From Actinomycetota bacterium (GTDB lineage: Bacteria > Actinomycetota > Acidimicrobiia > Acidimicrobiales > Ilumatobacteraceae), in NCBI GenBank assembly GCA_009711295.1, contig WLST01000003.1, positions 1 through 58,412 of the forward strand: a stretch of 58,412 bases of DNA, in the 5' to 3' direction. The notes below the pieces were generated by a model that had not been told where the DNA came from, searched no databases, and saw only the letters and a program-made list of their open reading frames with translations. Positions 1 through 58,412 of this stretch are shown piece by piece (positions within the stretch are counted from its first letter, which is position 1; the number at the start of each line of letters is the position of its first letter). The translations under genes were made by a program, and so were the position numbers.

Positions 1-26
1 ATGTTGTTATGTTTTAAAACTTGCTG

Positions 27-100
27 TAGCGACGATCGGACTCGAACCGATGACCTTCCGATTATGAGCCGGATGCTCTGACCAACTGAGCTACGCCGCC
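27..100 (-). tRNA. tRNA-Met (CAT), elongator type
   Basis: Read on the minus strand, the sequence folds into a full cloverleaf. The acceptor GGCGGCG (100-94) pairs with CGTCGCT (34-28) through two G-U pairs. There is a D-arm, an anticodon loop CTCATAA with anticodon CAT, and a T-arm with GTTCGAGTCC. The gene does not encode a full CCA. The fully paired first base and the loop sequence resemble actinobacterial elongator tRNA-Met rather than initiator. A tRNA-Ile with a modified CAT anticodon cannot be excluded. Confidence 0.93.
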
Positions 101-198
101 ATGGTGAGGACCGATCCAATCACCATTGTTTTGGCGTACAAGTTTTGATGCAACACATTTTTGTGCAGCACAATGACTTGAACACCGCCAAATGGCGG

Positions 199-271
199 AG
201 CCCTCTGTGGGAATCGAACCCACGACCTTTTCCTTACCATGGAAACGCTCTACCGACTGAGCTAAGAGGGC
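199..271 (-). tRNA. tRNA-Thr (GGT)
   Basis: The minus-strand cloverleaf has acceptor GCCCTCT (271-265) pairing with AGAGGGC (206-200). The anticodon stem TTTCC/GGAAA holds the loop ATGGTAA, giving anticodon GGT. The T-arm is GTGGGTTCGATTCCCAC. The gene lies 98 bases upstream of tRNA-Met in the same direction, so the two are probably co-transcribed. Confidence 0.94.
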
Positions 272-343
272 GTGACTCGGAAACCCGAGCCGGTTTGTGA
301 TGCTATCGGCGCAAATGTCACCCGCCCCCTGCCTTCCCACGAC

Positions 344-349
344 TAGTTT
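344..349 (+). promoter_or_regulatory. -10 hexamer TAGTTT of the GNAT gene
   Basis: TAGTTT ends 8 bases before the GTG at 358, the spacing seen at several other genes in this window that look leaderless. A purine run AAGGGGA touches the start codon directly, which is too close to act as a normal ribosome binding site. Confidence 0.4.
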
Positions 350-357
350 CAAGGGGA

Positions 358-900
358 GTGTCTTTTCCCGCTACTTCCCCTCGCCCACCCGATGGCATTG
401 CAATCCGCCTTGCCACAACGGCCGACGCCCCTGCCATTGCAGCCATTTATAACCATGAAGTGGACAATACGACGGCAACTTTTGACCTCGTTCCCCGCTC
501 CATCGCCGAACAGGAAGCCTGGCTCAGTGCACGAAGTGGAGCCTTTAGCGCCATTGTCGCCGTGAACCGGGAGGGCCAAGTACTCGGATTTGGCTCATTA
601 TCGCCCTATAAAGAGCGCGCCGCCTATCGCACGTCGGTGGAAGATTCGGTCTATGTCGACCGTTCTTTGGCCCGCCGGGGTCTCGGACGCCTCATTCTGG
701 AGCATTTACTCGACATTGCTGAAAATTCGGGGTTTCATGCTGTTTTTGCCCGTATTGAGGCCAGTGGCATGGCATCTCGGGCACTGCACGAAAAATGTGG
801 GTTCCGCCTTGTGGGGGTAGAGACCGAGGTGGGTCGCAAATTCAACCGCTGGCTCGATGTCGCCGTGATGGAGTGCCTCCTGCACGAACGGCCCCGCTAG
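358..900 (+). CDS. GNAT family N-acetyltransferase (phosphinothricin acetyltransferase-like)
   Basis: The product is 180 residues and probably transfers an acetyl group from acetyl-CoA to a small amine or amino-acid-like substrate in the cytosol. The N-terminal half has the GNAT pattern IRLATTADAPAIAAIYN. The acetyl-CoA pyrophosphate loop is RRGLGR near residues 102-107, followed by a helix and the late strand and helix around RALHEKCGF. Length and the closing FNRWLDVAVME pattern fit the phosphinothricin/methionine-sulfone acetyltransferase group, but the natural substrate cannot be read from sequence. The start is GTG; an upstream TAGTTT suggests a leaderless message. It is a single gene between two tRNA units and ends at a strong hairpin. 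Confidence 0.8.
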   Translation: MSFPATSPRPPDGIAIRLATTADAPAIAAIYNHEVDNTTATFDLVPRSIAEQEAWLSARSGAFSAIVAVNREGQVLGFGSLSPYKERAAYRTSVEDSVYVDRSLARRGLGRLILEHLLDIAENSGFHAVFARIEASGMASRALHEKCGFRLVGVETEVGRKFNRWLDVAVMECLLHERPR

Positions 901-907
901 GCCAAAA

Positions 908-962
908 ATACAACAGCCCTACTTTTCAGATTTCTCTCAAAAGTAGGGCTTTTTCGTTGTAT
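908..962. terminator. Bidirectional rho-independent terminator
   Basis: A perfect 12-bp inverted repeat, AGCCCTACTTTT (915-926) and AAAAGTAGGGCT (939-950), is flanked by A-rich sequence on the left and T-rich sequence on the right. An outer ATACAAC/GTTGTAT pair extends it. It can end the GNAT transcript rightward and the tRNA-Tyr transcript leftward. Confidence 0.85.
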
Positions 963-966
963 TTGG

Positions 967-1048
967 TGGGCCGGGAAGGATTTGAACCTTCGAAGGCTAT
1001 GCCGGCAGATTTACAGTCTGCTCCCTTTGGCCGCTCGGGCACCGACCC
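967..1048 (-). tRNA. tRNA-Tyr (GTA)
   Basis: This is an 82-base class II tRNA on the minus strand. Acceptor GGGTCGG (1048-1042) pairs with CCGGCCC (974-968). The anticodon stem GCAGA/TCTGC encloses CTGTAAA, giving anticodon GTA. A variable arm (CGGCATAGCCT region) and T-arm with GGTTCAAATCC follow. Two Cs after the discriminator could be the start of an encoded CCA. Confidence 0.94.
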
Positions 1049-1074
1049 ATGAGTCGTGAAGGTTACAGGCTCGC

Positions 1075-1080
1075 TAGCGT
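1075..1080 (+). promoter_or_regulatory. -10 hexamer TAGCGT of yajQ
   Basis: TAGCGT is followed by 7 bases and then the ATG at 1088, matching the leaderless spacing seen elsewhere in the window. This promoter sits just upstream of the divergently read tRNA-Tyr gene. Confidence 0.45.
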
Positions 1081-1087
1081 TTCCACC

Positions 1088-1576
1088 ATGCCTTCCTTCG
1101 ACATCGTCTCAGAAGTAGACCGCCAAGAACTCCGCAATGCCGTAGATCAGGCCCAACGGGAAATGGTGAACCGCTTCGACTTCAAAAACACCAACTCCGA
1201 TATTGAGCAAAAAGAGCTCATCATCACCATCCGCACCATCAGCGAAGAAAAGGCACGGGCCGTGCGCGTGTTGCTCGAAGAAAAATTTGTGAAGCGCGGA
1301 CTTTCCTTAAAGGGCATCGACTGGGGGAAGTTTGAACAAGCCTCAGGCGACACGGTGCGCCAGGTGGTGACCATTGCTGTTGGTATTAGCTCCGATAAGG
1401 CGCGTGAAATTAACAAGCTCATTAAGGAAAAAGGTCCGAAGGGAATTTCAAGCCAAACGCAAGGCGAGCAAGTTCGCGTGACAGGAAAAAAACGCGACGA
1501 CTTACAAGCAGTCATGGCGCTGCTGAAAAGTGAAGACCTTGGTGTTCCCTTACAGTTTGAAAATTTTCGCGACTAA
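1088..1576 (+). CDS. YajQ family cyclic-di-GMP/nucleotide-binding protein
   Basis: The product is 162 residues, the usual YajQ length. The family has two ferredoxin-like halves that bind nucleotides; some members bind cyclic di-GMP and act as regulators. Diagnostic stretches are MPSFDIVSEVDRQELRNAVD at the N-terminus, RFDFKNT near residue 28, KELIITIRT, the middle KRGLSLKGIDWG, and the closing LQFENFRD. The open frame extends to 1049, but that codon abuts the tRNA-Tyr gene and the family starts at MPSFD, so 1088 is chosen; a TAGCGT -10 lies 7 bases upstream of it. The c-di-GMP role is inferred from the family. The gene converges on acs with only 6 bases between stops. Confidence 0.93.
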   Translation: MPSFDIVSEVDRQELRNAVDQAQREMVNRFDFKNTNSDIEQKELIITIRTISEEKARAVRVLLEEKFVKRGLSLKGIDWGKFEQASGDTVRQVVTIAVGISSDKAREINKLIKEKGPKGISSQTQGEQVRVTGKKRDDLQAVMALLKSEDLGVPLQFENFRD

Positions 1577-1582
1577 AAGTTT

Positions 1583-3538
1583 TTAATCTTCGCTTGATTC
1601 TGCTGCACGCTTTTGCAGTTCAGTAACCACGCTTGCATCGGCGAGTGTGGTGGTATCACCTAAGTTTCTTCCTTCGGCAACATCACGTAACAACCTGCGC
1701 ATAATTTTTCCACTGCGTGTTTTTGGTAGGTCGGGTGTGAAGAAAATTGCTTTAGGTTTAGCTATGGCGCCAATTTCTTTTGCTACGTGATTGCGCAAAT
1801 CATTTTCAGAAACCGACGCACCACCGCGCAAAGTAACGTACGCAATAATTGCTTGCCCAGTTGTTGCATCGTTAGCGCCTACAACAGCTGCTTCCGCAAC
1901 GCTTGGGTGCGAAACAAGAGCCGACTCTACTTCTGTTGTAGAGATGCGATGCCCTGAAACATTCATGACGTCATCAACGCGGCCAAGCAACCAGAGATAG
2001 CCATCGTCGTCTAACTTCGCACCGTCGCCGGCAAAATAACGACCAGGAAATTTACTCCAATACGTTTCTTGGAATCGTTCGGGGTCGCCCCAAATACCTC
2101 GCAACATTCCCGGCCATGGGTGCGTGAGTGTGAGATAACCACCACCATGGGTAATGACATTTCCCTTTTCATCAACGACTTCTGCACCTATTCCGGGCAA
2201 AGGAAATGTTGCTGAACCAGGTTTTGTCGTTGTTACACCGGGCAATGGGCTAATCATGATGCCACCGGTTTCGGTTTGCCACCACGTATCGACAACAGGG
2301 CAACGACCTTGACCAATATTTTCGTGGTACCACATCCATGCTTCAGGGTTAATGGGTTCGCCCACACTGCCAATAACGCGTAGCGAACTGAGATCATGCT
2401 TTTGTGGTTCTTCCACTCCCCACTTCATAAAAGTACGAATAGCTGTTGGCGCAGTGTAGAAAATGCTCACTTTGTATTTTTCGACAATGCCCCACAAGCG
2501 GTCGTTCTCGGGGTAGTTCGGTACGCCTTCATAAATGACTTGTGTTGCACCGTTTGAAAGCGGCCCGTACACGATGTAGGAATGGCCAGTGATCCAGCCA
2601 ACGTCGGCCGTACACCAATACACATCGGTTTCTGGGTGTAAGTCGAAAACATATTTGTGCGTGTAACTCACATGTGTGAGATACCCACCTGTTGTATGCA
2701 TGATGCCTTTAGGTTTTCCTGTTGTGCCGCTGGTGTACAACAAAAATAAAAGTTGCTCGCTTGACATGGGTTCAGCAACGCACACTGGTTCGGCAACAGC
2801 CATGAGATCGTGATACCAATGGTCACGACCTTCCTGCATCGTGATGTCGTTACCGCCACGCTTCACCACAACAACGTGTTCAATTGTTGGGGTTGAACTC
2901 ACTGCTTCATCGGCCTGTGGCTTGAGTGGGAAAACTTCACCCCGCCGGTATCCGCCGTCGGCAGTAATGAGTACCTTTGCCTCGGCATCGTTAATGCGGT
3001 CGGCGAGAGCCTGTGAGCTAAAGCCACCAAAGACCACCGAATGAGCAGCGCCAATGCGAGCACACGCCAGCATTGCCACCACTGCCTCAGGGATCATCGG
3101 TAAATAAATATTTACTCTGTCGCCTTTTTGCACCCCAAGACTTTTGAGTGCATTAGAGAATTTTTGTACTTCATCGAGCAACCATGCATACGTGAGTGTG
3201 CGCGTATCGCCAGGTTCACCTTCCCAGTGAATAGCTACTTTGCTGCCGTTGCCGGCTTCCACATGGCGGTCGAGACAGTTGTAAGCAACATTGAGTTCTC
3301 CACCAATAAACCACTTGCTATATGGGCTTTTCCACTCACAAATGGTGTTCCATGGCTTGGTCCAGGTGACCGTCTCACTTGCCTGTGTCGCCCAGAACGT
3401 TTCGTAGTCTTCGCGCGCGGCGTCGTACAGATGGGGTTCAGACACCAATGCATTGGCCTGAAAGGCCGCGCTTGGGGGAAACTTCCGCTGCTCCCACAAC
3501 AGGTCAGAAATGTTTGGTGAATCAGTCGCCTCGCTCAT
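1583..3538 (-). CDS. acs: Acetyl-CoA synthetase (AMP-forming)
   Basis: The product is 651 residues, full length for Acs. It activates acetate with ATP to acetyl-AMP and then acetyl-CoA, allowing acetate scavenging. Visible are the N-terminal ACS lid region, the P-loop [19 protein letters not shown], the [10 protein letters not shown] motif, a [20 protein letters not shown] hinge region, and the C-terminal [11 protein letters not shown] whose lysine is the known acetylation-control site of the family. A purine-rich SD (GAGGGGG) precedes the ATG. The TetR gene is divergent from it across 76-79 bp and may regulate it, which is inference from position only. Confidence 0.96.
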
Positions 3539-3617
3539 ATGCCCCCTCTTTCCCTTCCGACTGTAGCCCTCTCGGCTGGGTATTTATATAGCGAAATAGA
3601 CGTACTAAGTTGGAGTG
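3539..3617. promoter_or_regulatory. Divergent promoter region acs / tetR
   Basis: The gap contains an AT-rich core TATTTATATAG (3581-3591) readable as a -10 for acs on the minus strand. For the plus-strand regulator, TAAGTT (3606-3611) lies 6 bases before the ATG at 3618, a leaderless arrangement. No clear long palindrome for the TetR operator is visible. Confidence 0.5.
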
Positions 3618-4313
3618 ATGGTAAAGAAAGCACCTGCACCCGCGAAGAAGGCAGCGAAGAAGCGCGCTCCCGGTCGCACCGAAAAAAATGTGGTGACCGT
3701 CGATGGTCGCGATCGCCGACCTTGGGCATTGGCGAGTAAAGAACGCCTGTTAGCAGCAGCCACCGAGGAAATTGCTGAAGTGGGTTTTGAGCGCGCACGA
3801 CTCGCGGAAATTGCAGATCGTGCACAAATGACCCCCGGCTCTGTGTACACCTGGTTTGCAAATAAAGAAGAACTCTTCCGCGCCGCACTTGAAGATGCTT
3901 TCGATGCGCAGTTGCTCTCTAACGTACGCGCGCTGGAAAAGTTGCCTGCCGACAGTGCACCATGGCTCGTCAAAATTGCGTCGCTTGTTCCTCGCAATAG
4001 CGATGATGACGATTTCACCAATGCCCAGAAATTACTCGTGGAAACGTACTACGCATCGTGGCGAGACCCACTTGCACGCGACGTACTTTCATCACGAGTA
4101 CGCGAGCATTTTGCTTTGTACGTGAAAATCATCGAAGAGGCCAAAGAGGAAGGCAGCATTGTTGTTTCCCTTGATACAGAAATGTTGGCATCACTATTTC
4201 TTGGCATAGCAATGGGCCTAGCCCTCGTTGGAATGGCTGGTGTTCCACGTACCGAACCCGTGAATTGGCTTGCTATTGGCACATTGGTCGACCAAGTGGT
4301 GCGACCAAAATAG
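3618..4313 (+). CDS. TetR/AcrR family transcriptional regulator
   Basis: The product is 231 residues. It is a DNA-binding repressor with an N-terminal helix-turn-helix: LLAAATEEIAEVGFERARLA, then IADRAQMTPGSVYTWFANKE with the typical YxxFxxKEEL-type ending. The remainder is the helical ligand/dimer domain. In front of the HTH lies an unusual basic tail rich in Lys, Ala and Pro (APAPAKKAAKKRAPG), resembling histone-H1-type tails and possibly adding non-specific DNA affinity. A GTG at 3615 is directly in frame before the chosen ATG; ATG is preferred because TAAGTT lies 6 bases upstream. It is divergent from acs. The ligand is unknown. The gene converges with the methyltransferase gene with 4 bases between. 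Confidence 0.85.
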   Translation: MVKKAPAPAKKAAKKRAPGRTEKNVVTVDGRDRRPWALASKERLLAAATEEIAEVGFERARLAEIADRAQMTPGSVYTWFANKEELFRAALEDAFDAQLLSNVRALEKLPADSAPWLVKIASLVPRNSDDDDFTNAQKLLVETYYASWRDPLARDVLSSRVREHFALYVKIIEEAKEEGSIVVSLDTEMLASLFLGIAMGLALVGMAGVPRTEPVNWLAIGTLVDQVVRPK

Positions 4314-4317
4314 TTGT

Positions 4318-5337
4318 TTACGGAGTAAAAGTAAGTGCGCTAAATGCACCCAAACCATTCGGGTCTAACAGTGCAGCTGCTTCGCTCATACGTGAGCGCA
4401 TCTTCATTGCTGCCAAGTTTGGGGCAGCAGCCGCGGCCGCCCACGCCAACTTGCCTTCCTCTACCAGTTCATCAATTCCCCACAGTTGCAAAAACTGCGA
4501 CTGACTACGCATCGATTCTGGAGCTTTGACTGCCGCTAATTGATCAATCATCACTTGGGTAGTGATGTCTTGGTGCCCCGGGTTCTGTAAATAATGCTGG
4601 CCTTTTTCATGCCCTACGTATGTTCGCAGCCATTCGCGCCATGGCTGCGCTGCTGCTACTGCAGTGATTGGCGTGCAGTAATCAAAAATAAGCACGCGTC
4701 CACTTTCCAGTTTTTGCAACGCTGAACTTAACCATTCTTGTGCAGCTCTTTGCAACGGCGCGCGAGCACCGTGTTTGGCAACTGCTGGCAAAAAAGGTGA
4801 CGGCTTACTGAGCGGTTTTAAAACTTCTACTAATTGATCACCATTCAATCCAACCCAAGATTCACGCCATTCGTTATCGAATACACACAAATCAAACGCA
4901 AGATTGTCGAGAAGTTCATTAGCAATGACCACTCCCGTGAACTTTTCTTCGGGTATTTCAGCAAGAGAGGTAACTCCAGAAGGATGTTTGGCTCTTTGCT
5001 GTTCAGATATTTCGACAGCAACATAGGTCCACACTTTGCTGCACTCAGGTTGGGCATCTATTAACCCGCGCGCCAAAGTGCCAGGCCCTGCTCCCACTTC
5101 CATCACAGTGAACGATTCTGGCGAACCCATCTCTTTCCACCATGCATCGAGTGCTCGTGCAATGACCGCGGCAAAAAGTGGTCCGACTTCTGGCGAAGTA
5201 ATGAAGTCTCCTCGACGACCTGCTTCACCACGGCGCGTATAAAAACCTTCGTCGCCATAGAGAGCTAATTGAATGAACTCGCGAAAGGGAATTGCTCCAC
5301 CCGCTGCGCGAATGGTTTCGTGAAGAGAACTAGCCAC
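4318..5337 (-). CDS. NDUFAF7/MidA-type SAM-dependent methyltransferase
   Basis: The product is about 339 residues of the COG1565 family. Mitochondrial NDUFAF7 symmetrically dimethylates an arginine of the complex I 49-kDa subunit (NuoD homologue) during assembly. Family signatures are GDFITSPEVGPLF near the N-terminus, the SAM-binding glycine loop VMEVGAGPGTLA, VIANELLDNLAFD, and NPGHQDITTQV. The open frame runs back to 5505, but it has no family similarity before ASSLHETI. GTG at 5337 overlaps the nuoN stop by 8 bases and implies translational coupling; GTG at 5346 is an alternative. As last gene of the 11-subunit nuo operon, it probably modifies that complex. NuoD of this operon keeps the target arginine (Arg69), whereas the second NuoD does not. 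Confidence 0.87.
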   Translation of the reverse strand: MASSLHETIRAAGGAIPFREFIQLALYGDEGFYTRRGEAGRRGDFITSPEVGPLFAAVIARALDAWWKEMGSPESFTVMEVGAGPGTLARGLIDAQPECSKVWTYVAVEISEQQRAKHPSGVTSLAEIPEEKFTGVVIANELLDNLAFDLCVFDNEWRESWVGLNGDQLVEVLKPLSKPSPFLPAVAKHGARAPLQRAAQEWLSSALQKLESGRVLIFDYCTPITAVAAAQPWREWLRTYVGHEKGQHYLQNPGHQDITTQVMIDQLAAVKAPESMRSQSQFLQLWGIDELVEEGKLAWAAAAAAPNLAAMKMRSRMSEAAALLDPNGLGAFSALTFTP

Positions 5338-6841
5338 CAAAGGCACTAGTGAACACTGCGATATCACCGAAGTGCAACGCCACGCCAGGCAAGATGCCCA
5401 GCGCAAGTGTTGCGATACCAGTGATACCCAATGCCAATTTGAGTGGCGCAGGTGTGGCGATTGGCGACGTATCGCCGTTAGGAACGGGACGCATCCACAT
5501 TTCACGCATCACATTTCCGTAATAGCCAAAGGCGATCACCGAGTTCACTGCACCAATAACCGCAAGTACATAGCCCCATGTTGTGCCGGCTTCTAATACT
5601 GCTTGGAATGCCGAGAACTTACCGATCCAACCACCGAGTGGTGGGATTCCAGCAAGTGATGCAAGGAAGATAGTTGCGAGTGCCCCGATGCCCGGTGCAT
5701 AACTAAAGAGCCCGCCAAATGATGCCACTTCTCCACTGCGGGTCTTACGGCTCACCGCCAAAATAATGCCGAACATACCGAGGTTTGTTGCTGCGTACAC
5801 AATGAGATACGTAACTACAGAACGCAACACTGCGGCACTGGAGTTTCCTTCAGCAGCCACTGCAAGCGGCATCAAGATGAAACCACCTTGAGCAATTGAT
5901 GAATACGCCAACATACGCACAATGTTGGTTTGGCGCAGCGCCATGACATTGCCCACAGTCATAGTGAGCGCAGCTAGTACCCAAATGAGTGGCTGCCAGA
6001 CATCTGATGCACCAGGAACAGCTACATAGAGAACTGTGACGAGAGCAACGAACCCGGCAGCTTTTGATGCAACCGACAAAAACGCTGTTACTGGCGTTGG
6101 CGCACCTTCATAAGTATCGGGGGCCCATGTATGAAAGGGAACAGCAGACACTTTGAATGCAAAACCCACCACCACAAACACCACTGCCAAAACGCGAATT
6201 GCTGTGAGTTCGCCACTGATTTCTGCGGCGAGGCCTGACAACAATGTGGAGTTTGCTACTCCGTACAGCAACGACATGCCATAGAGCATGACCGCCGAAG
6301 CAAACACTCCTAAGAGGAAATACTTCACACCAGCTTCATTGCTTTTTGCATCGCGCTTACGCCATGCAGCAAGCATGTATGCAGGAATCGAGAGGAACTC
6401 TAAAGCAACGAAAATTGACACAAGATCGCGACTTGAAGTCATCATCAACATGCCCAAGATGCTTGACAACATCAGTACCCAATACTCACCTTGGTAATAG
6501 TCGCCTTCTTCAATATGCGTTGTCGACAGCAGCACGATGACATAGGCACTCAGCAAAAAGAGCCCCTTCATAACGATGCTGAAGTCGTCGATGACATAAC
6601 GACCATCAAATAATGAACGTGGTCCTTCATCGCTCAATGCAAGTGTGAGAACAGGGATAAACGCACCGAGCAAGGTAAAACCTGCAACTGTTGAAAGCAA
6701 CCACTTGCTGCGATCGGCAATGAAGAGATCGGCAAGTAGGACGACACAAATTCCAGCAGCAACAATGATTTCAGGCGCGATGGCGTGATAATCGACTGCT
6801 GGTGAAACCCAGTCTGCTACAGCAAAGAGCGTGGAGAGCAC
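5330..6841 (-). CDS. nuoN: Complex I subunit NuoN (copy 1)
   Basis: The product is 503 residues. It is an antiporter-like membrane subunit that takes part in proton translocation in the inner arm of complex I. Hydrophobic segments run along the whole length. The conserved core includes the Glu-bearing FVALEFLSIPAYMLAAW helix, the Lys-bearing GFAFKVSAVPFHTWAPDTYE segment, PTPVTAFLSVASKAAGF, and RQTNIVRMLAYSSIAQGGF. The frame is open to 6877, inside nuoM, but GTG at 6841 has GGAGG 8 bases upstream and falls just after the nuoM stop, so it is the better start. It overlaps the following methyltransferase gene. Confidence 0.95.
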   Translation of the reverse strand: MLSTLFAVADWVSPAVDYHAIAPEIIVAAGICVVLLADLFIADRSKWLLSTVAGFTLLGAFIPVLTLALSDEGPRSLFDGRYVIDDFSIVMKGLFLLSAYVIVLLSTTHIEEGDYYQGEYWVLMLSSILGMLMMTSSRDLVSIFVALEFLSIPAYMLAAWRKRDAKSNEAGVKYFLLGVFASAVMLYGMSLLYGVANSTLLSGLAAEISGELTAIRVLAVVFVVVGFAFKVSAVPFHTWAPDTYEGAPTPVTAFLSVASKAAGFVALVTVLYVAVPGASDVWQPLIWVLAALTMTVGNVMALRQTNIVRMLAYSSIAQGGFILMPLAVAAEGNSSAAVLRSVVTYLIVYAATNLGMFGIILAVSRKTRSGEVASFGGLFSYAPGIGALATIFLASLAGIPPLGGWIGKFSAFQAVLEAGTTWGYVLAVIGAVNSVIAFGYYGNVMREMWMRPVPNGDTSPIATPAPLKLALGITGIATLALGILPGVALHFGDIAVFTSAFGG

Positions 6842-6845
6842 TTCG

Positions 6846-8420
6846 TTAGCCTCCGATATGAGTAACGATTGCGGCAACTGCCGGGTCGATGAGTTTGAAC
6901 AACAAGTTCGGCATCACACCGAAAAGAACGATGCCGACGAGCAATGGAGTCCAGGCCACCCACTCGTACACCGTCACATCGTGGATGTCGCTGTGATGTG
7001 CATCGTCGTGATCGTGATGACCATGCGAGTCGGAAGTGGAACCACCGAACTCGGGCTTTGGTTCGCCAAAAGCTGTGCGTTGGAAGAGCCACAGCAAATA
7101 AGCCGCCGCAAGCACGGTTCCCATTGCCGCAATGACCATGTAGACACGGAAAGTCACTTCTGACAAGCCAGACAGCGGGCTATAGGCCGACAAGATGGCG
7201 GGGAATTCTCCCCAGAAGCCAGCGAGTCCGGGCAAGCCAAGTGATGCCATTGCGCAGAAGCCGAGGATCCAACCCAAGTGCGGAACTTGTTTCAACATGC
7301 CACCGAGTCGAGCAATTTCCAAGGTGTGATAGCGATCTTTCACACTTCCTGCAACGAAGAACAACATGCCGGTGATGAGACCGTGAGCGACCATGCCAAA
7401 CACTGCTGCGTTCATACCAAATGAAGTAAGAGTAGAAATACCCAACATGACAAAGCCCATGTGAGCGACAGATGAAAATGCAATGAGTCGTTTCATGTCG
7501 GTTTGGGCAAGACAACCCAGAGCACCGTAAATGATGCCGATGACTGCCAGGAGTCCGATGTAGGGAGCCCATTCACGAGCTGCATCGGGCAACATCGGAA
7601 TAGCAATGCGGATAAAACCGTACGTTCCGAGTTTCAAGAGTACCGCAGCCAAAATGACTGAACCCTGGGTTGGGGCTTGCGTGTGCGCATCGGGCAACCA
7701 GGTGTGGAAGGGGAACATCGGCACCTTGACGGCGAAGCCAATGAACATTCCGGCAAAGATCCACACCTGCGTGTTTTTGGCGATAGCGCCACCATTTTCA
7801 ACGAGGTAGGGAATGGCAAAACTTTCTGCACCCGTTTTAAAGAACAGTGCAAGGAACGCAACCAGCATCAAAGCCGAGCCAAACATCGTGTACAAGAAGA
7901 ATTTGAGCGATGCGTACTGGCGGTTCTCGCCACCCCACACACCAATCATGAAGTACATCGGCAAGAGAACAAGTTCAAAGAAGACAAAGAACAAAATGAG
8001 ATCTTGCGAAATAAATGTTCCGGCCATACCCGTTTGAAGCACGAGCATCAAGATGAGGAATGCCTTCGGGTTTCCCGGCGAAGGAATATGGTCCCAGCTG
8101 TAGATCATGACCAACACGGTGATGACCATTGACAAGATATACAACGGCAAACTAATGCCGTCGATGCCAATGTAATACGTGCTCTTAATAACTGAGATCC
8201 AATTTGTTTGTGCAACAAATTGCATTTCTCCAGCGCGGTCGTAGTTGAACAACGTGAGGGTGTACACACCAACGCCAAGCGTTGCTAGTGCAGTGATCAG
8301 TGCAACGGCCTTCTGTAGTTGCTCTTCCGCTTTAGGGATGAACAACATCACCAGCACACCGGCCAGTGGTAAGAAGGTGCCGACGCTTAGCACCCAGTTG
8401 TGGTCACGGAGTATGTCCAT
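6846..8420 (-). CDS. nuoM: Complex I subunit NuoM (copy 1) with His-rich loop
   Basis: The product is 524 residues of the antiporter-like proton-channel family. Key features are FFVFFELVLLPMYFMIGVWG with the channel glutamate, GFAVKVPMFPFHTWLPDAHT with lysine, and DMKRLIAFSSVAHMGF. Before the last transmembrane helix lies a His/Asp-rich loop (SHGHHDHDDAHHSDIHD, about residues 463-480), absent from the second NuoM in this window; by the usual topology of the family it faces the cytoplasm. The start ATG at 8420 follows a GAGGAG ribosome binding site. It belongs to the 11-subunit nuo operon. Confidence 0.95.
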   Translation of the reverse strand: MDILRDHNWVLSVGTFLPLAGVLVMLFIPKAEEQLQKAVALITALATLGVGVYTLTLFNYDRAGEMQFVAQTNWISVIKSTYYIGIDGISLPLYILSMVITVLVMIYSWDHIPSPGNPKAFLILMLVLQTGMAGTFISQDLILFFVFFELVLLPMYFMIGVWGGENRQYASLKFFLYTMFGSALMLVAFLALFFKTGAESFAIPYLVENGGAIAKNTQVWIFAGMFIGFAVKVPMFPFHTWLPDAHTQAPTQGSVILAAVLLKLGTYGFIRIAIPMLPDAAREWAPYIGLLAVIGIIYGALGCLAQTDMKRLIAFSSVAHMGFVMLGISTLTSFGMNAAVFGMVAHGLITGMLFFVAGSVKDRYHTLEIARLGGMLKQVPHLGWILGFCAMASLGLPGLAGFWGEFPAILSAYSPLSGLSEVTFRVYMVIAAMGTVLAAAYLLWLFQRTAFGEPKPEFGGSTSDSHGHHDHDDAHHSDIHDVTVYEWVAWTPLLVGIVLFGVMPNLLFKLIDPAVAAIVTHIGG

Positions 8421-8464
8421 GCCGTATAGCTCCTCAATTGTTGATGTTGTTTACGTATTAAAAC

Positions 8465-10879
8465 TCAGGTATTCACAATGATGAGTACGAGTCCGGCCAC
8501 TGCTGCAGCAGCAAATAACAAGGCCCCGTACTGACTTACTTTTCCGGACTGCACCGGACGTAATGCATTTCCAGTTCCACGCGCAACTGCGCCAGAACCA
8601 TTTACTGCTCCGTCGACCACACGTTGGTCGACATTGCGATAAACCCAACCTGCAACGCGACGCGTTACAAGACCAGCACCGTTGACGATGCCGTCGAGAA
8701 TGTTTTGGTTCACCCAGTAAGCAGCTTTTGCTATGGGGTGTGCAATACCGTGCACAATGACCTTTTCATAGAGATGGTCGAGGTAGTACTTGTTCACCAA
8801 GAAGCCATACCCCAATGCAAGCAACTTGTTGCGGCTCGTGAGCCCCACAAAGAAACCAGACTTTTTGGTGTACATCTGCACGCTAATGAGCCAGCTCAAA
8901 AGCATTCCTACGAGGACAATGATGACCGACATCGCAGCCTTCGACCATTTGAACGGTGCGTGATGAAGTTGTGGCGCGTAGCACGTTCCTATTTCAGGAG
9001 TGCTTGTGCCACATACTGATTCAGCATGTGCGCCATGTTCGCCTTCAGCAGCGTGAGGCGCTTCACCAACAGGTGCCTCTTCACCAGCAGCAGTTTCTGC
9101 CGGAGCAGCGCTCATCATCAGTTCCGGGGCGACGGTGTCTTCGGTGCGTACGCCACGGGTTTCACCTACCGACGCATGCGCCATATCTTCCACCACAACC
9201 GAACGTGGTTCTACCCACTTGGTCATGCGCTCCCAACTTTCACCAAATGGTGTTGCATTGAAAAGCCCAGCGCCCAAGGCAAGGGTTGCAAGAATCATGA
9301 GCGGAACGGTGATGAGAAGATTACTTTCGTGCGGGCCGTGGCTTGCGTGTGCATCATGTGAGTCATGAGCATCGTGCGTGTCGTGAGCTGCATGAGCATC
9401 GCCATGGTCATCGTGTGATTCCCCAGCTGAAGCACCACGAGGTTCGCCAAAGAAGGTGAGGTACGTTGCGCGCGTCATGTACGCAGCAGTCATGAAGGCA
9501 CCAATGAGACCAACGACCATGAAGACCGTGTAGCCGTTGTGCCCGACGTTGTCGATGATTTCATCTTTGGAAAAGAACCCAGCAAAAGGGAACACGCCAC
9601 ATAGCGCCAAGGTAGAGATGATCCATGTTGTGAACGTAATAGGCATGAACTTACGTAGCCCACCCATATCTTTTTTCATTTCAAAGGAGTGATGCGATGC
9701 GCTATGGCTGATGGAGCCTGCGGCCAAGAAGAGGCATGCTTTGAAAAATGCGTGGGTGAAAATATGGAACACGGCTGGCATCCATGCACCTGCGCCAAGG
9801 CCCATCATCATGTATCCAAGTTGGCTGACTGTTGAATACGCCAAAACTTTTTTAATATCGGTTTGCACAAAAGCCAACGCGGCCGCGATCACGATGGTGA
9901 TTCCACCAATCAACGTGATGAGATTCACTCCACTACCAAAAATATTCATTCCCTCAAAGAACACTGGGTAGAGCCTGGCAACAAGAAATACGCCAGCAAC
10001 CACCATGGTGGAAGAGTGCAAAAGTGAGCTGACAGGTGTTGGCCCGGCCATTGCATCGGGCAGCCACGTGTGTAATGGGAACTGACCACTCTTGCCAATA
10101 CATGCAATAAAGAGCGCAACTGCTCCAACGGTGATTGCTGCGTGGCCGGGGTTGCCCGTTAAGGCCCATGCCGATAACCCGCGAATGCTGAACCCAGAAA
10201 CCCCTAAGTGTTCTTGTGTCCACGAGTTAGCGCTGAAGAATAAAACGCTGGTTCCGACCAAGAGACCAATGTCTCCGGTGCGTGTGGTGAAAAAGGCTTT
10301 GAGCGCTGCTCGACTGTTTGCGCCCTCTTCCCACCAGTGTCCGATCAACATGAACGAGCAGAGACCCATGATTTCCCAACCCAAAATGAGTTGAATCATG
10401 TTTTCTGCAACCACCATGTTCAACATTCCTGCCGAGAACAAAGTAAGAGAAGCGAAGAAGTGGGTGTACCTGCGGTCACCGCGTAAATACTCAAGTGAGT
10501 AGATCTGCACCAAAGAAGAGATGAAAGCAACCACAACCAAGATGGTGAGCGAGAGACCATCGATGTGTTGACCAATGCCAAATTCGAATCCGCCGCTGTT
10601 CCACCAGGTCCATGAACGGATGACTGGGTCGATGAATTGCTCTTCTGTAGCGCCATTTACTCGAGTGATCCATTGCAATGCCGCTCCAACCGAAAAAACG
10701 AGTGAAGCGACCATGGAGAGCACACCGAGCTCACTGCCTTTCATCGGCAATTTTTTGCCAAAGAAAATGATGAGCGCAAAAGCGACTGCCGGGATAATAG
10801 GAATGAGGAAGGCGTGTTCTAAGAACCACCCCGACGACAAGGCTTCATGAGCCACAGTTGATGCCTCTGCAAACATCAT
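8465..10879 (-). CDS. nuoL: Complex I subunit NuoL (copy 1), enlarged with His-rich and acidic inserts
   Basis: The product is 804 residues, against 636 for the second NuoL here. It is the distal antiporter-like pump subunit with the long lateral helix. Seen are GWEIMGLCSFMLIGHWW (channel Glu), GKSGQFPLHTWLPDAMAGPT (Lys), TDIKKVLAYSTVSQLGYM, and HAFFKACLFLAAGS. Extra length comes from a His/Asp repeat around residues 486-518 (repeating H-D-A/T/S units, about ten His) and an Ala/Glu-rich insert around 555-640 carrying a Cys pair (CGTSTPEIGTC), likely on the opposite membrane face. The C-terminal segment resumes with KLLALGYGFLVNKYYLD. The start overlaps nuoK in TAATG. Confidence 0.95.
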   Translation of the reverse strand: MMFAEASTVAHEALSSGWFLEHAFLIPIIPAVAFALIIFFGKKLPMKGSELGVLSMVASLVFSVGAALQWITRVNGATEEQFIDPVIRSWTWWNSGGFEFGIGQHIDGLSLTILVVVAFISSLVQIYSLEYLRGDRRYTHFFASLTLFSAGMLNMVVAENMIQLILGWEIMGLCSFMLIGHWWEEGANSRAALKAFFTTRTGDIGLLVGTSVLFFSANSWTQEHLGVSGFSIRGLSAWALTGNPGHAAITVGAVALFIACIGKSGQFPLHTWLPDAMAGPTPVSSLLHSSTMVVAGVFLVARLYPVFFEGMNIFGSGVNLITLIGGITIVIAAALAFVQTDIKKVLAYSTVSQLGYMMMGLGAGAWMPAVFHIFTHAFFKACLFLAAGSISHSASHHSFEMKKDMGGLRKFMPITFTTWIISTLALCGVFPFAGFFSKDEIIDNVGHNGYTVFMVVGLIGAFMTAAYMTRATYLTFFGEPRGASAGESHDDHGDAHAAHDTHDAHDSHDAHASHGPHESNLLITVPLMILATLALGAGLFNATPFGESWERMTKWVEPRSVVVEDMAHASVGETRGVRTEDTVAPELMMSAAPAETAAGEEAPVGEAPHAAEGEHGAHAESVCGTSTPEIGTCYAPQLHHAPFKWSKAAMSVIIVLVGMLLSWLISVQMYTKKSGFFVGLTSRNKLLALGYGFLVNKYYLDHLYEKVIVHGIAHPIAKAAYWVNQNILDGIVNGAGLVTRRVAGWVYRNVDQRVVDGAVNGSGAVARGTGNALRPVQSGKVSQYGALLFAAAAVAGLVLIIVNT

Positions 10880-11178
10880 TAACCCTTCATTTCCGAAAGT
10901 TCATCGAGCGCAATAGATTTCCGATTGCGATACACGAGAAGGACGAGTGCTAAACCCACTCCTACTTCAGCTGCCGCAACAGCAATGATGTACAACGCGA
11001 ACACGTGGCCATCGATGCTGCCGTTGCGTAAAGCAAAGGCAAGGAAGTTGATATTGACTGAGTTCAAAATGAGTTCGATGGACATTAAGACCATGACTGC
11101 ATTACGACGGGCAATGACCCCGTATACACCAATGCAAAAAAGCACTGCCGCAAGGATGAGGAACTGATTCACCAACAT
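10879..11178 (-). CDS. nuoK: Complex I subunit NuoK (copy 1)
   Basis: The product is 99 residues, three transmembrane helices, ND4L homologue in the membrane arm. Conserved stretches are ILAAVLFCIGVYGVIARRN, MVLMSIELILNSVNINFLAF with the essential membrane glutamate, and YIIAVAAAEVGVGLALVLLVYR with the second glutamate. It sits between nuoJ (3-base gap) and nuoL (1-base overlap). Confidence 0.96.
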   Translation of the reverse strand: MLVNQFLILAAVLFCIGVYGVIARRNAVMVLMSIELILNSVNINFLAFALRNGSIDGHVFALYIIAVAAAEVGVGLALVLLVYRNRKSIALDELSEMKG

Positions 11179-11181
11179 GTG

Positions 11182-11676
11182 TTAGTCCTTCCTTGCCAAA
11201 ACGATTGCACCAATGACTGCCGCAAGTAATACAAACGACAATGCCCAAAATGGCAGCAAGTACGGCCCGAAAATTTGATCTGAAATTTCTTGAGTGCTCA
11301 CTAGCTCGGTATTAGTCGGGAGTTTTTCATTACCGAAACTCGAGGTGAGCGCCATGATCATGACACCAAGGAGAAGTAGCGAAGCTGGTATGCCGAGATA
11401 CCAAGTGGTGTTATTGAGTTTCTTTTCCTTGCCTAATTGAGCTCGAGTCAACATGGTGCCGAATAGGAAGAGCACCATTACTGCACCGATGTAAACAAGA
11501 ACTTGAGTAACTGCAACAAATTCTGCGGTGAGCAAAACGTATTGCGCCGCAGCACCTGCGAGCACAAGCACCAGCCACAGGGCGGCGTGCACCACGTTGT
11601 TGACGGTGACCACGCGTAGTGCGCCAACCACCATGATGGCTGCAATAATTCCGAAGGCGATATTTTGAGCAACCAC
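11182..11676 (-). CDS. nuoJ: Complex I subunit NuoJ (copy 1)
   Basis: The product is about 164 residues, five predicted transmembrane helices, ND6 homologue. Typical features are VVNNVVHAALWLVLVLAGAA, YVLLTAEFVAVTQVLVYIGA and VMVLFLFGTML, which includes the flexible helix-3 region of the family. The frame is open back into nuoI (11745), but the GTG at 11676 lies just past the nuoI stop at 11679 and begins right at the family start (VVAQNIAFGI), so it is chosen. Confidence 0.93.
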   Translation of the reverse strand: MVAQNIAFGIIAAIMVVGALRVVTVNNVVHAALWLVLVLAGAAAQYVLLTAEFVAVTQVLVYIGAVMVLFLFGTMLTRAQLGKEKKLNNTTWYLGIPASLLLLGVMIMALTSSFGNEKLPTNTELVSTQEISDQIFGPYLLPFWALSFVLLAAVIGAIVLARKD

Positions 11677-11678
11677 TG

Positions 11679-12170
11679 TTACTTTTTGCCTTTCTTGTCG
11701 GCGCCAACTTCTAGCTCTGGTGCGGCAGGAACGGTTTCCATCCACTCACTCAGTTTTGCTTTGTCGTGTAAAAGGTCGGCGATACGTGGCTCGGAGTATT
11801 CGTACTCAGGGCTCCAGAAAAGTGCATCGAATGGGCACACTTCAACACATATTCCGCAATACATGCACAGTGCGTAGTCGATATCGAAACGATCGAGTTT
11901 GTTGACCGCACGAGGCTTGCCGCCAGCGCGACGTGGTGGGGCAAGTTCTTTGTGTCCTTCAATGTAAATGCACCAATCGGGACATGAGCGCACGCACAAC
12001 ATGCATGATGTGCAGTTGCCTTCATGAAGTGCAATGACTCCGCGAGCGCGCACCGGCGGTGCCTCTTTTGCATGCGGATATTGAACGGTGTTGGCACCCT
12101 TGGTAATGGTTTCCACCATGGTGCCAAAGGTGACTCCGAGGCCCTTAAACAATCCGGGTACTTTTGGCAT
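11679..12170 (-). CDS. nuoI: Complex I subunit NuoI (copy 1), 2x[4Fe-4S]
   Basis: The product is 163 residues and carries the N6a/N6b iron-sulfur clusters that pass electrons to NuoB. Two complete ferredoxin motifs are visible: [15 protein letters not shown] and [15 protein letters not shown]. The N-terminal amphipathic part is [13 protein letters not shown]. The ATG at 12170 overlaps the nuoH stop (TAATG); the longer open frame to 12239 runs inside nuoH and is rejected. As this operon has no nuoEFG, NuoI would be the electron entry point of the complex, as in ferredoxin- or F420-linked relatives, unless the NuoEFG module of the other cluster also docks here. Confidence 0.95.
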
Positions 12171-13222
12171 TAGAACGCAACCTTCAAAACTGACGTCGCC
12201 ATGATGTTGACGAGCGAGACAGGAATAAGAACCTTCCACGCAAAACGCTGCAATTGATCTTCGCGGAATCGTGGGTAGCTAAAACGCACCCACATGATGA
12301 TGAAAACCAAGCCGAGCATCTTCGTGAGCATGATGAGTGGTCCGCCGATATTCATCCAATTGTCGACGTCGTTGATTCCGGCCCAGCCGAACCAAGAGAA
12401 CGGGACTCCCCAACCGCCAAGGAAAAGTACCGACGCAATGAAAGCGAATACACCAGCTGTTGCGAATTCACCAATGAAGAACATCAGGAATCGGAAACCC
12501 GAGTATTCAGTCATGTAACCCGACACCAATTCCGATTCTGCAATTGGCATGTCGAAAGGAGTCTGTGTTAACTCTGCTTGCACAGCAATCATGAAAATAA
12601 TGAAACCAACGAATTGTGTGAGCAGATACGGATTGCCTAAGCCATCCCAACCAAAAATGCTTCCAGCATTTTGTGCAACAACAATGTTTTGCAAATTCAT
12701 TGAGCCTGCCTGAATGACAACACCAACAACAGCAAGGATCATTGGAAGCTCATATGCAATGAGCTGGCCAGCTGCACGCAAGCCACCCAGCAATGAATAC
12801 TTGTTGGCACTTGACCAACCAGCCATCAAAATACCAAGTACTGAAACTGACGACACCGCAAGCGCATAAAACACGCCGGCTTCGAAGTTGGTAAACCACG
12901 CATCGGGTCCGAACGGCACTACAGCAACAAGCAAAAACGTGCTCGACAAAACGATGAGCGGAGCAATTTTGAATACAAAACTGTCAGCACGTTCTGGCAG
13001 TAGATCTTCCTTTTGTAACCATTTACCTACTTCAGCAAAGAGTTGCATTGAGCCGTATGGCCCTGCTTCCATCGGCCCAAGCCGGCTTTGCATGAATGAC
13101 ATCATTTTGAACAAGAACAAATACACGATGGTTCCTGCAGGCAAGAGCACAGCTACTGCGCCGCCGAGTAAGCGCAAAAGTGTTTGCCCCCAATAAGGAA
13201 TGCTGGATAGTAAGGCGTACAT
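12170..13222 (-). CDS. nuoH: Complex I subunit NuoH (copy 1)
   Basis: The product is 350 residues, eight or so transmembrane helices, ND1 homologue forming the quinone cavity with NuoB and NuoD. Recognisable parts are [57 protein letters not shown] with the following YELPM, and [20 protein letters not shown] containing the acidic E-channel residues. The sequence is clearly diverged from the second NuoH (for example [10 protein letters not shown] against [10 protein letters not shown]). The start ATG overlaps the nuoD stop (ATGA-type overlap). Confidence 0.95.
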
Positions 13223-14394
13223 CAGCGATCAATGTCTCCGAGGATGAAGTACAACGAAGCGAGAATGGTGATGATGTCGGGGACGTAAACACCTTTCAAC
13301 AGCCACGGCACAATAGAAATGTTGTTGAAACTTGCAGAACGAATTTTGACACGGAATGGTCCGAGGTCACCTTTCGATACAACGTAGTAACCCATTTCAC
13401 CGAGCGGGTTTTCGGTTGATACCCAAGCTTCGCCTTCGGGAACCTTGATAATGCGAGGCACTTTGGTCATGACAGGGCCACTGGGCAACGTGTCTAAGAG
13501 TCGTTCAACAATCAACGTAGATTCGCGTGTTTCTTGAAGACGTACCCAGCAACGTGCGTACGAGTCGCCGTCGTTGTGGGTCCACACTTTCCAATCGACC
13601 TTGTCCCATGCCATTGGTAGTGACTGATCGCGGCGGAGGTCCCAGTCGACACCACTAGCGCGCAAGTTTGCACCAGACATGCCGTACTGCAATGCAACAT
13701 CGCGAGGGATGACACCAATACCACGAGTACGTGATTCAAAAATTTCATTACCGAAAAGCAAGTTCTCAATTTCATCGCAGAACTTACGCATCTTTTTCAT
13801 CACCGCACGCGTTTCGTCGATCCAACCTGCAGGCAGGTCGTCTTTGAGTCCACCGATACGGTCGAAGTTGGGGTGGAATCGTCCGCCGGTTGCACCTTCA
13901 ATGAGGTTCAACACATATTCGCGGTCGCGGAATGCAAAAAAGACAGGCGTAATTGCACCGAGCTGTACTCCGAGGTCTCCGAGGAAGAGCGAGACGTTGG
14001 CAATGCGGGAAAGCTCAAACAAAATAGTGCGAATCCACTGCGCACGAGGAGGTGCTTCAATTTCCATCAACTGTTCTGCTGCCAAAATAAACGGCACTTC
14101 GTTCGCAAAACTGCCCAGCCAGTCGATGCGGTTGACGAGAGCGGTCACTTGCGGGAAGGTACGCACTTCGGTCAATTTTTCATACCCACGGTGCATGTAC
14201 CCACACGATGGTTCTGCCCACAACACTTGTTCGCCGTCGAGACGAGCAATGATGCGTAAAGTTCCGTGTGTTGCAGGATGTTGTGGCCCAATATTAAGGG
14301 TCATCCCCTCGGTTTCGAGTTCCACGTTGACGCGCGCATCTGCTGCTTGCGATGCAATGTAAGCCAACTGTTGACGATCACCAATCATTGTCAT
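13222..14394 (-). CDS. nuoD: Complex I subunit NuoD (copy 1), unusual quinone-site residues
   Basis: The product is 390 residues, the 49-kDa homologue of the peripheral arm, forming the quinone site. The quinone loop GPQHPATHG is at residues 36-44. Residues 68-70 are His-Arg-Gly; Arg69 aligns with the human NDUFS2 arginine (mature Arg85) methylated by NDUFAF7. At residue 92 ([11 protein letters not shown]) a Trp stands where the quinone-headgroup Tyr is found in most complexes (Y108 bovine, Y87 Thermus). The C-terminus is GDIDR, close to the usual GEVDR. It overlaps nuoC by 4 bases and nuoH by 1. Confidence 0.95.
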
Positions 14395-15008
14395 TGCGCT
14401 GATCCTTCTGCTTCATCTTCGTCGCCGCCACCAGGAAGTGGTTCTACATCAACAATTCCAGGCCACGGCTTCACCATGCGCGACAAGAGCGGGAAGTCTT
14501 TACGCAACGGATGCCCCTCGAAGTCGGTGGGGAGATACATATTGCGCAAATCGGGGTGGCCCGCAAATGAAATACCAAACATCTCATGCGTTTCTCTTTC
14601 GTGCCAGTTCGCACCAGTAAACACATTGACCCATGAAGGAACGACCGGCGTTGCGTCTGGAACGTCGGTCTTCAAGGTGATACCAACATGTGTACGGTGA
14701 TTCACCAAGCGAGCAAACACTTGCATCCGTGTTTCACCACCAGCAAGACCTTGTTTAATTTCTGTGCTGCGTTCTTCGCGTTCTGCTGTGGGATCTTCTT
14801 CACCTTTTCCAAAAGGAGAAGGCATCCAATCGATTGCCGAGAGAAAACAGAAGTAGTCGAAGCCCAAACTTGCTTTGAGTGTTGCCGCACTTGACGCCCA
14901 TGCATCGGTAGCAACACGCACACAAAGATCGTTGCCAACATTGATGTGTGACTGTACGAGTGCATCACCCAAACAAGCAGTTACATCGCTGAGTAATTGT
15001 TCACGCAT
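14391..15008 (-). CDS. nuoC: Complex I subunit NuoC (copy 1)
   Basis: The product is about 205 residues, the 30-kDa homologue, supporting NuoD in the peripheral arm. The signature is [20 protein letters not shown] followed by [11 protein letters not shown] charged linker ([17 protein letters not shown]) interrupts the N-terminal domain after the ICFLSAID-type strand region ([10 protein letters not shown]). The frame is open to 15095, which would overlap nuoB by 53 bases; ATG 15008 gives the usual family start ([13 protein letters not shown]) without overlap and is preferred, though no clear SD supports it. GTG 15068 is also possible. The tail is acidic ([10 protein letters not shown]). Confidence 0.9.
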
Positions 15009-15042
15009 CGCATCTTGACGCGGTGTTGCTTCAGCAGTGGAG

Positions 15043-15600
15043 TCAGCGGGAGACGACAACGGGTTCACCTTTCCGCTCGGCAATGGCAGCGGCATCGCGA
15101 TTCATCGCTACATAACCTTCGCCACGCCAACGTGCAGCCATATCTTCATTTTTAATGCGCTGTTGCAACAACACAATTCCTTCAAGAAGTGCTTCCGGAC
15201 GTGGTGGGCAACCAGGCACATAAACATCGACCGGAATAATTTGGTCAACACCTTTGGTCACTGAGTAGCTATCCCAATATGGACCGCCGCAGTTAGCGCA
15301 ACTTCCCATGGAGATCACATATTTTGGCTCTGGCATTTGCTCGTACAAACGCTTTACTGCTGGAGCCATTTTGTCGGTGACAGTTCCTGAGATCACGACA
15401 AGGTCTGCTTGTCTTGGGCTTGCAGGAAGGGGAATCACGCCAAGGCGCATCACGTCGTAACGCGGCGAGCCAAATGCAGCACCCATTTCAATGGCGCAAC
15501 ATGCAAGGCCCCACTGGTACACCCACAAGCTGTATGAGCGTCCCATATTGAAAAGGGAGGTAAGAGGCTTGGGCAGTCGACCACGTTCTACGAGTCCCAT
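15043..15600 (-). CDS. nuoB: Complex I subunit NuoB (copy 1), [4Fe-4S] N2
   Basis: The product is 185 residues and holds terminal cluster N2, which reduces quinone. Cluster ligands are visible in GLACCAIEM (adjacent Cys pair), [10 protein letters not shown] and [14 protein letters not shown] 15600 ([10 protein letters not shown]) has GAAGGG about 10 bases upstream; the open frame to 15645 adds a basic stretch without family similarity and is rejected. A 63-base gap separates it from nuoA. Confidence 0.95.
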
Positions 15601-15663
15601 ATTGTTAACCCTTCGCCTTTTTCGCTCTGCAGATGCGCAATTCAAGTGTCATACATCGTGTTA

Positions 15664-16029
15664 TTACACCCACCGCAACACTCCCTTACGCCATGCATAA
15701 ACAAGACCCAACAACAAAACGGCGATAAAGACACCCATTTCAATGAGTCCAAATGATCCGTAGCGCTCCAATTGCGTTGCCCATGGGAATAAGAACACTG
15801 CTTCGACGTCGAATACAACGAACAAAAGTGCGAAAACGTAATAACGAATTTGGCTCTGTGACCAGCCTTCGCCAACTGGGTCTACACCACTTTCATAGGG
15901 CAACAATTTTTCACGCGTGGGGTGGTTCGGTCGCAAGAGCGAAGAGACCCACAGCAAGAGCCCGGCCAACGCAAAAGCAAGGAGCCCAAACCAAAACACG
16001 GTGAGATATGAACGCAAGAAGGGGGACAT
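15664..16029 (-). CDS. nuoA: Complex I subunit NuoA (copy 1)
   Basis: The product is 121 residues, three transmembrane helices, ND3 homologue. The loop between helix 1 and 2 contains the family motif KLLPYESGVDPVGEGWSQSQ, followed by RYYVFALLFVVFDVEAVFLF with the conserved DVE acids and PWA. The start is ATG 16029 (MSPFLRSYLTVF); the open frame extends to 16086 in a non-conserved sequence. It is the first gene of the 11-subunit nuo operon. The 72 bases to the amidotransferase gene must hold the promoter if the operon has its own; no strong consensus hexamers stand out. Confidence 0.94.
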   Translation of the reverse strand: MSPFLRSYLTVFWFGLLAFALAGLLLWVSSLLRPNHPTREKLLPYESGVDPVGEGWSQSQIRYYVFALLFVVFDVEAVFLFPWATQLERYGSFGLIEMGVFIAVLLLGLVYAWRKGVLRWV

Positions 16030-16101
16030 CGCATACGAAACTACTACTTGACACGCATTTGAAAGGAAACCATCGCCCGTTCCCACGAAAATTTCAGGCT
16101 G

Positions 16102-16800
16102 CTACTTGTGCATTTGCGCAACAAAATATGCCAAGAGCACCTCGCACTGGCTGGCGTAGGTGTCGGCCCGGCGCGCTGTTTCTTCCAGTAACAACTCGGG
16201 GTCGACGCCTGCTTCCCGGAGCTCCACCGGCCCTGCCTCGGTACCCACCCGTGACCACCTCGCCACCACCGCAGGGGTGACTTCGGGGTGAAACTGGACA
16301 CCAAAACTACGACCACATTGGAATGCCTGGACTCCGGCAGTGCTTTTCGCCCAGATCTGGGCGTCATGTGGGGGGATCAACATGTCGTAGTGCCACTGAA
16401 ACCACTCTTTTTGGGCAAAATCTGCCGTTTTTTGAGTGAATTGAGGCTCCCAATCCACCAAAAACCAGCCAATTTCGGTGTGATGAGCCCGTTTGACCTC
16501 GCCACCTAAGGCAAAAGCCAATATTTGGGCCCCAAAACAGACCCCAAAGAGGGGGATCCCTGCTTGGTGAGCACTTTTCAGGAGTTCACTTTCCCGATGC
16601 ACATGGTGTGCAACATCGGCCCAGTAGACCGACCAATCGGATCCTAACGACACCACCAATTGCACATCACTGGCCACGGGTGGCCACTGTTCTGATTCTT
16701 CGCGAGTGAGATAAGTAAAGGTGTACCCCAGTTTTTGGAAATAGGCGACGACGTGTCCGCCATCGTTGTCGCCCTTATTCGCAATGAGGATTGCACGCAT
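16102..16800 (-). CDS. Class I glutamine amidotransferase
   Basis: The product is 232 residues. It has a GATase1 fold that releases ammonia from glutamine or hydrolyses gamma-glutamyl bonds. The nucleophile motif is PLFGVCFGAQILAFALGG and the His-Glu pair is in FGVQFHPEV. It resembles the stand-alone GMP-synthase-like amidotransferases; no synthetase partner is adjacent, so the acceptor is unknown. The start ATG 16800 (MRAILIANKGDND) is supported by TACCGT (16812-16807) 6 bases upstream with TTGCTG 17 bases further, a leaderless promoter. The longer frame to 16851 enters ilvA and is rejected. It lies upstream of the nuo operon in the same direction. Confidence 0.85.
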   Translation of the reverse strand: MRAILIANKGDNDGGHVVAYFQKLGYTFTYLTREESEQWPPVASDVQLVVSLGSDWSVYWADVAHHVHRESELLKSAHQAGIPLFGVCFGAQILAFALGGEVKRAHHTEIGWFLVDWEPQFTQKTADFAQKEWFQWHYDMLIPPHDAQIWAKSTAGVQAFQCGRSFGVQFHPEVTPAVVARWSRVGTEAGPVELREAGVDPELLLEETARRADTYASQCEVLLAYFVAQMHK

Positions 16801-16805
16801 AGGGC

Positions 16806-16812
16806 TACGGTA
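16806..16812. promoter_or_regulatory. Shared symmetric -10 element, amidotransferase / ilvA
   Basis: TACGGTA reads as TACCGT on the minus strand (6 bases before ATG 16800, with TTGCTG 17 bp upstream as -35) and as TACGGT on the plus strand (8 bases before ATG 16820). The plus-strand -35 is weak. Both genes would be expressed from one 7-bp element. Confidence 0.5.
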
Positions 16813-16819
16813 GATGCAG

Positions 16820-18028
16820 ATGGGCGAAACAGCAATCTCTCCGCAGGACATTCTTTCTGCTGCAGACGCGGGGCGTGCCTATGTGAAGCACACCCCCATC
16901 ACCCCATCGGCGGCTTTAAGTGAACTGTGCGGCGGCTCCGTGGTGCTGAAAGCAGAGAATCTGCAACGCACCGGTTCATTCAAAATTCGCGGGGCGCTCA
17001 ACAAACTTTCCACGCTCGGGGCGAGCGCCCAGCATGGTGTTGTTGCGGGAAGTGCTGGCAACCACGCAGGTGCTTTAGCTTTTGCCGCAAAAGCCCACGG
17101 AGTGAAGTGCGAAATCTTTGTGCCTTCCGGGGCATCACTTTCCAAAATCGCTGCATGTCGTGCCTACGGTGCAACGGCTTCCGAAGGTGGCGAGTCTCTC
17201 GACAACGCGGTTGCTCGCGCCATGGAACGTGCACAAGAAACCGGAATGGCGTTTTGTCATCCGTACGATGACCTCGCTGTTATTGCTGGTCAGGCAACGC
17301 TCGGCCTTGAACTCATTAACGACATCGACAATTTACGCACCGTTGTCATTCCACTCGGTGGTGGTGGATTAGCCGGTGGCACTGCCATTGCACTCAAACA
17401 ATTTGACCCCAGTATCAAGGTCATCGGTGTGCAAGTCAATGCTTGCGCCCCTTACGCACACTCCCCTGCACCCGATGGGCCTGTTGTCACTCTTGCCGAT
17501 GGCATTGCAGTAAAACGACCCGGCACTATCACGCGACCCATTATTGAAAAGTGGTTAGACGATGTGGTTGTTGTCGATGAAGATGATGTTGCCGACGCAA
17601 TGATTCTTCTCATGGAGCGTGGAAAGTTACTTGTTGAAGGTGCTGGTGCCGTTGGTGTTTCAGCATTAATGCGCGGGTTGGTTACACCATCTGCTCAGGG
17701 CACAACATGTGTCGTTCTTTCGGGCGGCAACGTAGATATGGGTCTCATTCCCGGGCTCATTCGTCGACACGAAACCCAAGCAGGTCGTCGTCTCATTGTC
17801 TTTGTTCGCATTTCAGATCGACCAGGTGGGCTCGCTCAACTTTTAAGTTTGTTCGCAGAAAATGGAGCAAACCTTGTTGAGGTGGAACACGTACGCGAAG
17901 GAGTTGACCTTCATGTGCGCGAAACTGGTGTGCAAATAGTTCTGGAAACAAGAGGCCCTGAACACGCTGCAACAGTTCTTGAAGCCGCTCGCAGTGGTGG
18001 CTACGAAATAACTGAACTCACTCGGTAA
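16820..18028 (+). CDS. ilvA: Threonine ammonia-lyase (threonine deaminase)
   Basis: The product is 402 residues. PLP enzyme that converts threonine to 2-oxobutyrate, the first step to isoleucine. The PLP-lysine motif is GSFKIRGALNKL, the cofactor asparagine SAGNHAGALAF, the phosphate loop VIPLGGGGLAGG, and the late serine VLSGGNVD. The C-terminal 80 residues form one ACT-like regulatory domain starting LIVFVRISDRPGGLAQLL. Length fits the single-ACT short form. ATG 16820 is chosen because the -10 TACGGT is only 2 bases from the alternative ATG 16814. It converges with nuoN2 with 12 bases between stops. Confidence 0.92.
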   Translation: MGETAISPQDILSAADAGRAYVKHTPITPSAALSELCGGSVVLKAENLQRTGSFKIRGALNKLSTLGASAQHGVVAGSAGNHAGALAFAAKAHGVKCEIFVPSGASLSKIAACRAYGATASEGGESLDNAVARAMERAQETGMAFCHPYDDLAVIAGQATLGLELINDIDNLRTVVIPLGGGGLAGGTAIALKQFDPSIKVIGVQVNACAPYAHSPAPDGPVVTLADGIAVKRPGTITRPIIEKWLDDVVVVDEDDVADAMILLMERGKLLVEGAGAVGVSALMRGLVTPSAQGTTCVVLSGGNVDMGLIPGLIRRHETQAGRRLIVFVRISDRPGGLAQLLSLFAENGANLVEVEHVREGVDLHVRETGVQIVLETRGPEHAATVLEAARSGGYEITELTR

Positions 18029-18040
18029 GAGAAATCATTT

Positions 18041-19555
18041 CTAGCGACCAGTGAGCGCAGCTACTTGTTGTGTTGCATCGAGCAACCAACCAGGAACCAC
18101 ACCAATGGCAACAGTGAAAATAGCTGCTATTGCGACTGCAAGACCCGTTAAGAAAGGCACCTGAATAGGAGTGTTTTCTGCTGTCTCGTCTTCAAGCCAC
18201 ACGCTCACCATGATGCGCAAGTAAAGAAAAGCACCAATAACCGATGCCACCATTGCAGCAATAGCGATTGCGTAACTGTGCACTTCAACTGCTGCCTTGA
18301 TAACCCCAAACTTTGCAATAAAACCAGAGGTCAGTGGCACGCCTGCTTGTGCAAGAAGAAACACCGTCAGCGCAAGCGCAAGCGCTGGTTGTTGTTTGCC
18401 GAGACCCTTGAAGTCAGACAATTCAGTTGCGGCATCACCTTTGCGTGCCACCAAACCAACGACCGCAAATGTGCCAATCACCAAAACGGTGTAGAGCAAT
18501 AAGTAGGTCATTACACCCGAAATGCCGTCTCCGGCATCTGTGCTGTTGGGGTGTGCAGCGGCCTCGATACCAACCAACATAAAACCGGCATGGCTAATTG
18601 ATGAGTACGCAAGCATGCGCTTCACGTTTGTTTGCGTGACAGCAAGCAACGAACCAACGACAATACTTAATAGTGCAAGCACCCAAATGATGGGGCGCCA
18701 GTCGTCGACACGAGTTGGCAACGCCGTCAAGGTGACGCGCAGCAATGCGGCAAATGCAGCAGTTTTTCCGGCCGATGCCATAAATGCAGTAACTGGTGTT
18801 GGTGCGCCTTGATAAACATCGGGGGTCCACATTTGAAATGGAACCGCAGCAACTTTAAAGGCCAAGCCAACAAGCATGAGCCCTGTACCTACAAGAAGAA
18901 AAACATCGTTGCGAGGTACTGATTGCGAAGAAGACAGTGCGGTAAAGATGCCAGAGATGTTGGTGGTTTTAGTTGCACCATAAACGAGCGCAATGCCATA
19001 CAGGAAAAACGCCGAGGAAAAGCCGCCCAAGATGAAGTACTTCAGCCCAGCTTCTTGGCTTTCGCTGCGACGGCGGTTGCTTGCGGCAAGTACATAAAGC
19101 GACAAACTCAAAGTTTCTAAACCAAGGAAGAGAACGATGAGATCATTTGAGGCAACCATGATGATGCCACCAATAGCTGCGGTGAGATACAGCACATACA
19201 GTTCTGGACCGTCGTCGGAATCGCGCTGAAGATAATCGCTCGTGAGCAAACTGCAGAGAAACACCGCTGCACAAATGCTGATTGTTCCAAGCAGTGCAAA
19301 GTGGTCGAGCGCTAATGCATCGCCAAAAATAGCCCGCGGCTTTTCATTCGTTACGTTGTCCCACAAAAGGACCGTGGATACCAAAGCAATTGCTGCAGTA
19401 GTGGCACTCACAATTCCGTATAAATGGCGTGGCCATTGTGAGGTGAGTGACCCCACCAGCAAGAGAACCACAATTCCACCAAGAAGAATGAAAAGTGGAT
19501 TGAGGTAGAACCAAGGAACACTTGGTCCAATCAGTTTTTCGGCGGCGAATAACAT
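18041..19555 (-). CDS. nuoN: Complex I subunit NuoN (copy 2)
   Basis: The product is 504 residues, antiporter-like membrane subunit of the 14-subunit complex. Conserved sites: FLGLETLSLSLYVLAA (Glu helix), GLAFKVAAVPFQMWTPDVYQ (Lys), PTPVTAFMASAGKTAAF, TQTNVKRMLAYSSISHAGFM. It is last in the operon and is coupled to nuoM by a 1-base overlap (TGATG). It has a moderate match to NuoN copy 1, with the same core motifs but different flanks. Confidence 0.95.
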   Translation of the reverse strand: MLFAAEKLIGPSVPWFYLNPLFILLGGIVVLLLVGSLTSQWPRHLYGIVSATTAAIALVSTVLLWDNVTNEKPRAIFGDALALDHFALLGTISICAAVFLCSLLTSDYLQRDSDDGPELYVLYLTAAIGGIIMVASNDLIVLFLGLETLSLSLYVLAASNRRRSESQEAGLKYFILGGFSSAFFLYGIALVYGATKTTNISGIFTALSSSQSVPRNDVFLLVGTGLMLVGLAFKVAAVPFQMWTPDVYQGAPTPVTAFMASAGKTAAFAALLRVTLTALPTRVDDWRPIIWVLALLSIVVGSLLAVTQTNVKRMLAYSSISHAGFMLVGIEAAAHPNSTDAGDGISGVMTYLLLYTVLVIGTFAVVGLVARKGDAATELSDFKGLGKQQPALALALTVFLLAQAGVPLTSGFIAKFGVIKAAVEVHSYAIAIAAMVASVIGAFLYLRIMVSVWLEDETAENTPIQVPFLTGLAVAIAAIFTVAIGVVPGWLLDATQQVAALTGR

Positions 19556-21141
19556 CAGCCCTCCTCGTGCTTTACTTCTTCAGTGGCTGGTGCTTCTTTT
19601 ATTTCCACAACAGCTGGTTCAAAGGTGCGTCCGCTACGTTCTTCCACATGAGCCACTAATGCCTTCACACTTGGCTCAATACGGTTCAACATTGGCTTCG
19701 GATACACACCAGTAAAGACGATTGCCGCGATGAAGGTCAGCAAAAGCATTCCTTCGCGAGGAGTAATTTCTGGGAATGAAGCGTTTGCTTCATCGACCTC
19801 GCCATGGAATACACGTTGGTAAGCCCACAACAAATACAACGCGGCCAAAATGACCCCTGTTGCTCCAATAACTACCCACCAACGAGCATTGTCGAATGAC
19901 CCAATAAGAATGAGGAACTCTCCAACGAATCCGTTGAGACCCGGGACTCCGATAGATGAGAGCATCACCACCATGAACGCAGCGGCAAAAATAGGCGCAA
20001 CGGACTGCAATCCTTTGAGTTCTGCAATTTGCCGTGTGTGGCGACGCTCATAAATCATGCCTACGAGCAAGAAGAGTGCACCGGTAGAAATTCCGTGATT
20101 GACCATTTGCATCACGCCACCACTGAGCGCAACTGAGGTGAACGCAAAGGTTCCTAGGACGATAAACCCAAGGTGAGCGACGGAAGAATAAGCAACGAGA
20201 CGCTTCAAGTCTTTTTGCATTGTTGCGGCAATGGCCCCCCACAAAATACCTGCAACGGCAAGTGTGAGAAAGAGCGGCTTTGCCCACACTGCAGCTGCGG
20301 GGAATAGGTACAGACCAAAACGCAAGAAACCGTATGTGCCGAGTTTGAGAAGTACACCGGCCAAAATGACCGAGCCCCCAGTAGGCGCTTGTGTATGTGC
20401 ATCGGGCAACCACGTATGCAGAGGGAAGAGCGGTACCTTCACCGCAAATGCAACAGCAAAAGCAAAGAACAACCACCGTGCAGTGTTGGTTGCAAATGAT
20501 GCCTGCTCAGCCAGCGTTACAAGATCGAAGGTGACATACCCCAGGCTGTTCTTAGCCAGCACTGCAGTTGCAATGATTCCCACCAACATGAATGCGGAGC
20601 CCAGCATCGTGTACAAGAAAAACTTCGTGGCTGCATAAATGCGCTGGTCGTATCCCCATCCACCAATGAGGAAATACATCGGCACGAGAACAATTTCGAA
20701 AAATGCAAAGAACAAGAAGAGATCGAGGCTGAGGAAACTCCCCATTACTCCGGCTTCAAGAAGGAGAAGCCATGCGAGGTAACGCTTGTGTCCGTGATGT
20801 GGGTCGATACCAACAATGACCAAGGGGAAAAGGAGGCCAGTAAGCACCACAAGGAAAAGAGAAATTCCATCAACACCTAAGTGCCAACCAATGCCCCACT
20901 CACGAATCCATGCGTGTTGTGAGGTGAACTGAAATCCACCATCAGACGTGTGGAAACTTGCCAGCATCCAAACACTGAGCCCGGCTGTTCCTACGCTCGA
21001 AACTAATGCAATTAACTTGGTCCATTCTGGACGTCGATTGCTTGAGAGAACAGCAGCAATTGCACCAATGAGCGGCACAAAAATAAGTGCCGTCAGGATG
21101 GGAAATGACATTGATGCACCGTGACCTACTTCAGCGAACAT
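19555..21141 (-). CDS. nuoM: Complex I subunit NuoM (copy 2)
   Basis: The product is 528 residues. Conserved: FFAFFEIVLVPMYFLIGGWG, AFAVKVPLFPLHTWLPDAHT, KDLKRLVAYSSVAHLGFIVL. Unlike NuoM copy 1 it has no His-rich loop before the last helix; the loop there is short (HGEVDEANASFPEI). The C-terminal tail is charged (EIKEAPATEEVKHEEG). ATG 21141 overlaps the nuoL stop; an upstream in-frame GTG-type start at 21168 would lie within nuoL and is rejected. Confidence 0.95.
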   Translation of the reverse strand: MFAEVGHGASMSFPILTALIFVPLIGAIAAVLSSNRRPEWTKLIALVSSVGTAGLSVWMLASFHTSDGGFQFTSQHAWIREWGIGWHLGVDGISLFLVVLTGLLFPLVIVGIDPHHGHKRYLAWLLLLEAGVMGSFLSLDLFLFFAFFEIVLVPMYFLIGGWGYDQRIYAATKFFLYTMLGSAFMLVGIIATAVLAKNSLGYVTFDLVTLAEQASFATNTARWLFFAFAVAFAVKVPLFPLHTWLPDAHTQAPTGGSVILAGVLLKLGTYGFLRFGLYLFPAAAVWAKPLFLTLAVAGILWGAIAATMQKDLKRLVAYSSVAHLGFIVLGTFAFTSVALSGGVMQMVNHGISTGALFLLVGMIYERRHTRQIAELKGLQSVAPIFAAAFMVVMLSSIGVPGLNGFVGEFLILIGSFDNARWWVVIGATGVILAALYLLWAYQRVFHGEVDEANASFPEITPREGMLLLTFIAAIVFTGVYPKPMLNRIEPSVKALVAHVEERSGRTFEPAVVEIKEAPATEEVKHEEG

Positions 21142-23051
21142 CACGCCACCCCTCTCCACATAAACCACGCCAACATGGCAAGTACACCAATGACGATGGC
21201 TGCGGCATAGACACGTACGTAGCCACTTTGCATTTTACGAATGAAGCCACTTGACTGGCGAACAACTGACCCGGTTCCACGCACTGCACCGTCGATGACA
21301 TGCGCATCGGCCCACGCAACACCTTCAAATGATTGGCGACCAGGTCCACCCATGAATGCTGAGACTCCTTTGTCGTAGTTCCAAGCATTTGCCAAAATTT
21401 TCGGCTCAATAGCTGGCAGTTTCTTCTTGCCATAAACGCCCACTGCCAAGGCAATTCCACTGAGTGCTACGACAATTGCTACCAACATGAGAATGTACTT
21501 GTTGTCACTTGCCCAAGATCCGCTGATATGCGCTTCGCCATGTTCAACAATTGGTTCTAGCCACTTCTCAAGGAAATGAAGATTCTTTGTGAAAGGCAAC
21601 TGAAGTAATCCGCCACCTACCGACAAGATCGCTAAGACAACGAGTGGGAACAGCATGATTTTGGGACTCTCATGGGGAACGAAATCTCCGTGAGCACCAT
21701 GCTCTTCACTTTGGTCTTTCCACTTCGCTTCGCCAAAGAACACCATGATGACTTGACGTGTCATGTAGAAAGCGGTGAGTAGTGCGGTGATGAGGCCCAC
21801 CACATACAGCGCGCGGTTGTTGGCAAATACGTAGAGCAAAATTTCGTCTTTCGACCAGAACCCTGCAAAAGGGGGCACGCCCGCAATTGCCAACCAGCCG
21901 ATAATAAAGGTGAATCCGGTAATTGGCATGAGCACGCGAAGTGCGCCCATCTTGCGCATGTCTTGTTCGTGGTGCATGCCATGGATCACCGAACCGGATC
22001 CGAGGAAAAGGAGCGCCTTAAAAAATGCGTGTGTGATCATGTGGAAAATGGCTGCAACGTATGCGCCCGACCCCACAGCGAGAAACATGTAACCAAGTTG
22101 CGACACGGTGCTGTACGCAAGAACTTTCTTGATGTCGTTTTGAGCAACGGCAACTGTGGCGGCGAAAAGTGCAGTAGCTGCTCCGACCACGGCAACAATG
22201 GTGGGGGCCCAGTGGTATGCCTCAGCCATCACTGGGTTCATGCGAGTCATCAAAAACACACCGGCAGTCACCATGGTGGCGGCGTGAATGAGTGCCGATA
22301 CTGGAGTTGGTCCTTCCATGGCATCGGGCAACCAAAGATACAAAGGAAGTTGCGCGCTCTTACCGCATGCCCCAACAAACAACATGAGAGCAATTGCAGT
22401 GGCGGTGACATGACTAATTGACCCACCATGAGCAGCGCTATTAATGCTTCCGTAAGACAAGGTTCCCACAGCACCAAAGGCCAAGAACATCGCCATCATG
22501 AAACCCCAGTCGCCAACACGGTTGGTGACAAATGCTTTCTTACCTGCAGTTGCCGCGCTATCGCGTGTGTGCCAGAACGAAATGAGGAAGTAAGAACATG
22601 TTCCCACTCCTTCCCACCCAAGGAAGGTAACGAGCAAGTTCTCACCCAGAACGAGCATCAACATGGAGAACACGAAAAGGTTCAAATAAATGAAGAACTT
22701 CGAAAACTTTGCGTCACCATGCATGTAACCCACGGCGTATAGATGAATGAGTGTTCCGATACCTGTAATAAAGAGCGCCATGGTGATGGACAATTGATCG
22801 GCAAGAAATGCAAGGTCTACATGCAAAGAGCCCACAGGAATCCAAGAGAAGACTTTCACTACATGGGAACGCTCTTCTGCATTTTTTGACACCATGTCGA
22901 GAAATACGAGCAGCGTCACGATAAATGAGGATCCGCACATGGTTGCAGCAAGCCAACCCGCTTTTGGTTCACCTAATCGGCGTCCAAAAAGTACAAGAAG
23001 CAAAAATCCGGCGAGCGGAAGTGCAGGTACTAACCAAACTGTGTTGAGCAT
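21141..23051 (-). CDS. nuoL: Complex I subunit NuoL (copy 2)
   Basis: The product is 636 residues, the normal family length. Conserved: FLGWEGVGTCSYFLISFWH (Glu), GKSAQLPLYLWLPDAMEGPT (Lys), NDIKKVLAYSTVSQLGYMFL, and HAFFKALLFLGSGSVIHGMH. The C-terminal lateral helix region and last helix follow (VIDGAVRGTGSVVRQSSGF). It lacks the two large inserts of NuoL copy 1. Five bases separate it from nuoK. Confidence 0.95.
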   Translation of the reverse strand: MLNTVWLVPALPLAGFLLLVLFGRRLGEPKAGWLAATMCGSSFIVTLLVFLDMVSKNAEERSHVVKVFSWIPVGSLHVDLAFLADQLSITMALFITGIGTLIHLYAVGYMHGDAKFSKFFIYLNLFVFSMLMLVLGENLLVTFLGWEGVGTCSYFLISFWHTRDSAATAGKKAFVTNRVGDWGFMMAMFLAFGAVGTLSYGSINSAAHGGSISHVTATAIALMLFVGACGKSAQLPLYLWLPDAMEGPTPVSALIHAATMVTAGVFLMTRMNPVMAEAYHWAPTIVAVVGAATALFAATVAVAQNDIKKVLAYSTVSQLGYMFLAVGSGAYVAAIFHMITHAFFKALLFLGSGSVIHGMHHEQDMRKMGALRVLMPITGFTFIIGWLAIAGVPPFAGFWSKDEILLYVFANNRALYVVGLITALLTAFYMTRQVIMVFFGEAKWKDQSEEHGAHGDFVPHESPKIMLFPLVVLAILSVGGGLLQLPFTKNLHFLEKWLEPIVEHGEAHISGSWASDNKYILMLVAIVVALSGIALAVGVYGKKKLPAIEPKILANAWNYDKGVSAFMGGPGRQSFEGVAWADAHVIDGAVRGTGSVVRQSSGFIRKMQSGYVRVYAAAIVIGVLAMLAWFMWRGVA

Positions 23052-23056
23052 TGCTA

Positions 23057-23377
23057 CTAACCCTTCAAGGCCGAGAGATCGTCAACGGAAATTTCTGAGC
23101 GGCGACGCATGATTGCCACAATGATGCCAAGCCCAACAACAACCTCAGCGGCGGCAACTACGAGAACAAAAAAGACAGCGGTTTGTCCGTTGATATCGGT
23201 GAGCTTTGTCGATAACGCAACAAAGGTGAGGTTGACTGCATTGAGCATGAGCTCGATGCTCATAAACATAATGAGTGGGTTACGCCGCACAAGAACGCCC
23301 ACCATGCCAATACCGAAGAGCACTGCACCCAAAATGAGGTACCACGTAGAAGTAGGGACAATGGTTGCCAGCATCAT
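23057..23377 (-). CDS. nuoK: Complex I subunit NuoK (copy 2)
   Basis: The product is 106 residues, three transmembrane helices. Conserved: LILGAVLFGIGMVGVLVRRN, FMSIELMLNAVNLTFVALS and FVLVVAAAEVVVGLGIIVAI with both membrane glutamates. Two adjacent ATG codons (23377, 23374) overlap the nuoJ stop in ATGATG, so either may start it. Confidence 0.95.
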   Translation of the reverse strand: MMLATIVPTSTWYLILGAVLFGIGMVGVLVRRNPLIMFMSIELMLNAVNLTFVALSTKLTDINGQTAVFFVLVVAAAEVVVGLGIIVAIMRRRSEISVDDLSALKG

Positions 23378-23925
23378 GCTGTGACTCCTGTGAGGTCTTT
23401 GTCAGACTTACGCTTACGGGCCAACACTACGGTTCCGACCACGGCGACAATAAGCAAGACCGAAGTAACTTCGAAGGCCACTACATAATTGCTGAAAATT
23501 GACCGAGCAATTTGGCGAATATTTGCATCGTGATCGCCATCACTTGCCACATTGATGCCATCGCCACGCATGTTTAATGAATCGCGGCCTTGCAAAATGG
23601 TGGTGACGAGCAGTGCAACAAAACCAAAACCCAGAACTATTGCTAATGGTCGTTGAATTCCGAGCGGTTCGGTTTCTAAATTCTCTGCACGATCAACGCC
23701 CAAGAGCATGATGACGAACAAGAAGAGCACAACGATTGCGCCAGCGTAAACAACTACTTGCACTGCTGCAAGAAACTCTGCATGTTGGGAAACAAACATC
23801 ACGGCAATTCCGAACAATGTGAGTACCAAACTCAAAGCAGCGTGTACAGGGTTTGAACGAAGAACAACCCCCAACGCACCACCAAGCACCATTACAGAAG
23901 CACAAATAAAGACGAAGAGTTCCAT
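23374..23925 (-). CDS. nuoJ: Complex I subunit NuoJ (copy 2)
   Basis: The product is 183 residues, five transmembrane helices. Conserved: VLRSNPVHAALSLVLTLFGI, VSQHAEFLAAVQVVVYAGAI and VVLFLFVIMLLGVD. A polar loop (GDGINVASDGDHDANIRQ) precedes the last helix. It lies directly after nuoI (stop and start adjacent) and overlaps nuoK. Confidence 0.94.
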   Translation of the reverse strand: MELFVFICASVMVLGGALGVVLRSNPVHAALSLVLTLFGIAVMFVSQHAEFLAAVQVVVYAGAIVVLFLFVIMLLGVDRAENLETEPLGIQRPLAIVLGFGFVALLVTTILQGRDSLNMRGDGINVASDGDHDANIRQIARSIFSNYVVAFEVTSVLLIVAVVGTVVLARKRKSDKDLTGVTA

Positions 23926-24567
23926 TTATTCGGCGTCCCTCTCACTTTGAGTTGGCTCTGGGGCGCGGACCCCATAACCAAGTTCACCGCTCCATGCAAC
24001 GACACCTTCAAATTCTGCGTTGCCACTTGGCGACGTGGCACGCATCCAACCAGAGGTGTTCATGTCTTCACCTGGTCGCCAGTCTTCCCACGGCAAATGT
24101 TGCGGCAAACCTGCATCGTCGACAAGGAGCTCTTTTTTCGTGTAGATCGCATCTTGGCGATTTGTAAATGAGAATTCAAAGAGTTTTGTTTCCGTGATTG
24201 CTTCGGTCGGGCACGCTTCAACACACAAGTCACAGTGAATGCAACGCAGGTAATTGATCTCATAAATAAAGCCGAACCGTTCACCAGGTGACGTGGGCTC
24301 CATGGGGTCGTTGTCTTTACCGCGCACATAGATGCAGCGTGCGGGGCAAACGCCTGCACAGAGTTCGCAGCCGATGCATTTTTCCATGCCATCTTCGTAT
24401 CGGTTCAGAACATGGCGCCCGTGCATCCGCTCGGGCTTTGCAATTTTTTCGTCACTACTTGCTTTTTTTCCTTTGCGGAACATGCGTCCACCGGAATATT
24501 CAGTGGTCACGCGATTGCGTTTACCGTGTTGACGAACAGTTACAAGAAAGCCACCTAGGTACCCCAT
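23926..24567 (-). CDS. nuoI: Complex I subunit NuoI (copy 2), 2x[4Fe-4S]
   Basis: The product is 213 residues, longer than copy 1 through a charged C-terminal extension (after [20 protein letters not shown]). Two cluster motifs: [17 protein letters not shown] and [15 protein letters not shown]. The N-terminus [17 protein letters not shown] is the membrane-contact helix. The ATG overlaps the nuoH stop (TAATG). It carries electrons from NuoG to NuoB in the complete enzyme. Confidence 0.95.
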
Positions 24568-25805
24568 TAGAAAGATGCCCCTTCTGATTCACGATTTTTT
24601 GCACTGGCCCTGAATGCCAACTGCATAAAAATAAAGCACACCAATATGACTGCAATAGACAGTGGCATCACAATGAGTTGATCCCAATTTTCATTGTCAG
24701 CAAGTCGTTGCGCTGCAAGAAGCATGAACCAACCGAGTGATGCAGGAATAAGGAACTTCCACCCAAGATCCATGAGTTGGTCGTAGCGAAAACGTGGCAA
24801 CGATGCTCGGAACCAAATGTAGATGTAAAGGAAGACCAGTACTTTGGCAATGAGCCAGATACTGCCTTCAAGTGAGTTATTCACGAGTGGAATATCGAGC
24901 GTGGTGTTGCCAATGCTGATGGGCTGTGGACCACCAAAGAACAAGGTAACGATGACTGCAGACATCGTGATTGTGTTCATAAATTCGGCAAGGAAAAAGA
25001 GCGAGAAGCGAATTGATGAATACTCGGTGTTGAATCCACCTACTAATTCCTGCTCGGCTTCTACTAAGTCGAAAGGTGGTCGATTGAGTTCTGCAGTTGC
25101 TGAAATCATGAAGATGGCAAAAGGAATAACACCAGTTGCCACAATGTTCCACGAACCGAGTGAACTTTGTGAACCGACGATGCCGCTCGTCGACAGTGTT
25201 CCCGTCACCAAAATAACTGCGGCTAATGACAGCCCAAGAGCTGCTTCATAACTGACCATTTGTGCAGATGCACGAACTGAACCGAGCAAAGGATATTTCG
25301 AACCACTCGACCAACCTGCCAACATGATGCCGTAGACCGCGATAGAGGAAATGGCGAGCGCAAAAAGTACACCAATGGGTGGGTCGGCAAGTTGTACTCG
25401 TGTTTGGTGCCCGAACCACGTAACGAGCCCACCATTGCCATTGCGGTAGTCACCACCGAGCGGGATGATTGCAAAAGCGAGAAACGCGGGAACAAACGAG
25501 AGGTACGGTGCAAGCCGGAAAACGAGTTTGTCAGATCTTTCAGGCAAAAGATCTTCTTTAAAGAACAACTTGATGCCGTCTGCCAAAGTTTGCAACAAAC
25601 CAAATGGCCCCGCTTTATTTGGGCCAATACGGTTTTGCATGCCAGCAATAGCTTTGCGTTCAAACCACACCATCAACATGGTTGCAACAAGACCAATGAC
25701 AAAAACAACCAACACTTTGAGGACCACAATGAGAAGAGGTGTCCACAAAAGACCCCCATCGAATAGTGGGTCAATTCCTAACAGTGAATGAGTCAGCGCA
25801 ATCAC
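24567..25805 (-). CDS. nuoH: Complex I subunit NuoH (copy 2)
   Basis: The product is 412 residues, with an N- and C-terminal extension relative to copy 1. Conserved: [57 protein letters not shown] with the following YEAALG, and [20 protein letters not shown]. It forms the quinone cavity in the 14-subunit enzyme. It overlaps the nuoG stop by 4 bases (ATGA). Confidence 0.95.
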
Positions 25806-28117
25806 GACAGGTTCTCCACTCGAACATCGACAATGAGATCATCTGCATTGAGTAATTCACGAATATCGGTTCCGGGCTGGTTGAAAGGAACCCACGCCGT
25901 ACCTTTTAGTACCGTCTCGTCAGCATGCAAAGTCAAAATGACAGATTTTGATGACGTAGATACCTTCACATCTTTTCCAACAGAAGCTCCGAGGCGCTCA
26001 ATATCGCGGGGATTCAAATAGATGCCAGCACCAATACTGAGGTGGGCTAGTGACGGACTCGTTACTGTGCTCACCGCATTGTCATACATCTTGCGCGATA
26101 CCACTAGCCGTAGGTCGTACGAATTGCGTTCAGGAGCAGAACTTCCCGCTACCGACAGAGCTTGTTGAACTTGCGGCGTTGCGTCTTTTGCTGTGAGGTC
26201 GTTCAGAGATTCCACACCAATGTCTGCGCCAAGTTGCTCAGCTAATTCGGTTGCAATCATCCAATCGGGACGCGAGGTTCCACGCGCAGTAATTTTCTGA
26301 CTCAGCGGCAGTACATGACCTTCAAGGTTTGTTGTTGTGCCGCCACGTTCTGCATACGCAGCCGCAGGAAGCACAACATCTGCTCGCAAAGTAGAAGCTG
26401 TGGGAAAAGTATCGACTGCAATGACATTACGTGCACTAGCTAGCGCGCGGCGGGCGAGATCGAGATCTGGGACATCAGACAATGGATCTGCTCCAAGCAA
26501 AATGAGGCACTCAATGTGTCCTTCACTTGCCGCAGTGAGAATGTTGCGAGCGTTGTCTCCTGCAGTAAGACCAGCAGCTGCTGCACCACGAATATTTCCA
26601 CGACGAAGAACAGGTAACACGGTGACGGCGGGGTAAGCAGCAGCTATTGCGTTGTACGCCTGTGCCGTGAAATCACTTGATTCGGCGAGGTTCGCGCGTC
26701 CTAAAACGACAACAACATTGCCTTTGCGCATCTGTCCGGCAATCTCTGGGTCATTGAGTGCAGCATTGACAGCAGCAACTTGTGCACCTGGTTCATAGTT
26801 CAACGATTTCCATGCGTACCGAGTAAGACCTGAGGCTTTAGTGGTGAACTCAATAATACGCGTGCGATTTTTTGTTGCAGCGTCGCGCAATCGGAGGTAC
26901 AGAACGGGAAGTTCTTCTTTGAGATCTGGGCCGAGCAAAATCACTGTTGTTGCTGAAGTTGCATCATTAATTGTTGCTTGCGGCAAATTGAATACTTCAG
27001 TGGAAAGACCGTCGTCTAGTTGCGCATCGTGCAATGTGATGCCCAATTTGCTTGCCAACATTGCCCATGCCCGTGCATCTTCGTTTGCGAGACGAGCTCC
27101 GCCCAAAATGGCAACACTATTTGCACCTTGAGAACTCATCGCAAGGCGAATGGTTCGTGCAGCAACTTCTAGAGCCTTCGCCCAAGAGGTGGGAACGAGC
27201 GACGCATCTTCTTTAACGAGCGGTGTCGTGAATCGATCATCACTATTGATGGACTCAAAGTTGAATCGACCACGATCGCACAGCCAACCCCAGTTAGCTC
27301 CGTCGTTGTCGTGACCTTGGAAACGCAACACCTGATCGCGGCTTGACTGAATAACAGTTGAGCATCCCACTGAACACGAGGTACAAGTGCTCTCGGTTTC
27401 TTCAAGATCCCATGGGCGCGCCTTAAAGCGATAGGGCTTTGCAGTGAGCGCCCCCACCGGACAAATTTGAACGGTGTTTCCCGAGAAGTAGGAAGCAAAA
27501 GGTTCATCGGGGAACGTAAGAACCTGTGTGTTGTTTCCTCGATGGGTAAATGAAATGAGTGGGTCGCCGGCAACTTCACTGGCGAATCGCGTGCAACGAT
27601 CACAGAGGATGCAGCGTTCGCGGTCGAGAAAAACTAAATCACTAATAGCAATGGGCTTTTCGTAATGGCGTTTTTCTTCAACGTAACGACTCTCACCTGG
27701 ACCGTGAGAAAAGGCCTGATCTTGAAGTGGGCACTCTCCACCTTTGTCGCACACTGGGCAGTCGAGTGGGTGATTAGCGAGAAGAAGCTCCAAAATTCCT
27801 TCTTGAGCTTTTTTCACTTGCTCCGTTTCGGTATGCACCACTTGCCCTTCAGCAACAGGAGTCATGCACGAAACCACCATCATTGGGCCACGAGGACCTT
27901 CTACTTCAACTAGGCATTGGCGACACATGCCCACTGGCTTCATGCGTGGGTGATAACAAAAGCGAGGAATGAAATCGCTCGTGCGGTCTGCTGCAGCAAT
28001 GATGAGTTCACCTTTTCGCGCAGCAACTGTTTTACCGTTAATTGTAAGACTCACTGCATTGGGGTCGATGACCACTTCAGTTTCCACTTGGTCAGGTGTT
28101 GATTCTGTGGTGCTCAT
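25802..28117 (-). CDS. nuoG: Complex I subunit NuoG
   Basis: The product is 771 residues, the large iron-sulfur subunit of the NADH module. The N-terminus is a [2Fe-2S] plant-ferredoxin-like domain (FCYHPRMKPVGMCRQC), then the His/Cys-ligated cluster region DCPVCDKGGECPLQDQAFSH and the [4Fe-4S] motif CILCDRCTRF. A CTSCSVGC...WLCDRGRF set would bind the extra N7 cluster found in many bacterial NuoG. The remainder is a molybdopterin-oxidoreductase-like domain without clear cofactor residues. There is no counterpart in the first nuo operon. Confidence 0.95.
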   Translation of the reverse strand: MSTTESTPDQVETEVVIDPNAVSLTINGKTVAARKGELIIAAADRTSDFIPRFCYHPRMKPVGMCRQCLVEVEGPRGPMMVVSCMTPVAEGQVVHTETEQVKKAQEGILELLLANHPLDCPVCDKGGECPLQDQAFSHGPGESRYVEEKRHYEKPIAISDLVFLDRERCILCDRCTRFASEVAGDPLISFTHRGNNTQVLTFPDEPFASYFSGNTVQICPVGALTAKPYRFKARPWDLEETESTCTSCSVGCSTVIQSSRDQVLRFQGHDNDGANWGWLCDRGRFNFESINSDDRFTTPLVKEDASLVPTSWAKALEVAARTIRLAMSSQGANSVAILGGARLANEDARAWAMLASKLGITLHDAQLDDGLSTEVFNLPQATINDATSATTVILLGPDLKEELPVLYLRLRDAATKNRTRIIEFTTKASGLTRYAWKSLNYEPGAQVAAVNAALNDPEIAGQMRKGNVVVVLGRANLAESSDFTAQAYNAIAAAYPAVTVLPVLRRGNIRGAAAAGLTAGDNARNILTAASEGHIECLILLGADPLSDVPDLDLARRALASARNVIAVDTFPTASTLRADVVLPAAAYAERGGTTTNLEGHVLPLSQKITARGTSRPDWMIATELAEQLGADIGVESLNDLTAKDATPQVQQALSVAGSSAPERNSYDLRLVVSRKMYDNAVSTVTSPSLAHLSIGAGIYLNPRDIERLGASVGKDVKVSTSSKSVILTLHADETVLKGTAWVPFNQPGTDIRELLNADDLIVDVRVENLS

Positions 28118-29529
28118 GATGCGTGTCCTGTTGTGCTGTTTGCTACTGCAGTAACCGGAATCCGTTTACGCGTCGTAACGCGTGCTTCAAACTCGCTACG
28201 GAACAAAGTAAGTGCAGAGTGAACGGGTGCGTACGCCGATGGACCCACAAAACAAATGGTGGTCATCTTGTATGGGAAAGGCACTGCCGACAAGCCAAGG
28301 TCGGCGTTTGATGCGTGTGGAAAATCTCCGGGGCAAATGCTGCTGCCCACTTCAATGAGTTGGTCGAGGTCGGCATCGGTACCGGTGCCTTCAACAACGC
28401 GCGTCAAAATACGTTCGAGCCATGTTCCACCTTCACGACAAGGCGTGCATTTGCCGCATGATTCGTGTGCATAGAAACGTGTGAGTGTTAACGCAGCTGC
28501 AGGAATGTCGGTGGTGTGATCCATCACCATAATTGCGCCTGAACCGAGCATCGAACCCGCTGGTCCTACTTGACTTGCTTCGAAAGGCAAATCGAGTTGA
28601 TCGGGGGTGAACCATGGCGCAGAACCACCGCCTGGCACAAAAGCTTTCAACTGATTGTCATTGCGAATTCCGCCGCAGAACTCTTCTCCGTACAAAAGAT
28701 CACGAAAAGTGGTGACACCGTTAATGATTTCAAAAACACCGGGTCGCTTCACATGACCAGACACTGCAACCATGCGTGTACCTGGCGAGGTTTTTGTACC
28801 AATTGCCGTGTACGCCTCGGAACCATTGCACAAGAGCCAAGGCAAGTTGGCAAGCGTTTCCACATTGTTCACAATGGTGGGCTGGCCATACAGACCATTT
28901 GCTGCTGGGAAGAATGGAGGCTTCAAACGCGGCATGCCACGATTTCCTTCAAGACTTTCAATGAGTGCTGTTTCTTCTCCAACGACATATGCGCCTGCAC
29001 CCCAGTGCAGCACAATGTCGACAGAGAATTTGCTGCCCAAAATATTTTTGCCAACATACCCTGCGGCATAAGCCTCATTTAATGCCGTTGCCACACGCTC
29101 TTGAGCTAAAGCCATTTCACCACGTATATAGAGGAAACAACGCGACAAGCCAGCTGCATAACATGCAATGAGACATCCCTCAATGAGTTGATGCGGATCG
29201 CGCTCCATGAGCAAACGATCTTTGTACGTGCCAGGTTCGCTTTCGTCGCCGTTCACCACTAAATACCGCGGCCACACTTCTTGTGGCGTGAGACCCCATT
29301 TCGTACCTGCAGGAAAACCAGCACCACCACGGCCAAGAACGGTTGCGTTCTTTACTTCGTCGTGCACACTGCCTGCAGGTTGCGCCAAAGCTGCTCGCAA
29401 ACCCGCATAACCGTTGGTCGCTAAATAGCGCTCGATGGTATATGAGTCGGAGAATTCAAAACGCGAGGTAACAATTTTCGGACGGTCGCCGGCCACGAAA
29501 CCTGGAGCATGCGCATAGGTACTGGTCAT
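28114..29529 (-). CDS. nuoF: Complex I subunit NuoF, NADH-binding
   Basis: The product is 471 residues. It oxidises NADH with FMN and passes electrons through a [4Fe-4S] cluster. The NADH/FMN motif is GRGGAGFPAGTKWGL, followed by NGDESEPGTYKDR and GAGAYVVGEETALIESLEG; the cluster motif is ESCGKCTPCREGG with a distal Cys in SSICPGDFP. ATG 29529 overlaps the nuoE stop by ATGA; the frame to 29553 lies within nuoE and is rejected. Confidence 0.96.
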   Translation of the reverse strand: MTSTYAHAPGFVAGDRPKIVTSRFEFSDSYTIERYLATNGYAGLRAALAQPAGSVHDEVKNATVLGRGGAGFPAGTKWGLTPQEVWPRYLVVNGDESEPGTYKDRLLMERDPHQLIEGCLIACYAAGLSRCFLYIRGEMALAQERVATALNEAYAAGYVGKNILGSKFSVDIVLHWGAGAYVVGEETALIESLEGNRGMPRLKPPFFPAANGLYGQPTIVNNVETLANLPWLLCNGSEAYTAIGTKTSPGTRMVAVSGHVKRPGVFEIINGVTTFRDLLYGEEFCGGIRNDNQLKAFVPGGGSAPWFTPDQLDLPFEASQVGPAGSMLGSGAIMVMDHTTDIPAAALTLTRFYAHESCGKCTPCREGGTWLERILTRVVEGTGTDADLDQLIEVGSSICPGDFPHASNADLGLSAVPFPYKMTTICFVGPSAYAPVHSALTLFRSEFEARVTTRKRIPVTAVANSTTGHAS

Positions 29530-30140
29530 AGTGCAGACTTTCCATCTAGCCATTCAGGCGATTCATTTACTTTTTCAGGAGCGACCGCTCCAACACCACG
29601 TTCCGCAGGAATACGTTGACGCACAGTGGCAAGAACTCCGTGCGAAGGAATTTCATCGCTGAGCTTTCCTGCAGCAAGATCGTCGATGAGTGTGTCGAGA
29701 TCTGCAGGGGTCATTTTGAATCGGTACCGATAGTTCACCTGCAAGCAGGGAGCCTCGGTGCACGCTGCTTGGCATTCAGCATGTTCCAAAGTGATGAGTC
29801 CATCGGGTGTGGTGCTTCCTGCCTTAATGCCAAGTCGCTTTTCAGCATGATGCATGAGTTCTTCTGCGCCCATCAGCGCACACGACATGGTTCCGCAAAT
29901 ATTGAGGAGATACTTTCCCACTGGTTCAAATTTGAACATTTCGTAGAACGACGCTGTTCCAAAAACTTCCGCAGGAGTGACACCTACGAGTTCAGCGATG
30001 TGCTTCATAGCGTCTTCGGCGACATAACCATCTTGTTCTTGGGCTAGATGCAAAATGGGAATGAGAGCAGACTTCGGACGTGGGTAACGCCCGATGATTT
30101 CATAAGCGATTGCGATATTTGCATCGGTGAGGCGGCTCAT
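29526..30140 (-). CDS. nuoE: Complex I subunit NuoE, [2Fe-2S]
   Basis: The product is 204 residues, the 24-kDa homologue with thioredoxin-like fold. Ligands are in NICGTMSCALMGA and HAECQAACTEAPCLQVN (C-x4-C and C-x3-C). It works with NuoF at NADH oxidation. The C-terminal region after residue about 160 is a less conserved tail. ATGA overlaps at both ends (nuoD, nuoF). Confidence 0.95.
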   Translation of the reverse strand: MSRLTDANIAIAYEIIGRYPRPKSALIPILHLAQEQDGYVAEDAMKHIAELVGVTPAEVFGTASFYEMFKFEPVGKYLLNICGTMSCALMGAEELMHHAEKRLGIKAGSTTPDGLITLEHAECQAACTEAPCLQVNYRYRFKMTPADLDTLIDDLAAGKLSDEIPSHGVLATVRQRIPAERGVGAVAPEKVNESPEWLDGKSAL

Positions 30141-31480
30141 CGGTCGACTTCTCCCAACACAGGGTCTACAGAGGAAATGACGGCCACGGCATCGGCGATG
30201 AGACCATCGCGCATCATGTGTGGCAGTGCTTGAATATTGACAAACGACGGTGCGCGCATATGCAGGCGATATGGCTTTGGTGAACCATCACTAACGATGT
30301 AACAACCAATTTCTCCACGGGGACTTTCAATGCCTACATACACTTCGCCTTCAGGCACTTTGAAACCTTCGGTGAAAATTTTGAAGTGGTGAATGAGAGC
30401 TTCCATTGACTCATCGATACGAGCACGCGGTGGCGGAGTTACTTTTTTATCTTGAATGCGGTAGTCACCCGATGGCATCTTGTCGAGAATTTGATAGACG
30501 ATCTTCATTGACTCACGAATTTCGTTCAGGCGAATTGCGTAGCGATCGAATGCATCTCCATACGAACCAACGATGACGTCGAATTCAACTTCGTCATACT
30601 TCAAATAAGGAAGATCACGACGAAGGTCCCATGCAATACCAGCGGAGCGCAAAATGGGACCCGAAGTACCAAGGGCAACTGCTTCTTCTGCAGTAATGAC
30701 ACCCACACCTTGCAGACGTTCGCGCCAAATGGGTTGGTTGGTCATGAGGACGTCGTACTCTGCCAAACGTGATGGCAAGCCTTCCAAAATGGTGAGCACA
30801 TCGTCACGCCAACCGGTTGGCAGGTCTGCAGCAAGGCCGCCAGGACGAATGAAGTTGTGGTTCATACGTAGGCCCGTTACTTTTTGGAAAAATCGCAATA
30901 CTTCTTCGCGTTCACGCCATCCGTAAATCATCATGGAAACTGCACCCATGTCCATGCCGTTTGTCGCCATGAACAGAAGGTGGCTACTCATGCGATTGAG
31001 TTCAGACAACAACATGCGCATCCATGTTGCACGTTCTGGGATATCGCCATCGATTCCCAAGAGTTTTTCCACTGCGAGCGAAAACACCAATTCGTTATTC
31101 AATGGCGAGGCATAGTCCATACGAGTGACGTTGGTGCCGCCTTGCATGTAGGTGAGTTCTTCAGCCTGCTTTTCCATTCCCGTGTGCAAATAGCCAATGA
31201 TGGGCTTGCAACGGAGAACTTTTTCACCTTGGAGTTCCAACATCAACCTCAATACACCGTGTGTGCTTGGGTGTTGTGGCCCCATGTTGATGATCATGGT
31301 TTGTTCTTCGTCGTTTTCGACAGGGCTGCTGGTGAGTTCTGCAGCAGCCTTTTCGCTCATGCGTAATACTGAACCGACTTCACGAAGTACTTCTTTTGCC
31401 GTGAGTTCACTGCGTGAACGCATTTCTTGTGGGCCTTCGCCCGTTGCTGCAGGTGTTGCAGTAATGAGATTGTTCGTCAT
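30137..31480 (-). CDS. nuoD: Complex I subunit NuoD (copy 2)
   Basis: The product is 447 residues. The quinone loop GPQHPSTHG is at residues 67-75. Position 100 is Thr (GYLHTGMEK), in place of the arginine of NuoD copy 1, as in Thermus-type enzymes; Tyr123 (RMDYASPLNNE) is the usual quinone-headgroup tyrosine. The last residues are GEVDR. An N-terminal extension of about 60 polar residues precedes the core. It is coupled to nuoC and nuoE by 4-base overlaps. Confidence 0.95.
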   Translation of the reverse strand: MTNNLITATPAATGEGPQEMRSRSELTAKEVLREVGSVLRMSEKAAAELTSSPVENDEEQTMIINMGPQHPSTHGVLRLMLELQGEKVLRCKPIIGYLHTGMEKQAEELTYMQGGTNVTRMDYASPLNNELVFSLAVEKLLGIDGDIPERATWMRMLLSELNRMSSHLLFMATNGMDMGAVSMMIYGWREREEVLRFFQKVTGLRMNHNFIRPGGLAADLPTGWRDDVLTILEGLPSRLAEYDVLMTNQPIWRERLQGVGVITAEEAVALGTSGPILRSAGIAWDLRRDLPYLKYDEVEFDVIVGSYGDAFDRYAIRLNEIRESMKIVYQILDKMPSGDYRIQDKKVTPPPRARIDESMEALIHHFKIFTEGFKVPEGEVYVGIESPRGEIGCYIVSDGSPKPYRLHMRAPSFVNIQALPHMMRDGLIADAVAVISSVDPVLGEVDR

Positions 31481-31986
31481 GACGGAGCACCTTTAAATTG
31501 CACAGGAATGCGTCCCACAGAAAAATCTTTACGCAGAGGGTGACCTTCCCAATCTTCAGGCATCAAAATGCGCGACGGGTCTGGGTGGCCTTCAAATTGA
31601 ATACCGAACATGTCGAACACTTCTCGTTCCATCGCTTCGGTCCCCGGATAAAGATCAAATGCTGTTGGCAGTGAAGCTTCACCTTCTGCAATTTGAACGC
31701 GCAATCGCAAGCGTTCGCGCCTCTCAAGTGAAATGAGGTTGAGAACTATTTCAAAACGTTCGCCAACAAGACCTGCTGGGAGCTGACGATTTGTTGAAGC
31801 GTACGTAAGAAAATCGACAGCGGTGAGGTCGGTACACATGGTGAAGGAATCGTCAATTGCCTTCTTCAACGTTGCAATATAATTCGCACGAGATACGTGA
31901 ATTACTTTTTCACCTCGCGAGCAAGTGACATCGCACCCGTACAGCTGCTCTGCGGGCGCAGGGGTATCTATTGCTGCATCACTCAT
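31477..31986 (-). CDS. nuoC: Complex I subunit NuoC (copy 2)
   Basis: The product is 169 residues, normal length. The signature is AMEREVFDMFGIQFEGHPDP followed by [16 protein letters not shown]. It holds NuoD in the peripheral arm. A 3-base gap follows nuoB, and there is an ATGA overlap with nuoD. It lacks the charged linker and acidic tail of copy 1. Confidence 0.94.
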   Translation of the reverse strand: MSDAAIDTPAPAEQLYGCDVTCSRGEKVIHVSRANYIATLKKAIDDSFTMCTDLTAVDFLTYASTNRQLPAGLVGERFEIVLNLISLERRERLRLRVQIAEGEASLPTAFDLYPGTEAMEREVFDMFGIQFEGHPDPSRILMPEDWEGHPLRKDFSVGRIPVQFKGAPS

Positions 31987-31989
31987 GGT

Positions 31990-32577
31990 TTAACGCGCTC
32001 CAAGAACTATGGGCGTAGTTGTTGCGCCCGCAGCAATTTCAGTGATGTGCACATTTGCACCGGCACCTGACGCCGCACGGCGACGCATAATTTCACCATC
32101 TTCAATGAGTTGATGCAGTGTCTCAATTGCGTGAATGAGTGTTTCTGGTGTTGGTGGGCACCCTGGTGCATATACGTCGACAGGAACAATTTGGTCGACA
32201 CCTTGCACAATTGCGTAGTTGTTGAACATGCCGCCAGTTGATGCACACACGCCCATGGAGATGACCCACTTTGGCTCCATCATCTGGTCGTACACCTGAC
32301 GCATCACGGGAGCCATTTTTTGACTAACGCGGCCAGCCACAATCATGATGTCGGCCTGGCGCGGGGATGCACGAAATACTTCCATTCCGAATCGAGCGAG
32401 GTCGTAGTGCGCTGCACCAGTTCCCATCATTTCAATTGCGCAGCATGCAAGACCAAACGTTGCTGCCCACGAAGAACGAGAACGAGACCATTTGACAAGA
32501 TCTTCAATGCGACCCGTCAGGAAGTTGTGTTCAAGCCCACCTAAACCATCGTCGAGAACGTCACGTACTAATGCCAT
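31990..32577 (-). CDS. nuoB: Complex I subunit NuoB (copy 2), [4Fe-4S] N2
   Basis: The product is 195 residues. N2 ligands: [22 protein letters not shown] and [11 protein letters not shown]. The N-terminus is [20 protein letters not shown]. It is coupled to nuoA by TAATG. The GVCASTGG cluster context differs from GSCANCGG of copy 1, showing the two NuoB proteins belong to different lineages. Confidence 0.95.
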
Positions 32578-33050
32578 TACGCTGCAAACTCCGTTTCGCG
32601 ACCATCGCTACCTACGCGGCGAACTGTTGAAGAAACCGTGCGGCTAGCCGAGATGACATCGGTGAGATGTTCATCAACACGGCGCCCACTCTTGAGCGGG
32701 CCCCAATCGAGGGCGCCACGCGCAACTACATATACAAACGTCACAAAGAAAATGGCGCTAAACGAGAGCATCTCAAAGAATCCGTACGAACCTAAAAATT
32801 CCCTGTCGACTGCAAATGGGTACACGAAAATGATTTCGATGTCGAACATAATGAAAAGCATCGCGACAATATAAAAAGACACGGGGAACCGTTGCGGATT
32901 GTCACGACTAGGAACAATGCCACATTCATACGGCGCTTCTTTGGCGGCGTTGCCTCGATTCGGTGCGAGCAAGCGCGACGCCACCAAACTGAGAACCCCA
33001 AAAAGAGTTGCCAATATTGTTAATGCGAGTATCGGGAGATACTGCCCCAT
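32577..33050 (-). CDS. nuoA: Complex I subunit NuoA (copy 2)
   Basis: The product is 157 residues, longer than copy 1 by a hydrophilic C-terminal tail of about 40 residues. Conserved: [20 protein letters not shown], carrying the family Cys, and [20 protein letters not shown]. Three transmembrane helices. The start lies 3 bases after the preceding membrane-protein gene, so the whole nuo cluster reads on from the cytochrome bc operon with no promoter gap. Confidence 0.93.
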
Positions 33051-33053
33051 GGT

Positions 33054-33878
33054 TTAAACCTTCGCCGAGTTCAACTCACCCGTTGCATTCGCCAAAACAA
33101 AACGGTCGCGACGATGTAACAACCAGCACAAAATGCCGAAGATAAGACTTGAACCGATGGTAATGAATATTGCTGGCTGACGCTTGGAACCAAGATCGCG
33201 AATCATCAGCAAATAACGATGTGGCTGTGATGAATCGATCACAGGTTTTGCAGGCGCACGACCAGGTTCAGCACGTTGCGGCAATAACGGCGCAAATTCC
33301 ACGAGCGCATAGTGCGGCTTGTGGAAAAACGCAAGGAAGTCGAGTGACTCATTGATCTTTGGTGAACGCTCTCCACCGCGGTCGTATACCGACAACGTGA
33401 GATATTCCCCGGCAGCAAACTCTTTCGCTTTATTTTGAATGATGTCGTCTGCAGATGCAGCTGCTTGTCCGCGTCGTGGGTCTGCATCGTCGAGGCGTAC
33501 CCATTTTTCTGCTTCAAGTTGCTTCTTGACGGTTGCTGCTACTTCTGCCGGTGACGAACCAGCTGCCACTTTGATGGGCACATCAATCACTTCTGCACTA
33601 TTCAAATAAGTGCCGTCGCGGATAATGGAGATGGGGTTCGCAGGCTTCCACGTTGGTTCACGGCCTTTCAAACCAATCCCATACACCATCCAGATAGCAC
33701 CCATTGTTGCCAACCAGCCAAAAAGTGCGGCAACGGAAACCAGAATGCCTAAACGTGCGCCGAGGTTGGTACCAATAACCAGGTAGGTGCCTCCGCATAA
33801 CGTCAGGAACATACAGAGCACCACAATGATGCCGCGAATGTTGGGATCCCAACTGATGGCAAAAAGTGCAGACAACAT
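33054..33878 (-). CDS. Membrane protein of unknown function in the cytochrome bc operon
   Basis: The product is 274 residues and is not recognised. The first 70 residues hold about three hydrophobic segments (IIVVLCMFLTLCGGTYLVIG, LGILVSVAALFGWLATMGAI). A soluble middle of about 150 residues, with a lysine/glutamate helix (AEVAATVKKQLEAEKWV), follows. One helix near the C-terminus (AIFITIGSSLIFGILCWLLH) precedes a short charged tail. No cofactor motif is present. It is the last gene of the bc block, overlapping the cytochrome c gene by 1 base and 3 bases before nuoA, so it is likely a subunit or assembly factor of one of these complexes. Confidence 0.75.
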   Translation of the reverse strand: MLSALFAISWDPNIRGIIVVLCMFLTLCGGTYLVIGTNLGARLGILVSVAALFGWLATMGAIWMVYGIGLKGREPTWKPANPISIIRDGTYLNSAEVIDVPIKVAAGSSPAEVAATVKKQLEAEKWVRLDDADPRRGQAAASADDIIQNKAKEFAAGEYLTLSVYDRGGERSPKINESLDFLAFFHKPHYALVEFAPLLPQRAEPGRAPAKPVIDSSQPHRYLLMIRDLGSKRQPAIFITIGSSLIFGILCWLLHRRDRFVLANATGELNSAKV

Positions 33879-34939
33879 CAGAGGCTCCTTACGTATTCCA
33901 CGATGGATTTAATTTGCTCATCGGTGTAGATACCGCCGAAACCAGGCATGCGTCCTCCGCCTTGACCTTGTTCTCCGTATTTCTTTCCGTACTCTGAGCC
34001 ACCCTTGATGAAGGCGATCATGTCGTCTTGATTAGGGAATTGGCGAATGCTGGATCCGCCGGTGAGGTTTGGTCCGAAAGCTCCACCGCCGGTGACTTGT
34101 GGGTCACCGTATGACCAGCCCTTGGTATGGCAACGTGCACATGCATACGCGCCACCGTTGAGATCGAGGTTGAAGAGCGCTTCGCCGACAGATTTGTAGG
34201 CACCACTTTTCACTAAGCGCTCAGCTTCGGCTTGCACTTCACCCTGCGCGGCCGCTGGCATTGTTCCGCCAACACAGGTGCGCGCATCGTCGTTTGGATT
34301 ATCGCAATTTTCACGCGGCACTTGAATAGTGCGGAGATAGATAATGAGGTTATTGATTTGCTGATCGTTCATTGGGCCACCACCAACAAGGCCCCACGGT
34401 GACATTGGTGAGAACGGACGACCGTATTCCAAGATGAAACGCACTTCCGATTCGGCGAATCGGTGGTACACATTATTTAAAGCAGGTGCTTTCCAGGTCA
34501 CCGACTTCACTTCTCCGGTTTTTGCATCGGTGATGGCGAATGGTGCACTACCACCAGTTGCTTTCATACCGCCATGGCAACCTGCACAGTTAAAACCACC
34601 TTCGGCTGTTGGTGCAAAAAGCTTTGAACCCCAACTAGCAAAACGCTTATCGAAACCGCGTACCGCACCTTCTTGGCGACCAGGTTCAAGCACCCAATAC
34701 AAAGGCAGCGACACAGTGATGACAGCAAGGAAAGCCAAACCGAGCAATTGCGTACGTTCAATTTTCTTGCCTTCAAGAACTTCATCGTCGTAATACGGCT
34801 TACGGTTTGCTGCAAGCTCAATTTCTGAACCGAGTTCACGACGTGATCCACGAATATTAAAAAGTCCGTAGAGCACCCATCCGATGAGCACTACTGCAAG
34901 GATGATCCAAGCAACGTTTGTTGTTATTGCTGCAATCAT
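33878..34939 (-). CDS. Membrane-anchored diheme cytochrome c of the bc complex
   Basis: The product is 353 residues. Two heme-c sites are seen: NCAGCHG near residue 118 and CARCHTKG near 264. Two hydrophobic segments lie at the N-terminus (AWIILAVVLIGWVLYGLF and LLGLAFLAVITVSLPLYWVL). Candidate Met ligands are in FSPMSPWG and GGGRMPGFGG. It plays the part of cytochrome c1/QcrC, taking electrons from the Rieske protein outside the membrane. A Cys pair between the hemes (ENCDNPNDDARTC) may form a disulfide. It overlaps the next gene by 1 base. Confidence 0.87.
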   Translation of the reverse strand: MIAAITTNVAWIILAVVLIGWVLYGLFNIRGSRRELGSEIELAANRKPYYDDEVLEGKKIERTQLLGLAFLAVITVSLPLYWVLEPGRQEGAVRGFDKRFASWGSKLFAPTAEGGFNCAGCHGGMKATGGSAPFAITDAKTGEVKSVTWKAPALNNVYHRFAESEVRFILEYGRPFSPMSPWGLVGGGPMNDQQINNLIIYLRTIQVPRENCDNPNDDARTCVGGTMPAAAQGEVQAEAERLVKSGAYKSVGEALFNLDLNGGAYACARCHTKGWSYGDPQVTGGGAFGPNLTGGSSIRQFPNQDDMIAFIKGGSEYGKKYGEQGQGGGRMPGFGGIYTDEQIKSIVEYVRSL

Positions 34940-34941
34940 GT

Positions 34942-35781
34942 TTAGTGACCTCCGCCTACACAGTGAGGACCTTCTGCTTCTTGACCAGTGGTATTTGTGC
35001 CAATTGGTGGACCGCCAAATACTGCACCCGTATCGATAACGAGAACACCGTTGTTAATTGCTACACCAAAGCGGTCCATGCCTCGTGGAGCTGGTCCACC
35101 CTTTTTCTCACCAACGCGGTTGTACTGCGAGCCGTGACATGGGCATTCAAACCATTGCGAACTTTGGCAGTTAGGAACACGGCAACCAAGGTGCGGGCAC
35201 TTTTGGTACAACGCCACAACACCAGCTTCCATACCGGCATACACAGGGGCTTGCTTGCCGTAAACAGGCTGTGCTTTTGACAGTGCATCTTTCGGGTACT
35301 CAGTTACCCACGCACGTGCTTCTGAAAGATATAAAAACCCTTTGTTGCCGCGAATGGATTGGATGACGTCGTCAATTTTTCCAGCACTGATTTTGGAACC
35401 GAAACCGCCAGAGGCGCCTTTCCACAAAAACCCAACGAGCGAAGCGCCAAATGCACCAAGGCTTGTGCTGAGCATGATGACGGTTGCGCGGTTGAAGAAG
35501 CTACGACGTGTTTCGCCAAGCACTTCTGCATCGGGTGCAACCCATTGCTCAATTTCTGCTGCTGCAGGAATTGCGAGCTCGGTAGATGCTGCAGTTGCAG
35601 CAGCTTCGAATGCGCGACCAGTTGGCACGGATGCCGTTGCACTCTTATCGCGCTTCTTTGTTTCACGCGAAAGTGCGCCGGCGCCACGAACACCAGTTTT
35701 ACGTGATGCAGTAACGAAAACTAAACCACCTAAAACAACAATGGCAGCAACTGCTATGGCGATGATGAGGGAAGTGCTCAT
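34942..35781 (-). CDS. qcrA: Rieske iron-sulfur protein of the cytochrome bc complex
   Basis: The product is 279 residues. The Rieske motifs CPHLGC (ligands Cys195, His197) and CPCHGS (Cys213, His216) bind a [2Fe-2S] cluster, with Cys200 and Cys215 as the usual disulfide pair. An extra Cys205 lies between. Residues 1-24 form a transmembrane helix, then a polar linker, then a twin-arginine motif (TRRSFFNRAT) directly before a second helix, typical of Tat-inserted Rieske proteins. It passes electrons from quinol to the cytochrome c encoded 2 bases downstream. Confidence 0.93.
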   Translation of the reverse strand: MSTSLIIAIAVAAIVVLGGLVFVTASRKTGVRGAGALSRETKKRDKSATASVPTGRAFEAAATAASTELAIPAAAEIEQWVAPDAEVLGETRRSFFNRATVIMLSTSLGAFGASLVGFLWKGASGGFGSKISAGKIDDVIQSIRGNKGFLYLSEARAWVTEYPKDALSKAQPVYGKQAPVYAGMEAGVVALYQKCPHLGCRVPNCQSSQWFECPCHGSQYNRVGEKKGGPAPRGMDRFGVAINNGVLVIDTGAVFGGPPIGTNTTGQEAEGPHCVGGGH

Positions 35782-35791
35782 GATGTGATCC

Positions 35792-36535
35792 TCACAACTC
35801 GAAGAAAATGCCGTCGCGCCATGGGAACGTAAAGTTGAACCCTGGGCCGCGGAAGAACGAACCGATAATGACCAGCACTGCCCAGAACATGAGGTGCACT
35901 GTCATGATGCTGGTAGCAAATTTGCGATCTTCGGGTTTATTCGAAGGATTGCGATCTGTATACGGAGCAAGTATGAGAATGATGATTCCCATTCCAGGAA
36001 CGGTTACACCAGCCACCATGGGGTGGAACATGGTGAGAAGCTCTTGCAGACCCAAGAAGTACCAAGGTGCTTTTGATGGGTTAGGTGTCTGGTTGAAGTT
36101 TGCAGCTTGGAGAAGCGGAGCATTAACCAACCACGAAAAGATGAACAGGAACGCAGTACATGCAAGCGCCGCAACAAACTCAATTCCGAGCAAGTGTGGC
36201 CATGTGTGCACCTTGTCGATAGGTGCTGCTTTTACTTCTTGAATAGAACCTGACTTCACAACAGTCAACAACCGCTGCGTGTGGCCTCCGGGTCCGGCAC
36301 CAACAGGTACGCCGCCGCCAGCAGGGGCGGCAACGACCGCAGCTGCTTTGTCAGCAACCGCAACTGCACCAGCTGATGCTCCACCTGGACGCGCAGCTTT
36401 ACTGCGCTCCAAGAGATGATCGGGAATGCGTGAATCGCTTGGGCTACTGCTTGCAGAGGATGCCGCAGCATCTTCGGCGGTTTTTTCACGAGCAGCTTGC
36501 GCACGCTTCAATAGATGTTCAGGGATCTCAGTCAT
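35792..36535 (-). CDS. Cytochrome b C-terminal half (subunit IV type) with N-terminal motif repeat
   Basis: The product is 247 residues. The C-terminal 140 residues match the subunit IV/PetD half of cytochrome b with about three helices; the Qo-site loop is KAPWYFLGLQELL in place of PEWY, as in several bacterial menaquinol-linked enzymes. The N-terminal 105 residues are an unusual cytosolic extension, Ala/Ser-rich, with the same short motif twice: IPEHLLKRA (4-12) and IPDHLLERSK (37-46). The cytochrome c encoded at 38415 begins with the same motif. It is co-transcribed with the b6 half 14 bases upstream. Confidence 0.92.
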   Translation of the reverse strand: MTEIPEHLLKRAQAAREKTAEDAAASSASSSPSDSRIPDHLLERSKAARPGGASAGAVAVADKAAAVVAAPAGGGVPVGAGPGGHTQRLLTVVKSGSIQEVKAAPIDKVHTWPHLLGIEFVAALACTAFLFIFSWLVNAPLLQAANFNQTPNPSKAPWYFLGLQELLTMFHPMVAGVTVPGMGIIILILAPYTDRNPSNKPEDRKFATSIMTVHLMFWAVLVIIGSFFRGPGFNFTFPWRDGIFFEL

Positions 36536-36549
36536 GGTTCACCTACCTG

Positions 36550-37335
36550 TCACAACGGACCAGAAATGCCGCCGTCTTTACGTACCCGCCAGAAGTGGAT
36601 AGCCATAAAGATGACGATGACGAATGGAAGTAGCAATACGTGGAGCACGTACCAACGCAACAATGTTTCTGCACCAATTTCGACGCCACCCAAAAGCACG
36701 AAGCGCACTTGAGCACCCATGATGGGCGTGTAACCCATCATGTTGGTTCCTACTGCAACGGCCCATAGAGCTAACTGGTCCCATGGCAACAAGTAACCAG
36801 TGAAAGAGAGCAGAAGTGTGAGCGTTAACAACACCACGCCAATGACCCAGTTGAATTCACGTGGCGGTTTGTATGCACCGTGATAAAACACACGAGCCAT
36901 GTGCAAGAACACACTCAACACCATGAGGTGAGCACCCCATCGATGCATATTTCGCACGAGCAAACCAAACGTCACCGAAGTTTGCAGCGTTTGAATGTCT
37001 TGCCAAGCGTTCGCAGTTGTCGGCCGGTAGAAGAACATCAAGAAGATGCCCGTGACCGTGAGCAAAATAAACAAGAAGAATGAAAGCCCGCCTAAGCACA
37101 ATGTGTAGCTGACCTTCACCGCATGTCGCTTCACCTTCACCGGATGGAGGTGATACAGAACCGAGTTCATAATGACGTATGAACGGTTGCGTGGTGAATC
37201 GGTGTAACCCTTGCGGAAGATGGAACCAGGTCGGAAAATGGAACTCCACGCCTGACTACCTTGCACCTGCTGGCCAATTTTTGCAGCGCGATCTTTCAGC
37301 GTTGGAGTGGGTTGATCATCAATCGTTTTTGCCAT
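36550..37335 (-). CDS. Cytochrome b N-terminal half (b6 type)
   Basis: The product is 261 residues and forms the di-heme core of a split cytochrome b. Heme ligands are His131/His145 (spaced 14) and His232/His247 (spaced 15, as in b6). Cys80 in YTLCLGG aligns with the b6f/Firmicutes cysteine that covalently holds the extra heme ci. Other b6-like features are [19 protein letters not shown] and [15 protein letters not shown]. The enzyme oxidises quinol, probably menaquinol. About 70 residues precede the first helix. Confidence 0.94.
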
Positions 37336-37346
37336 AAGGGTGCTCC

Positions 37347-37760
37347 TTAGAACCGCATGCCGTAGGCGTAGCCGTGGTTGTTAGTACGTGTATGAGAATC
37401 ACCAGTGCCCACAGGAGCGCCAACTTTCCCTAAAATAATGACGCCAGTTGGGCATCGGTCGACACAAAGTGCACAACGTGTGCACACATCATCGTCGATG
37501 ATGAACATCACGTTGTCAGAAGGGTCGAGTCCTGGCTTTTCAGTACCTTGCGCTTCAGCTACAGCGCTGGGGTCGACCATGTGAATACATTTCCACGGGC
37601 AGATGTCGACACATCCTTCGCACATAATGCACTCAGATTGATCGATATGAATGAACTGCTTTGGCTTAACGGCCTTCGACAAATAGTCGGCGTCGACTTC
37701 TACTAATTGATACTCAGTAGACCAATCGGGCATTGGCGGGTTGGCGTCTGTTTTTGCCAT
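37347..37760 (-). CDS. 2x[4Fe-4S] ferredoxin-type protein in the cytochrome bc operon
   Basis: The product is 137 residues, soluble. Two complete [4Fe-4S] sets: [15 protein letters not shown] and [14 protein letters not shown], separated by a 35-residue spacer. No Tat or secretion signal is seen, so it should be cytosolic. It lies 11 bases before cytochrome b and 8 after the 158-residue membrane protein, so it is made with the bc complex. Classical bc1 and b6f enzymes have no such subunit; it could carry electrons between the bc complex and a soluble or complex I partner. That role is inference. Confidence 0.85.
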
Positions 37761-37768
37761 AAGCCCCC

Positions 37769-38245
37769 CTATGACTTCCGCACGAGCGGACGCCCGTAGG
37801 TAGAAGTTTCAATTTCTTTCGCAGCTTCTTTGCCGCGCTTTTGCCACCAAATGAACAAAAACACCATGACGCCGATGTACACGCCGTAAATAGCCACCGC
37901 AACAATGTCGCGAACTGCTTCATATGCAAGCGTAAATGGAAAATGCCCGCCTAAAGCTTTTGGCTTCAAGATGTCGAAAGGTCCGTAGAGAATTTTGTCT
38001 TTACGCCATCCGAGGTTTTTATCGGCATGGTCAATCCATTGGTGGGGCACAACGCCGTATGCCAAGAACATGACACCAAAGGCGTATACCGAACCCAACA
38101 TTGCTTCGCCCCAAGTTAAAGGCGTTCCTGGTTTGCGTCGTTTACCGAAAGGGATGATGACGAGGGCCAAAGCAAGCGTGACAAGAAAGGAGAATATGAA
38201 AGCCTGGTTTACGCCCGGCCATTTGAGAACGTCGATTGCCAGCAT
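37769..38245 (-). CDS. Small membrane protein of unknown function, first gene of the bc operon
   Basis: The product is 158 residues and is not recognised. Three hydrophobic segments (AFIFSFLVTLALALVIIPFG, GSVYAFGVMFLAYGVVPHQW, and VAVAIYGVYIGVMVFLFIWW). The second segment is followed by WIDHADKNLGWRKDKI, with His residues that might be heme or quinone contacts. It opens the operon with a GAAAGG ribosome binding site and precedes the ferredoxin gene by 8 bases, suggesting the two form a pair. Confidence 0.75.
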   Translation of the reverse strand: MLAIDVLKWPGVNQAFIFSFLVTLALALVIIPFGKRRKPGTPLTWGEAMLGSVYAFGVMFLAYGVVPHQWIDHADKNLGWRKDKILYGPFDILKPKALGGHFPFTLAYEAVRDIVAVAIYGVYIGVMVFLFIWWQKRGKEAAKEIETSTYGRPLVRKS

Positions 38246-38414
38246 GGATCTCAGGTTGCCTTTCAGGGGTAGCAGTAGCGCGAAACTTCCGTAGAAACAT
38301 TAGTCACCGCTACGACCAAGAACAGCATTTCTCTCGAGTTCGGTACTTTTCTCTTTTGCACGTTCTCTCGCAATGATTCTGATTTTGCGTGTCAATTGCT
38401 CTATCGTGTTCCGT
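38246..38414. promoter_or_regulatory. Divergent promoter region, bc-nuo operon / cytochrome c
   Basis: This 169-base gap must drive the roughly 20-kb bc-nuo operon leftward and the cytochrome c gene rightward. For the latter, TATCGT (38402-38407) lies 7 bases before GTG 38415, a leaderless pattern. For the former, a TAATGT (minus strand, near 38300) is a candidate -10 but is weak. No Rex-type palindrome is visible. Confidence 0.45.
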
Positions 38415-39239
38415 GTGACTGAGATTCCTGAACACCTCCTCAAGCGCTCCCGTGATCGCAAGTCTGGCGACGGTGCCTCGAGCAGCGACAGCGCGACCTC
38501 TGCAGAAGGGTCAGTTCCTGCAGTTCAAAAGGCCGTAGCACCAGCTAAAACAGCTAAAAATGAGCCTTCCGTGGTTCTCGCCAAGCCCGATTCCCCCCGT
38601 GTTGCCGCAGCAAAAAGCCGCAAAAAAATCCCCTTCTGGGCGATGGCAACCTTAAGCTTGTTGCCTCTCTGGGGCTTCCTTTACGCCATTGCGTTGAAGC
38701 CCGCTGCCAAAGTTGTTGAGGGTCCCCTCGCCGTTGGCAGCCATGTTTACGCTGGGTGTGCCGGATGTCACGGTGCTGCAGGCCAGGGCGGAGCAGGTCG
38801 CATCTTGCACCAAGGCGAGGTGTTGAAGACCTTCCCTCACATTGAAGACATGCTGAACTTCGTCTATACCGGCAGCCAAGCCTATGTTTCTGCGGGAATT
38901 AAGCAATACGGCGACCCGAAGCGTGAAGGTGGAGCCCATGCTCCACTGTCGTATAACGGCAACCCCATGCCACAACAAGGTGAAACTTACGGTGGCGGCC
39001 TGTCTGAGGCAGAAATTCTCGGCGTCGTGTGCCATGAGCGCTACGTCATTGGTGGAGCCGACCCAAAGAGCGAGCAGTGGGCAGAAGAGTACGAAACTTG
39101 GTGCTCACCTGAGTCGGAAATCTTTAAAGCTCTTGAAACGGGCGGCACAACGTTCGATTCCATCTCCAAAGATTTCTCGATGCTGAAGACAAAGCCAAAC
39201 GAAATTGGCACGAAGCCTCGTGCAACTACAGCAAAATAA
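38415..39239 (+). CDS. Membrane-anchored monoheme cytochrome c with IPEHLLKRS N-terminus
   Basis: The product is 274 residues. Residues 4-12 read IPEHLLKRS, the motif also found twice in cytochrome b subunit IV. A basic Ala/Ser/Lys-rich cytosolic segment runs to about 72, then one helix (PFWAMATLSLLPLWGFLYAI), then an outer domain with the heme site CAGCHG (Cys115, Cys118, His119) and a likely Met ligand in NGNPMPQQG. A Cys pair (VVCHERYVIGG... ETWCSPE) may form a disulfide. GTG 38415 is chosen over the open frame to 38373 because of the conserved TEIPEHLL start and the -10 seven bases upstream. It is divergent from the bc operon and probably its electron acceptor. Confidence 0.86.
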   Translation: MTEIPEHLLKRSRDRKSGDGASSSDSATSAEGSVPAVQKAVAPAKTAKNEPSVVLAKPDSPRVAAAKSRKKIPFWAMATLSLLPLWGFLYAIALKPAAKVVEGPLAVGSHVYAGCAGCHGAAGQGGAGRILHQGEVLKTFPHIEDMLNFVYTGSQAYVSAGIKQYGDPKREGGAHAPLSYNGNPMPQQGETYGGGLSEAEILGVVCHERYVIGGADPKSEQWAEEYETWCSPESEIFKALETGGTTFDSISKDFSMLKTKPNEIGTKPRATTAK

Positions 39240-39242
39240 AAA

Positions 39243-39851
39243 CTAGTTTCCTTCGCTAGTACAAGTCACCACATCAATGTGGTCGGTTGACAGATTCAAC
39301 GACACGTTCATATTGCTTGCAAATTTATTAATGAACTCACGTAGCGAAACTGTTGGTGTTGAGCATGTTCGTTTTGTAGGTGTTGCAAGTGGAACAACCC
39401 ATCCATTACTGAGCACTGCAAAGTCGCCGCCATTCAACATGTCGACAACTGGTGGTAATGCGACACGTGTCAACAAGGTTTCACTAGTTGCAGGAGCAAG
39501 TGCAAACCACACCACTGCATCGCCCAACAGCTCTGCAATGAGCACGCAAGCATTTGGGGAAGAAAAATCTGTGCAAGTAATTTCCCCAGGTGTTCCATCG
39601 GCAATATAGACGGTTCGCGCATCATCAAGTGCTAAACGAGCCGTTGAACGTGTCGTTCCTTGAACAACGATCCAATCACTTTCCGCTTGAACTGTATTTA
39701 CTGATGCGATGTAGTTCACAAAGTGAACAACTTTGTTCGCTGATTGAGAAGATGAACCAGAGTTCATGAGCACCGCATAAATAAGAAAGGCAACAACGAT
39801 GGGAATTCCTAATGCTGCGGCAAATCGTGCGCTCAAAAAATTCCGCATCAA
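39243..39851 (-). CDS. Hypothetical membrane-anchored secreted protein
   Basis: The product is 202 residues and is not recognised. One N-terminal helix (FAAALGIPIVVAFLIYAVLM) would anchor or export it. The rest is an extracytoplasmic domain with five or six cysteines (CTDFSSPNACVL, KRTCSTPTV, VVTCTSEGN), suggesting disulfides, and beta-rich hydrophobic segments. Two adjacent ATG codons begin it. It converges on the cytochrome c gene with 3 bases between and lies 6 bases after hemL in the same direction, so it may be the tail of the heme operon. Confidence 0.65.
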   Translation of the reverse strand: MMRNFLSARFAAALGIPIVVAFLIYAVLMNSGSSSQSANKVVHFVNYIASVNTVQAESDWIVVQGTTRSTARLALDDARTVYIADGTPGEITCTDFSSPNACVLIAELLGDAVVWFALAPATSETLLTRVALPPVVDMLNGGDFAVLSNGWVVPLATPTKRTCSTPTVSLREFINKFASNMNVSLNLSTDHIDVVTCTSEGN

Positions 39852-39857
39852 AATTTC

Positions 39858-41222
39858 CTAGTGTTGAACTTGTGCCACTGCACGCTCGGCAGCTCGTGAC
39901 AACTCTGCAAAAACTTCATCGGTATGCGCTAAACCAAAAAATATTGCTTCATATGCACCTGGTGCCATTGCAACACCTTCTTTTAACATTGCGTGAAACA
40001 ACTGCGCATACATTTTTTCATCGGTTGATTTTGCTTCATCGAAATTGTTCGGAAGTTTTTGCGATGCATCGCCATCTTTTCCGATGTACATGCCAACAAG
40101 TGTTCCCACCACAGGAAAATGAGCATTGATTCCTGCTGCTGCACAAATATCGCGCAGTAGCGATGCACCATGACGAGCACGTGCTGAAATTTCCATGTAC
40201 ACATCGTCGGTGAGTTCATTTAATGCTGCAAGACCAGCTGCTGTTGCGAGTGGGTTCCCCGCAAGGGTTCCTGCATGAAAAACTTTTCCTATTGGGGTGA
40301 GAACCGACATAATGTCGCGTCGGCCGCCTACTGCACCAATAGGAAGACCACCACCAATCACTTTTCCAAAGCAGGTGAGATCGGGGCGCACATCGAACTT
40401 TGCTTGTGCACCACCTGTTCCTAAACGGAAACCTGTAATGACTTCATCGAAAATGAGGAGAGCACCAACGCGATCACATTCTTGACGTAATCCTTCAAGA
40501 AAGCCAGGTGCCGGCGCAACAACACCCATGTTTGCGGCCACAGGTTCAACAATGACGGCTGCCACATCGTGAGTGAGGCGTGGCACCACGTTGTACGGCG
40601 CCACCATGGTGTTTGCCACTGCTTCATCGGGAACTCCAGCTGTTCCTGGCAGACCAAGTGTTGCAATACCGCTCCCCCCAGCTACCAACAGGGCGTCGGT
40701 TGCACCATGAAAGTTGCCAGCAAAAGTGACAATAATTTTTCTGCCCGTTGCGCCACGTGCAAGTCGCACTGCAGTACTGGTGGCTTCTGTTCCACTGTTC
40801 ATTAGCCGCACTTGTTCGCAACTTGCCACACGAGTACTGATTGTTTCAGCGAGTTTCATTTCACGCGGTGTAGGCGCTCCGTATGACGTGCCCTCTGTTG
40901 CGGCATGTTGAATTGCTGTTGTGACCGCAGGATGCGCATGGCCCAGAATGATTGCCCCGTAGCTCTGCACAAGGTCGACATACTTCTTCCCTTCAACGTC
41001 CCAAATATGGGCACCGTTTCCACGAGCAACAATGTAGGGAGATCCACCTACCGACTTAAATGCTCGTATGGAACTATTTACGCCGCCAGGGATGACATCG
41101 CTTGAGCGTGCAAAGAGTTTTTCATTGCTCGGCACTCCCTTACCCACACACAATGTGGGCACGCATTGTGCAGCAACGCATGTGGCTTCGTCACAATAGG
41201 GAACGGACTGTACTGAATTCAT
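39858..41222 (-). CDS. hemL: Glutamate-1-semialdehyde 2,1-aminomutase
   Basis: The product is 454 residues from ATG 41222, which overlaps the hemB stop by ATGA. PLP enzyme that converts glutamate-1-semialdehyde to 5-aminolevulinate. Seen: LIPGGVNS-like start (DVIPGGVNSSIRAF), NSGTEATSTAVRLARGATGR, VIVEPVAANMGV, LIFDEVITGFRLG, and the PLP lysine in DLTCFGKVIGGGLPIGA. The first 29 residues are a Cys-containing extension not found in the family. GTG 41135 (VPSNEKLFARS) would give the canonical 425-residue length, and an inverted repeat lies in the extension, so that start is a serious alternative. Confidence 0.93.
   Translation of the reverse strand: MNSVQSVPYCDEATCVAAQCVPTLCVGKGVPSNEKLFARSSDVIPGGVNSSIRAFKSVGGSPYIVARGNGAHIWDVEGKKYVDLVQSYGAIILGHAHPAVTTAIQHAATEGTSYGAPTPREMKLAETISTRVASCEQVRLMNSGTEATSTAVRLARGATGRKIIVTFAGNFHGATDALLVAGGSGIATLGLPGTAGVPDEAVANTMVAPYNVVPRLTHDVAAVIVEPVAANMGVVAPAPGFLEGLRQECDRVGALLIFDEVITGFRLGTGGAQAKFDVRPDLTCFGKVIGGGLPIGAVGGRRDIMSVLTPIGKVFHAGTLAGNPLATAAGLAALNELTDDVYMEISARARHGASLLRDICAAAGINAHFPVVGTLVGMYIGKDGDASQKLPNNFDEAKSTDEKMYAQLFHAMLKEGVAMAPGAYEAIFFGLAHTDEVFAELSRAAERAVAQVQH
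41149..41170. repeat. Inverted repeat at the hemB-hemL junction
   Basis: CACAATG (41149-41155) and CATTGTG (41164-41170) form a perfect 7-bp palindromic pair with an 8-base spacer. It lies just upstream of the alternative hemL start at 41135. It could be a hairpin in the leader of hemL or an operator; if hemL starts at 41222 it is coding. Confidence 0.4.
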
Positions 41223-42211
41223 CGACATAGCCATTCGTGGTTTTCTGCAAACCAGCGAGTGAAGTACGTAAGAATAATGTCTGCTCCAGCACGCCGAATA
41301 GCCGTGAGTTGCTCAAGTGCCACTGTGTCGTGGTCTATCCACCCGTTGGCAGCCGCGGCTTTCACCATGGCATACTCACCACTCACGTGATACGCAGCAA
41401 TAGGTAAATGCGTCATTTCACGTACTGCAGCGATGACATCGAGATACGAAACCGCAGGTTTAACCATCACGATGTCGGCACCTTGGTCGATGTCGGCTTG
41501 CACTTCAACAAGTGACTCACGTGCATTACGAAAATCTTGCTGATATCCCTTGCGATTGCCTCCATTGGCGATGCTGACATCTACTGCATCACGAAATGGA
41601 CCATATAAGCCCGATGCGTATTTCGCCGAGTACGCCATGATGGAAACATCGCTAAACCCGTGAGCATCGAGTGCTTGCCGAATGACACCTACTTGCCCAT
41701 CCATCATTCCACTTGGTGCAACAACTTGTGCTCCTGCGCGTGCTTGTGCAACTGCAATTTTCGCATAAACATCGAGCGTTAAATCGTTATCGACATCGCC
41801 GTTTTTCCCAACGATGCCACAGTGTCCGTGGCTGGTGTATTCATCGACACACAGGTCGGCCATCAGCACTACCTGGCTACCAACAGTTTTTTCCAAACGC
41901 TGCAAAGCAACTTGCACAATTCCTTGTGGGTCAAATGCGCCAGAGCCAACATCATCTTTTTTCTCTGGCACTCCGAAAAGAATGACGCCTCGCACGCCAA
42001 GAGATGCAAGTTCCTGCACTTCTTGTTCCAATGAATCTAAAGAATGTTGAACAACCCCGGGAAGCGATGTAATGGGTTGAGGTGAAGTAATGCCTTCCTT
42101 CACAAAAAGTGGCGCAACAAAATTGCTGGTGTGCAAACGTGTTTCAGCGACGAGTTCTCTCATAGCAGGAGATGTACGAAGCCGACGGGGGCGCGATAGG
42201 GGAAATGGCAC
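41219..42211 (-). CDS. hemB: Porphobilinogen synthase
   Basis: The product is 330 residues. It condenses two 5-aminolevulinate molecules to porphobilinogen. The metal-site segment DLCVDEYTSHGHCG keeps two of three zinc cysteines with Asp at the middle one, a variant common in bacteria. The two Schiff-base lysines are in SAKYASGLYGPFR and VMVKPAVSYLD. The order in the operon is hemA, C, D, B, L. It is 21 bases after hemD. Confidence 0.96.
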   Translation of the reverse strand: MPFPLSRPRRLRTSPAMRELVAETRLHTSNFVAPLFVKEGITSPQPITSLPGVVQHSLDSLEQEVQELASLGVRGVILFGVPEKKDDVGSGAFDPQGIVQVALQRLEKTVGSQVVLMADLCVDEYTSHGHCGIVGKNGDVDNDLTLDVYAKIAVAQARAGAQVVAPSGMMDGQVGVIRQALDAHGFSDVSIMAYSAKYASGLYGPFRDAVDVSIANGGNRKGYQQDFRNARESLVEVQADIDQGADIVMVKPAVSYLDVIAAVREMTHLPIAAYHVSGEYAMVKAAAANGWIDHDTVALEQLTAIRRAGADIILTYFTRWFAENHEWLCR

Positions 42212-42232
42212 AACCGAATGTTATGGAGGTTG

Positions 42233-42991
42233 TTACGCAAAAAGCACAACGAGAGCTGCGCAGATCCCCTCGGGAGTTGGTACTTCTGCCACTGCATGAA
42301 CCTTTAAGCCACGTGATACCGCAACTTTCTGCGTTACAGGCCCTATGACAACAACTTTTCCGGGAAAATCTGTCCCCATGGCCGATACCCAACTACGTAC
42401 GGCACTACCCGATGCAAAAACGACAGCATCACCTTGTTGCACTTCTTTTCGTATCTCAGATGAGGGAACACAATGAACGGTGCGATACGCATTCACCCGT
42501 GTTACTTCCCATCCCTTTTCTGTGAGCCCGGTAGCAACCGTCAAGTCGGCACCTTCACCTTGTACAAGAAGCACCTTGTTGCCCTGTGAGCTACTCGTAT
42601 ACACAGGGAAGCTCTGCACGAGACCTTCTCCGCTAGGAACTGCAGCCTGCAGATCTATTTTCATGCCCGACACATCTTCAATTACTTCTCGGGTGCCATT
42701 TCCTAGAACCGCAATTTGTGGAATGCGCTGAGCGTTGTTGAGTGATTGCTGGAGTGCACTCACCACTCGGCGCGCTCCGTTGGGTGAGCTCACCACTAAC
42801 CAGTCATAAGCACCAATATCGGCCAGCGCTGCATTGCGTGCTGCACCTTGGTCGAGGGGTTCAACAATTTCAATGAGTGGCAACGATATGACATTGGCAC
42901 CCGCAGACCTCAGCACCTCTACTATGGGACCAGCCTGTTCTGCAGCACGTGTCACCACAATCTCGCGACCACTTAACGGCAACGAAGCCAC
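42233..42991 (-). CDS. hemD: Uroporphyrinogen-III synthase
   Basis: The product is 252 residues. It closes and inverts ring D of hydroxymethylbilane. Two-domain HemD fold: LSGREIVVTRAAEQAG at the N-terminus, VVSSPNGARRVVSAL, IAVLGNGTREVIED, VLLVQGEGADLTVATGL, and DAVVFASGSAVRSWV plus VVIGPVTQKVAVSRGLK near the end. GTG 42991 is chosen because GGAAGG lies about 11 bases upstream and it falls 5 bases past the hemC start of stop; the frame open to 43114 runs inside hemC. Family sequence identity is normally low, so the call rests on motifs and the operon. Confidence 0.9.
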   Translation of the reverse strand: MASLPLSGREIVVTRAAEQAGPIVEVLRSAGANVISLPLIEIVEPLDQGAARNAALADIGAYDWLVVSSPNGARRVVSALQQSLNNAQRIPQIAVLGNGTREVIEDVSGMKIDLQAAVPSGEGLVQSFPVYTSSSQGNKVLLVQGEGADLTVATGLTEKGWEVTRVNAYRTVHCVPSSEIRKEVQQGDAVVFASGSAVRSWVSAMGTDFPGKVVVIGPVTQKVAVSRGLKVHAVAEVPTPEGICAALVVLFA

Positions 42992-42995
42992 TCTT

Positions 42996-43886
42996 CTAAC
43001 GCCTTCCAATTTGCTCGCGTGAAGTTCGAGCCAGTTGAGCAGCAATGAGCGTTGCATTTTCTTCATCTGAAACTTCTGCTTGCATTGAGATTGAACGAGC
43101 TTGCGAGGTGTCATCTGTGGCTAAAAAGGTGGTGAGAATATTTTGATTATTCACATAAGCGCCAACGGGTAGTGAACAGCCACTACCCAAAACACTCAAA
43201 AAGGCACGTTCAATTTCCACTGCGTAGCGCGTCGCTTTGTGATCTATGGACTGAACAAATTGCTGTGTTTCTAAGTCACCGAATCGATGCTCTACAGCAA
43301 CACATCCTTGGCCGATCATCGGCACAAAAAACTCTGGGTCAAGAATTTCTGTAATTTTTTCTGTCAGCCCCAATACCTCAAGAGCAGCAACTGCCATCAC
43401 TACTGCGCCGCCAACGGGCACTTTTTCCAGTCGCGTACCAATGTTGCCGCGTAATTCAACAAACTGGAGATCGGGGCGTATTGCCCTCAACTGCGCCCGC
43501 CGGCGCACTGAACCTGTGGCAATAGTTGCCCCGTGCTCGAGCTGTTGGAGAGAGGTTCCAATGAGCGCATCGCGTGCATCGCGTCGCGCACACCATGCAC
43601 CAATTTCTAAACCGTATTCAGTGATGGTGGGAAGATCTTTTGCCGAGTGCACTGCAATATCGGCGCGCCCATCGAGTACTGCCCGTTGTACTTCTTTCAC
43701 GAAAATACCTTGGCCGGCCATCTGGTTTAGTGGAACATCGGCGCGCTGGTCACCTGTGCTTTCCACAAAAACTAATTTGCACTCAACTTCTGGGTTTTCG
43801 CGTGTGATGGAGTCAGCAACAAATTGTGCTTGCGTACGAGCCTGCGGGCTTGGCCGAGTGGCAATTCGGAGAATCTTTTGTGTCAC
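42996..43886 (-). CDS. hemC: Hydroxymethylbilane synthase (porphobilinogen deaminase)
   Basis: The product is about 296 residues. It polymerises four porphobilinogens. Seen: ILRIATRPSPQARTQAQ, the catalytic Asp context AVHSAKDLPT, TGSVRRRAQLRAIRPDL, ELRGNIGTRLEKV, MIGQGCVAVEHR, and the dipyrromethane-cofactor Cys in VLGSGCSLPVGAYV. GTG 43886 begins exactly at the family start (TQKILRIATR) 17 bases after hemA; the ATG at 43949 lies inside hemA and is not preferred. Confidence 0.93.
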   Translation of the reverse strand: MTQKILRIATRPSPQARTQAQFVADSITRENPEVECKLVFVESTGDQRADVPLNQMAGQGIFVKEVQRAVLDGRADIAVHSAKDLPTITEYGLEIGAWCARRDARDALIGTSLQQLEHGATIATGSVRRRAQLRAIRPDLQFVELRGNIGTRLEKVPVGGAVVMAVAALEVLGLTEKITEILDPEFFVPMIGQGCVAVEHRFGDLETQQFVQSIDHKATRYAVEIERAFLSVLGSGCSLPVGAYVNNQNILTTFLATDDTSQARSISMQAEVSDEENATLIAAQLARTSREQIGRR

Positions 43887-43902
43887 GGGTATCTCATGTT
43901 CA

Positions 43903-45165
43903 TCAGTGAAGATGAAAGAGGTCGCGCACGGCATCGGCGAGGCGCTCACCTTGCGGAGTTCCTGCGCCTTCTTTTAGCCGCACAGCAGGTTGGTGCATGA
44001 TTTTCGCGGTAATTCCCTTGGTGAGGGCTTCTACAACTTCGCGTTGTTCATCGGTTAAGGCAGCGAGTCGTTTTGCATACCGTTCAATTTCGGCGGTACG
44101 GATTTCTTCTGCGGTCTCGTGCAATGCTGCAATCAGCGGTGCGGCTTGACGTGCCGTTGAGTCGATGGTGTATCGCTCTAACTCTTCAGAAATGATGACG
44201 CGTACTTTCGCTGCTTCACCTTCGCGCTGCTCGACGCCTTTACGTGCCCAATCGCGGAGGTCGTCGAGGTTCCGCAATTCAATATTTTCAAGGTGCCCCA
44301 CATTTGCTTCCACATCACGTGGAACTGCAATATCGACAACAAATAGTTTTTTGCCAGAACGCACGCTCATTACTTTTTGTGCTTTTTCGTAATCGAGAAT
44401 GAAGTTTCCCGAACCAGTGCAAGTAACAAGCACGTCGGCTTGGTGCAATGCTGCATCGAGATTTTCAAGTGGCAAGGTAGATGCACCTAAACGGTTTGCG
44501 AGTTCTTCACTGCGCGCAGCCGTGCGGTTCACTACCGTGATTTCGGTTCCTGGGTTTGCCGCAATTGCAGTTGCTACACCTTCACCCATTTCGCCGGCGC
44601 CCACAATGAGCACTTTTTTATCTGCCAAAGTGCCAAGTAGCTCGCGCGCCATTTCAACAGCTGCAAAAGATATTGATGTGGTTGAACGAGAAATAGCAGT
44701 TTCGGTGCGTGCTCGTTTACCTGTTTCCAGTGCGTGACGGAAAAGAAGATTTAACGTAGAGCGCGAAGCGCCTTCACTTTGTGCATTGGACCATGCATCG
44801 CGTACTTGTCCGAGAATTTCATGTTCACCAATGACTGCTGAATCGAGCCCGCACGCCACTTCAAAAAGATGGGTAATGGCAGCATCGTCGTGCTGGCTAT
44901 AGAGGTGATTGTTCAATTCATCGGGAACGAGTCCACCAAGTTCACAAAAAAAGTCGCTGATGTCGGCATAGGCCGCGTGAAACTTTTCAGTGATTGCATA
45001 CACCTCGGTGCGGTTACAGGTTGACAACACAACTGCTTCACGAATGTTGTTGCGAGATGACAACGAATGCAATGCCTTCGCCATATCGGCGGGGTTGATG
45101 GCTACCTTTTCGAGCACCTGTAAAGGGCTCGTGCGGTGGTTCACTCCAATGACAACAACAGACAT
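43903..45165 (-). CDS. hemA: Glutamyl-tRNA reductase
   Basis: The product is 420 residues. It reduces glutamyl-tRNA with NADPH to glutamate-1-semialdehyde, the first committed step of the C5 heme route. Seen: VIGVNHRTSPLQVLEK, the catalytic Cys in VLSTCNRTEVYA, SAVIGEHEILGQVRDAW, the NADPH fold KVLIVGAGEMGEGVA, and the C-terminal dimer helix. It lies 12 bases after rex, an order known from Streptomyces (rex-hemACD). Confidence 0.96.
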   Translation of the reverse strand: MSVVVIGVNHRTSPLQVLEKVAINPADMAKALHSLSSRNNIREAVVLSTCNRTEVYAITEKFHAAYADISDFFCELGGLVPDELNNHLYSQHDDAAITHLFEVACGLDSAVIGEHEILGQVRDAWSNAQSEGASRSTLNLLFRHALETGKRARTETAISRSTTSISFAAVEMARELLGTLADKKVLIVGAGEMGEGVATAIAANPGTEITVVNRTAARSEELANRLGASTLPLENLDAALHQADVLVTCTGSGNFILDYEKAQKVMSVRSGKKLFVVDIAVPRDVEANVGHLENIELRNLDDLRDWARKGVEQREGEAAKVRVIISEELERYTIDSTARQAAPLIAALHETAEEIRTAEIERYAKRLAALTDEQREVVEALTKGITAKIMHQPAVRLKEGAGTPQGERLADAVRDLFHLH

Positions 45166-45177
45166 ACAGTGCCTACG

Positions 45178-45870
45178 CTATGCGCTCACAGCGCGCGAGG
45201 AGGTAGTCGTCGCCTGGATGTGACTTAAAGAATTCACCTTTTGTTGCTCGTAATAGCTCAAAATCTGCAATTCTCCGGCCAAATCGACCTTGCTGATGTG
45301 TACACCCCGCGGGACCGACAAGACAATGGGCACGAAATTGAGGATGGAACCCACCCCCGCGCGCACCAGGCGATTCACCGCCTCTTGGGCCGTGGCAGCT
45401 GGAGTGGCCAAAACACCAATGCTCACACCGCGTGTTTGCACCACTTCTGAGAGCTCATCGAGGTGCTGCACACAAATGCCGCCCACGTGAGTGCCTATTT
45501 TGCTGGGGTCGGTATCGAAAACACCCACCAGACCAAAACCACGCTCGACAAAGCCCCCATAGTTAGCTAAGGCCTGGCCCAAGTTTCCTGCCCCAACGAT
45601 GACAATAGGCCATTCATGATTAACGCCGAGCTCGCGCTGAATTTGATATGAAAGGAAAGCAACCTCATAACCGACGCCCCGCACTCCGTAGCTGCCGAGA
45701 TACGACAAGTCTTTGCGCACCTTTGCCGCATTGACGGCGGCGAGTTCAGCAAGTTGGTCGCTAGAGATGTGAGTGACTCCTTGAGCTATTACTTCACCCA
45801 ATAAACGCAGGTACATCGGCAAGCGAATGAGAGCTGCTTGAGGGATCTTGCGACGCGAGGAAACCGACAC
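45178..45870 (-). CDS. rex: Redox-sensing transcriptional repressor Rex
   Basis: The product is about 230 residues. It senses the NADH/NAD+ ratio and in actinomycetes represses respiratory and heme genes. A winged helix (IPQAALIRLPMYLRLLGEV, SSDQLAELAAVNAAKVRKDL, YGVRGVGYEV) is followed by a Rossmann domain (IVIVGAGNLGQALANY, GVFDTDPSKIGTHVGG) and the C-terminal swap helix. ATG 45876 directly touches the -10 TAGCCT, whereas GTG 45870 lies 6 bases from it, so GTG is preferred as a leaderless start; the protein differs by two residues. First gene of the heme operon. Confidence 0.94.
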   Translation of the reverse strand: MSVSSRRKIPQAALIRLPMYLRLLGEVIAQGVTHISSDQLAELAAVNAAKVRKDLSYLGSYGVRGVGYEVAFLSYQIQRELGVNHEWPIVIVGAGNLGQALANYGGFVERGFGLVGVFDTDPSKIGTHVGGICVQHLDELSEVVQTRGVSIGVLATPAATAQEAVNRLVRAGVGSILNFVPIVLSVPRGVHISKVDLAGELQILSYYEQQKVNSLSHIQATTTSSRAVSA

Positions 45871-45876
45871 GCTCAT

Positions 45877-45905
45877 AGGCTAGGCGCTCGTGCAGGTTTT
45901 CACAA
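45877..45905 (-). promoter_or_regulatory. Promoter of the rex-hem operon
   Basis: On the minus strand TTGTGA (45905-45900) and TAGCCT (45882-45877) are separated by exactly 17 bases, and the hexamer ends 6 bases before GTG 45870. TTGTGA is also half of a Rex operator (TTGTGAA...), but the second half is absent (GCACG instead of TCACA), so autoregulation is not shown. Confidence 0.6.
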
Positions 45906-45929
45906 AGTCTTGCAGGCATTCCTTTCCCC

Positions 45930-45935
45930 TAACCT
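45930..45935 (+). promoter_or_regulatory. -10 hexamer TAACCT of the membrane protein gene
   Basis: TAACCT is followed by GACGTC and then ATG 45942: the same 6-base leaderless spacing as on the opposite strand at rex. No convincing -35 is visible. Confidence 0.45.
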
Positions 45936-45941
45936 GACGTC

Positions 45942-46718
45942 ATGGAAAACAGCGCCCTCGCCGCCAGCGCTGGCCTCATTTCCCTTGCGTTTTGCCTGCT
46001 CACCTACGACCGCTGGTTGCGCCGCCGTGCAGCACACGACCTGGCCTGGACCATCGCAATGGCATTGTTTGCCCTCGGTGCAGGTGCTTTGTGGTGGGCG
46101 GAAAGTCGTGGTTGGAGCTCTATGAGCTTTCGCGTCTTTTTTCTGACCGGTGCCGTACTCAATGTTCCGTGGCTTGGCCTTGGCACGGTTTACCTCTTAT
46201 TCGGACAACGTGTTGGCCATGCCACTCGCACTGTTCTCGTTTTACTGTCGGGCGTTGCAGTTGGTGTCGTACTCACCGCTCCTACAAAACAAGCCGTCGA
46301 CCCAGAGAATTTTCCTACGGCAAAAGAATTGTTTGGTGTTGGGCCACGACTCTTTGCTGCACTCGGTTCAGCAATTCCTGCACTTGTCATCATTGTGGGT
46401 GCCTTATGGTCGGCGCTGCGCATCATGCGTCACCGCGTACCTGCTGCCACAACATCGGCACGACGTGCAGCAATTCACCCCAAACAACTAGCAGCGGGCA
46501 ATTTACTCATTGCTCTTGGCGCAATTGTGTTGTCAGCAAGCGGCACTATTGCAGGTCGACTTGGCAAAGATCGTGCATTTGCCATCACATTGCTCGTCGG
46601 AGTTTCTATTTTGTTTAGTGGTTTTATTGTCGCATCAAATGCTGTTGCGGTGCGCAAAGAGCGATTGCGTTTACTTATCGCACCATCAACAGTGACACAA
46701 TCCCTGCAACAAGAATGA
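45942..46718 (+). CDS. Hypothetical multi-pass membrane protein
   Basis: The product is 258 residues with about seven hydrophobic segments and short loops (SAGLISLAFCLLTYDRWL, MALFALGAGALWWAESRGW, VLVLLSGVAVGVVL, IPALVIIVGALWSAL, LAAGNLLIALGAIVLSASG, ITLLVGVSILFSGFIVASN). No cofactor motif or known family is recognised. It is divergent from rex with 65-71 bases between. The 3' end overlaps a predicted antisense small ORF. Confidence 0.7.
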   Translation: MENSALAASAGLISLAFCLLTYDRWLRRRAAHDLAWTIAMALFALGAGALWWAESRGWSSMSFRVFFLTGAVLNVPWLGLGTVYLLFGQRVGHATRTVLVLLSGVAVGVVLTAPTKQAVDPENFPTAKELFGVGPRLFAALGSAIPALVIIVGALWSALRIMRHRVPAATTSARRAAIHPKQLAAGNLLIALGAIVLSASGTIAGRLGKDRAFAITLLVGVSILFSGFIVASNAVAVRKERLRLLIAPSTVTQSLQQE

Positions 46719-46761
46719 CTCCGAGAAGGAGTCCGACAACCAAAGTAGTAGCGGGTCTCAC
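46675..46761 (-). CDS. Predicted 28-residue transmembrane peptide
   Basis: GTG at 46761 opens a 28-codon frame reading MRPATTLVVGLLLGVILVAG and then IVSLLMVR before TAA. It is one transmembrane helix with a basic end. TAGGTT (46773-46768) lies exactly 6 bases upstream of the GTG, the leaderless pattern. It overlaps the last 44 bases of the plus-strand membrane gene, so part of its composition is imposed by that gene. No homologue is known to me. Confidence 0.45.
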   Translation of the reverse strand: MRPATTLVVGLLLGVILVAGIVSLLMVR

Positions 46762-46767
46762 ACCAAT

Positions 46768-46773
46768 AACCTA
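46768..46773 (-). promoter_or_regulatory. -10 hexamer TAGGTT of the small membrane peptide
   Basis: TAGGTT, a six-base spacer ATTGGT and GTG 46761. It lies 16-21 bases downstream of the stop codon of the SAM-hydrolase-like gene, so it would give the small ORF its own transcript. Confidence 0.35.
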
Positions 46774-46788
46774 GCGGAAGTCATGTCA

Positions 46789-47658
46789 CTATTCTGATGT
46801 ACTTTTTTTACCAATGTGCACTGCAGTAGAAACTTGGCTCGCTTCTCCTGCGCGCAGAACCACTTGGTCACCTACGCCAACCCCTACATCACGCGCTGCA
46901 GAGTCTTGATCTTTTGCAATGGCCAACATTCCATACGAATCGATGACAAGACCAATACCGCCACTGGGAATTAATCCAAATGCAGTGGTAATGGTTGCCG
47001 AGCGCGCAACACCATCAACCACAAGCGAAAGAAGGAGCGACCCACCCGACAAAAGTGTTGCGACATCTTCAAGACCCACATTGAGTTGGCAATTACCGAA
47101 ATGATCGACCCAAGTGACTTCAGAAATAATTTCTGTGTCACCAATTTGTGGGAGCGTGACAAGACCAGGCATGAGGAGATCGGCGTCAACCGCATCACCG
47201 AGTTCATCGAAGGGAATTCCGCTACATAAATGTGCAGCTACTGGAGCGAAAATATCTCGCCCGGCAAATGTTACTCCTGGCGCAGGAAGATGAAGCGCGG
47301 TGTTGTTCAATACAACGGCTCGCTCAACGCCTCCCACCATTCCGGCAGCAGGCGCCAACAACCCGTTGTCGGGACCAAGAAGAATTCCTTCACCACCCGC
47401 AATTTCTAATGCAATAGCTTTACGTTGTGTTCCAACGCCTGGGTCGACAACTCCAATAACAATTCCGCGGGGCACATATTGAATGCATCGAGCCAGCATC
47501 AATGAACCTGCGCGCACGTCGTACGCAGGAACATGATGTGCAAGATCTGTAATGCGTGCATGTGGGGCAAGGTCGGCAATCACTGCTTTCATGACGCCGA
47601 CAAATTCATCGGCAGTTCCATAATCGGTGAGCAGTGAAATGTGGTCGTAAGGCATCAC
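46789..47658 (-). CDS. SAM hydroxide adenosyltransferase family protein (DUF62)
   Basis: The product is 289 residues. This family hydrolyses S-adenosylmethionine to adenosine and methionine or, in halogenase relatives, joins halide to it. Family motifs: SLLTDYGTADEFVGVMK at the N-terminus (catalytic Asp), DLAHHVPAYDVRAGSLML, VVDPGVGTQRKAIALE, LLGPDNGLLAPA, and TWVDHFGNCQLNVG in the C-terminal barrel. GTG 47658 (then ATG 47655) follows the purine-rich AGGAAAGAG. The VVDPGVGT loop is of the hydroxide type, so no halogenation is expected. It follows a structured leader. Confidence 0.85.
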   Translation of the reverse strand: MMPYDHISLLTDYGTADEFVGVMKAVIADLAPHARITDLAHHVPAYDVRAGSLMLARCIQYVPRGIVIGVVDPGVGTQRKAIALEIAGGEGILLGPDNGLLAPAAGMVGGVERAVVLNNTALHLPAPGVTFAGRDIFAPVAAHLCSGIPFDELGDAVDADLLMPGLVTLPQIGDTEIISEVTWVDHFGNCQLNVGLEDVATLLSGGSLLLSLVVDGVARSATITTAFGLIPSGGIGLVIDSYGMLAIAKDQDSAARDVGVGVGDQVVLRAGEASQVSTAVHIGKKSTSE

Positions 47659-47667
47659 ATCTCTTTC

Positions 47668-47826
47668 CTATCTGAAATGAGAACAACTGGAAACTCTCGT
47701 AAGACGAACGAAGGGGTCGGTGTCAACCCCCCGATGACACCGACCCCTAAGGCGCGGCCCTTGCGGGCGCGACTCCCGAGCGGCAAGCCACTCGGTGATC
47801 TCTCCGTACGTTACGCACAAGTTCAC
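47668..47826 (-). other. Structured leader upstream of the SAM-hydrolase gene, or a 52-residue ORF
   Basis: On the minus strand three hairpins follow one another: CCGAGTGG-CTTG-CCGCTCGG (about 47792-47773), GCCC-GCAA-GGGC with a GNRA tetraloop (about 47770-47756), and a perfect 14-bp stem (47748-47712). A candidate -10 (TATAGG) lies at about 47832-47827. In one frame GTG 47826 to TAG 47668 encodes 52 residues (beginning MNLCVTYGEITEWLAARES), ending within the SD of the next gene. The structure argues for a regulatory RNA or attenuator; the uninterrupted frame keeps a leader peptide open. I do not recognise a known riboswitch class. Confidence 0.45.
47712..47748. terminator. Perfect 14-bp inverted repeat, probable terminator or attenuator
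   Basis: AGGGGTCGGTGTCA (47712-47725) and TGACACCGACCCCT (47735-47748) pair perfectly over a 9-base loop that holds six cytosines on the plus strand. There is no long T-run on either side; leftward the stem is followed by TCGTTCGTCTT. It lies between proC and the SAM-hydrolase gene. Confidence 0.55.
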
Positions 47827-47916
47827 CTATAGCGAAAAGCGTCACTCATATTTTTTGAAAAATTTTCCATTTTTGAACACGATCAGGCTCTTTTCTGCCC
47901 GTTTGCCCATTTCGGG

Positions 47917-48720
47917 CTATTTCTTCGCCTCGGTGCCCATCTCGCGACTACGCGCTGTGGCAGCTCGCACCGCCTCAACAATGGCCTCACCTACCCCCGC
48001 AGAGCGCAAGCTTGCCAGCCCGGCCGCGGTGGTTCCGCCAGGCGATGTGACACGTTCGCGTAATTGTGCGGCTGATTCAGGACTCTGCGCAAGAAGGATG
48101 CCCGCACCTCGCAACAATTGCCGCACTAGTGGGTCGGCCAATTCCGCATCGATGCCCATTTCACTTGCCGCTGCCATGAGTGACTCTGCAATATAAAAAA
48201 GATATGCAGGTCCAGAGCCGGTGAGGCCGGTGATGGCATCAATTTGATCTTCTTGAACGCGCACTGCAATTCCCACACTGCCCAAAACTTCTGCAGCAAA
48301 CTTCGCGCTACTTTCTGTGCACGACGCTCCCAATGCATAACCAGCCGCACCTTCACCAACAAGTGAGGGAGTATTCGGCATTGCACGAATGACCGCTACG
48401 CCATCACCAGCAGCTTTTTGTAACGATGCAAGAGAAACACCTGCAGCAATGGACAGCACCGTTTGCGCACCAGCTTGCACTGCAAGTGCTGTTGCTTGGG
48501 CAGCATCGGCAGGCTTAACAGCAATAACTGCTGCAGTGCATTTCTGTACAGACTCTTCTATGTGAACACCGGGAAAAGTTGAACTTAAAACTTTTCTTTG
48601 CTCTGCCGACAACTCAACAATGGTGAGCATGTCTGGGGCAAGACCCGCACGCAAGAGCCCATGAGCCAAAGCGGCCCCCATGTTTCCGCCGCCAACGATG
48701 GTGAGTGCTGCTTGTTTCAC
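47917..48720 (-). CDS. proC: Pyrroline-5-carboxylate reductase
   Basis: The product is 267 residues. It reduces pyrroline-5-carboxylate to proline with NAD(P)H. Seen: TIVGGGNMGAALAHGLLRAG (Rossmann loop), VIAVKPADA, RAMPNTPSLVGEGAAGYA, and the C-terminal signature GLTGSGPAYLFYIAES with VTSPGGTTAAGLASLRSAGV. The frame is open to 48798 within the upstream gene; GTG 48720, 10 bases past that stop and directly before KQAALTIVGGG, is chosen. Confidence 0.94.
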   Translation of the reverse strand: MKQAALTIVGGGNMGAALAHGLLRAGLAPDMLTIVELSAEQRKVLSSTFPGVHIEESVQKCTAAVIAVKPADAAQATALAVQAGAQTVLSIAAGVSLASLQKAAGDGVAVIRAMPNTPSLVGEGAAGYALGASCTESSAKFAAEVLGSVGIAVRVQEDQIDAITGLTGSGPAYLFYIAESLMAAASEMGIDAELADPLVRQLLRGAGILLAQSPESAAQLRERVTSPGGTTAAGLASLRSAGVGEAIVEAVRAATARSREMGTEAKK

Positions 48721-48730
48721 ATCACTGACG

Positions 48731-49192
48731 TTACTCTGCAAAGCGCGAGGCAAAACCAATTCTGATGAGAACAGGGAAATGAGTTTCAACCGCAGCAAAT
48801 AAAGTCCCGATCACTCTGTCGATTTCAATTTCACTCAACACCGTGATGGGAAGTTCTCCGCGTAAGAAGAGAGCGTTCTCAACACCAATAGAGAAGTGTG
48901 CTCCCGTGAGTTTTGCATTACGCCGCAATGCTTGTTCATATAACTGCTCGGCATTTTCTTCAGGTGCAGGCATGACGTAGGTCTCGTAACGCAATGTGCG
49001 CTGACCCAGGGTCAGCCAAATGGTGGTGAATTCTTTTTCCTCACCATGCATTCTCATAAACCACCGTCGAGGAGCTTCGGGGTCACGACCCGCATCGACA
49101 ACAACCTCATGACTTTGCCGATACGCAGCTAGCCACTCATCGACGTGGCGAGCGATGACTTCAATATCGGGCTCCGAAAAGAGCTCACTCAT
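48731..49192 (-). CDS. YbjN domain protein (type III secretion chaperone-like fold)
   Basis: The product is 153 residues, cytosolic. It matches actinobacterial YbjN-like proteins found next to mshA: WFMRMHGEEKEFTTIWLTLG, YETYVMPAPEENAEQLYEQA with the following LRRNAK, and FSIGVENALFLRGELPI. The fold resembles secretion chaperones, but its function in actinomycetes is not established. It starts 6 bases downstream of mshA and ends 10 before proC, so it is in the same operon. Confidence 0.8.
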   Translation of the reverse strand: MSELFSEPDIEVIARHVDEWLAAYRQSHEVVVDAGRDPEAPRRWFMRMHGEEKEFTTIWLTLGQRTLRYETYVMPAPEENAEQLYEQALRRNAKLTGAHFSIGVENALFLRGELPITVLSEIEIDRVIGTLFAAVETHFPVLIRIGFASRFAE

Positions 49193-49198
49193 GAGGTG

Positions 49199-50413
49199 TT
49201 ACCGACACTCCACGCGATCGCGTGTGGAAACATCTGCATACACACGTCGTAAGCGTGCAGCGGCGAAACTCCAGGTGTAATCGCGCGCTTTTTCCGCCGC
49301 CTTTGCCCCCATTGCTAATGCCTTGGTGGGATGCGCCAACAGCTCATCAATATGTTCTGCAAATAACGCGGGGTCACGACGGGGAACCAGATAACCAGTT
49401 TCTCCATCGTCAATGATGGTGAGGAGTCCGCCCACTGCACTTGCCACAACGGGAATGCCACATGCGGCTGCTTCAAGTGCCACCAAGCCAAAACTCTCGC
49501 TACGACTTGGCACAACCACTACGTCGGCAGCTCGATAATACGTAGACAACATGTGGTGTGCTTGTGGTTCAACAAAGCGAATGTTGTTGTGTACGCCAAG
49601 ACTGCGAGCGAGTTGCATGACCTTTTCTAATTCATCGTTTCCTTCGTTGCCACTGGCACCACCCACGACAATGAGTTGCGCATTTTTTGCACGCAACTGT
49701 GCGAGTGCCTGAACGGCAACATCAAGACCTTTCAACGGTTGAATGCGGCCAACGAAGAGGAGGACTGGAACATCGAACGCAATACCCAATGCATGTCGCG
49801 CACCACGTTTTTCACCCGGCGCGAAAAATGCATGCTCCACACCCGGCGCAACAATTTCTAATGTTCCGGGTGGGTTGCCATACAACTCAATGAATTGACG
49901 TTCTTCTTCGGTGCAGGAAACACAAATTGCATCTGCGCAACCAATGATGTCTGACTCACTTTTCTCGCGAATATCTGATTCAAAATCGCCGCCCTGAGCT
50001 TTGACGCGCGCGAGGGTATGAAAAGTAGTAACTAAAGGAAGATCCAATTCATGTTTGAGTTGGTGCGCCGATAAACCCGACAACCAGTAATTGGCATGCA
50101 ACACATCAACGCCTTCGGAAGCCACAATATGCGCACGCACATTTTCTGTGAATTCATCGACAACCGAGAGCAACTCATTCTTGGGCACATCAAAATTTCC
50201 GGCAGGAATGTGCACCACCCGATGATTGGGTTCAACATTGATGACTTCAGGAAGACCTTCTTGCCAGGCACGCGTGTAAGTGGTGCAATCTAAACCAGCA
50301 TGGGCAAGTGCCGACACAAGTTCGCGCACGTAAACGTTCATGCCACCGCCATCGCCAACGCCTGGCTGGGCCAAGGGTGATGTGTGCATCGAGATCACTG
50401 CAACGCGCTTCAT
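49199..50413 (-). CDS. mshA: D-inositol-3-phosphate glycosyltransferase (mycothiol synthesis)
   Basis: The product is 404 residues, GT4 family. It joins UDP-N-acetylglucosamine to inositol-3-phosphate, the first step to mycothiol, the main low-molecular-weight thiol of actinomycetes. Seen: VISMHTSPLAQPGVGDGGGM at the N-terminus, HANYWLSG, LVTTFHTLARVKA, VLLFVGRIQPLKGLDVAV, and the donor-site ESFGLVALEAAACGIPVVAS. It follows an XRE regulator gene by 7 bases. It is strong evidence for an actinobacterial host. Confidence 0.95.
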   Translation of the reverse strand: MKRVAVISMHTSPLAQPGVGDGGGMNVYVRELVSALAHAGLDCTTYTRAWQEGLPEVINVEPNHRVVHIPAGNFDVPKNELLSVVDEFTENVRAHIVASEGVDVLHANYWLSGLSAHQLKHELDLPLVTTFHTLARVKAQGGDFESDIREKSESDIIGCADAICVSCTEEERQFIELYGNPPGTLEIVAPGVEHAFFAPGEKRGARHALGIAFDVPVLLFVGRIQPLKGLDVAVQALAQLRAKNAQLIVVGGASGNEGNDELEKVMQLARSLGVHNNIRFVEPQAHHMLSTYYRAADVVVVPSRSESFGLVALEAAACGIPVVASAVGGLLTIIDDGETGYLVPRRDPALFAEHIDELLAHPTKALAMGAKAAEKARDYTWSFAAARLRRVYADVSTRDRVECR

Positions 50414-50420
50414 GGGAAGG

Positions 50421-50792
50421 TCAACCTATCGTCGGATTTACGTATGACCGATAGACGCTTAAAAGAGTCTCTTTTTGTACCGCCGAGAGTTGAGCATCAC
50501 CGTGAATTGCTGCTTCCACAGAGTCGGCCGTGGCCTGTGACTTGTTCTCGGAAAAGCGCTCTACGTCACCGTCCAAAATGCCGGCCTGAACGTACAAAGT
50601 TTCTGCTGAAATCTGCAACGCCTTGGCGATCTGCTGCAAAATATCAGCTGAAGGCTTGCGCAAGCCTCGCTCAATTTGCGACAAGTACGGGTTAGAAATT
50701 CCAGCAATGCGCGATAGGTCTCGTATGGACTGCTGAGCAGCTTCGCGACGAACCCGAATGAATTCGCCAAGTTCAAAGAGACGTTGGTCCAT
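50421..50792 (-). CDS. XRE family helix-turn-helix regulator
   Basis: The product is 123 residues. A Cro/CI-type HTH fills residues 7-66: FIRVRREAAQQSIRDLSRIA, GISNPYLSQIERGLRKPSAD and ILQQIAKALQISAETLYVQA. The C-terminal 50 residues are a short helical tail. It may regulate its own operon (rsiG-xre-mshA-ybjN-proC), but no operator palindrome is evident. The ATG overlaps the rsiG stop by one base. Confidence 0.9.
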   Translation of the reverse strand: MDQRLFELGEFIRVRREAAQQSIRDLSRIAGISNPYLSQIERGLRKPSADILQQIAKALQISAETLYVQAGILDGDVERFSENKSQATADSVEAAIHGDAQLSAVQKETLLSVYRSYVNPTIG

Positions 50793-51268
50793 TATTCCAA
50801 CAAAGAATTGATATTGGCCCCGCCATTTTTATAACGAGCCACAAGTTCCGAACTCAATTCATCAATTTGTCCAAAGAGTGATTTGCGATCTGTTGACTGC
50901 ACCATTTCAAAAGCTTCCAGCGCGACAATGAGCGCATCGAGTTCTCCCAATGAGAGTTCTGCAAAGTCGGCAAAATGGAAGGTATCGCACAGTGTGGTGA
51001 GTTCCGCCAAGCGTGGGTGATGCGCGGGAACTTCAGTATCTCGTGGCGGACGCGCAGAGCCCCCACCTTGTTGCTGACCAAATACTGCTGCCAACTGTTC
51101 TGGTCGGGCATCGAGAGACTTTCCTGCTCCGCGTTTTTGTTTCTCTTCACGCACCACATCGAGTCGACCTTGAGCAAGGCGTCGCACAAATGACACTGCA
51201 TCTTCTTCATTTTGAAGTTCAGTGCGCAACGAGCGCAGTTCTTGAAGTGTGAGCGATGCGGGATTCAT
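50792..51268 (-). CDS. RsiG-like c-di-GMP-binding protein
   Basis: The product is 158 residues, mostly helical. RsiG is the anti-sigma factor that, with c-di-GMP, holds sigma WhiG in Streptomyces. The published binding motif E-x3-S-x2-R-x3-Q-x3-D is matched exactly by Glu22, Ser26, Arg29, Gln33 and Asp37 (EEDAVSFVRRLAQGRLD). A second copy at Glu121, Ser125, Arg128, Phe132, Asp136 (EMVQSTDRKSLFGQID) keeps all but the Gln. The two helices are joined by a Gln/Gly/Pro-rich linker (GQQQGGGSARPPRD). No whiG gene is in the window. Confidence 0.82.
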   Translation of the reverse strand: MNPASLTLQELRSLRTELQNEEDAVSFVRRLAQGRLDVVREEKQKRGAGKSLDARPEQLAAVFGQQQGGGSARPPRDTEVPAHHPRLAELTTLCDTFHFADFAELSLGELDALIVALEAFEMVQSTDRKSLFGQIDELSSELVARYKNGGANINSLLE

Positions 51269-51312
51269 TGCGTCAAAAACCTAGATCTCGAAAAAGTTGC
51301 GATACGCGTACT

Positions 51313-51552
51313 CTAGAGCCCACCGGAAACCGGGGGAAGGACAGCCACTTCGTCACTGTCTTGCAGCGCCGTCTCTCGATCTGCTTCTTCTCCATTGAGC
51401 CACACTCGACATGTTGGAAGTACCTCGGCAAATGGGGTTCCATAGCGCCCAATGGCAGCATCGAGGAGAGCGCCGACCGATTTTTCAGGAAAAGTATCGC
51501 TCCCGCACCCAGCAGCCTCTCGAGCCGATGCAAAAAGTCGCAAAGTTGCCAT
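51313..51552 (-). CDS. MoaD/ThiS family sulfur-carrier protein
   Basis: The product is 79 residues, beta-grasp fold: ATLRLFASAREAAGCGSDTF at the N-terminus, then TCRVWLNGEEADRETALQDS, DEVAVLPPVSGGL. MoaD carries sulfur as a C-terminal Gly-Gly thiocarboxylate for molybdopterin. Here a leucine follows the Gly-Gly, so activation would need its removal, or the protein is not a standard carrier. ATG 51552 is chosen, as the open frame to 51732 antisense to the phosphatase has no family match; TACGCT lies 7 bases upstream. Confidence 0.8.
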   Translation of the reverse strand: MATLRLFASAREAAGCGSDTFPEKSVGALLDAAIGRYGTPFAEVLPTCRVWLNGEEADRETALQDSDEVAVLPPVSGGL

Positions 51553-51559
51553 CAATGAG

Positions 51560-51565
51560 AGCGTA
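51560..51565 (-). promoter_or_regulatory. -10 hexamer TACGCT of moaD
   Basis: TACGCT (51565-51560) ends 7 bases before ATG 51552. It lies in the 17-base gap between the divergent moaD and histidine-phosphatase starts, so the moaD message would be leaderless. No good -35 is visible. Confidence 0.4.
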
Positions 51566-51569
51566 CAGA

Positions 51570-52214
51570 ATGAAATCTGTTGCCCTTTCAGCCAATAACC
51601 TGCAAGTCGTGCCTGAAACAGCTCCCGCTCGCCTTTTGCTCGTACGTCACGGGCAATCCGAATGGAATGCACTTGGGAAAATGCAGGGGCATGCCGATTC
51701 GCCACTCTCGCCAGAAGGTCGCAAACAAGCACGTAATGCAGCTCGCCGCCTCGGCGTCTTTGACCTCATCGTTTCTAGCGATCTCTTACGAGCAAGCGAG
51801 ACCGCCAACCTCATTGCCGAAGAAATGGGCCTCAGCGTGCTCCCCCCACATCCAGGCTTACGAGAAATCAACGTTGGCCCTTGGCAGGGCCTCACTCGCC
51901 GCGAAATCGACAAAAAGTTTCCTGGCTACGTAGAACACGACATGCGTCCCCCTGGTTACGAACCAGATCATGAAGTTTTTGCTCGTGTCAGTAGCGCGCT
52001 ATTCGATATTGCGCGCGACCACCCCGGGGCAATGGGGCTCGTGGTCACCCATAGTGGCATCATTCGTGTCATGCGCCGCACACTTGGATACCCCGATCAA
52101 CGCAATCACCGCAACCTTGAAGGATGTTGGTTCACCTTAAATCTTGACGGGCGTATTGAAGTGTCGGACTCCGTCAATATTTTGCGCAACACCACCACTA
52201 GCGACACGCTATAA
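51570..52214 (+). CDS. Histidine phosphatase family protein (phosphoglycerate mutase-like)
   Basis: The product is 214 residues. Phospho-histidine enzyme: LLLVRHGQSEWNALGKMQGH with catalytic His, VSSDLLRASETANLI, the acid Glu in LREINVGPWQGL, and the second His in LVVTHSGIIRVMRR. Its substrate is unknown; such enzymes include alpha-ribazole phosphatase and mutases. ATG 51555 (MRAYRMKS) is an alternative start; the open frame to 51411 is antisense to moaD. It precedes an MFS gene by 5 bases. Confidence 0.87.
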   Translation: MKSVALSANNLQVVPETAPARLLLVRHGQSEWNALGKMQGHADSPLSPEGRKQARNAARRLGVFDLIVSSDLLRASETANLIAEEMGLSVLPPHPGLREINVGPWQGLTRREIDKKFPGYVEHDMRPPGYEPDHEVFARVSSALFDIARDHPGAMGLVVTHSGIIRVMRRTLGYPDQRNHRNLEGCWFTLNLDGRIEVSDSVNILRNTTTSDTL

Positions 52215-52219
52215 ATCGC

Positions 52220-53404
52220 ATGCGATTCGACGATTCGTATTCGCCCTCAGTGCGTCAACATGTCACATTGCTCACCATTGCGCGAACAAGCACTAATGCC
52301 TGTTATCGCTTCGCTCCACCATTTTTAGCAATCATTGCCCGCGGCTTCGATGTTTCCATTGCGCAAATGGGAATCGCATTGACCATTGCCGAGCTCACTG
52401 GTTTGGCATCGCCACTCATTGGGCATCGTGTTGATGCAATGACACGTCGTCGCGCTTTGCGACTCGGTCTTTTTGGTGTTGCCCTAGGAACACTCATCAC
52501 TGCAAGTGCACCCCACCTTGCCGTTTTTACCTTGGGCATTATTGTTCTTGCTGCTTCCAAGGTGGCCTTTGATGTTGCCCTTGGTGCTTGGGTTGCCGAC
52601 CACGTTCCGTGGAATCGACGCAGCAAGGTTGTTGGGTACACAGAAACATCGTGGGCCCTTGGCCTTTTGTTGGGCGTCACAACAATGGGGCTCATTACAG
52701 CGGTCACCAACTGGCGCGTTGCTTATGCAACCGGAGCCATTGCTGTACTCATTTTGGGACTCATCGTCAGCAATCGACTCCCCGCCGCCGATGATGCCAT
52801 TCACGAACACAATGACGACCTCGAAATACATCTTGAACATGGCGTTATGCGTCGTGGAAGTTGGTATGCCATTGCCTCCTGCTTCACTCTGATGGGTGCA
52901 AGCCAATGCATATTTGTCACTTTTGGCCCATGGCTAGAAGACACCTTTGGATATTCTGCTGCAAACATTGCAATAGTTGGCTTTTCTCTCGGTGCCGTCG
53001 AATTTTTGGCATCAACATCGAGTGCGAAGTACACCGATGCGCTCGGCAAGGAAAAAAGTGTTGCCATAGGTGCCTTGCTCATGGTGCCAGCAGCGCTTCT
53101 CATTGCACTCGCAAGTCAGAACATCGTCACTGGTCTCATCGGCCTATTAGTGGTGCTCATGGGTTTTGAATTTGCTGTTGTCAGTTTGCTCCCACTTGGT
53201 GCTCAACTTGTACCTGGCAAACGTGGTCGCGGCATGGGGTTACTCATTGGTGCAGGAACATTGGGTCGCGCCGCAGTGTCAATTGCCGCAACACGCTTAT
53301 ACGACCAGCACGGCATACCTCCTGCTGCTATTGGCGCCGGGCTTCTTGCATTAGGAACAGTTCTTCTCGTTTCTCTGCACGCAAAAGTTGCTGAGAAGTA
53401 TTAG
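52220..53404 (+). CDS. MFS transporter
   Basis: The product is 394 residues with about twelve hydrophobic segments in two halves separated by an acidic loop (AADDAIHEHNDDLEIHLEHG). Typical MFS features: the motif-A-like loop GHRVDAMTRRRALRLG after helix 2, and a second KYTDALGKEKSVAIG after helix 8. Substrate unknown. It is probably translated with the phosphatase gene. It converges with nadE with 9 bases between. Confidence 0.87.
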   Translation: MRFDDSYSPSVRQHVTLLTIARTSTNACYRFAPPFLAIIARGFDVSIAQMGIALTIAELTGLASPLIGHRVDAMTRRRALRLGLFGVALGTLITASAPHLAVFTLGIIVLAASKVAFDVALGAWVADHVPWNRRSKVVGYTETSWALGLLLGVTTMGLITAVTNWRVAYATGAIAVLILGLIVSNRLPAADDAIHEHNDDLEIHLEHGVMRRGSWYAIASCFTLMGASQCIFVTFGPWLEDTFGYSAANIAIVGFSLGAVEFLASTSSAKYTDALGKEKSVAIGALLMVPAALLIALASQNIVTGLIGLLVVLMGFEFAVVSLLPLGAQLVPGKRGRGMGLLIGAGTLGRAAVSIAATRLYDQHGIPPAAIGAGLLALGTVLLVSLHAKVAEKY

Positions 53405-53413
53405 TTACTCGGT

Positions 53414-55060
53414 CTAGCCGGCGTATCGGTTGGTAATAGGCAATCGTCGATCTTTGCCAAAAGCCTTTGTGCTCACTCGCACTCCTGGCGGGCACTGCCG
53501 CCTCTTGTACTCATTCATGTCAACGAGTCGCGCAATGCGACGTACCAGCACTTCGTCGTAGCCCCGCGCAATGATGTCACTTGCCGTGAGATCGAACTCA
53601 ACATACATTTCCAAAATTGCATCGAGAACCTCGTACGCAGGAAGCGACTGATCGTCGCGCTGGTCTGGTCGCAACTCTGCCGATGGCGCTTTGTCGATAA
53701 TGGCACGAGGTATAAGTGACTTACCTGCGCGTTCGTTTACCCATTCACAGAGTTCATATACCGTGGTTTTGAGAACGTCTTTGATAATTGCAAAGCCACC
53801 AACCGAGTCGCCATACAACGTGAAATAGCCCACAGCAAGTTCACTTTTATTACCAGTGGTCAGCACCATCCACCCATGCTTGTTCGACAATGCCATGAGA
53901 ATCATTCCACGCACACGACTTTGTAAATTTTCTTCCGTGAGATCTTCGGCTTTGCCGGCAAAACTTTCTTCAAGCATCGACAAGTACGCTGCAAAAGCTG
54001 GCTCAATAGGAACTGACTGACATTGAATATTCAAGTTCTGTGCAAGTTCAAATGCATCATCTTTAGAACCATCGCTTGAATATCGCGATGGCATTGACAC
54101 ACCGTGCACGTGTTCAGCACCTAGCGCTTCAACGGCTATTGCAGCTACGAGCGCTGAATCGATGCCGCCAGACAAACCGATGACAACATCGGTAAAGCCG
54201 TTCTTTTGTACGTAGTCGCGTGTACCAAGCACTAATGCCGCATGCACTCGTTCCAATTCAGAACTTGCTGACTCTGCTTCGCGTGGTGCAGTAACACACA
54301 CAACATCACCTAGCGCACTGACATCACACACTATGAGATCTTCTGAGAAAGAAGTAGCACGAGCTTGAATGACTCCGTGCGCATCGGCCACTAACGACCC
54401 GCCATCAAAAACCAGCTCGTCTTGCCCGCCAATTTGATTGACATATGCGACAACAACAGCATTGGTTTGGGCGCGGCTCGAAACTAATTCGTCTCGTTGA
54501 GTGGGTTTGTTGCGATGGAATGGTGAGCCATTAATGCTGATGCACAACTTTGCACCTTGTTGTGCTTGCTGCTCTGTGGGGTCACCTACCCATAGGTCTT
54601 CGCAAATAGATACCGCAAATGGGATTCCATCACACGTGAAAATATCTTGGATGCTGGGGCCAGGCGTGAAGTAACGCTCTTCGTCAAACACGCTGTAGTT
54701 CGGTAAAAGCTGTTTACGATAAATGCCAATAATTTTTCCGTTTTGTGCAACAGCGGCAGCATTGAAAAGAATGCGCTCTTCGCCGCCTTCAACTTGAACC
54801 GCAACTGAATCGACAAAACCAATAACAGCCATGCAGTTCCCCGTTGCTTCCACAACGCTGTTGAGTGCACGCATATTGTCGGCAAGAAATCCGGGCTTCA
54901 GCACCAGATCTTCCGGGGGGTAGCCCGTGATGGAAAGTTCGGGAAACGCCACAATGTCGCAACCAGCGCCAACAGCTGTTGCATATTCTCCCAATAGCTT
55001 CGCAACATTGCCCACCAGGTCGCCCACGGTGGGGTTGATCTGAGCAAGGCCAACTCTCAC
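53414..55060 (-). CDS. nadE: Glutamine-dependent NAD+ synthetase
   Basis: The product is 548 residues. N-terminal carbon-nitrogen hydrolase domain releases ammonia from glutamine: Glu in VAFPELSITGYPPEDL, Lys in YRKQLLPNYSVFDEERYF, Cys in VSICEDLWVGD. The C-terminal synthetase carries the ATP P-loop DVVIGLSGGIDSALVAAIAV and TGNKSELAVGYFTLYGD. It amidates deamido-NAD to NAD. The start is GTG. It is divergent from glnII with 223 bases between. Confidence 0.95.
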   Translation of the reverse strand: MRVGLAQINPTVGDLVGNVAKLLGEYATAVGAGCDIVAFPELSITGYPPEDLVLKPGFLADNMRALNSVVEATGNCMAVIGFVDSVAVQVEGGEERILFNAAAVAQNGKIIGIYRKQLLPNYSVFDEERYFTPGPSIQDIFTCDGIPFAVSICEDLWVGDPTEQQAQQGAKLCISINGSPFHRNKPTQRDELVSSRAQTNAVVVAYVNQIGGQDELVFDGGSLVADAHGVIQARATSFSEDLIVCDVSALGDVVCVTAPREAESASSELERVHAALVLGTRDYVQKNGFTDVVIGLSGGIDSALVAAIAVEALGAEHVHGVSMPSRYSSDGSKDDAFELAQNLNIQCQSVPIEPAFAAYLSMLEESFAGKAEDLTEENLQSRVRGMILMALSNKHGWMVLTTGNKSELAVGYFTLYGDSVGGFAIIKDVLKTTVYELCEWVNERAGKSLIPRAIIDKAPSAELRPDQRDDQSLPAYEVLDAILEMYVEFDLTASDIIARGYDEVLVRRIARLVDMNEYKRRQCPPGVRVSTKAFGKDRRLPITNRYAG

Positions 55061-55146
55061 TGCTGAACCTGGCGTGAAGTGCCTAATTTGTGGGTTTCGA
55101 ACACGTTCTCAGGCTACCGAACTCACTCTCACCCACGCACCTTGTA

Positions 55147-55165
55147 TTAGGTAAGCCTTACATAA
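55147..55165. promoter_or_regulatory. 19-bp palindrome resembling a DtxR/IdeR iron box
   Basis: TTAGGTAAGCCTTACATAA matches the IdeR/DtxR consensus TTAGGTTAGGCTAACCTAA at 15 of 19 positions by hand count, and is itself a palindrome (TTA-GTAAG-C-CTTAC-TAA). It lies 86 bp from the nadE start and 118 bp from the glnII start. Confidence 0.45.
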
Positions 55166-55175
55166 AAAGGGATGC

Positions 55176-55213
55176 TTCACACAGAGTTAACAATTGAGAA
55201 ATGGAAGTGAAAC
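55176..55213 (+). promoter_or_regulatory. Putative GlnR box array upstream of glnII
   Basis: Four pentamers at an exact 11-base period: TTCAC (55176), TTAAC (55187), GAAAT (55198), GAAAC (55209), each separated by six bases. The actinobacterial GlnR consensus is gTnAC-n6-GaAAC repeated. A GlnR-like gene lies at the right end of the window. The order of a-type and b-type half sites (a, a, b, b) differs from the usual a, b, a, b. Confidence 0.5.
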
Positions 55214-55283
55214 TGCTTCTTGGCAACATAGAGCAATCACTTCTGGGCTTTGGCTCAGTACCACCCATATGGAAGGAACTGCC

Positions 55284-56291
55284 GTGCCATTTCAGGCCGA
55301 ATACATCTGGATCGACGGTGTGAAACCCACACCTACATTGCGTTCAAAAACCAAAGTCATGGCTGACGACGAGAAGATCTCCGTTTGGGGATTCGACGGC
55401 TCATCAACAGAACAAGCTGGTGGCGAATCATCAGACTGCGTTTTGCGCCCAGTCTTTTCTTGCCCAGACCCTATTCGTGGTGGCAAGAACATTCTCGTGT
55501 TGTGCGATGTTCTTCAAGCAAAAGACGACAGCCCACACCCGACAAACACTCGTGCTGCATTAGCTGAACAAGCAAAGAAGTACGCCGACCAAGAAATGAT
55601 CTACGGCATCGAGCAGGAATACACCATGTTGCGCCTTGATGGCACACCATTTGGTTTCCCTGTTGGCGGTTTCCCTGCTCCACAAGGCCCTTATTACTGT
55701 GGCGTCGGCGCAGGCCGCGTTGTTGGTCGTGAAATTATTGAAGAGCACACGCAGGCTTGCATCGATGCTGGTCTCATGATCTCTGGCACCAACGCTGAAG
55801 TAATGCCTGGTCAGTGGGAATTCCAAATTGGACCCACAGACGCATTAACTTGCAGTGACCACATGTACGTGGCGCGTTGGCTCTTGCAGCGCATCGCTGA
55901 AGATTACGATGTAGTCATCTCATTTGCTGCAAAGCCAATGAAGGGCGACTGGAACGGTGCTGGTGCACACACCAACTTCTCCACCAAGGCAATGCGCAAC
56001 GACACCAACTTGAAGGCAATCACAGCAGCATGTGAAGCCCTCAGCAAGCGCGTCATGGAACACGTCGACCACTACGGCGACGACATCGCAAGTCGCCTCA
56101 CCGGAAAGCACGAAACTGCTCCGTACAACAAGTTCAGCTACGGCGTGTCCGACCGCGGAGCTTCTGTACGTATTCCATGGCAGGTTGGCCGCGATGGCAA
56201 GGGTTACGCAGAAGACCGCCGCCCGAACGCAAACGTCGACCCGTACACCGTTACCCGTCTCATTCTTGAGACCGTATGTGGCGCCGCATAA
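55284..56291 (+). CDS. glnII: Glutamine synthetase, GSII (eukaryotic-like) type
   Basis: The product is 335 residues, the short GSII length. It makes glutamine from glutamate, ammonia and ATP. Seen: EYIWIDGVKPTPTLRSKTKV, the WGFDGSSTEQAGGESSDC motif, YGIEQEYTML, VMPGQWEFQIGP, DWNGAGAHTNFSTKAMR with glutamate-loop region, and RGASVRIPWQVGRDGKGYAE with the following DRRP. GTG 55284 has GGAAGGA 6-7 bases upstream and is preferred over ATG 55269 or the open frame to 55194. It ends before a GC-rich hairpin. Confidence 0.94.
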   Translation: MPFQAEYIWIDGVKPTPTLRSKTKVMADDEKISVWGFDGSSTEQAGGESSDCVLRPVFSCPDPIRGGKNILVLCDVLQAKDDSPHPTNTRAALAEQAKKYADQEMIYGIEQEYTMLRLDGTPFGFPVGGFPAPQGPYYCGVGAGRVVGREIIEEHTQACIDAGLMISGTNAEVMPGQWEFQIGPTDALTCSDHMYVARWLLQRIAEDYDVVISFAAKPMKGDWNGAGAHTNFSTKAMRNDTNLKAITAACEALSKRVMEHVDHYGDDIASRLTGKHETAPYNKFSYGVSDRGASVRIPWQVGRDGKGYAEDRRPNANVDPYTVTRLILETVCGAA

Positions 56292-56316
56292 GCGCTTCTC
56301 GTACATAAAAAGTAGC

Positions 56317-56344
56317 AACCGGGGGGCCAATGTGTCCCCCGGTT
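56317..56344 (+). terminator. Hairpin between glnII and glnA
   Basis: AACCGGGGG (56317-56325) pairs with CCCCCGGTT (56336-56344) over a 10-base loop. There is no T-run, only CGCATTTACG. It may end glnII transcription partly, letting some transcripts read on into glnA. Confidence 0.6.
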
Positions 56345-56386
56345 CGCATTTACGCCAAAAACAGGCACACTGAGGAGATGTCAGAG

Positions 56387-57724
56387 ATGCTCGAACAGCA
56401 ACGTGAATATGTTTTACGCACAGTGGAAGAACGCGGTGTGCGCCTCGTGCGGTTGTGGTTCACCGACATATTGGGCAACTTGAAGTCGTTTGCCATTAGC
56501 CCTGCCGAATTAGAAAATGCCCTCGAAGACGGAATGACCTTCGACGGTTCATCTATTGAAGGTTTCAGCCGTGTGCAAGAAGCCGACGTGCTTGCCATTC
56601 CCGACCCCAACACTTTTGAAGTGCTGCCGTGGGCCGACCCCAAGGGAACCGAAGCGCGTGTGTTTTGCAACATCCATAATCTCGATGGAACACCGTTCGA
56701 TGCCGACCCTCGCCAAGTGCTGAAGCGCAACCTCGATGCCGCCGTCAAACTTGGTTATGCGTTTTATATTGCGCCCGACATTGAATATTTCTATTTTGCT
56801 CCTCCGCAAAAAGGTGAACTTCCTCAACCACTTGATGAAGGTGGTTTCTTCGACCTCACCACTTCCGACATCGCAACTTCATTGCGCAAAGAAACTATTC
56901 GCACTCTTGAAACAATGGGCATCCCCGTTGAATACAGTTTCCATGAAGACGCACCGAGCCAGCACGAAATCGATTTACGCCATACCGATGCTCTCACCAT
57001 GGCCGACAGCATTATGACCTTCCGTCTTGCAGTGCGTGAAGTTGCTGCAATGCACAACGTACATGCAACCTTTATGCCAAAGCCTCTTGAAGGAGTGCAA
57101 GGTTCGGGTATGCACCTGCACTTGTCTCTCTTCAAAGGTGAAGACAACGCGTTCTACGACGAAAAAGACGCCTACAACTTGTCACCTACTGCAAAGTCAT
57201 TTATGGCAGGTCTCTTGCGACACGCGGCAGAAATTACAGCGGTCACTAACCAAACTGTCAACAGTTACAAACGACTTGTTCCTGGTTTTGAAGCACCTGT
57301 ACATATTTCATGGGCACGCAACAACCGCAGTGGCCTCATTCGTGTGCCGGTACCTAAAAAAGGCAATGCCATGGCAACACGTATTGAATACCGTTCGCCC
57401 GACCCTGCTACGAACCCATACCTTGCATTTTCCGTCATCCTTGCAGCAGGTCTGCGTGGCGTTGAGCAGGGCTACACACTTCCCGCCGAAGCCGATGCAA
57501 ACTTATTTGAAATGAACGATGCAGATCTCAATAAATTGAGCATCGAACAGTTACCACAATCACTTTCTGACGCACTCAACATCATGGAACGTTCCGAACT
57601 TGTTGCAAGTGCGCTTGGCGAACATATTTTTGAATGGTTCTTGCGCAATAAGCGTGCAGAATGGCGCGGCTACAAAACACAAGTCACCCCATTTGAACTC
57701 AACCGTTACCTTCGGTCGTTGTAG
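56387..57724 (+). CDS. glnA: Glutamine synthetase, GSI-alpha type
   Basis: The product is 445 residues. Dodecameric GSI: MTFDGSSIEGFSRVQEADVL, YIAPDIEYFYF, VHATFMPKPLEGVQGSGMHL, VNSYKRLVPGFEAPVHISWA with the following RNNRSGLIRVP, and RIEYRSPDPATNPYLAF. The segment at the adenylylation site reads NLFEMN where E. coli has NLYDLP, so it has no target tyrosine; the Arg in IEGFSRVQEAD matches the feedback-inhibition arginine of the Bacillus GSI-alpha group. ATG 56387 lies 9 bases after GAGGAG; ATG 56378 touches it directly. Confidence 0.94.
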   Translation: MLEQQREYVLRTVEERGVRLVRLWFTDILGNLKSFAISPAELENALEDGMTFDGSSIEGFSRVQEADVLAIPDPNTFEVLPWADPKGTEARVFCNIHNLDGTPFDADPRQVLKRNLDAAVKLGYAFYIAPDIEYFYFAPPQKGELPQPLDEGGFFDLTTSDIATSLRKETIRTLETMGIPVEYSFHEDAPSQHEIDLRHTDALTMADSIMTFRLAVREVAAMHNVHATFMPKPLEGVQGSGMHLHLSLFKGEDNAFYDEKDAYNLSPTAKSFMAGLLRHAAEITAVTNQTVNSYKRLVPGFEAPVHISWARNNRSGLIRVPVPKKGNAMATRIEYRSPDPATNPYLAFSVILAAGLRGVEQGYTLPAEADANLFEMNDADLNKLSIEQLPQSLSDALNIMERSELVASALGEHIFEWFLRNKRAEWRGYKTQVTPFELNRYLRSL

Positions 57725-57738
57725 GTCTTTTTTTCACA

Positions 57739-58412
57739 ATGGAATTCATCGTTGTATATCCCGAACCGGCAAACTCTGACCTTGCCCGCACCCTCGACAT
57801 GTCGGGGTACCGCTGGAAGGCTGTCTCGTCGCCCGAACAAGCTCTAGAGCACGAGCCCACCACGGGTTGGGCTGGTGCTGTGGTCAACTGCGAAGACAAT
57901 GCCGAAGCAGCGTGGGCCTTTTGTCGTGCGCTGCGCAAACGTGATGCACTCGCTTGCCCCATCTTGGTTCTCATTTCTGGTGCTGAACTTGGGCAACTGG
58001 AGTTGCGCGATGAAAACTTCGACGATTTCTGCATCACCCCATTCCACCCACGCGAATTAGAAGCACGCTTGCGTCATCTCACCCATTCCGAGAGCGCTGT
58101 GGTACGCGCAGAGATGATTGACTATGCGGGTTTGAGTTTGAATCTCGAGACCTACCAGGCAACTTTTGAAGGCCAACCCCTCGACCTCACGTACATGGAA
58201 TACGAACTCTTGAAGTTCCTTGCCCAGAACCCTGGAAAGGTATTCACGCGTGAAATTTTGCTGTCGCGCGTGTGGGGTTATGAGTACTACGGCGGTGCAC
58301 GCACGGTTGATGTGCACATTCGTCGACTGCGCGCCAAGCTTGGCGAAGAACATGCCAACCTCATTCAAACTGTGCGCAGTGTGGGCTACCGCTTTGGGCA
58401 GTCGCGCTGGAA
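57739..58412 (+). CDS. glnR: GlnR-like OmpR-family orphan response regulator (cut by window end)
   Basis: The first 224 codons are present; the end lies outside the window. N-terminal receiver-like domain lacks the phospho-acceptor: Asn50 (GAVVNCEDN) stands where Asp is expected. The C-terminal winged helix (LDLTYMEYELLKFLAQNPGK, VFTREILLSRVWGYEYYGG, ARTVDVHIRRLRAKLG, VRSVGYRF) is very close to GlnR of Streptomyces and Mycobacterium, which activates nitrogen assimilation genes without phosphorylation. It starts 14 bases after glnA. The position and the boxes upstream of glnII support GlnR; another PhoB-like regulator is possible. Confidence 0.82.
   Translation, partial: MEFIVVYPEPANSDLARTLDMSGYRWKAVSSPEQALEHEPTTGWAGAVVNCEDNAEAAWAFCRALRKRDALACPILVLISGAELGQLELRDENFDDFCITPFHPRELEARLRHLTHSESAVVRAEMIDYAGLSLNLETYQATFEGQPLDLTYMEYELLKFLAQNPGKVFTREILLSRVWGYEYYGGARTVDVHIRRLRAKLGEEHANLIQTVRSVGYRFGQSRW

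Follow-up and report, generated by a model that had tools for sequence, protein, structure and literature searches.

The window analyzed here, a stretch of 58,412 nucleotides from contig WLST01000003.1 of an Actinomycetota bacterium (Ilumatobacteraceae), contains a cassette of seven genes, all on the minus strand (33054–38245), in the order M158-Fd-cytb6-subIV-Rieske-cytC-M274. An operon had been predicted in this region, and all the genes named in that original prediction are present on the minus strand. The inventory was nevertheless incomplete, having overlooked a seventh gene within the same interval, which we regard as the central feature: a 2x[4Fe-4S] ferredoxin of 137 amino acids (Fd137; 37347–37760, minus strand), recognized by Fer4 models of Pfam and NCBIfam.

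As predicted, cytochrome b is split, with PF00033 and PF00032 falling on separate, adjoining genes. The N-terminal half is a cytochrome b6-type subunit (36550–37335, minus strand; PF00033, 160 bits; NCBIfam ExtP, 309.8 bits against a cut-off of 290), and its closest solved relatives are b6 chains. In the HMMER alignment, Cys80 (codon 37096–37098, minus strand) falls on residue 35 of the solved b6 chains, the heme-ci cysteine (C35 of b6), which bears out the earlier assignment. This cysteine is conserved in all 39 rows of the class alignment, the window included, and in 25 of the 27 rows of the wider alignment, the other two (L107 and L110) being cut by contig ends. The complex would probably have heme ci covalently attached on its cytoplasmic side. 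Subunit IV (35792–36535, minus strand; PF00032, 34.3 bits), which corresponds to the C-terminal half of cytochrome b, starts with a long cytoplasmic arm and has APWYFL where PEWY is expected. The motif IP[ED]HLL[KE]R occurs twice in subunit IV, at its start (36504–36525, minus strand) and again in the arm (36405–36426, minus strand). Further along the arm, residues 88–93 read RLLTVV (36257–36274, minus strand), a candidate ferredoxin-docking motif by virtue of its correlation with the ferredoxin.

The remaining cassette genes encode a Rieske [2Fe-2S] protein (34942–35781, minus strand; PF00355, 41.1 bits), with CxHxGC...CxCH conserved in each of the 41 class rows, a diheme cytochrome c and two membrane proteins. 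The cytochrome c (33878–34939, minus strand) has a hydrophobic N-terminal part, and its prediction as a diheme protein holds (PF00034, 53.9 bits; two CxxCH motifs, found in all 41 class rows). The membrane proteins of 158 and 274 residues, which the original prediction could not assign, indeed show no convincing family or PDB match. For M158, the first gene of the cassette (37769..38245, minus strand), the AlphaFold2 model (mean pLDDT 81.2) has three long helices (residues 14–36, 45–76 and 108–136); the best Pfam/NCBIfam match (0.00077) is under the cut-off, the best PDB profile match has an E-value of 0.21, and no PDB fold matches at E<=0.001. The M274 model (33054–33878, minus strand; mean pLDDT 88.0) consists of helices 12–39, 41–66 and 234–265 with an alpha/beta domain in between; here, no Pfam/NCBIfam family or PDB profile matched at E<=1 and no PDB fold at E<=0.001. 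At E<=0.001, M274 has a match in 98 of 119 class genomes; many of the matches span its N-terminal part only. Outside the cassette, on the plus strand, lies Cyc288 (38373–39239), a divergently encoded cytochrome c with one CxxCH (PF00034, 19.6 bits, just under the cut-off of 21.3), the N-terminus of which bears IPEHLLKR (38425–38446), the same motif as in subunit IV.

The order of the seven genes is found throughout the class as well as in further families of the phylum. Of 40 class loci, 37 have the ferredoxin gene between M158 and cytb6, and the remaining three reach contig ends. In a wider set of at least 80 genome_contigs loci, picked by ferredoxin similarity, cytb6 follows the ferredoxin in 79 of 80 among the matches listed (L191 ends there), M158 is seen in 78 of 80 and all seven genes are visible in 51 of 80, the others mostly being cut by contig ends. 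The named titles among these at least 80 loci are Actinomycetota, save L143 (Acidobacteria) and L169 and L187 (Bifidobacterium breve), the last two of which we take for mislabelled MAGs. Fd137 itself has no membrane segment. Its eight ligand cysteines are invariant (38/38 class rows and 27/27 wider rows), a ninth cysteine, C58, is present in 38/38 and 26/27 rows, respectively, and 93 of the 95 class genomes encoding the protein have a single copy. A pyruvate-type ferredoxin oxidoreductase (PF01855) was not found in the window's own genome, which is 79% complete, yet 106 of 119 class genomes have one; no clear ferredoxin partner emerges from this. Searches of an open-access library turned up no paper describing such a ferredoxin subunit.

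The RLLxVV motif, located 29 residues ahead of the end of WPHL, follows the presence and absence of the ferredoxin. It is present in each of the 174 loci where a ferredoxin is visible and the arm readable (144 distinct arms) and in all 12 loci with a 2x[4Fe-4S] unit in a fusion protein, at a distance of 29 from the first helix in 185 of 186 cases, but in none of nine loci, from five genomes, of ferredoxin-less complexes. These counts omit unreadable arms (32 ferredoxin loci and two ferredoxin-less loci, L225 and L226), and the five readable ferredoxin-less genomes represent about three losses. Both the motif and the residue range 88–99 were picked after the ferredoxin-less sequences had been seen; extra genomes, added as a prediction test, yielded more ferredoxin-bearing genomes and zero new ferredoxin-less ones, so the negative half of the correlation rests on the first set. 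As a control, sets of five ferredoxin-bearing rows were treated as ferredoxin-less, and the conserved columns changed within residues 88–99 were counted: at least three such changes occurred in 1 of 500 random sets and in 0 of 300 matched sets. The total of changed columns in ferredoxin-less subunit IV, five, is not unusual (five or more in 47 of 300 matched controls); it is their clustering that stands out. In cytochrome b6, two scattered columns are changed in at least two ferredoxin-less lineages, the Rieske protein likewise has two, and the M158 alignment, with three conserved columns, is too divergent to carry a loss signal.

The tree implies about five losses of the ferredoxin (seven ferredoxin-less loci), at least four of them forced by the starred branches. 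As the rest of the complex stays in several of these lineages, the ferredoxin is, by this comparison, dispensable. In sister complexes, which form a single clade of 12 loci (100/98; L204–L212 and L214–L216), a 2x[4Fe-4S] unit resides in the ORF directly upstream of cytb. Five of these ORFs, scanned with Pfam, contain Fer4_20 and Pyr_redox_2, that is, a GltD-like NAD(P)H/FAD module. The two types of complexes have similar 2x[4Fe-4S] units, but because a FwdF polyferredoxin of known structure reaches an equally good score with the ferredoxin profile (69.2 bits versus 49–72 bits for the fusion ORFs with a slightly different profile), common descent of the units is unproven. Presence of the ferredoxin also goes with a NuoD2-type match, the mark of a second complex I defined as lacking NuoE/F/G (the absence of adjoining NuoE/F/G was verified in the window only): 94 of 95 ferredoxin-bearing class genomes have it (the exception, G104, is 78% complete) compared to 11 of 24 without ferredoxin. 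The respective counts in a phylum sample, at our threshold of E<=1e-100, are 100 of 112 and 34 of 284, leaving out G206, whose ferredoxin match sits in a fusion ORF. Given that these counts ignore kinship and take in incomplete genomes, and that NuoD2 is kept in 4 of 7 ferredoxin-less genomes, we treat this link as background.

It appears highly likely that the ferredoxin is a dedicated partner of the complex. Because RLLxVV follows its presence and absence, the ferredoxin would sit close to heme ci on the cytoplasmic face, and docking by the subunit IV arm is likely. That it exchanges electrons with heme ci or the Qn site is somewhat less secure, although still probable. Under the full model, to which we give a slight preference, a menaquinol:cytochrome c reductase of the b6 type would carry the 2x[4Fe-4S] ferredoxin docked where RLLxVV lies in the cytoplasmic arm of subunit IV, beside heme ci and the site of quinone reduction, and single electrons would pass between the ferredoxin and these sites. 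We tentatively favor a net inward flow, in which low-potential cytoplasmic electrons would, most often, run through the ferredoxin and heme ci to menaquinone alongside the ordinary Q-cycle. The strict version, in which the b6-type complex acts as a respiratory ferredoxin:menaquinone reductase and the ferredoxin, clipped to the N-terminal arm, feeds heme ci directly, is possible, if doubtful. For cytochrome b6f, one paper states that the complex “may function as an FDX-PQ reductase”, that heme ci is relevant to cyclic flow, and that the PetD N-terminus is close to the Qi site and is required for electron transfer (PMC13287000). Direct transfer from ferredoxin to menaquinone would be wasteful of energy compared to complex I, which speaks against inward flow; the authors of the work on anammox complexes use this argument against electron input (PMC12954380).

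Electrons might instead leave by bifurcation, one menaquinol electron going to the Rieske protein and cytochrome c and the other uphill through hemes b and ci to the ferredoxin, which would supply biosynthesis with low-potential reductant, much as NAD(P)H formation is proposed for the anammox complexes. The fusion paralogues, with an NAD(P)H/FAD module and a 2x[4Fe-4S] unit, have the composition described for the anammox Rieske/b complexes in a paper that makes the case for NAD(P)+ reduction by this route (PMC12954380). Bifurcation nonetheless requires unusually low heme b potentials, and the operon provides only the diheme cytochrome c rather than a high-potential multiheme partner; we regard this direction as unlikely. 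That the ferredoxin is a structural subunit, or a sensor relaying the redox state of the cytoplasm to the Qn site, with no net transfer, would fit its dispensability as well as the regulatory function of the subunit IV arm in b6f (PMC13287000), but hardly the invariance of all eight cluster ligands or the use of a related unit, like an electron wire, at the end of the NAD(P)H/FAD module in sister complexes. This role seems less likely still. A soluble ferredoxin serving another enzyme and merely co-expressed would need no membrane segment, and cotranscription alone could hold the genes together; conservation of the gene order across families of the phylum, the single copy and the tracking of the ferredoxin by RLLxVV make such an explanation highly improbable.

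The original prediction also hinted at a supercomplex of complexes III and I, both apparently expressed from a single transcript; read in this way, the locus would encode an ordinary complex III variant with the supercomplex as its main feature. The join to nuoA is real: nuoA-nuoN (18041–33050, minus strand), encoding complex I including nuoE, F and G, are named from sequence (NuoA: PF00507, 106.3 bits) and start 3 bp after M274. In the resulting same-strand run of about 20 kb from M158 to nuoN (38245–18041), gaps do not exceed 14 bp except for the 322 bp between nuoJ and nuoL, which hold nuoK. A single transcript over this run is possible; between 32000 and 39000, a sigma-70-type scan yielded 2 promoter-like sites (5.2 expected), and there are 15 terminator-like sites (8.0 expected), counts that favor neither side. 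Conservation of the gene order holds for the seven-gene cassette but not for the nuo junction, which, among the loci read, is confined to the window's order. It occurs in 15 of 40 class loci, 10 from the same family and 5 from the same order, which are all 15 loci taken from these groups. In the other 25, where the cassette is conserved, nuoA is on the opposite strand (5), 3.7–5.9 kb on, stop-to-stop (6), or unseen in the stretch taken (14). The cassette is therefore older than the junction, which can serve as weak evidence for a III-I supercomplex. Co-transcription differs from physical association, and the supercomplex reading also leaves out the ferredoxin; as an account of the main feature of this locus, we consider it very improbable.

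The reading that we prefer, a b6-type complex exchanging electrons with a docked ferredoxin, portrays a respiratory relative of the chloroplast cytochrome b6f that has its own ferredoxin gene and a docking-like sequence. If correct, the respiratory chain of a large, little-studied group of Actinomycetota would gain an extra point of entry; under the strict version, the suspected but unproven cyclic-flow route of b6f would exist in non-photosynthetic bacteria as a permanent, separable subunit. Evolution has provided a matched set: in some complexes the ferredoxin is a protein of its own, in others the unit forms part of a fusion with an NAD(P)H module, and in still others it is absent. A short motif tracks the difference, so ferredoxin exchange by b6-type complexes becomes testable by comparing or swapping parts.

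Among known systems, the actinobacterial bcc complex (QcrABC) shares the core of Rieske protein, cytochrome b and diheme cytochrome c, but the window's cytochrome b is split, and the actinobacterial Qcr models score far under their cut-offs (QcrB, 120.4 of 500 bits; QcrA, 19.5 of 275). With respect to ExtP/ExtQ, the NCBIfam families of selenite/tellurite reduction operons, cytochrome b6 exceeds the ExtP cut-off whereas subunit IV matches ExtQ below it (56.1 of 150 bits); the operon is a Rieske/diheme-c respiratory cassette, with no other Ext family among the NCBIfam matches of the ten proteins scanned.

The anammox Rieske/b complexes (Kuste4569-4574 and Kustd1480-1485) are described as carrying, on their cytoplasmic side, an NAD(P) oxidoreductase that contains Fe-S clusters (PMC12954380). 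They share with the window's complex a b6-like split cytochrome b and a proposed cytoplasmic Fe-S wire, whereas the window's complex has a separate 2x[4Fe-4S] protein and no multiheme cytochrome c. The FAD/NAD(P)H module, which Pfam did not detect in the window operon, is present in the sister complexes, and these actinobacterial fusion paralogues match the anammox complexes in composition, a likeness drawn from the published description. The window's complex shares with cytochrome b6f (PetB, PetD, Rieske) the split cytochrome b, the cysteine at the heme-ci position, a Rieske gene in the operon and the cytoplasmic N-terminus of subunit IV. In contrast to b6f, the diheme cytochrome c replaces cytochrome f, for which no model appeared among the Pfam/NCBIfam matches of the ten proteins scanned, APWY replaces PEWY, and the cytoplasmic arms of cytochrome b and subunit IV are much longer; furthermore, the window's complex adds two unassigned membrane subunits and a dedicated ferredoxin gene.

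Seven genes run head to tail on the minus strand from 38245 to 33054, with intergenic gaps of -1 to 14 bp, in the order M158, Fd137, cytochrome b6, subunit IV, Rieske protein, diheme cytochrome c and M274, where M158 and M274 are unassigned membrane subunits and Fd137 (37347-37760, minus strand) is a 2x[4Fe-4S] ferredoxin; nuoA begins 3 bp after M274. All the operon items listed in the original prediction are correct as read from the ORFs, and its interpretation as a b6-type complex joined to nuoA is upheld in that respect; the inventory was, however, incomplete because the ferredoxin was overlooked. Judged by its sequences, the complex is a variant of the known b6-type Rieske/cytochrome b complexes, and the ferredoxin is probably its electron-exchange subunit. 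In the 1.87-Mb, 79% complete genome of this bacterium, where the window is one entire contig (G000:C51), searches found one cytochrome b (PF00033) and two COX1-family matches (PF00115), the latter both on one contig. Among the matches listed, the nearest named loci by cytochrome b6 are L194, titled acIV (90.8%), and L195, from Ilumatobacteraceae (90.4%).

Cys80 of cytochrome b6 aligned with C35 of solved b6 chains, the position of the heme ci cysteine, and is retained in 39/39 rows from the class (Acidimicrobiia) and in 25/27 rows of a wider set, the remaining two being cut. The eight ligand cysteines of Fd137 are invariant (38/38 class rows and 27/27 wider rows), and its N- and C-terminal extensions are conserved within the class. 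The Rieske motif and the two CxxCH motifs of the diheme cytochrome are each present in 41/41 class rows, and the APWYFL motif of subunit IV in 40, the exception (L054) being a cut sequence. The length of the diheme cytochrome varies between 321 and 640 residues; the longest forms, of up to 640 residues in L054-L067 (part of the class) and 624 in L070, retain both hemes, with the added segment between them. M158 and M274 matched no family at the curated cut-offs of Pfam and NCBIfam, no solved relative by profile search and no PDB fold at E<=0.001; a short M274, of ~120 residues, occurs in part of the class.

When gene order was checked in other actinobacteria, as proposed with the original prediction, the ferredoxin gene was found between M158 and cytochrome b6 in 37 of 40 class loci, the other three being cut by contig ends. 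The ferredoxin is present in 95 of 119 class genomes (E<=1e-40), as a single copy in 93 of these, and 113 of 396 genomes sampled across Actinomycetota match it at E<=1e-16. Twenty loci from such phylum genomes, 19 of them outside the class by kinship and one on a class-like contig (G158:C115), keep this gene order over the length that their contigs cover; M274 was not recognised in one locus (L109). The class-like contig comes from a 6.5-Mb genome (contamination 5) of another part of the phylum and is probably mis-binned. Among the 80 loci listed from genome_contigs by ferredoxin similarity, a source that overlaps the class and phylum genomes and is not independent of them, M158 is recognised in 78, cytochrome b6 in 79 and all seven genes in 51, the last count being affected by the many loci that are short or end early. 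Among the matches listed, the cultured or named carriers include Salsipaludibacter albus, as well as MAGs under the names Nitriliruptoraceae, Euzebyaceae, Egibacteraceae, Ferrithrix, Acidimicrobium and Microthrixaceae. Two records titled Bifidobacterium breve (L169, L187) also contain the cassette; these MAG titles look wrong.

A cytochrome b6 search of the 396 genomes yielded at least 209 matches at E<=1e-25, and those listed form two sets, orthologues with ~65-90% identity and a second set with ~45-56%. Orthologues from genomes without a ferredoxin profile match were taken as candidates for loss, and in seven such loci (L224-L230) cytochrome b6 directly follows M158; CxxCxxCxxxCP was found in no forward frame of the three searched. 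An eighth candidate, L231, was rejected, its ferredoxin having been overlooked by the profile search. In 12 loci of the second set (L204-L212, L214-L216), paralogous Rieske/cytochrome b operons of Actinomycetota, a 2x[4Fe-4S] domain lies in the ORF immediately upstream of cytochrome b, joined to a GltD-like NAD(P)H/FAD oxidoreductase module (Fer4_20 and Pyr_redox_2 in the five ORFs scanned; only the end of the L214 ORF is on its contig). Neither arrangement was seen in eight further loci (L213, L217-L223). In a tree of 86 cytochrome b sequences, which has some long branches and unsure distant placements, the 12 fusion rows form one clade (100/98) beside the ferredoxin clade, and the ferredoxin-less rows require five changes inside the latter, at least four of them forced by starred branches. 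This placement indicates that the ancestor of that clade already had the ferredoxin and that several losses followed.

Columns conserved in ferredoxin-bearing rows were compared with those in ferredoxin-less rows. Five columns of subunit IV are altered in at least two lineages or rows, three of them within residues 90-98, in the RLLxVV....IQ segment of the cytoplasmic arm (RLLxVV, residues 88-93, 36257-36274, minus strand). In a pseudo-loss control with sets of five ferredoxin-bearing rows, three or more changes within residues 88-99, a range picked after the data had been seen, occurred in 1/500 random and 0/300 matched sets. Five or more changed columns in all arose in 20/500 random and 47/300 matched sets, so that the clustering alone is unusual. 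The fusion paralogues, inspected afterwards, have the motif in 12/12 cases (RLLGVV or close). With the count extended by 60 further stretches and 16 further loci, the motif is present in 174/174 readable loci with a visible ferredoxin (144 distinct arms; 32 more unreadable), in three loci whose upstream side is off the contig, and in none of nine ferredoxin-less loci (two more unreadable), which all come from five genomes, the added set having yielded no further ferredoxin-less genome. In 185/186 cases, 29 residues separate the motif from the end of the WPHL helix start.

A second motif, IP[ED]HLL[KE]R, has three matches in the recovered genome, all at this locus: two in the subunit IV arm (36405-36426 and 36504-36525) and one at the start of Cyc288, a divergently encoded cytochrome c (38425-38446). 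In the loci scanned, 96 of 98 ORFs matching a looser form are subunit IV or Cyc288 and two are fragments that could not be assigned; the motif is missing from 4/20 class Cyc288 rows and from 10/34 in the genome_contigs loci. It looks like a docking tag common to the two proteins, and Cyc288 may thus be part of the complex in this order. Heme biosynthesis genes adjoin the complex (39858-45165, minus strand), with hemL and hemB followed by genes read as hemD, hemC and hemA; in many other loci, too, the cassette has hemL and hemB nearby.

The direct joining of the cassette to nuo holds in the window and in 15 of 40 class loci, all of the same family or order, but was not seen in the other 25, where nuoA is divergent (5), lies at a distance of 3.7-5.9 kb (6) or is not within view (14). 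By this comparison of sequences, the junction is older than the species and younger than the cassette; taken alone, it gives no indication either way on a supercomplex. A second complex I cluster (5330-16060, minus strand; nuoA2, B2, C2, D2, H2, I2, J2, K2, L2, M2 and N2, without nuoE, F and G) adjoins the complete nuoA-N on the same contig. By our reading of match lists, NuoD2-type matches occur in 105 of 119 class genomes; they are found in 94/95 ferredoxin-bearing ones, a count uncorrected for kinship, and in four of the seven genomes with the ferredoxin-less loci L224-L230.

In the b6f complex the subunit IV arm is stromal; its N-terminus is reported to be near PetD Asp35, a residue tied to the Qi site, and truncating this terminus to slow electron transfer (PMC13287000). 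The same source, and similarly PMC5683061, describes heme ci as relevant to cyclic flow and b6f as a possible ferredoxin-plastoquinone reductase. A ferredoxin docked on the subunit IV arm would sit beside heme ci. With menaquinone at about -70 mV, as stated in PMC12954380, its reduction by a low-potential ferredoxin would be downhill, and the reverse flow, to ferredoxin, would require bifurcation; we lean toward electron input via the ferredoxin. For the anammox Rieske/cytochrome b complexes, an AlphaFold3 model described in PMC12954380 has a path from hemes on the cytoplasmic side through Fe-S clusters to FAD. The actinobacterial fusion paralogues are alike in composition to these anammox complexes, and, by analogy, we read Fd137 as the Fe-S wire by itself, accessible to a partner in the cytoplasm.
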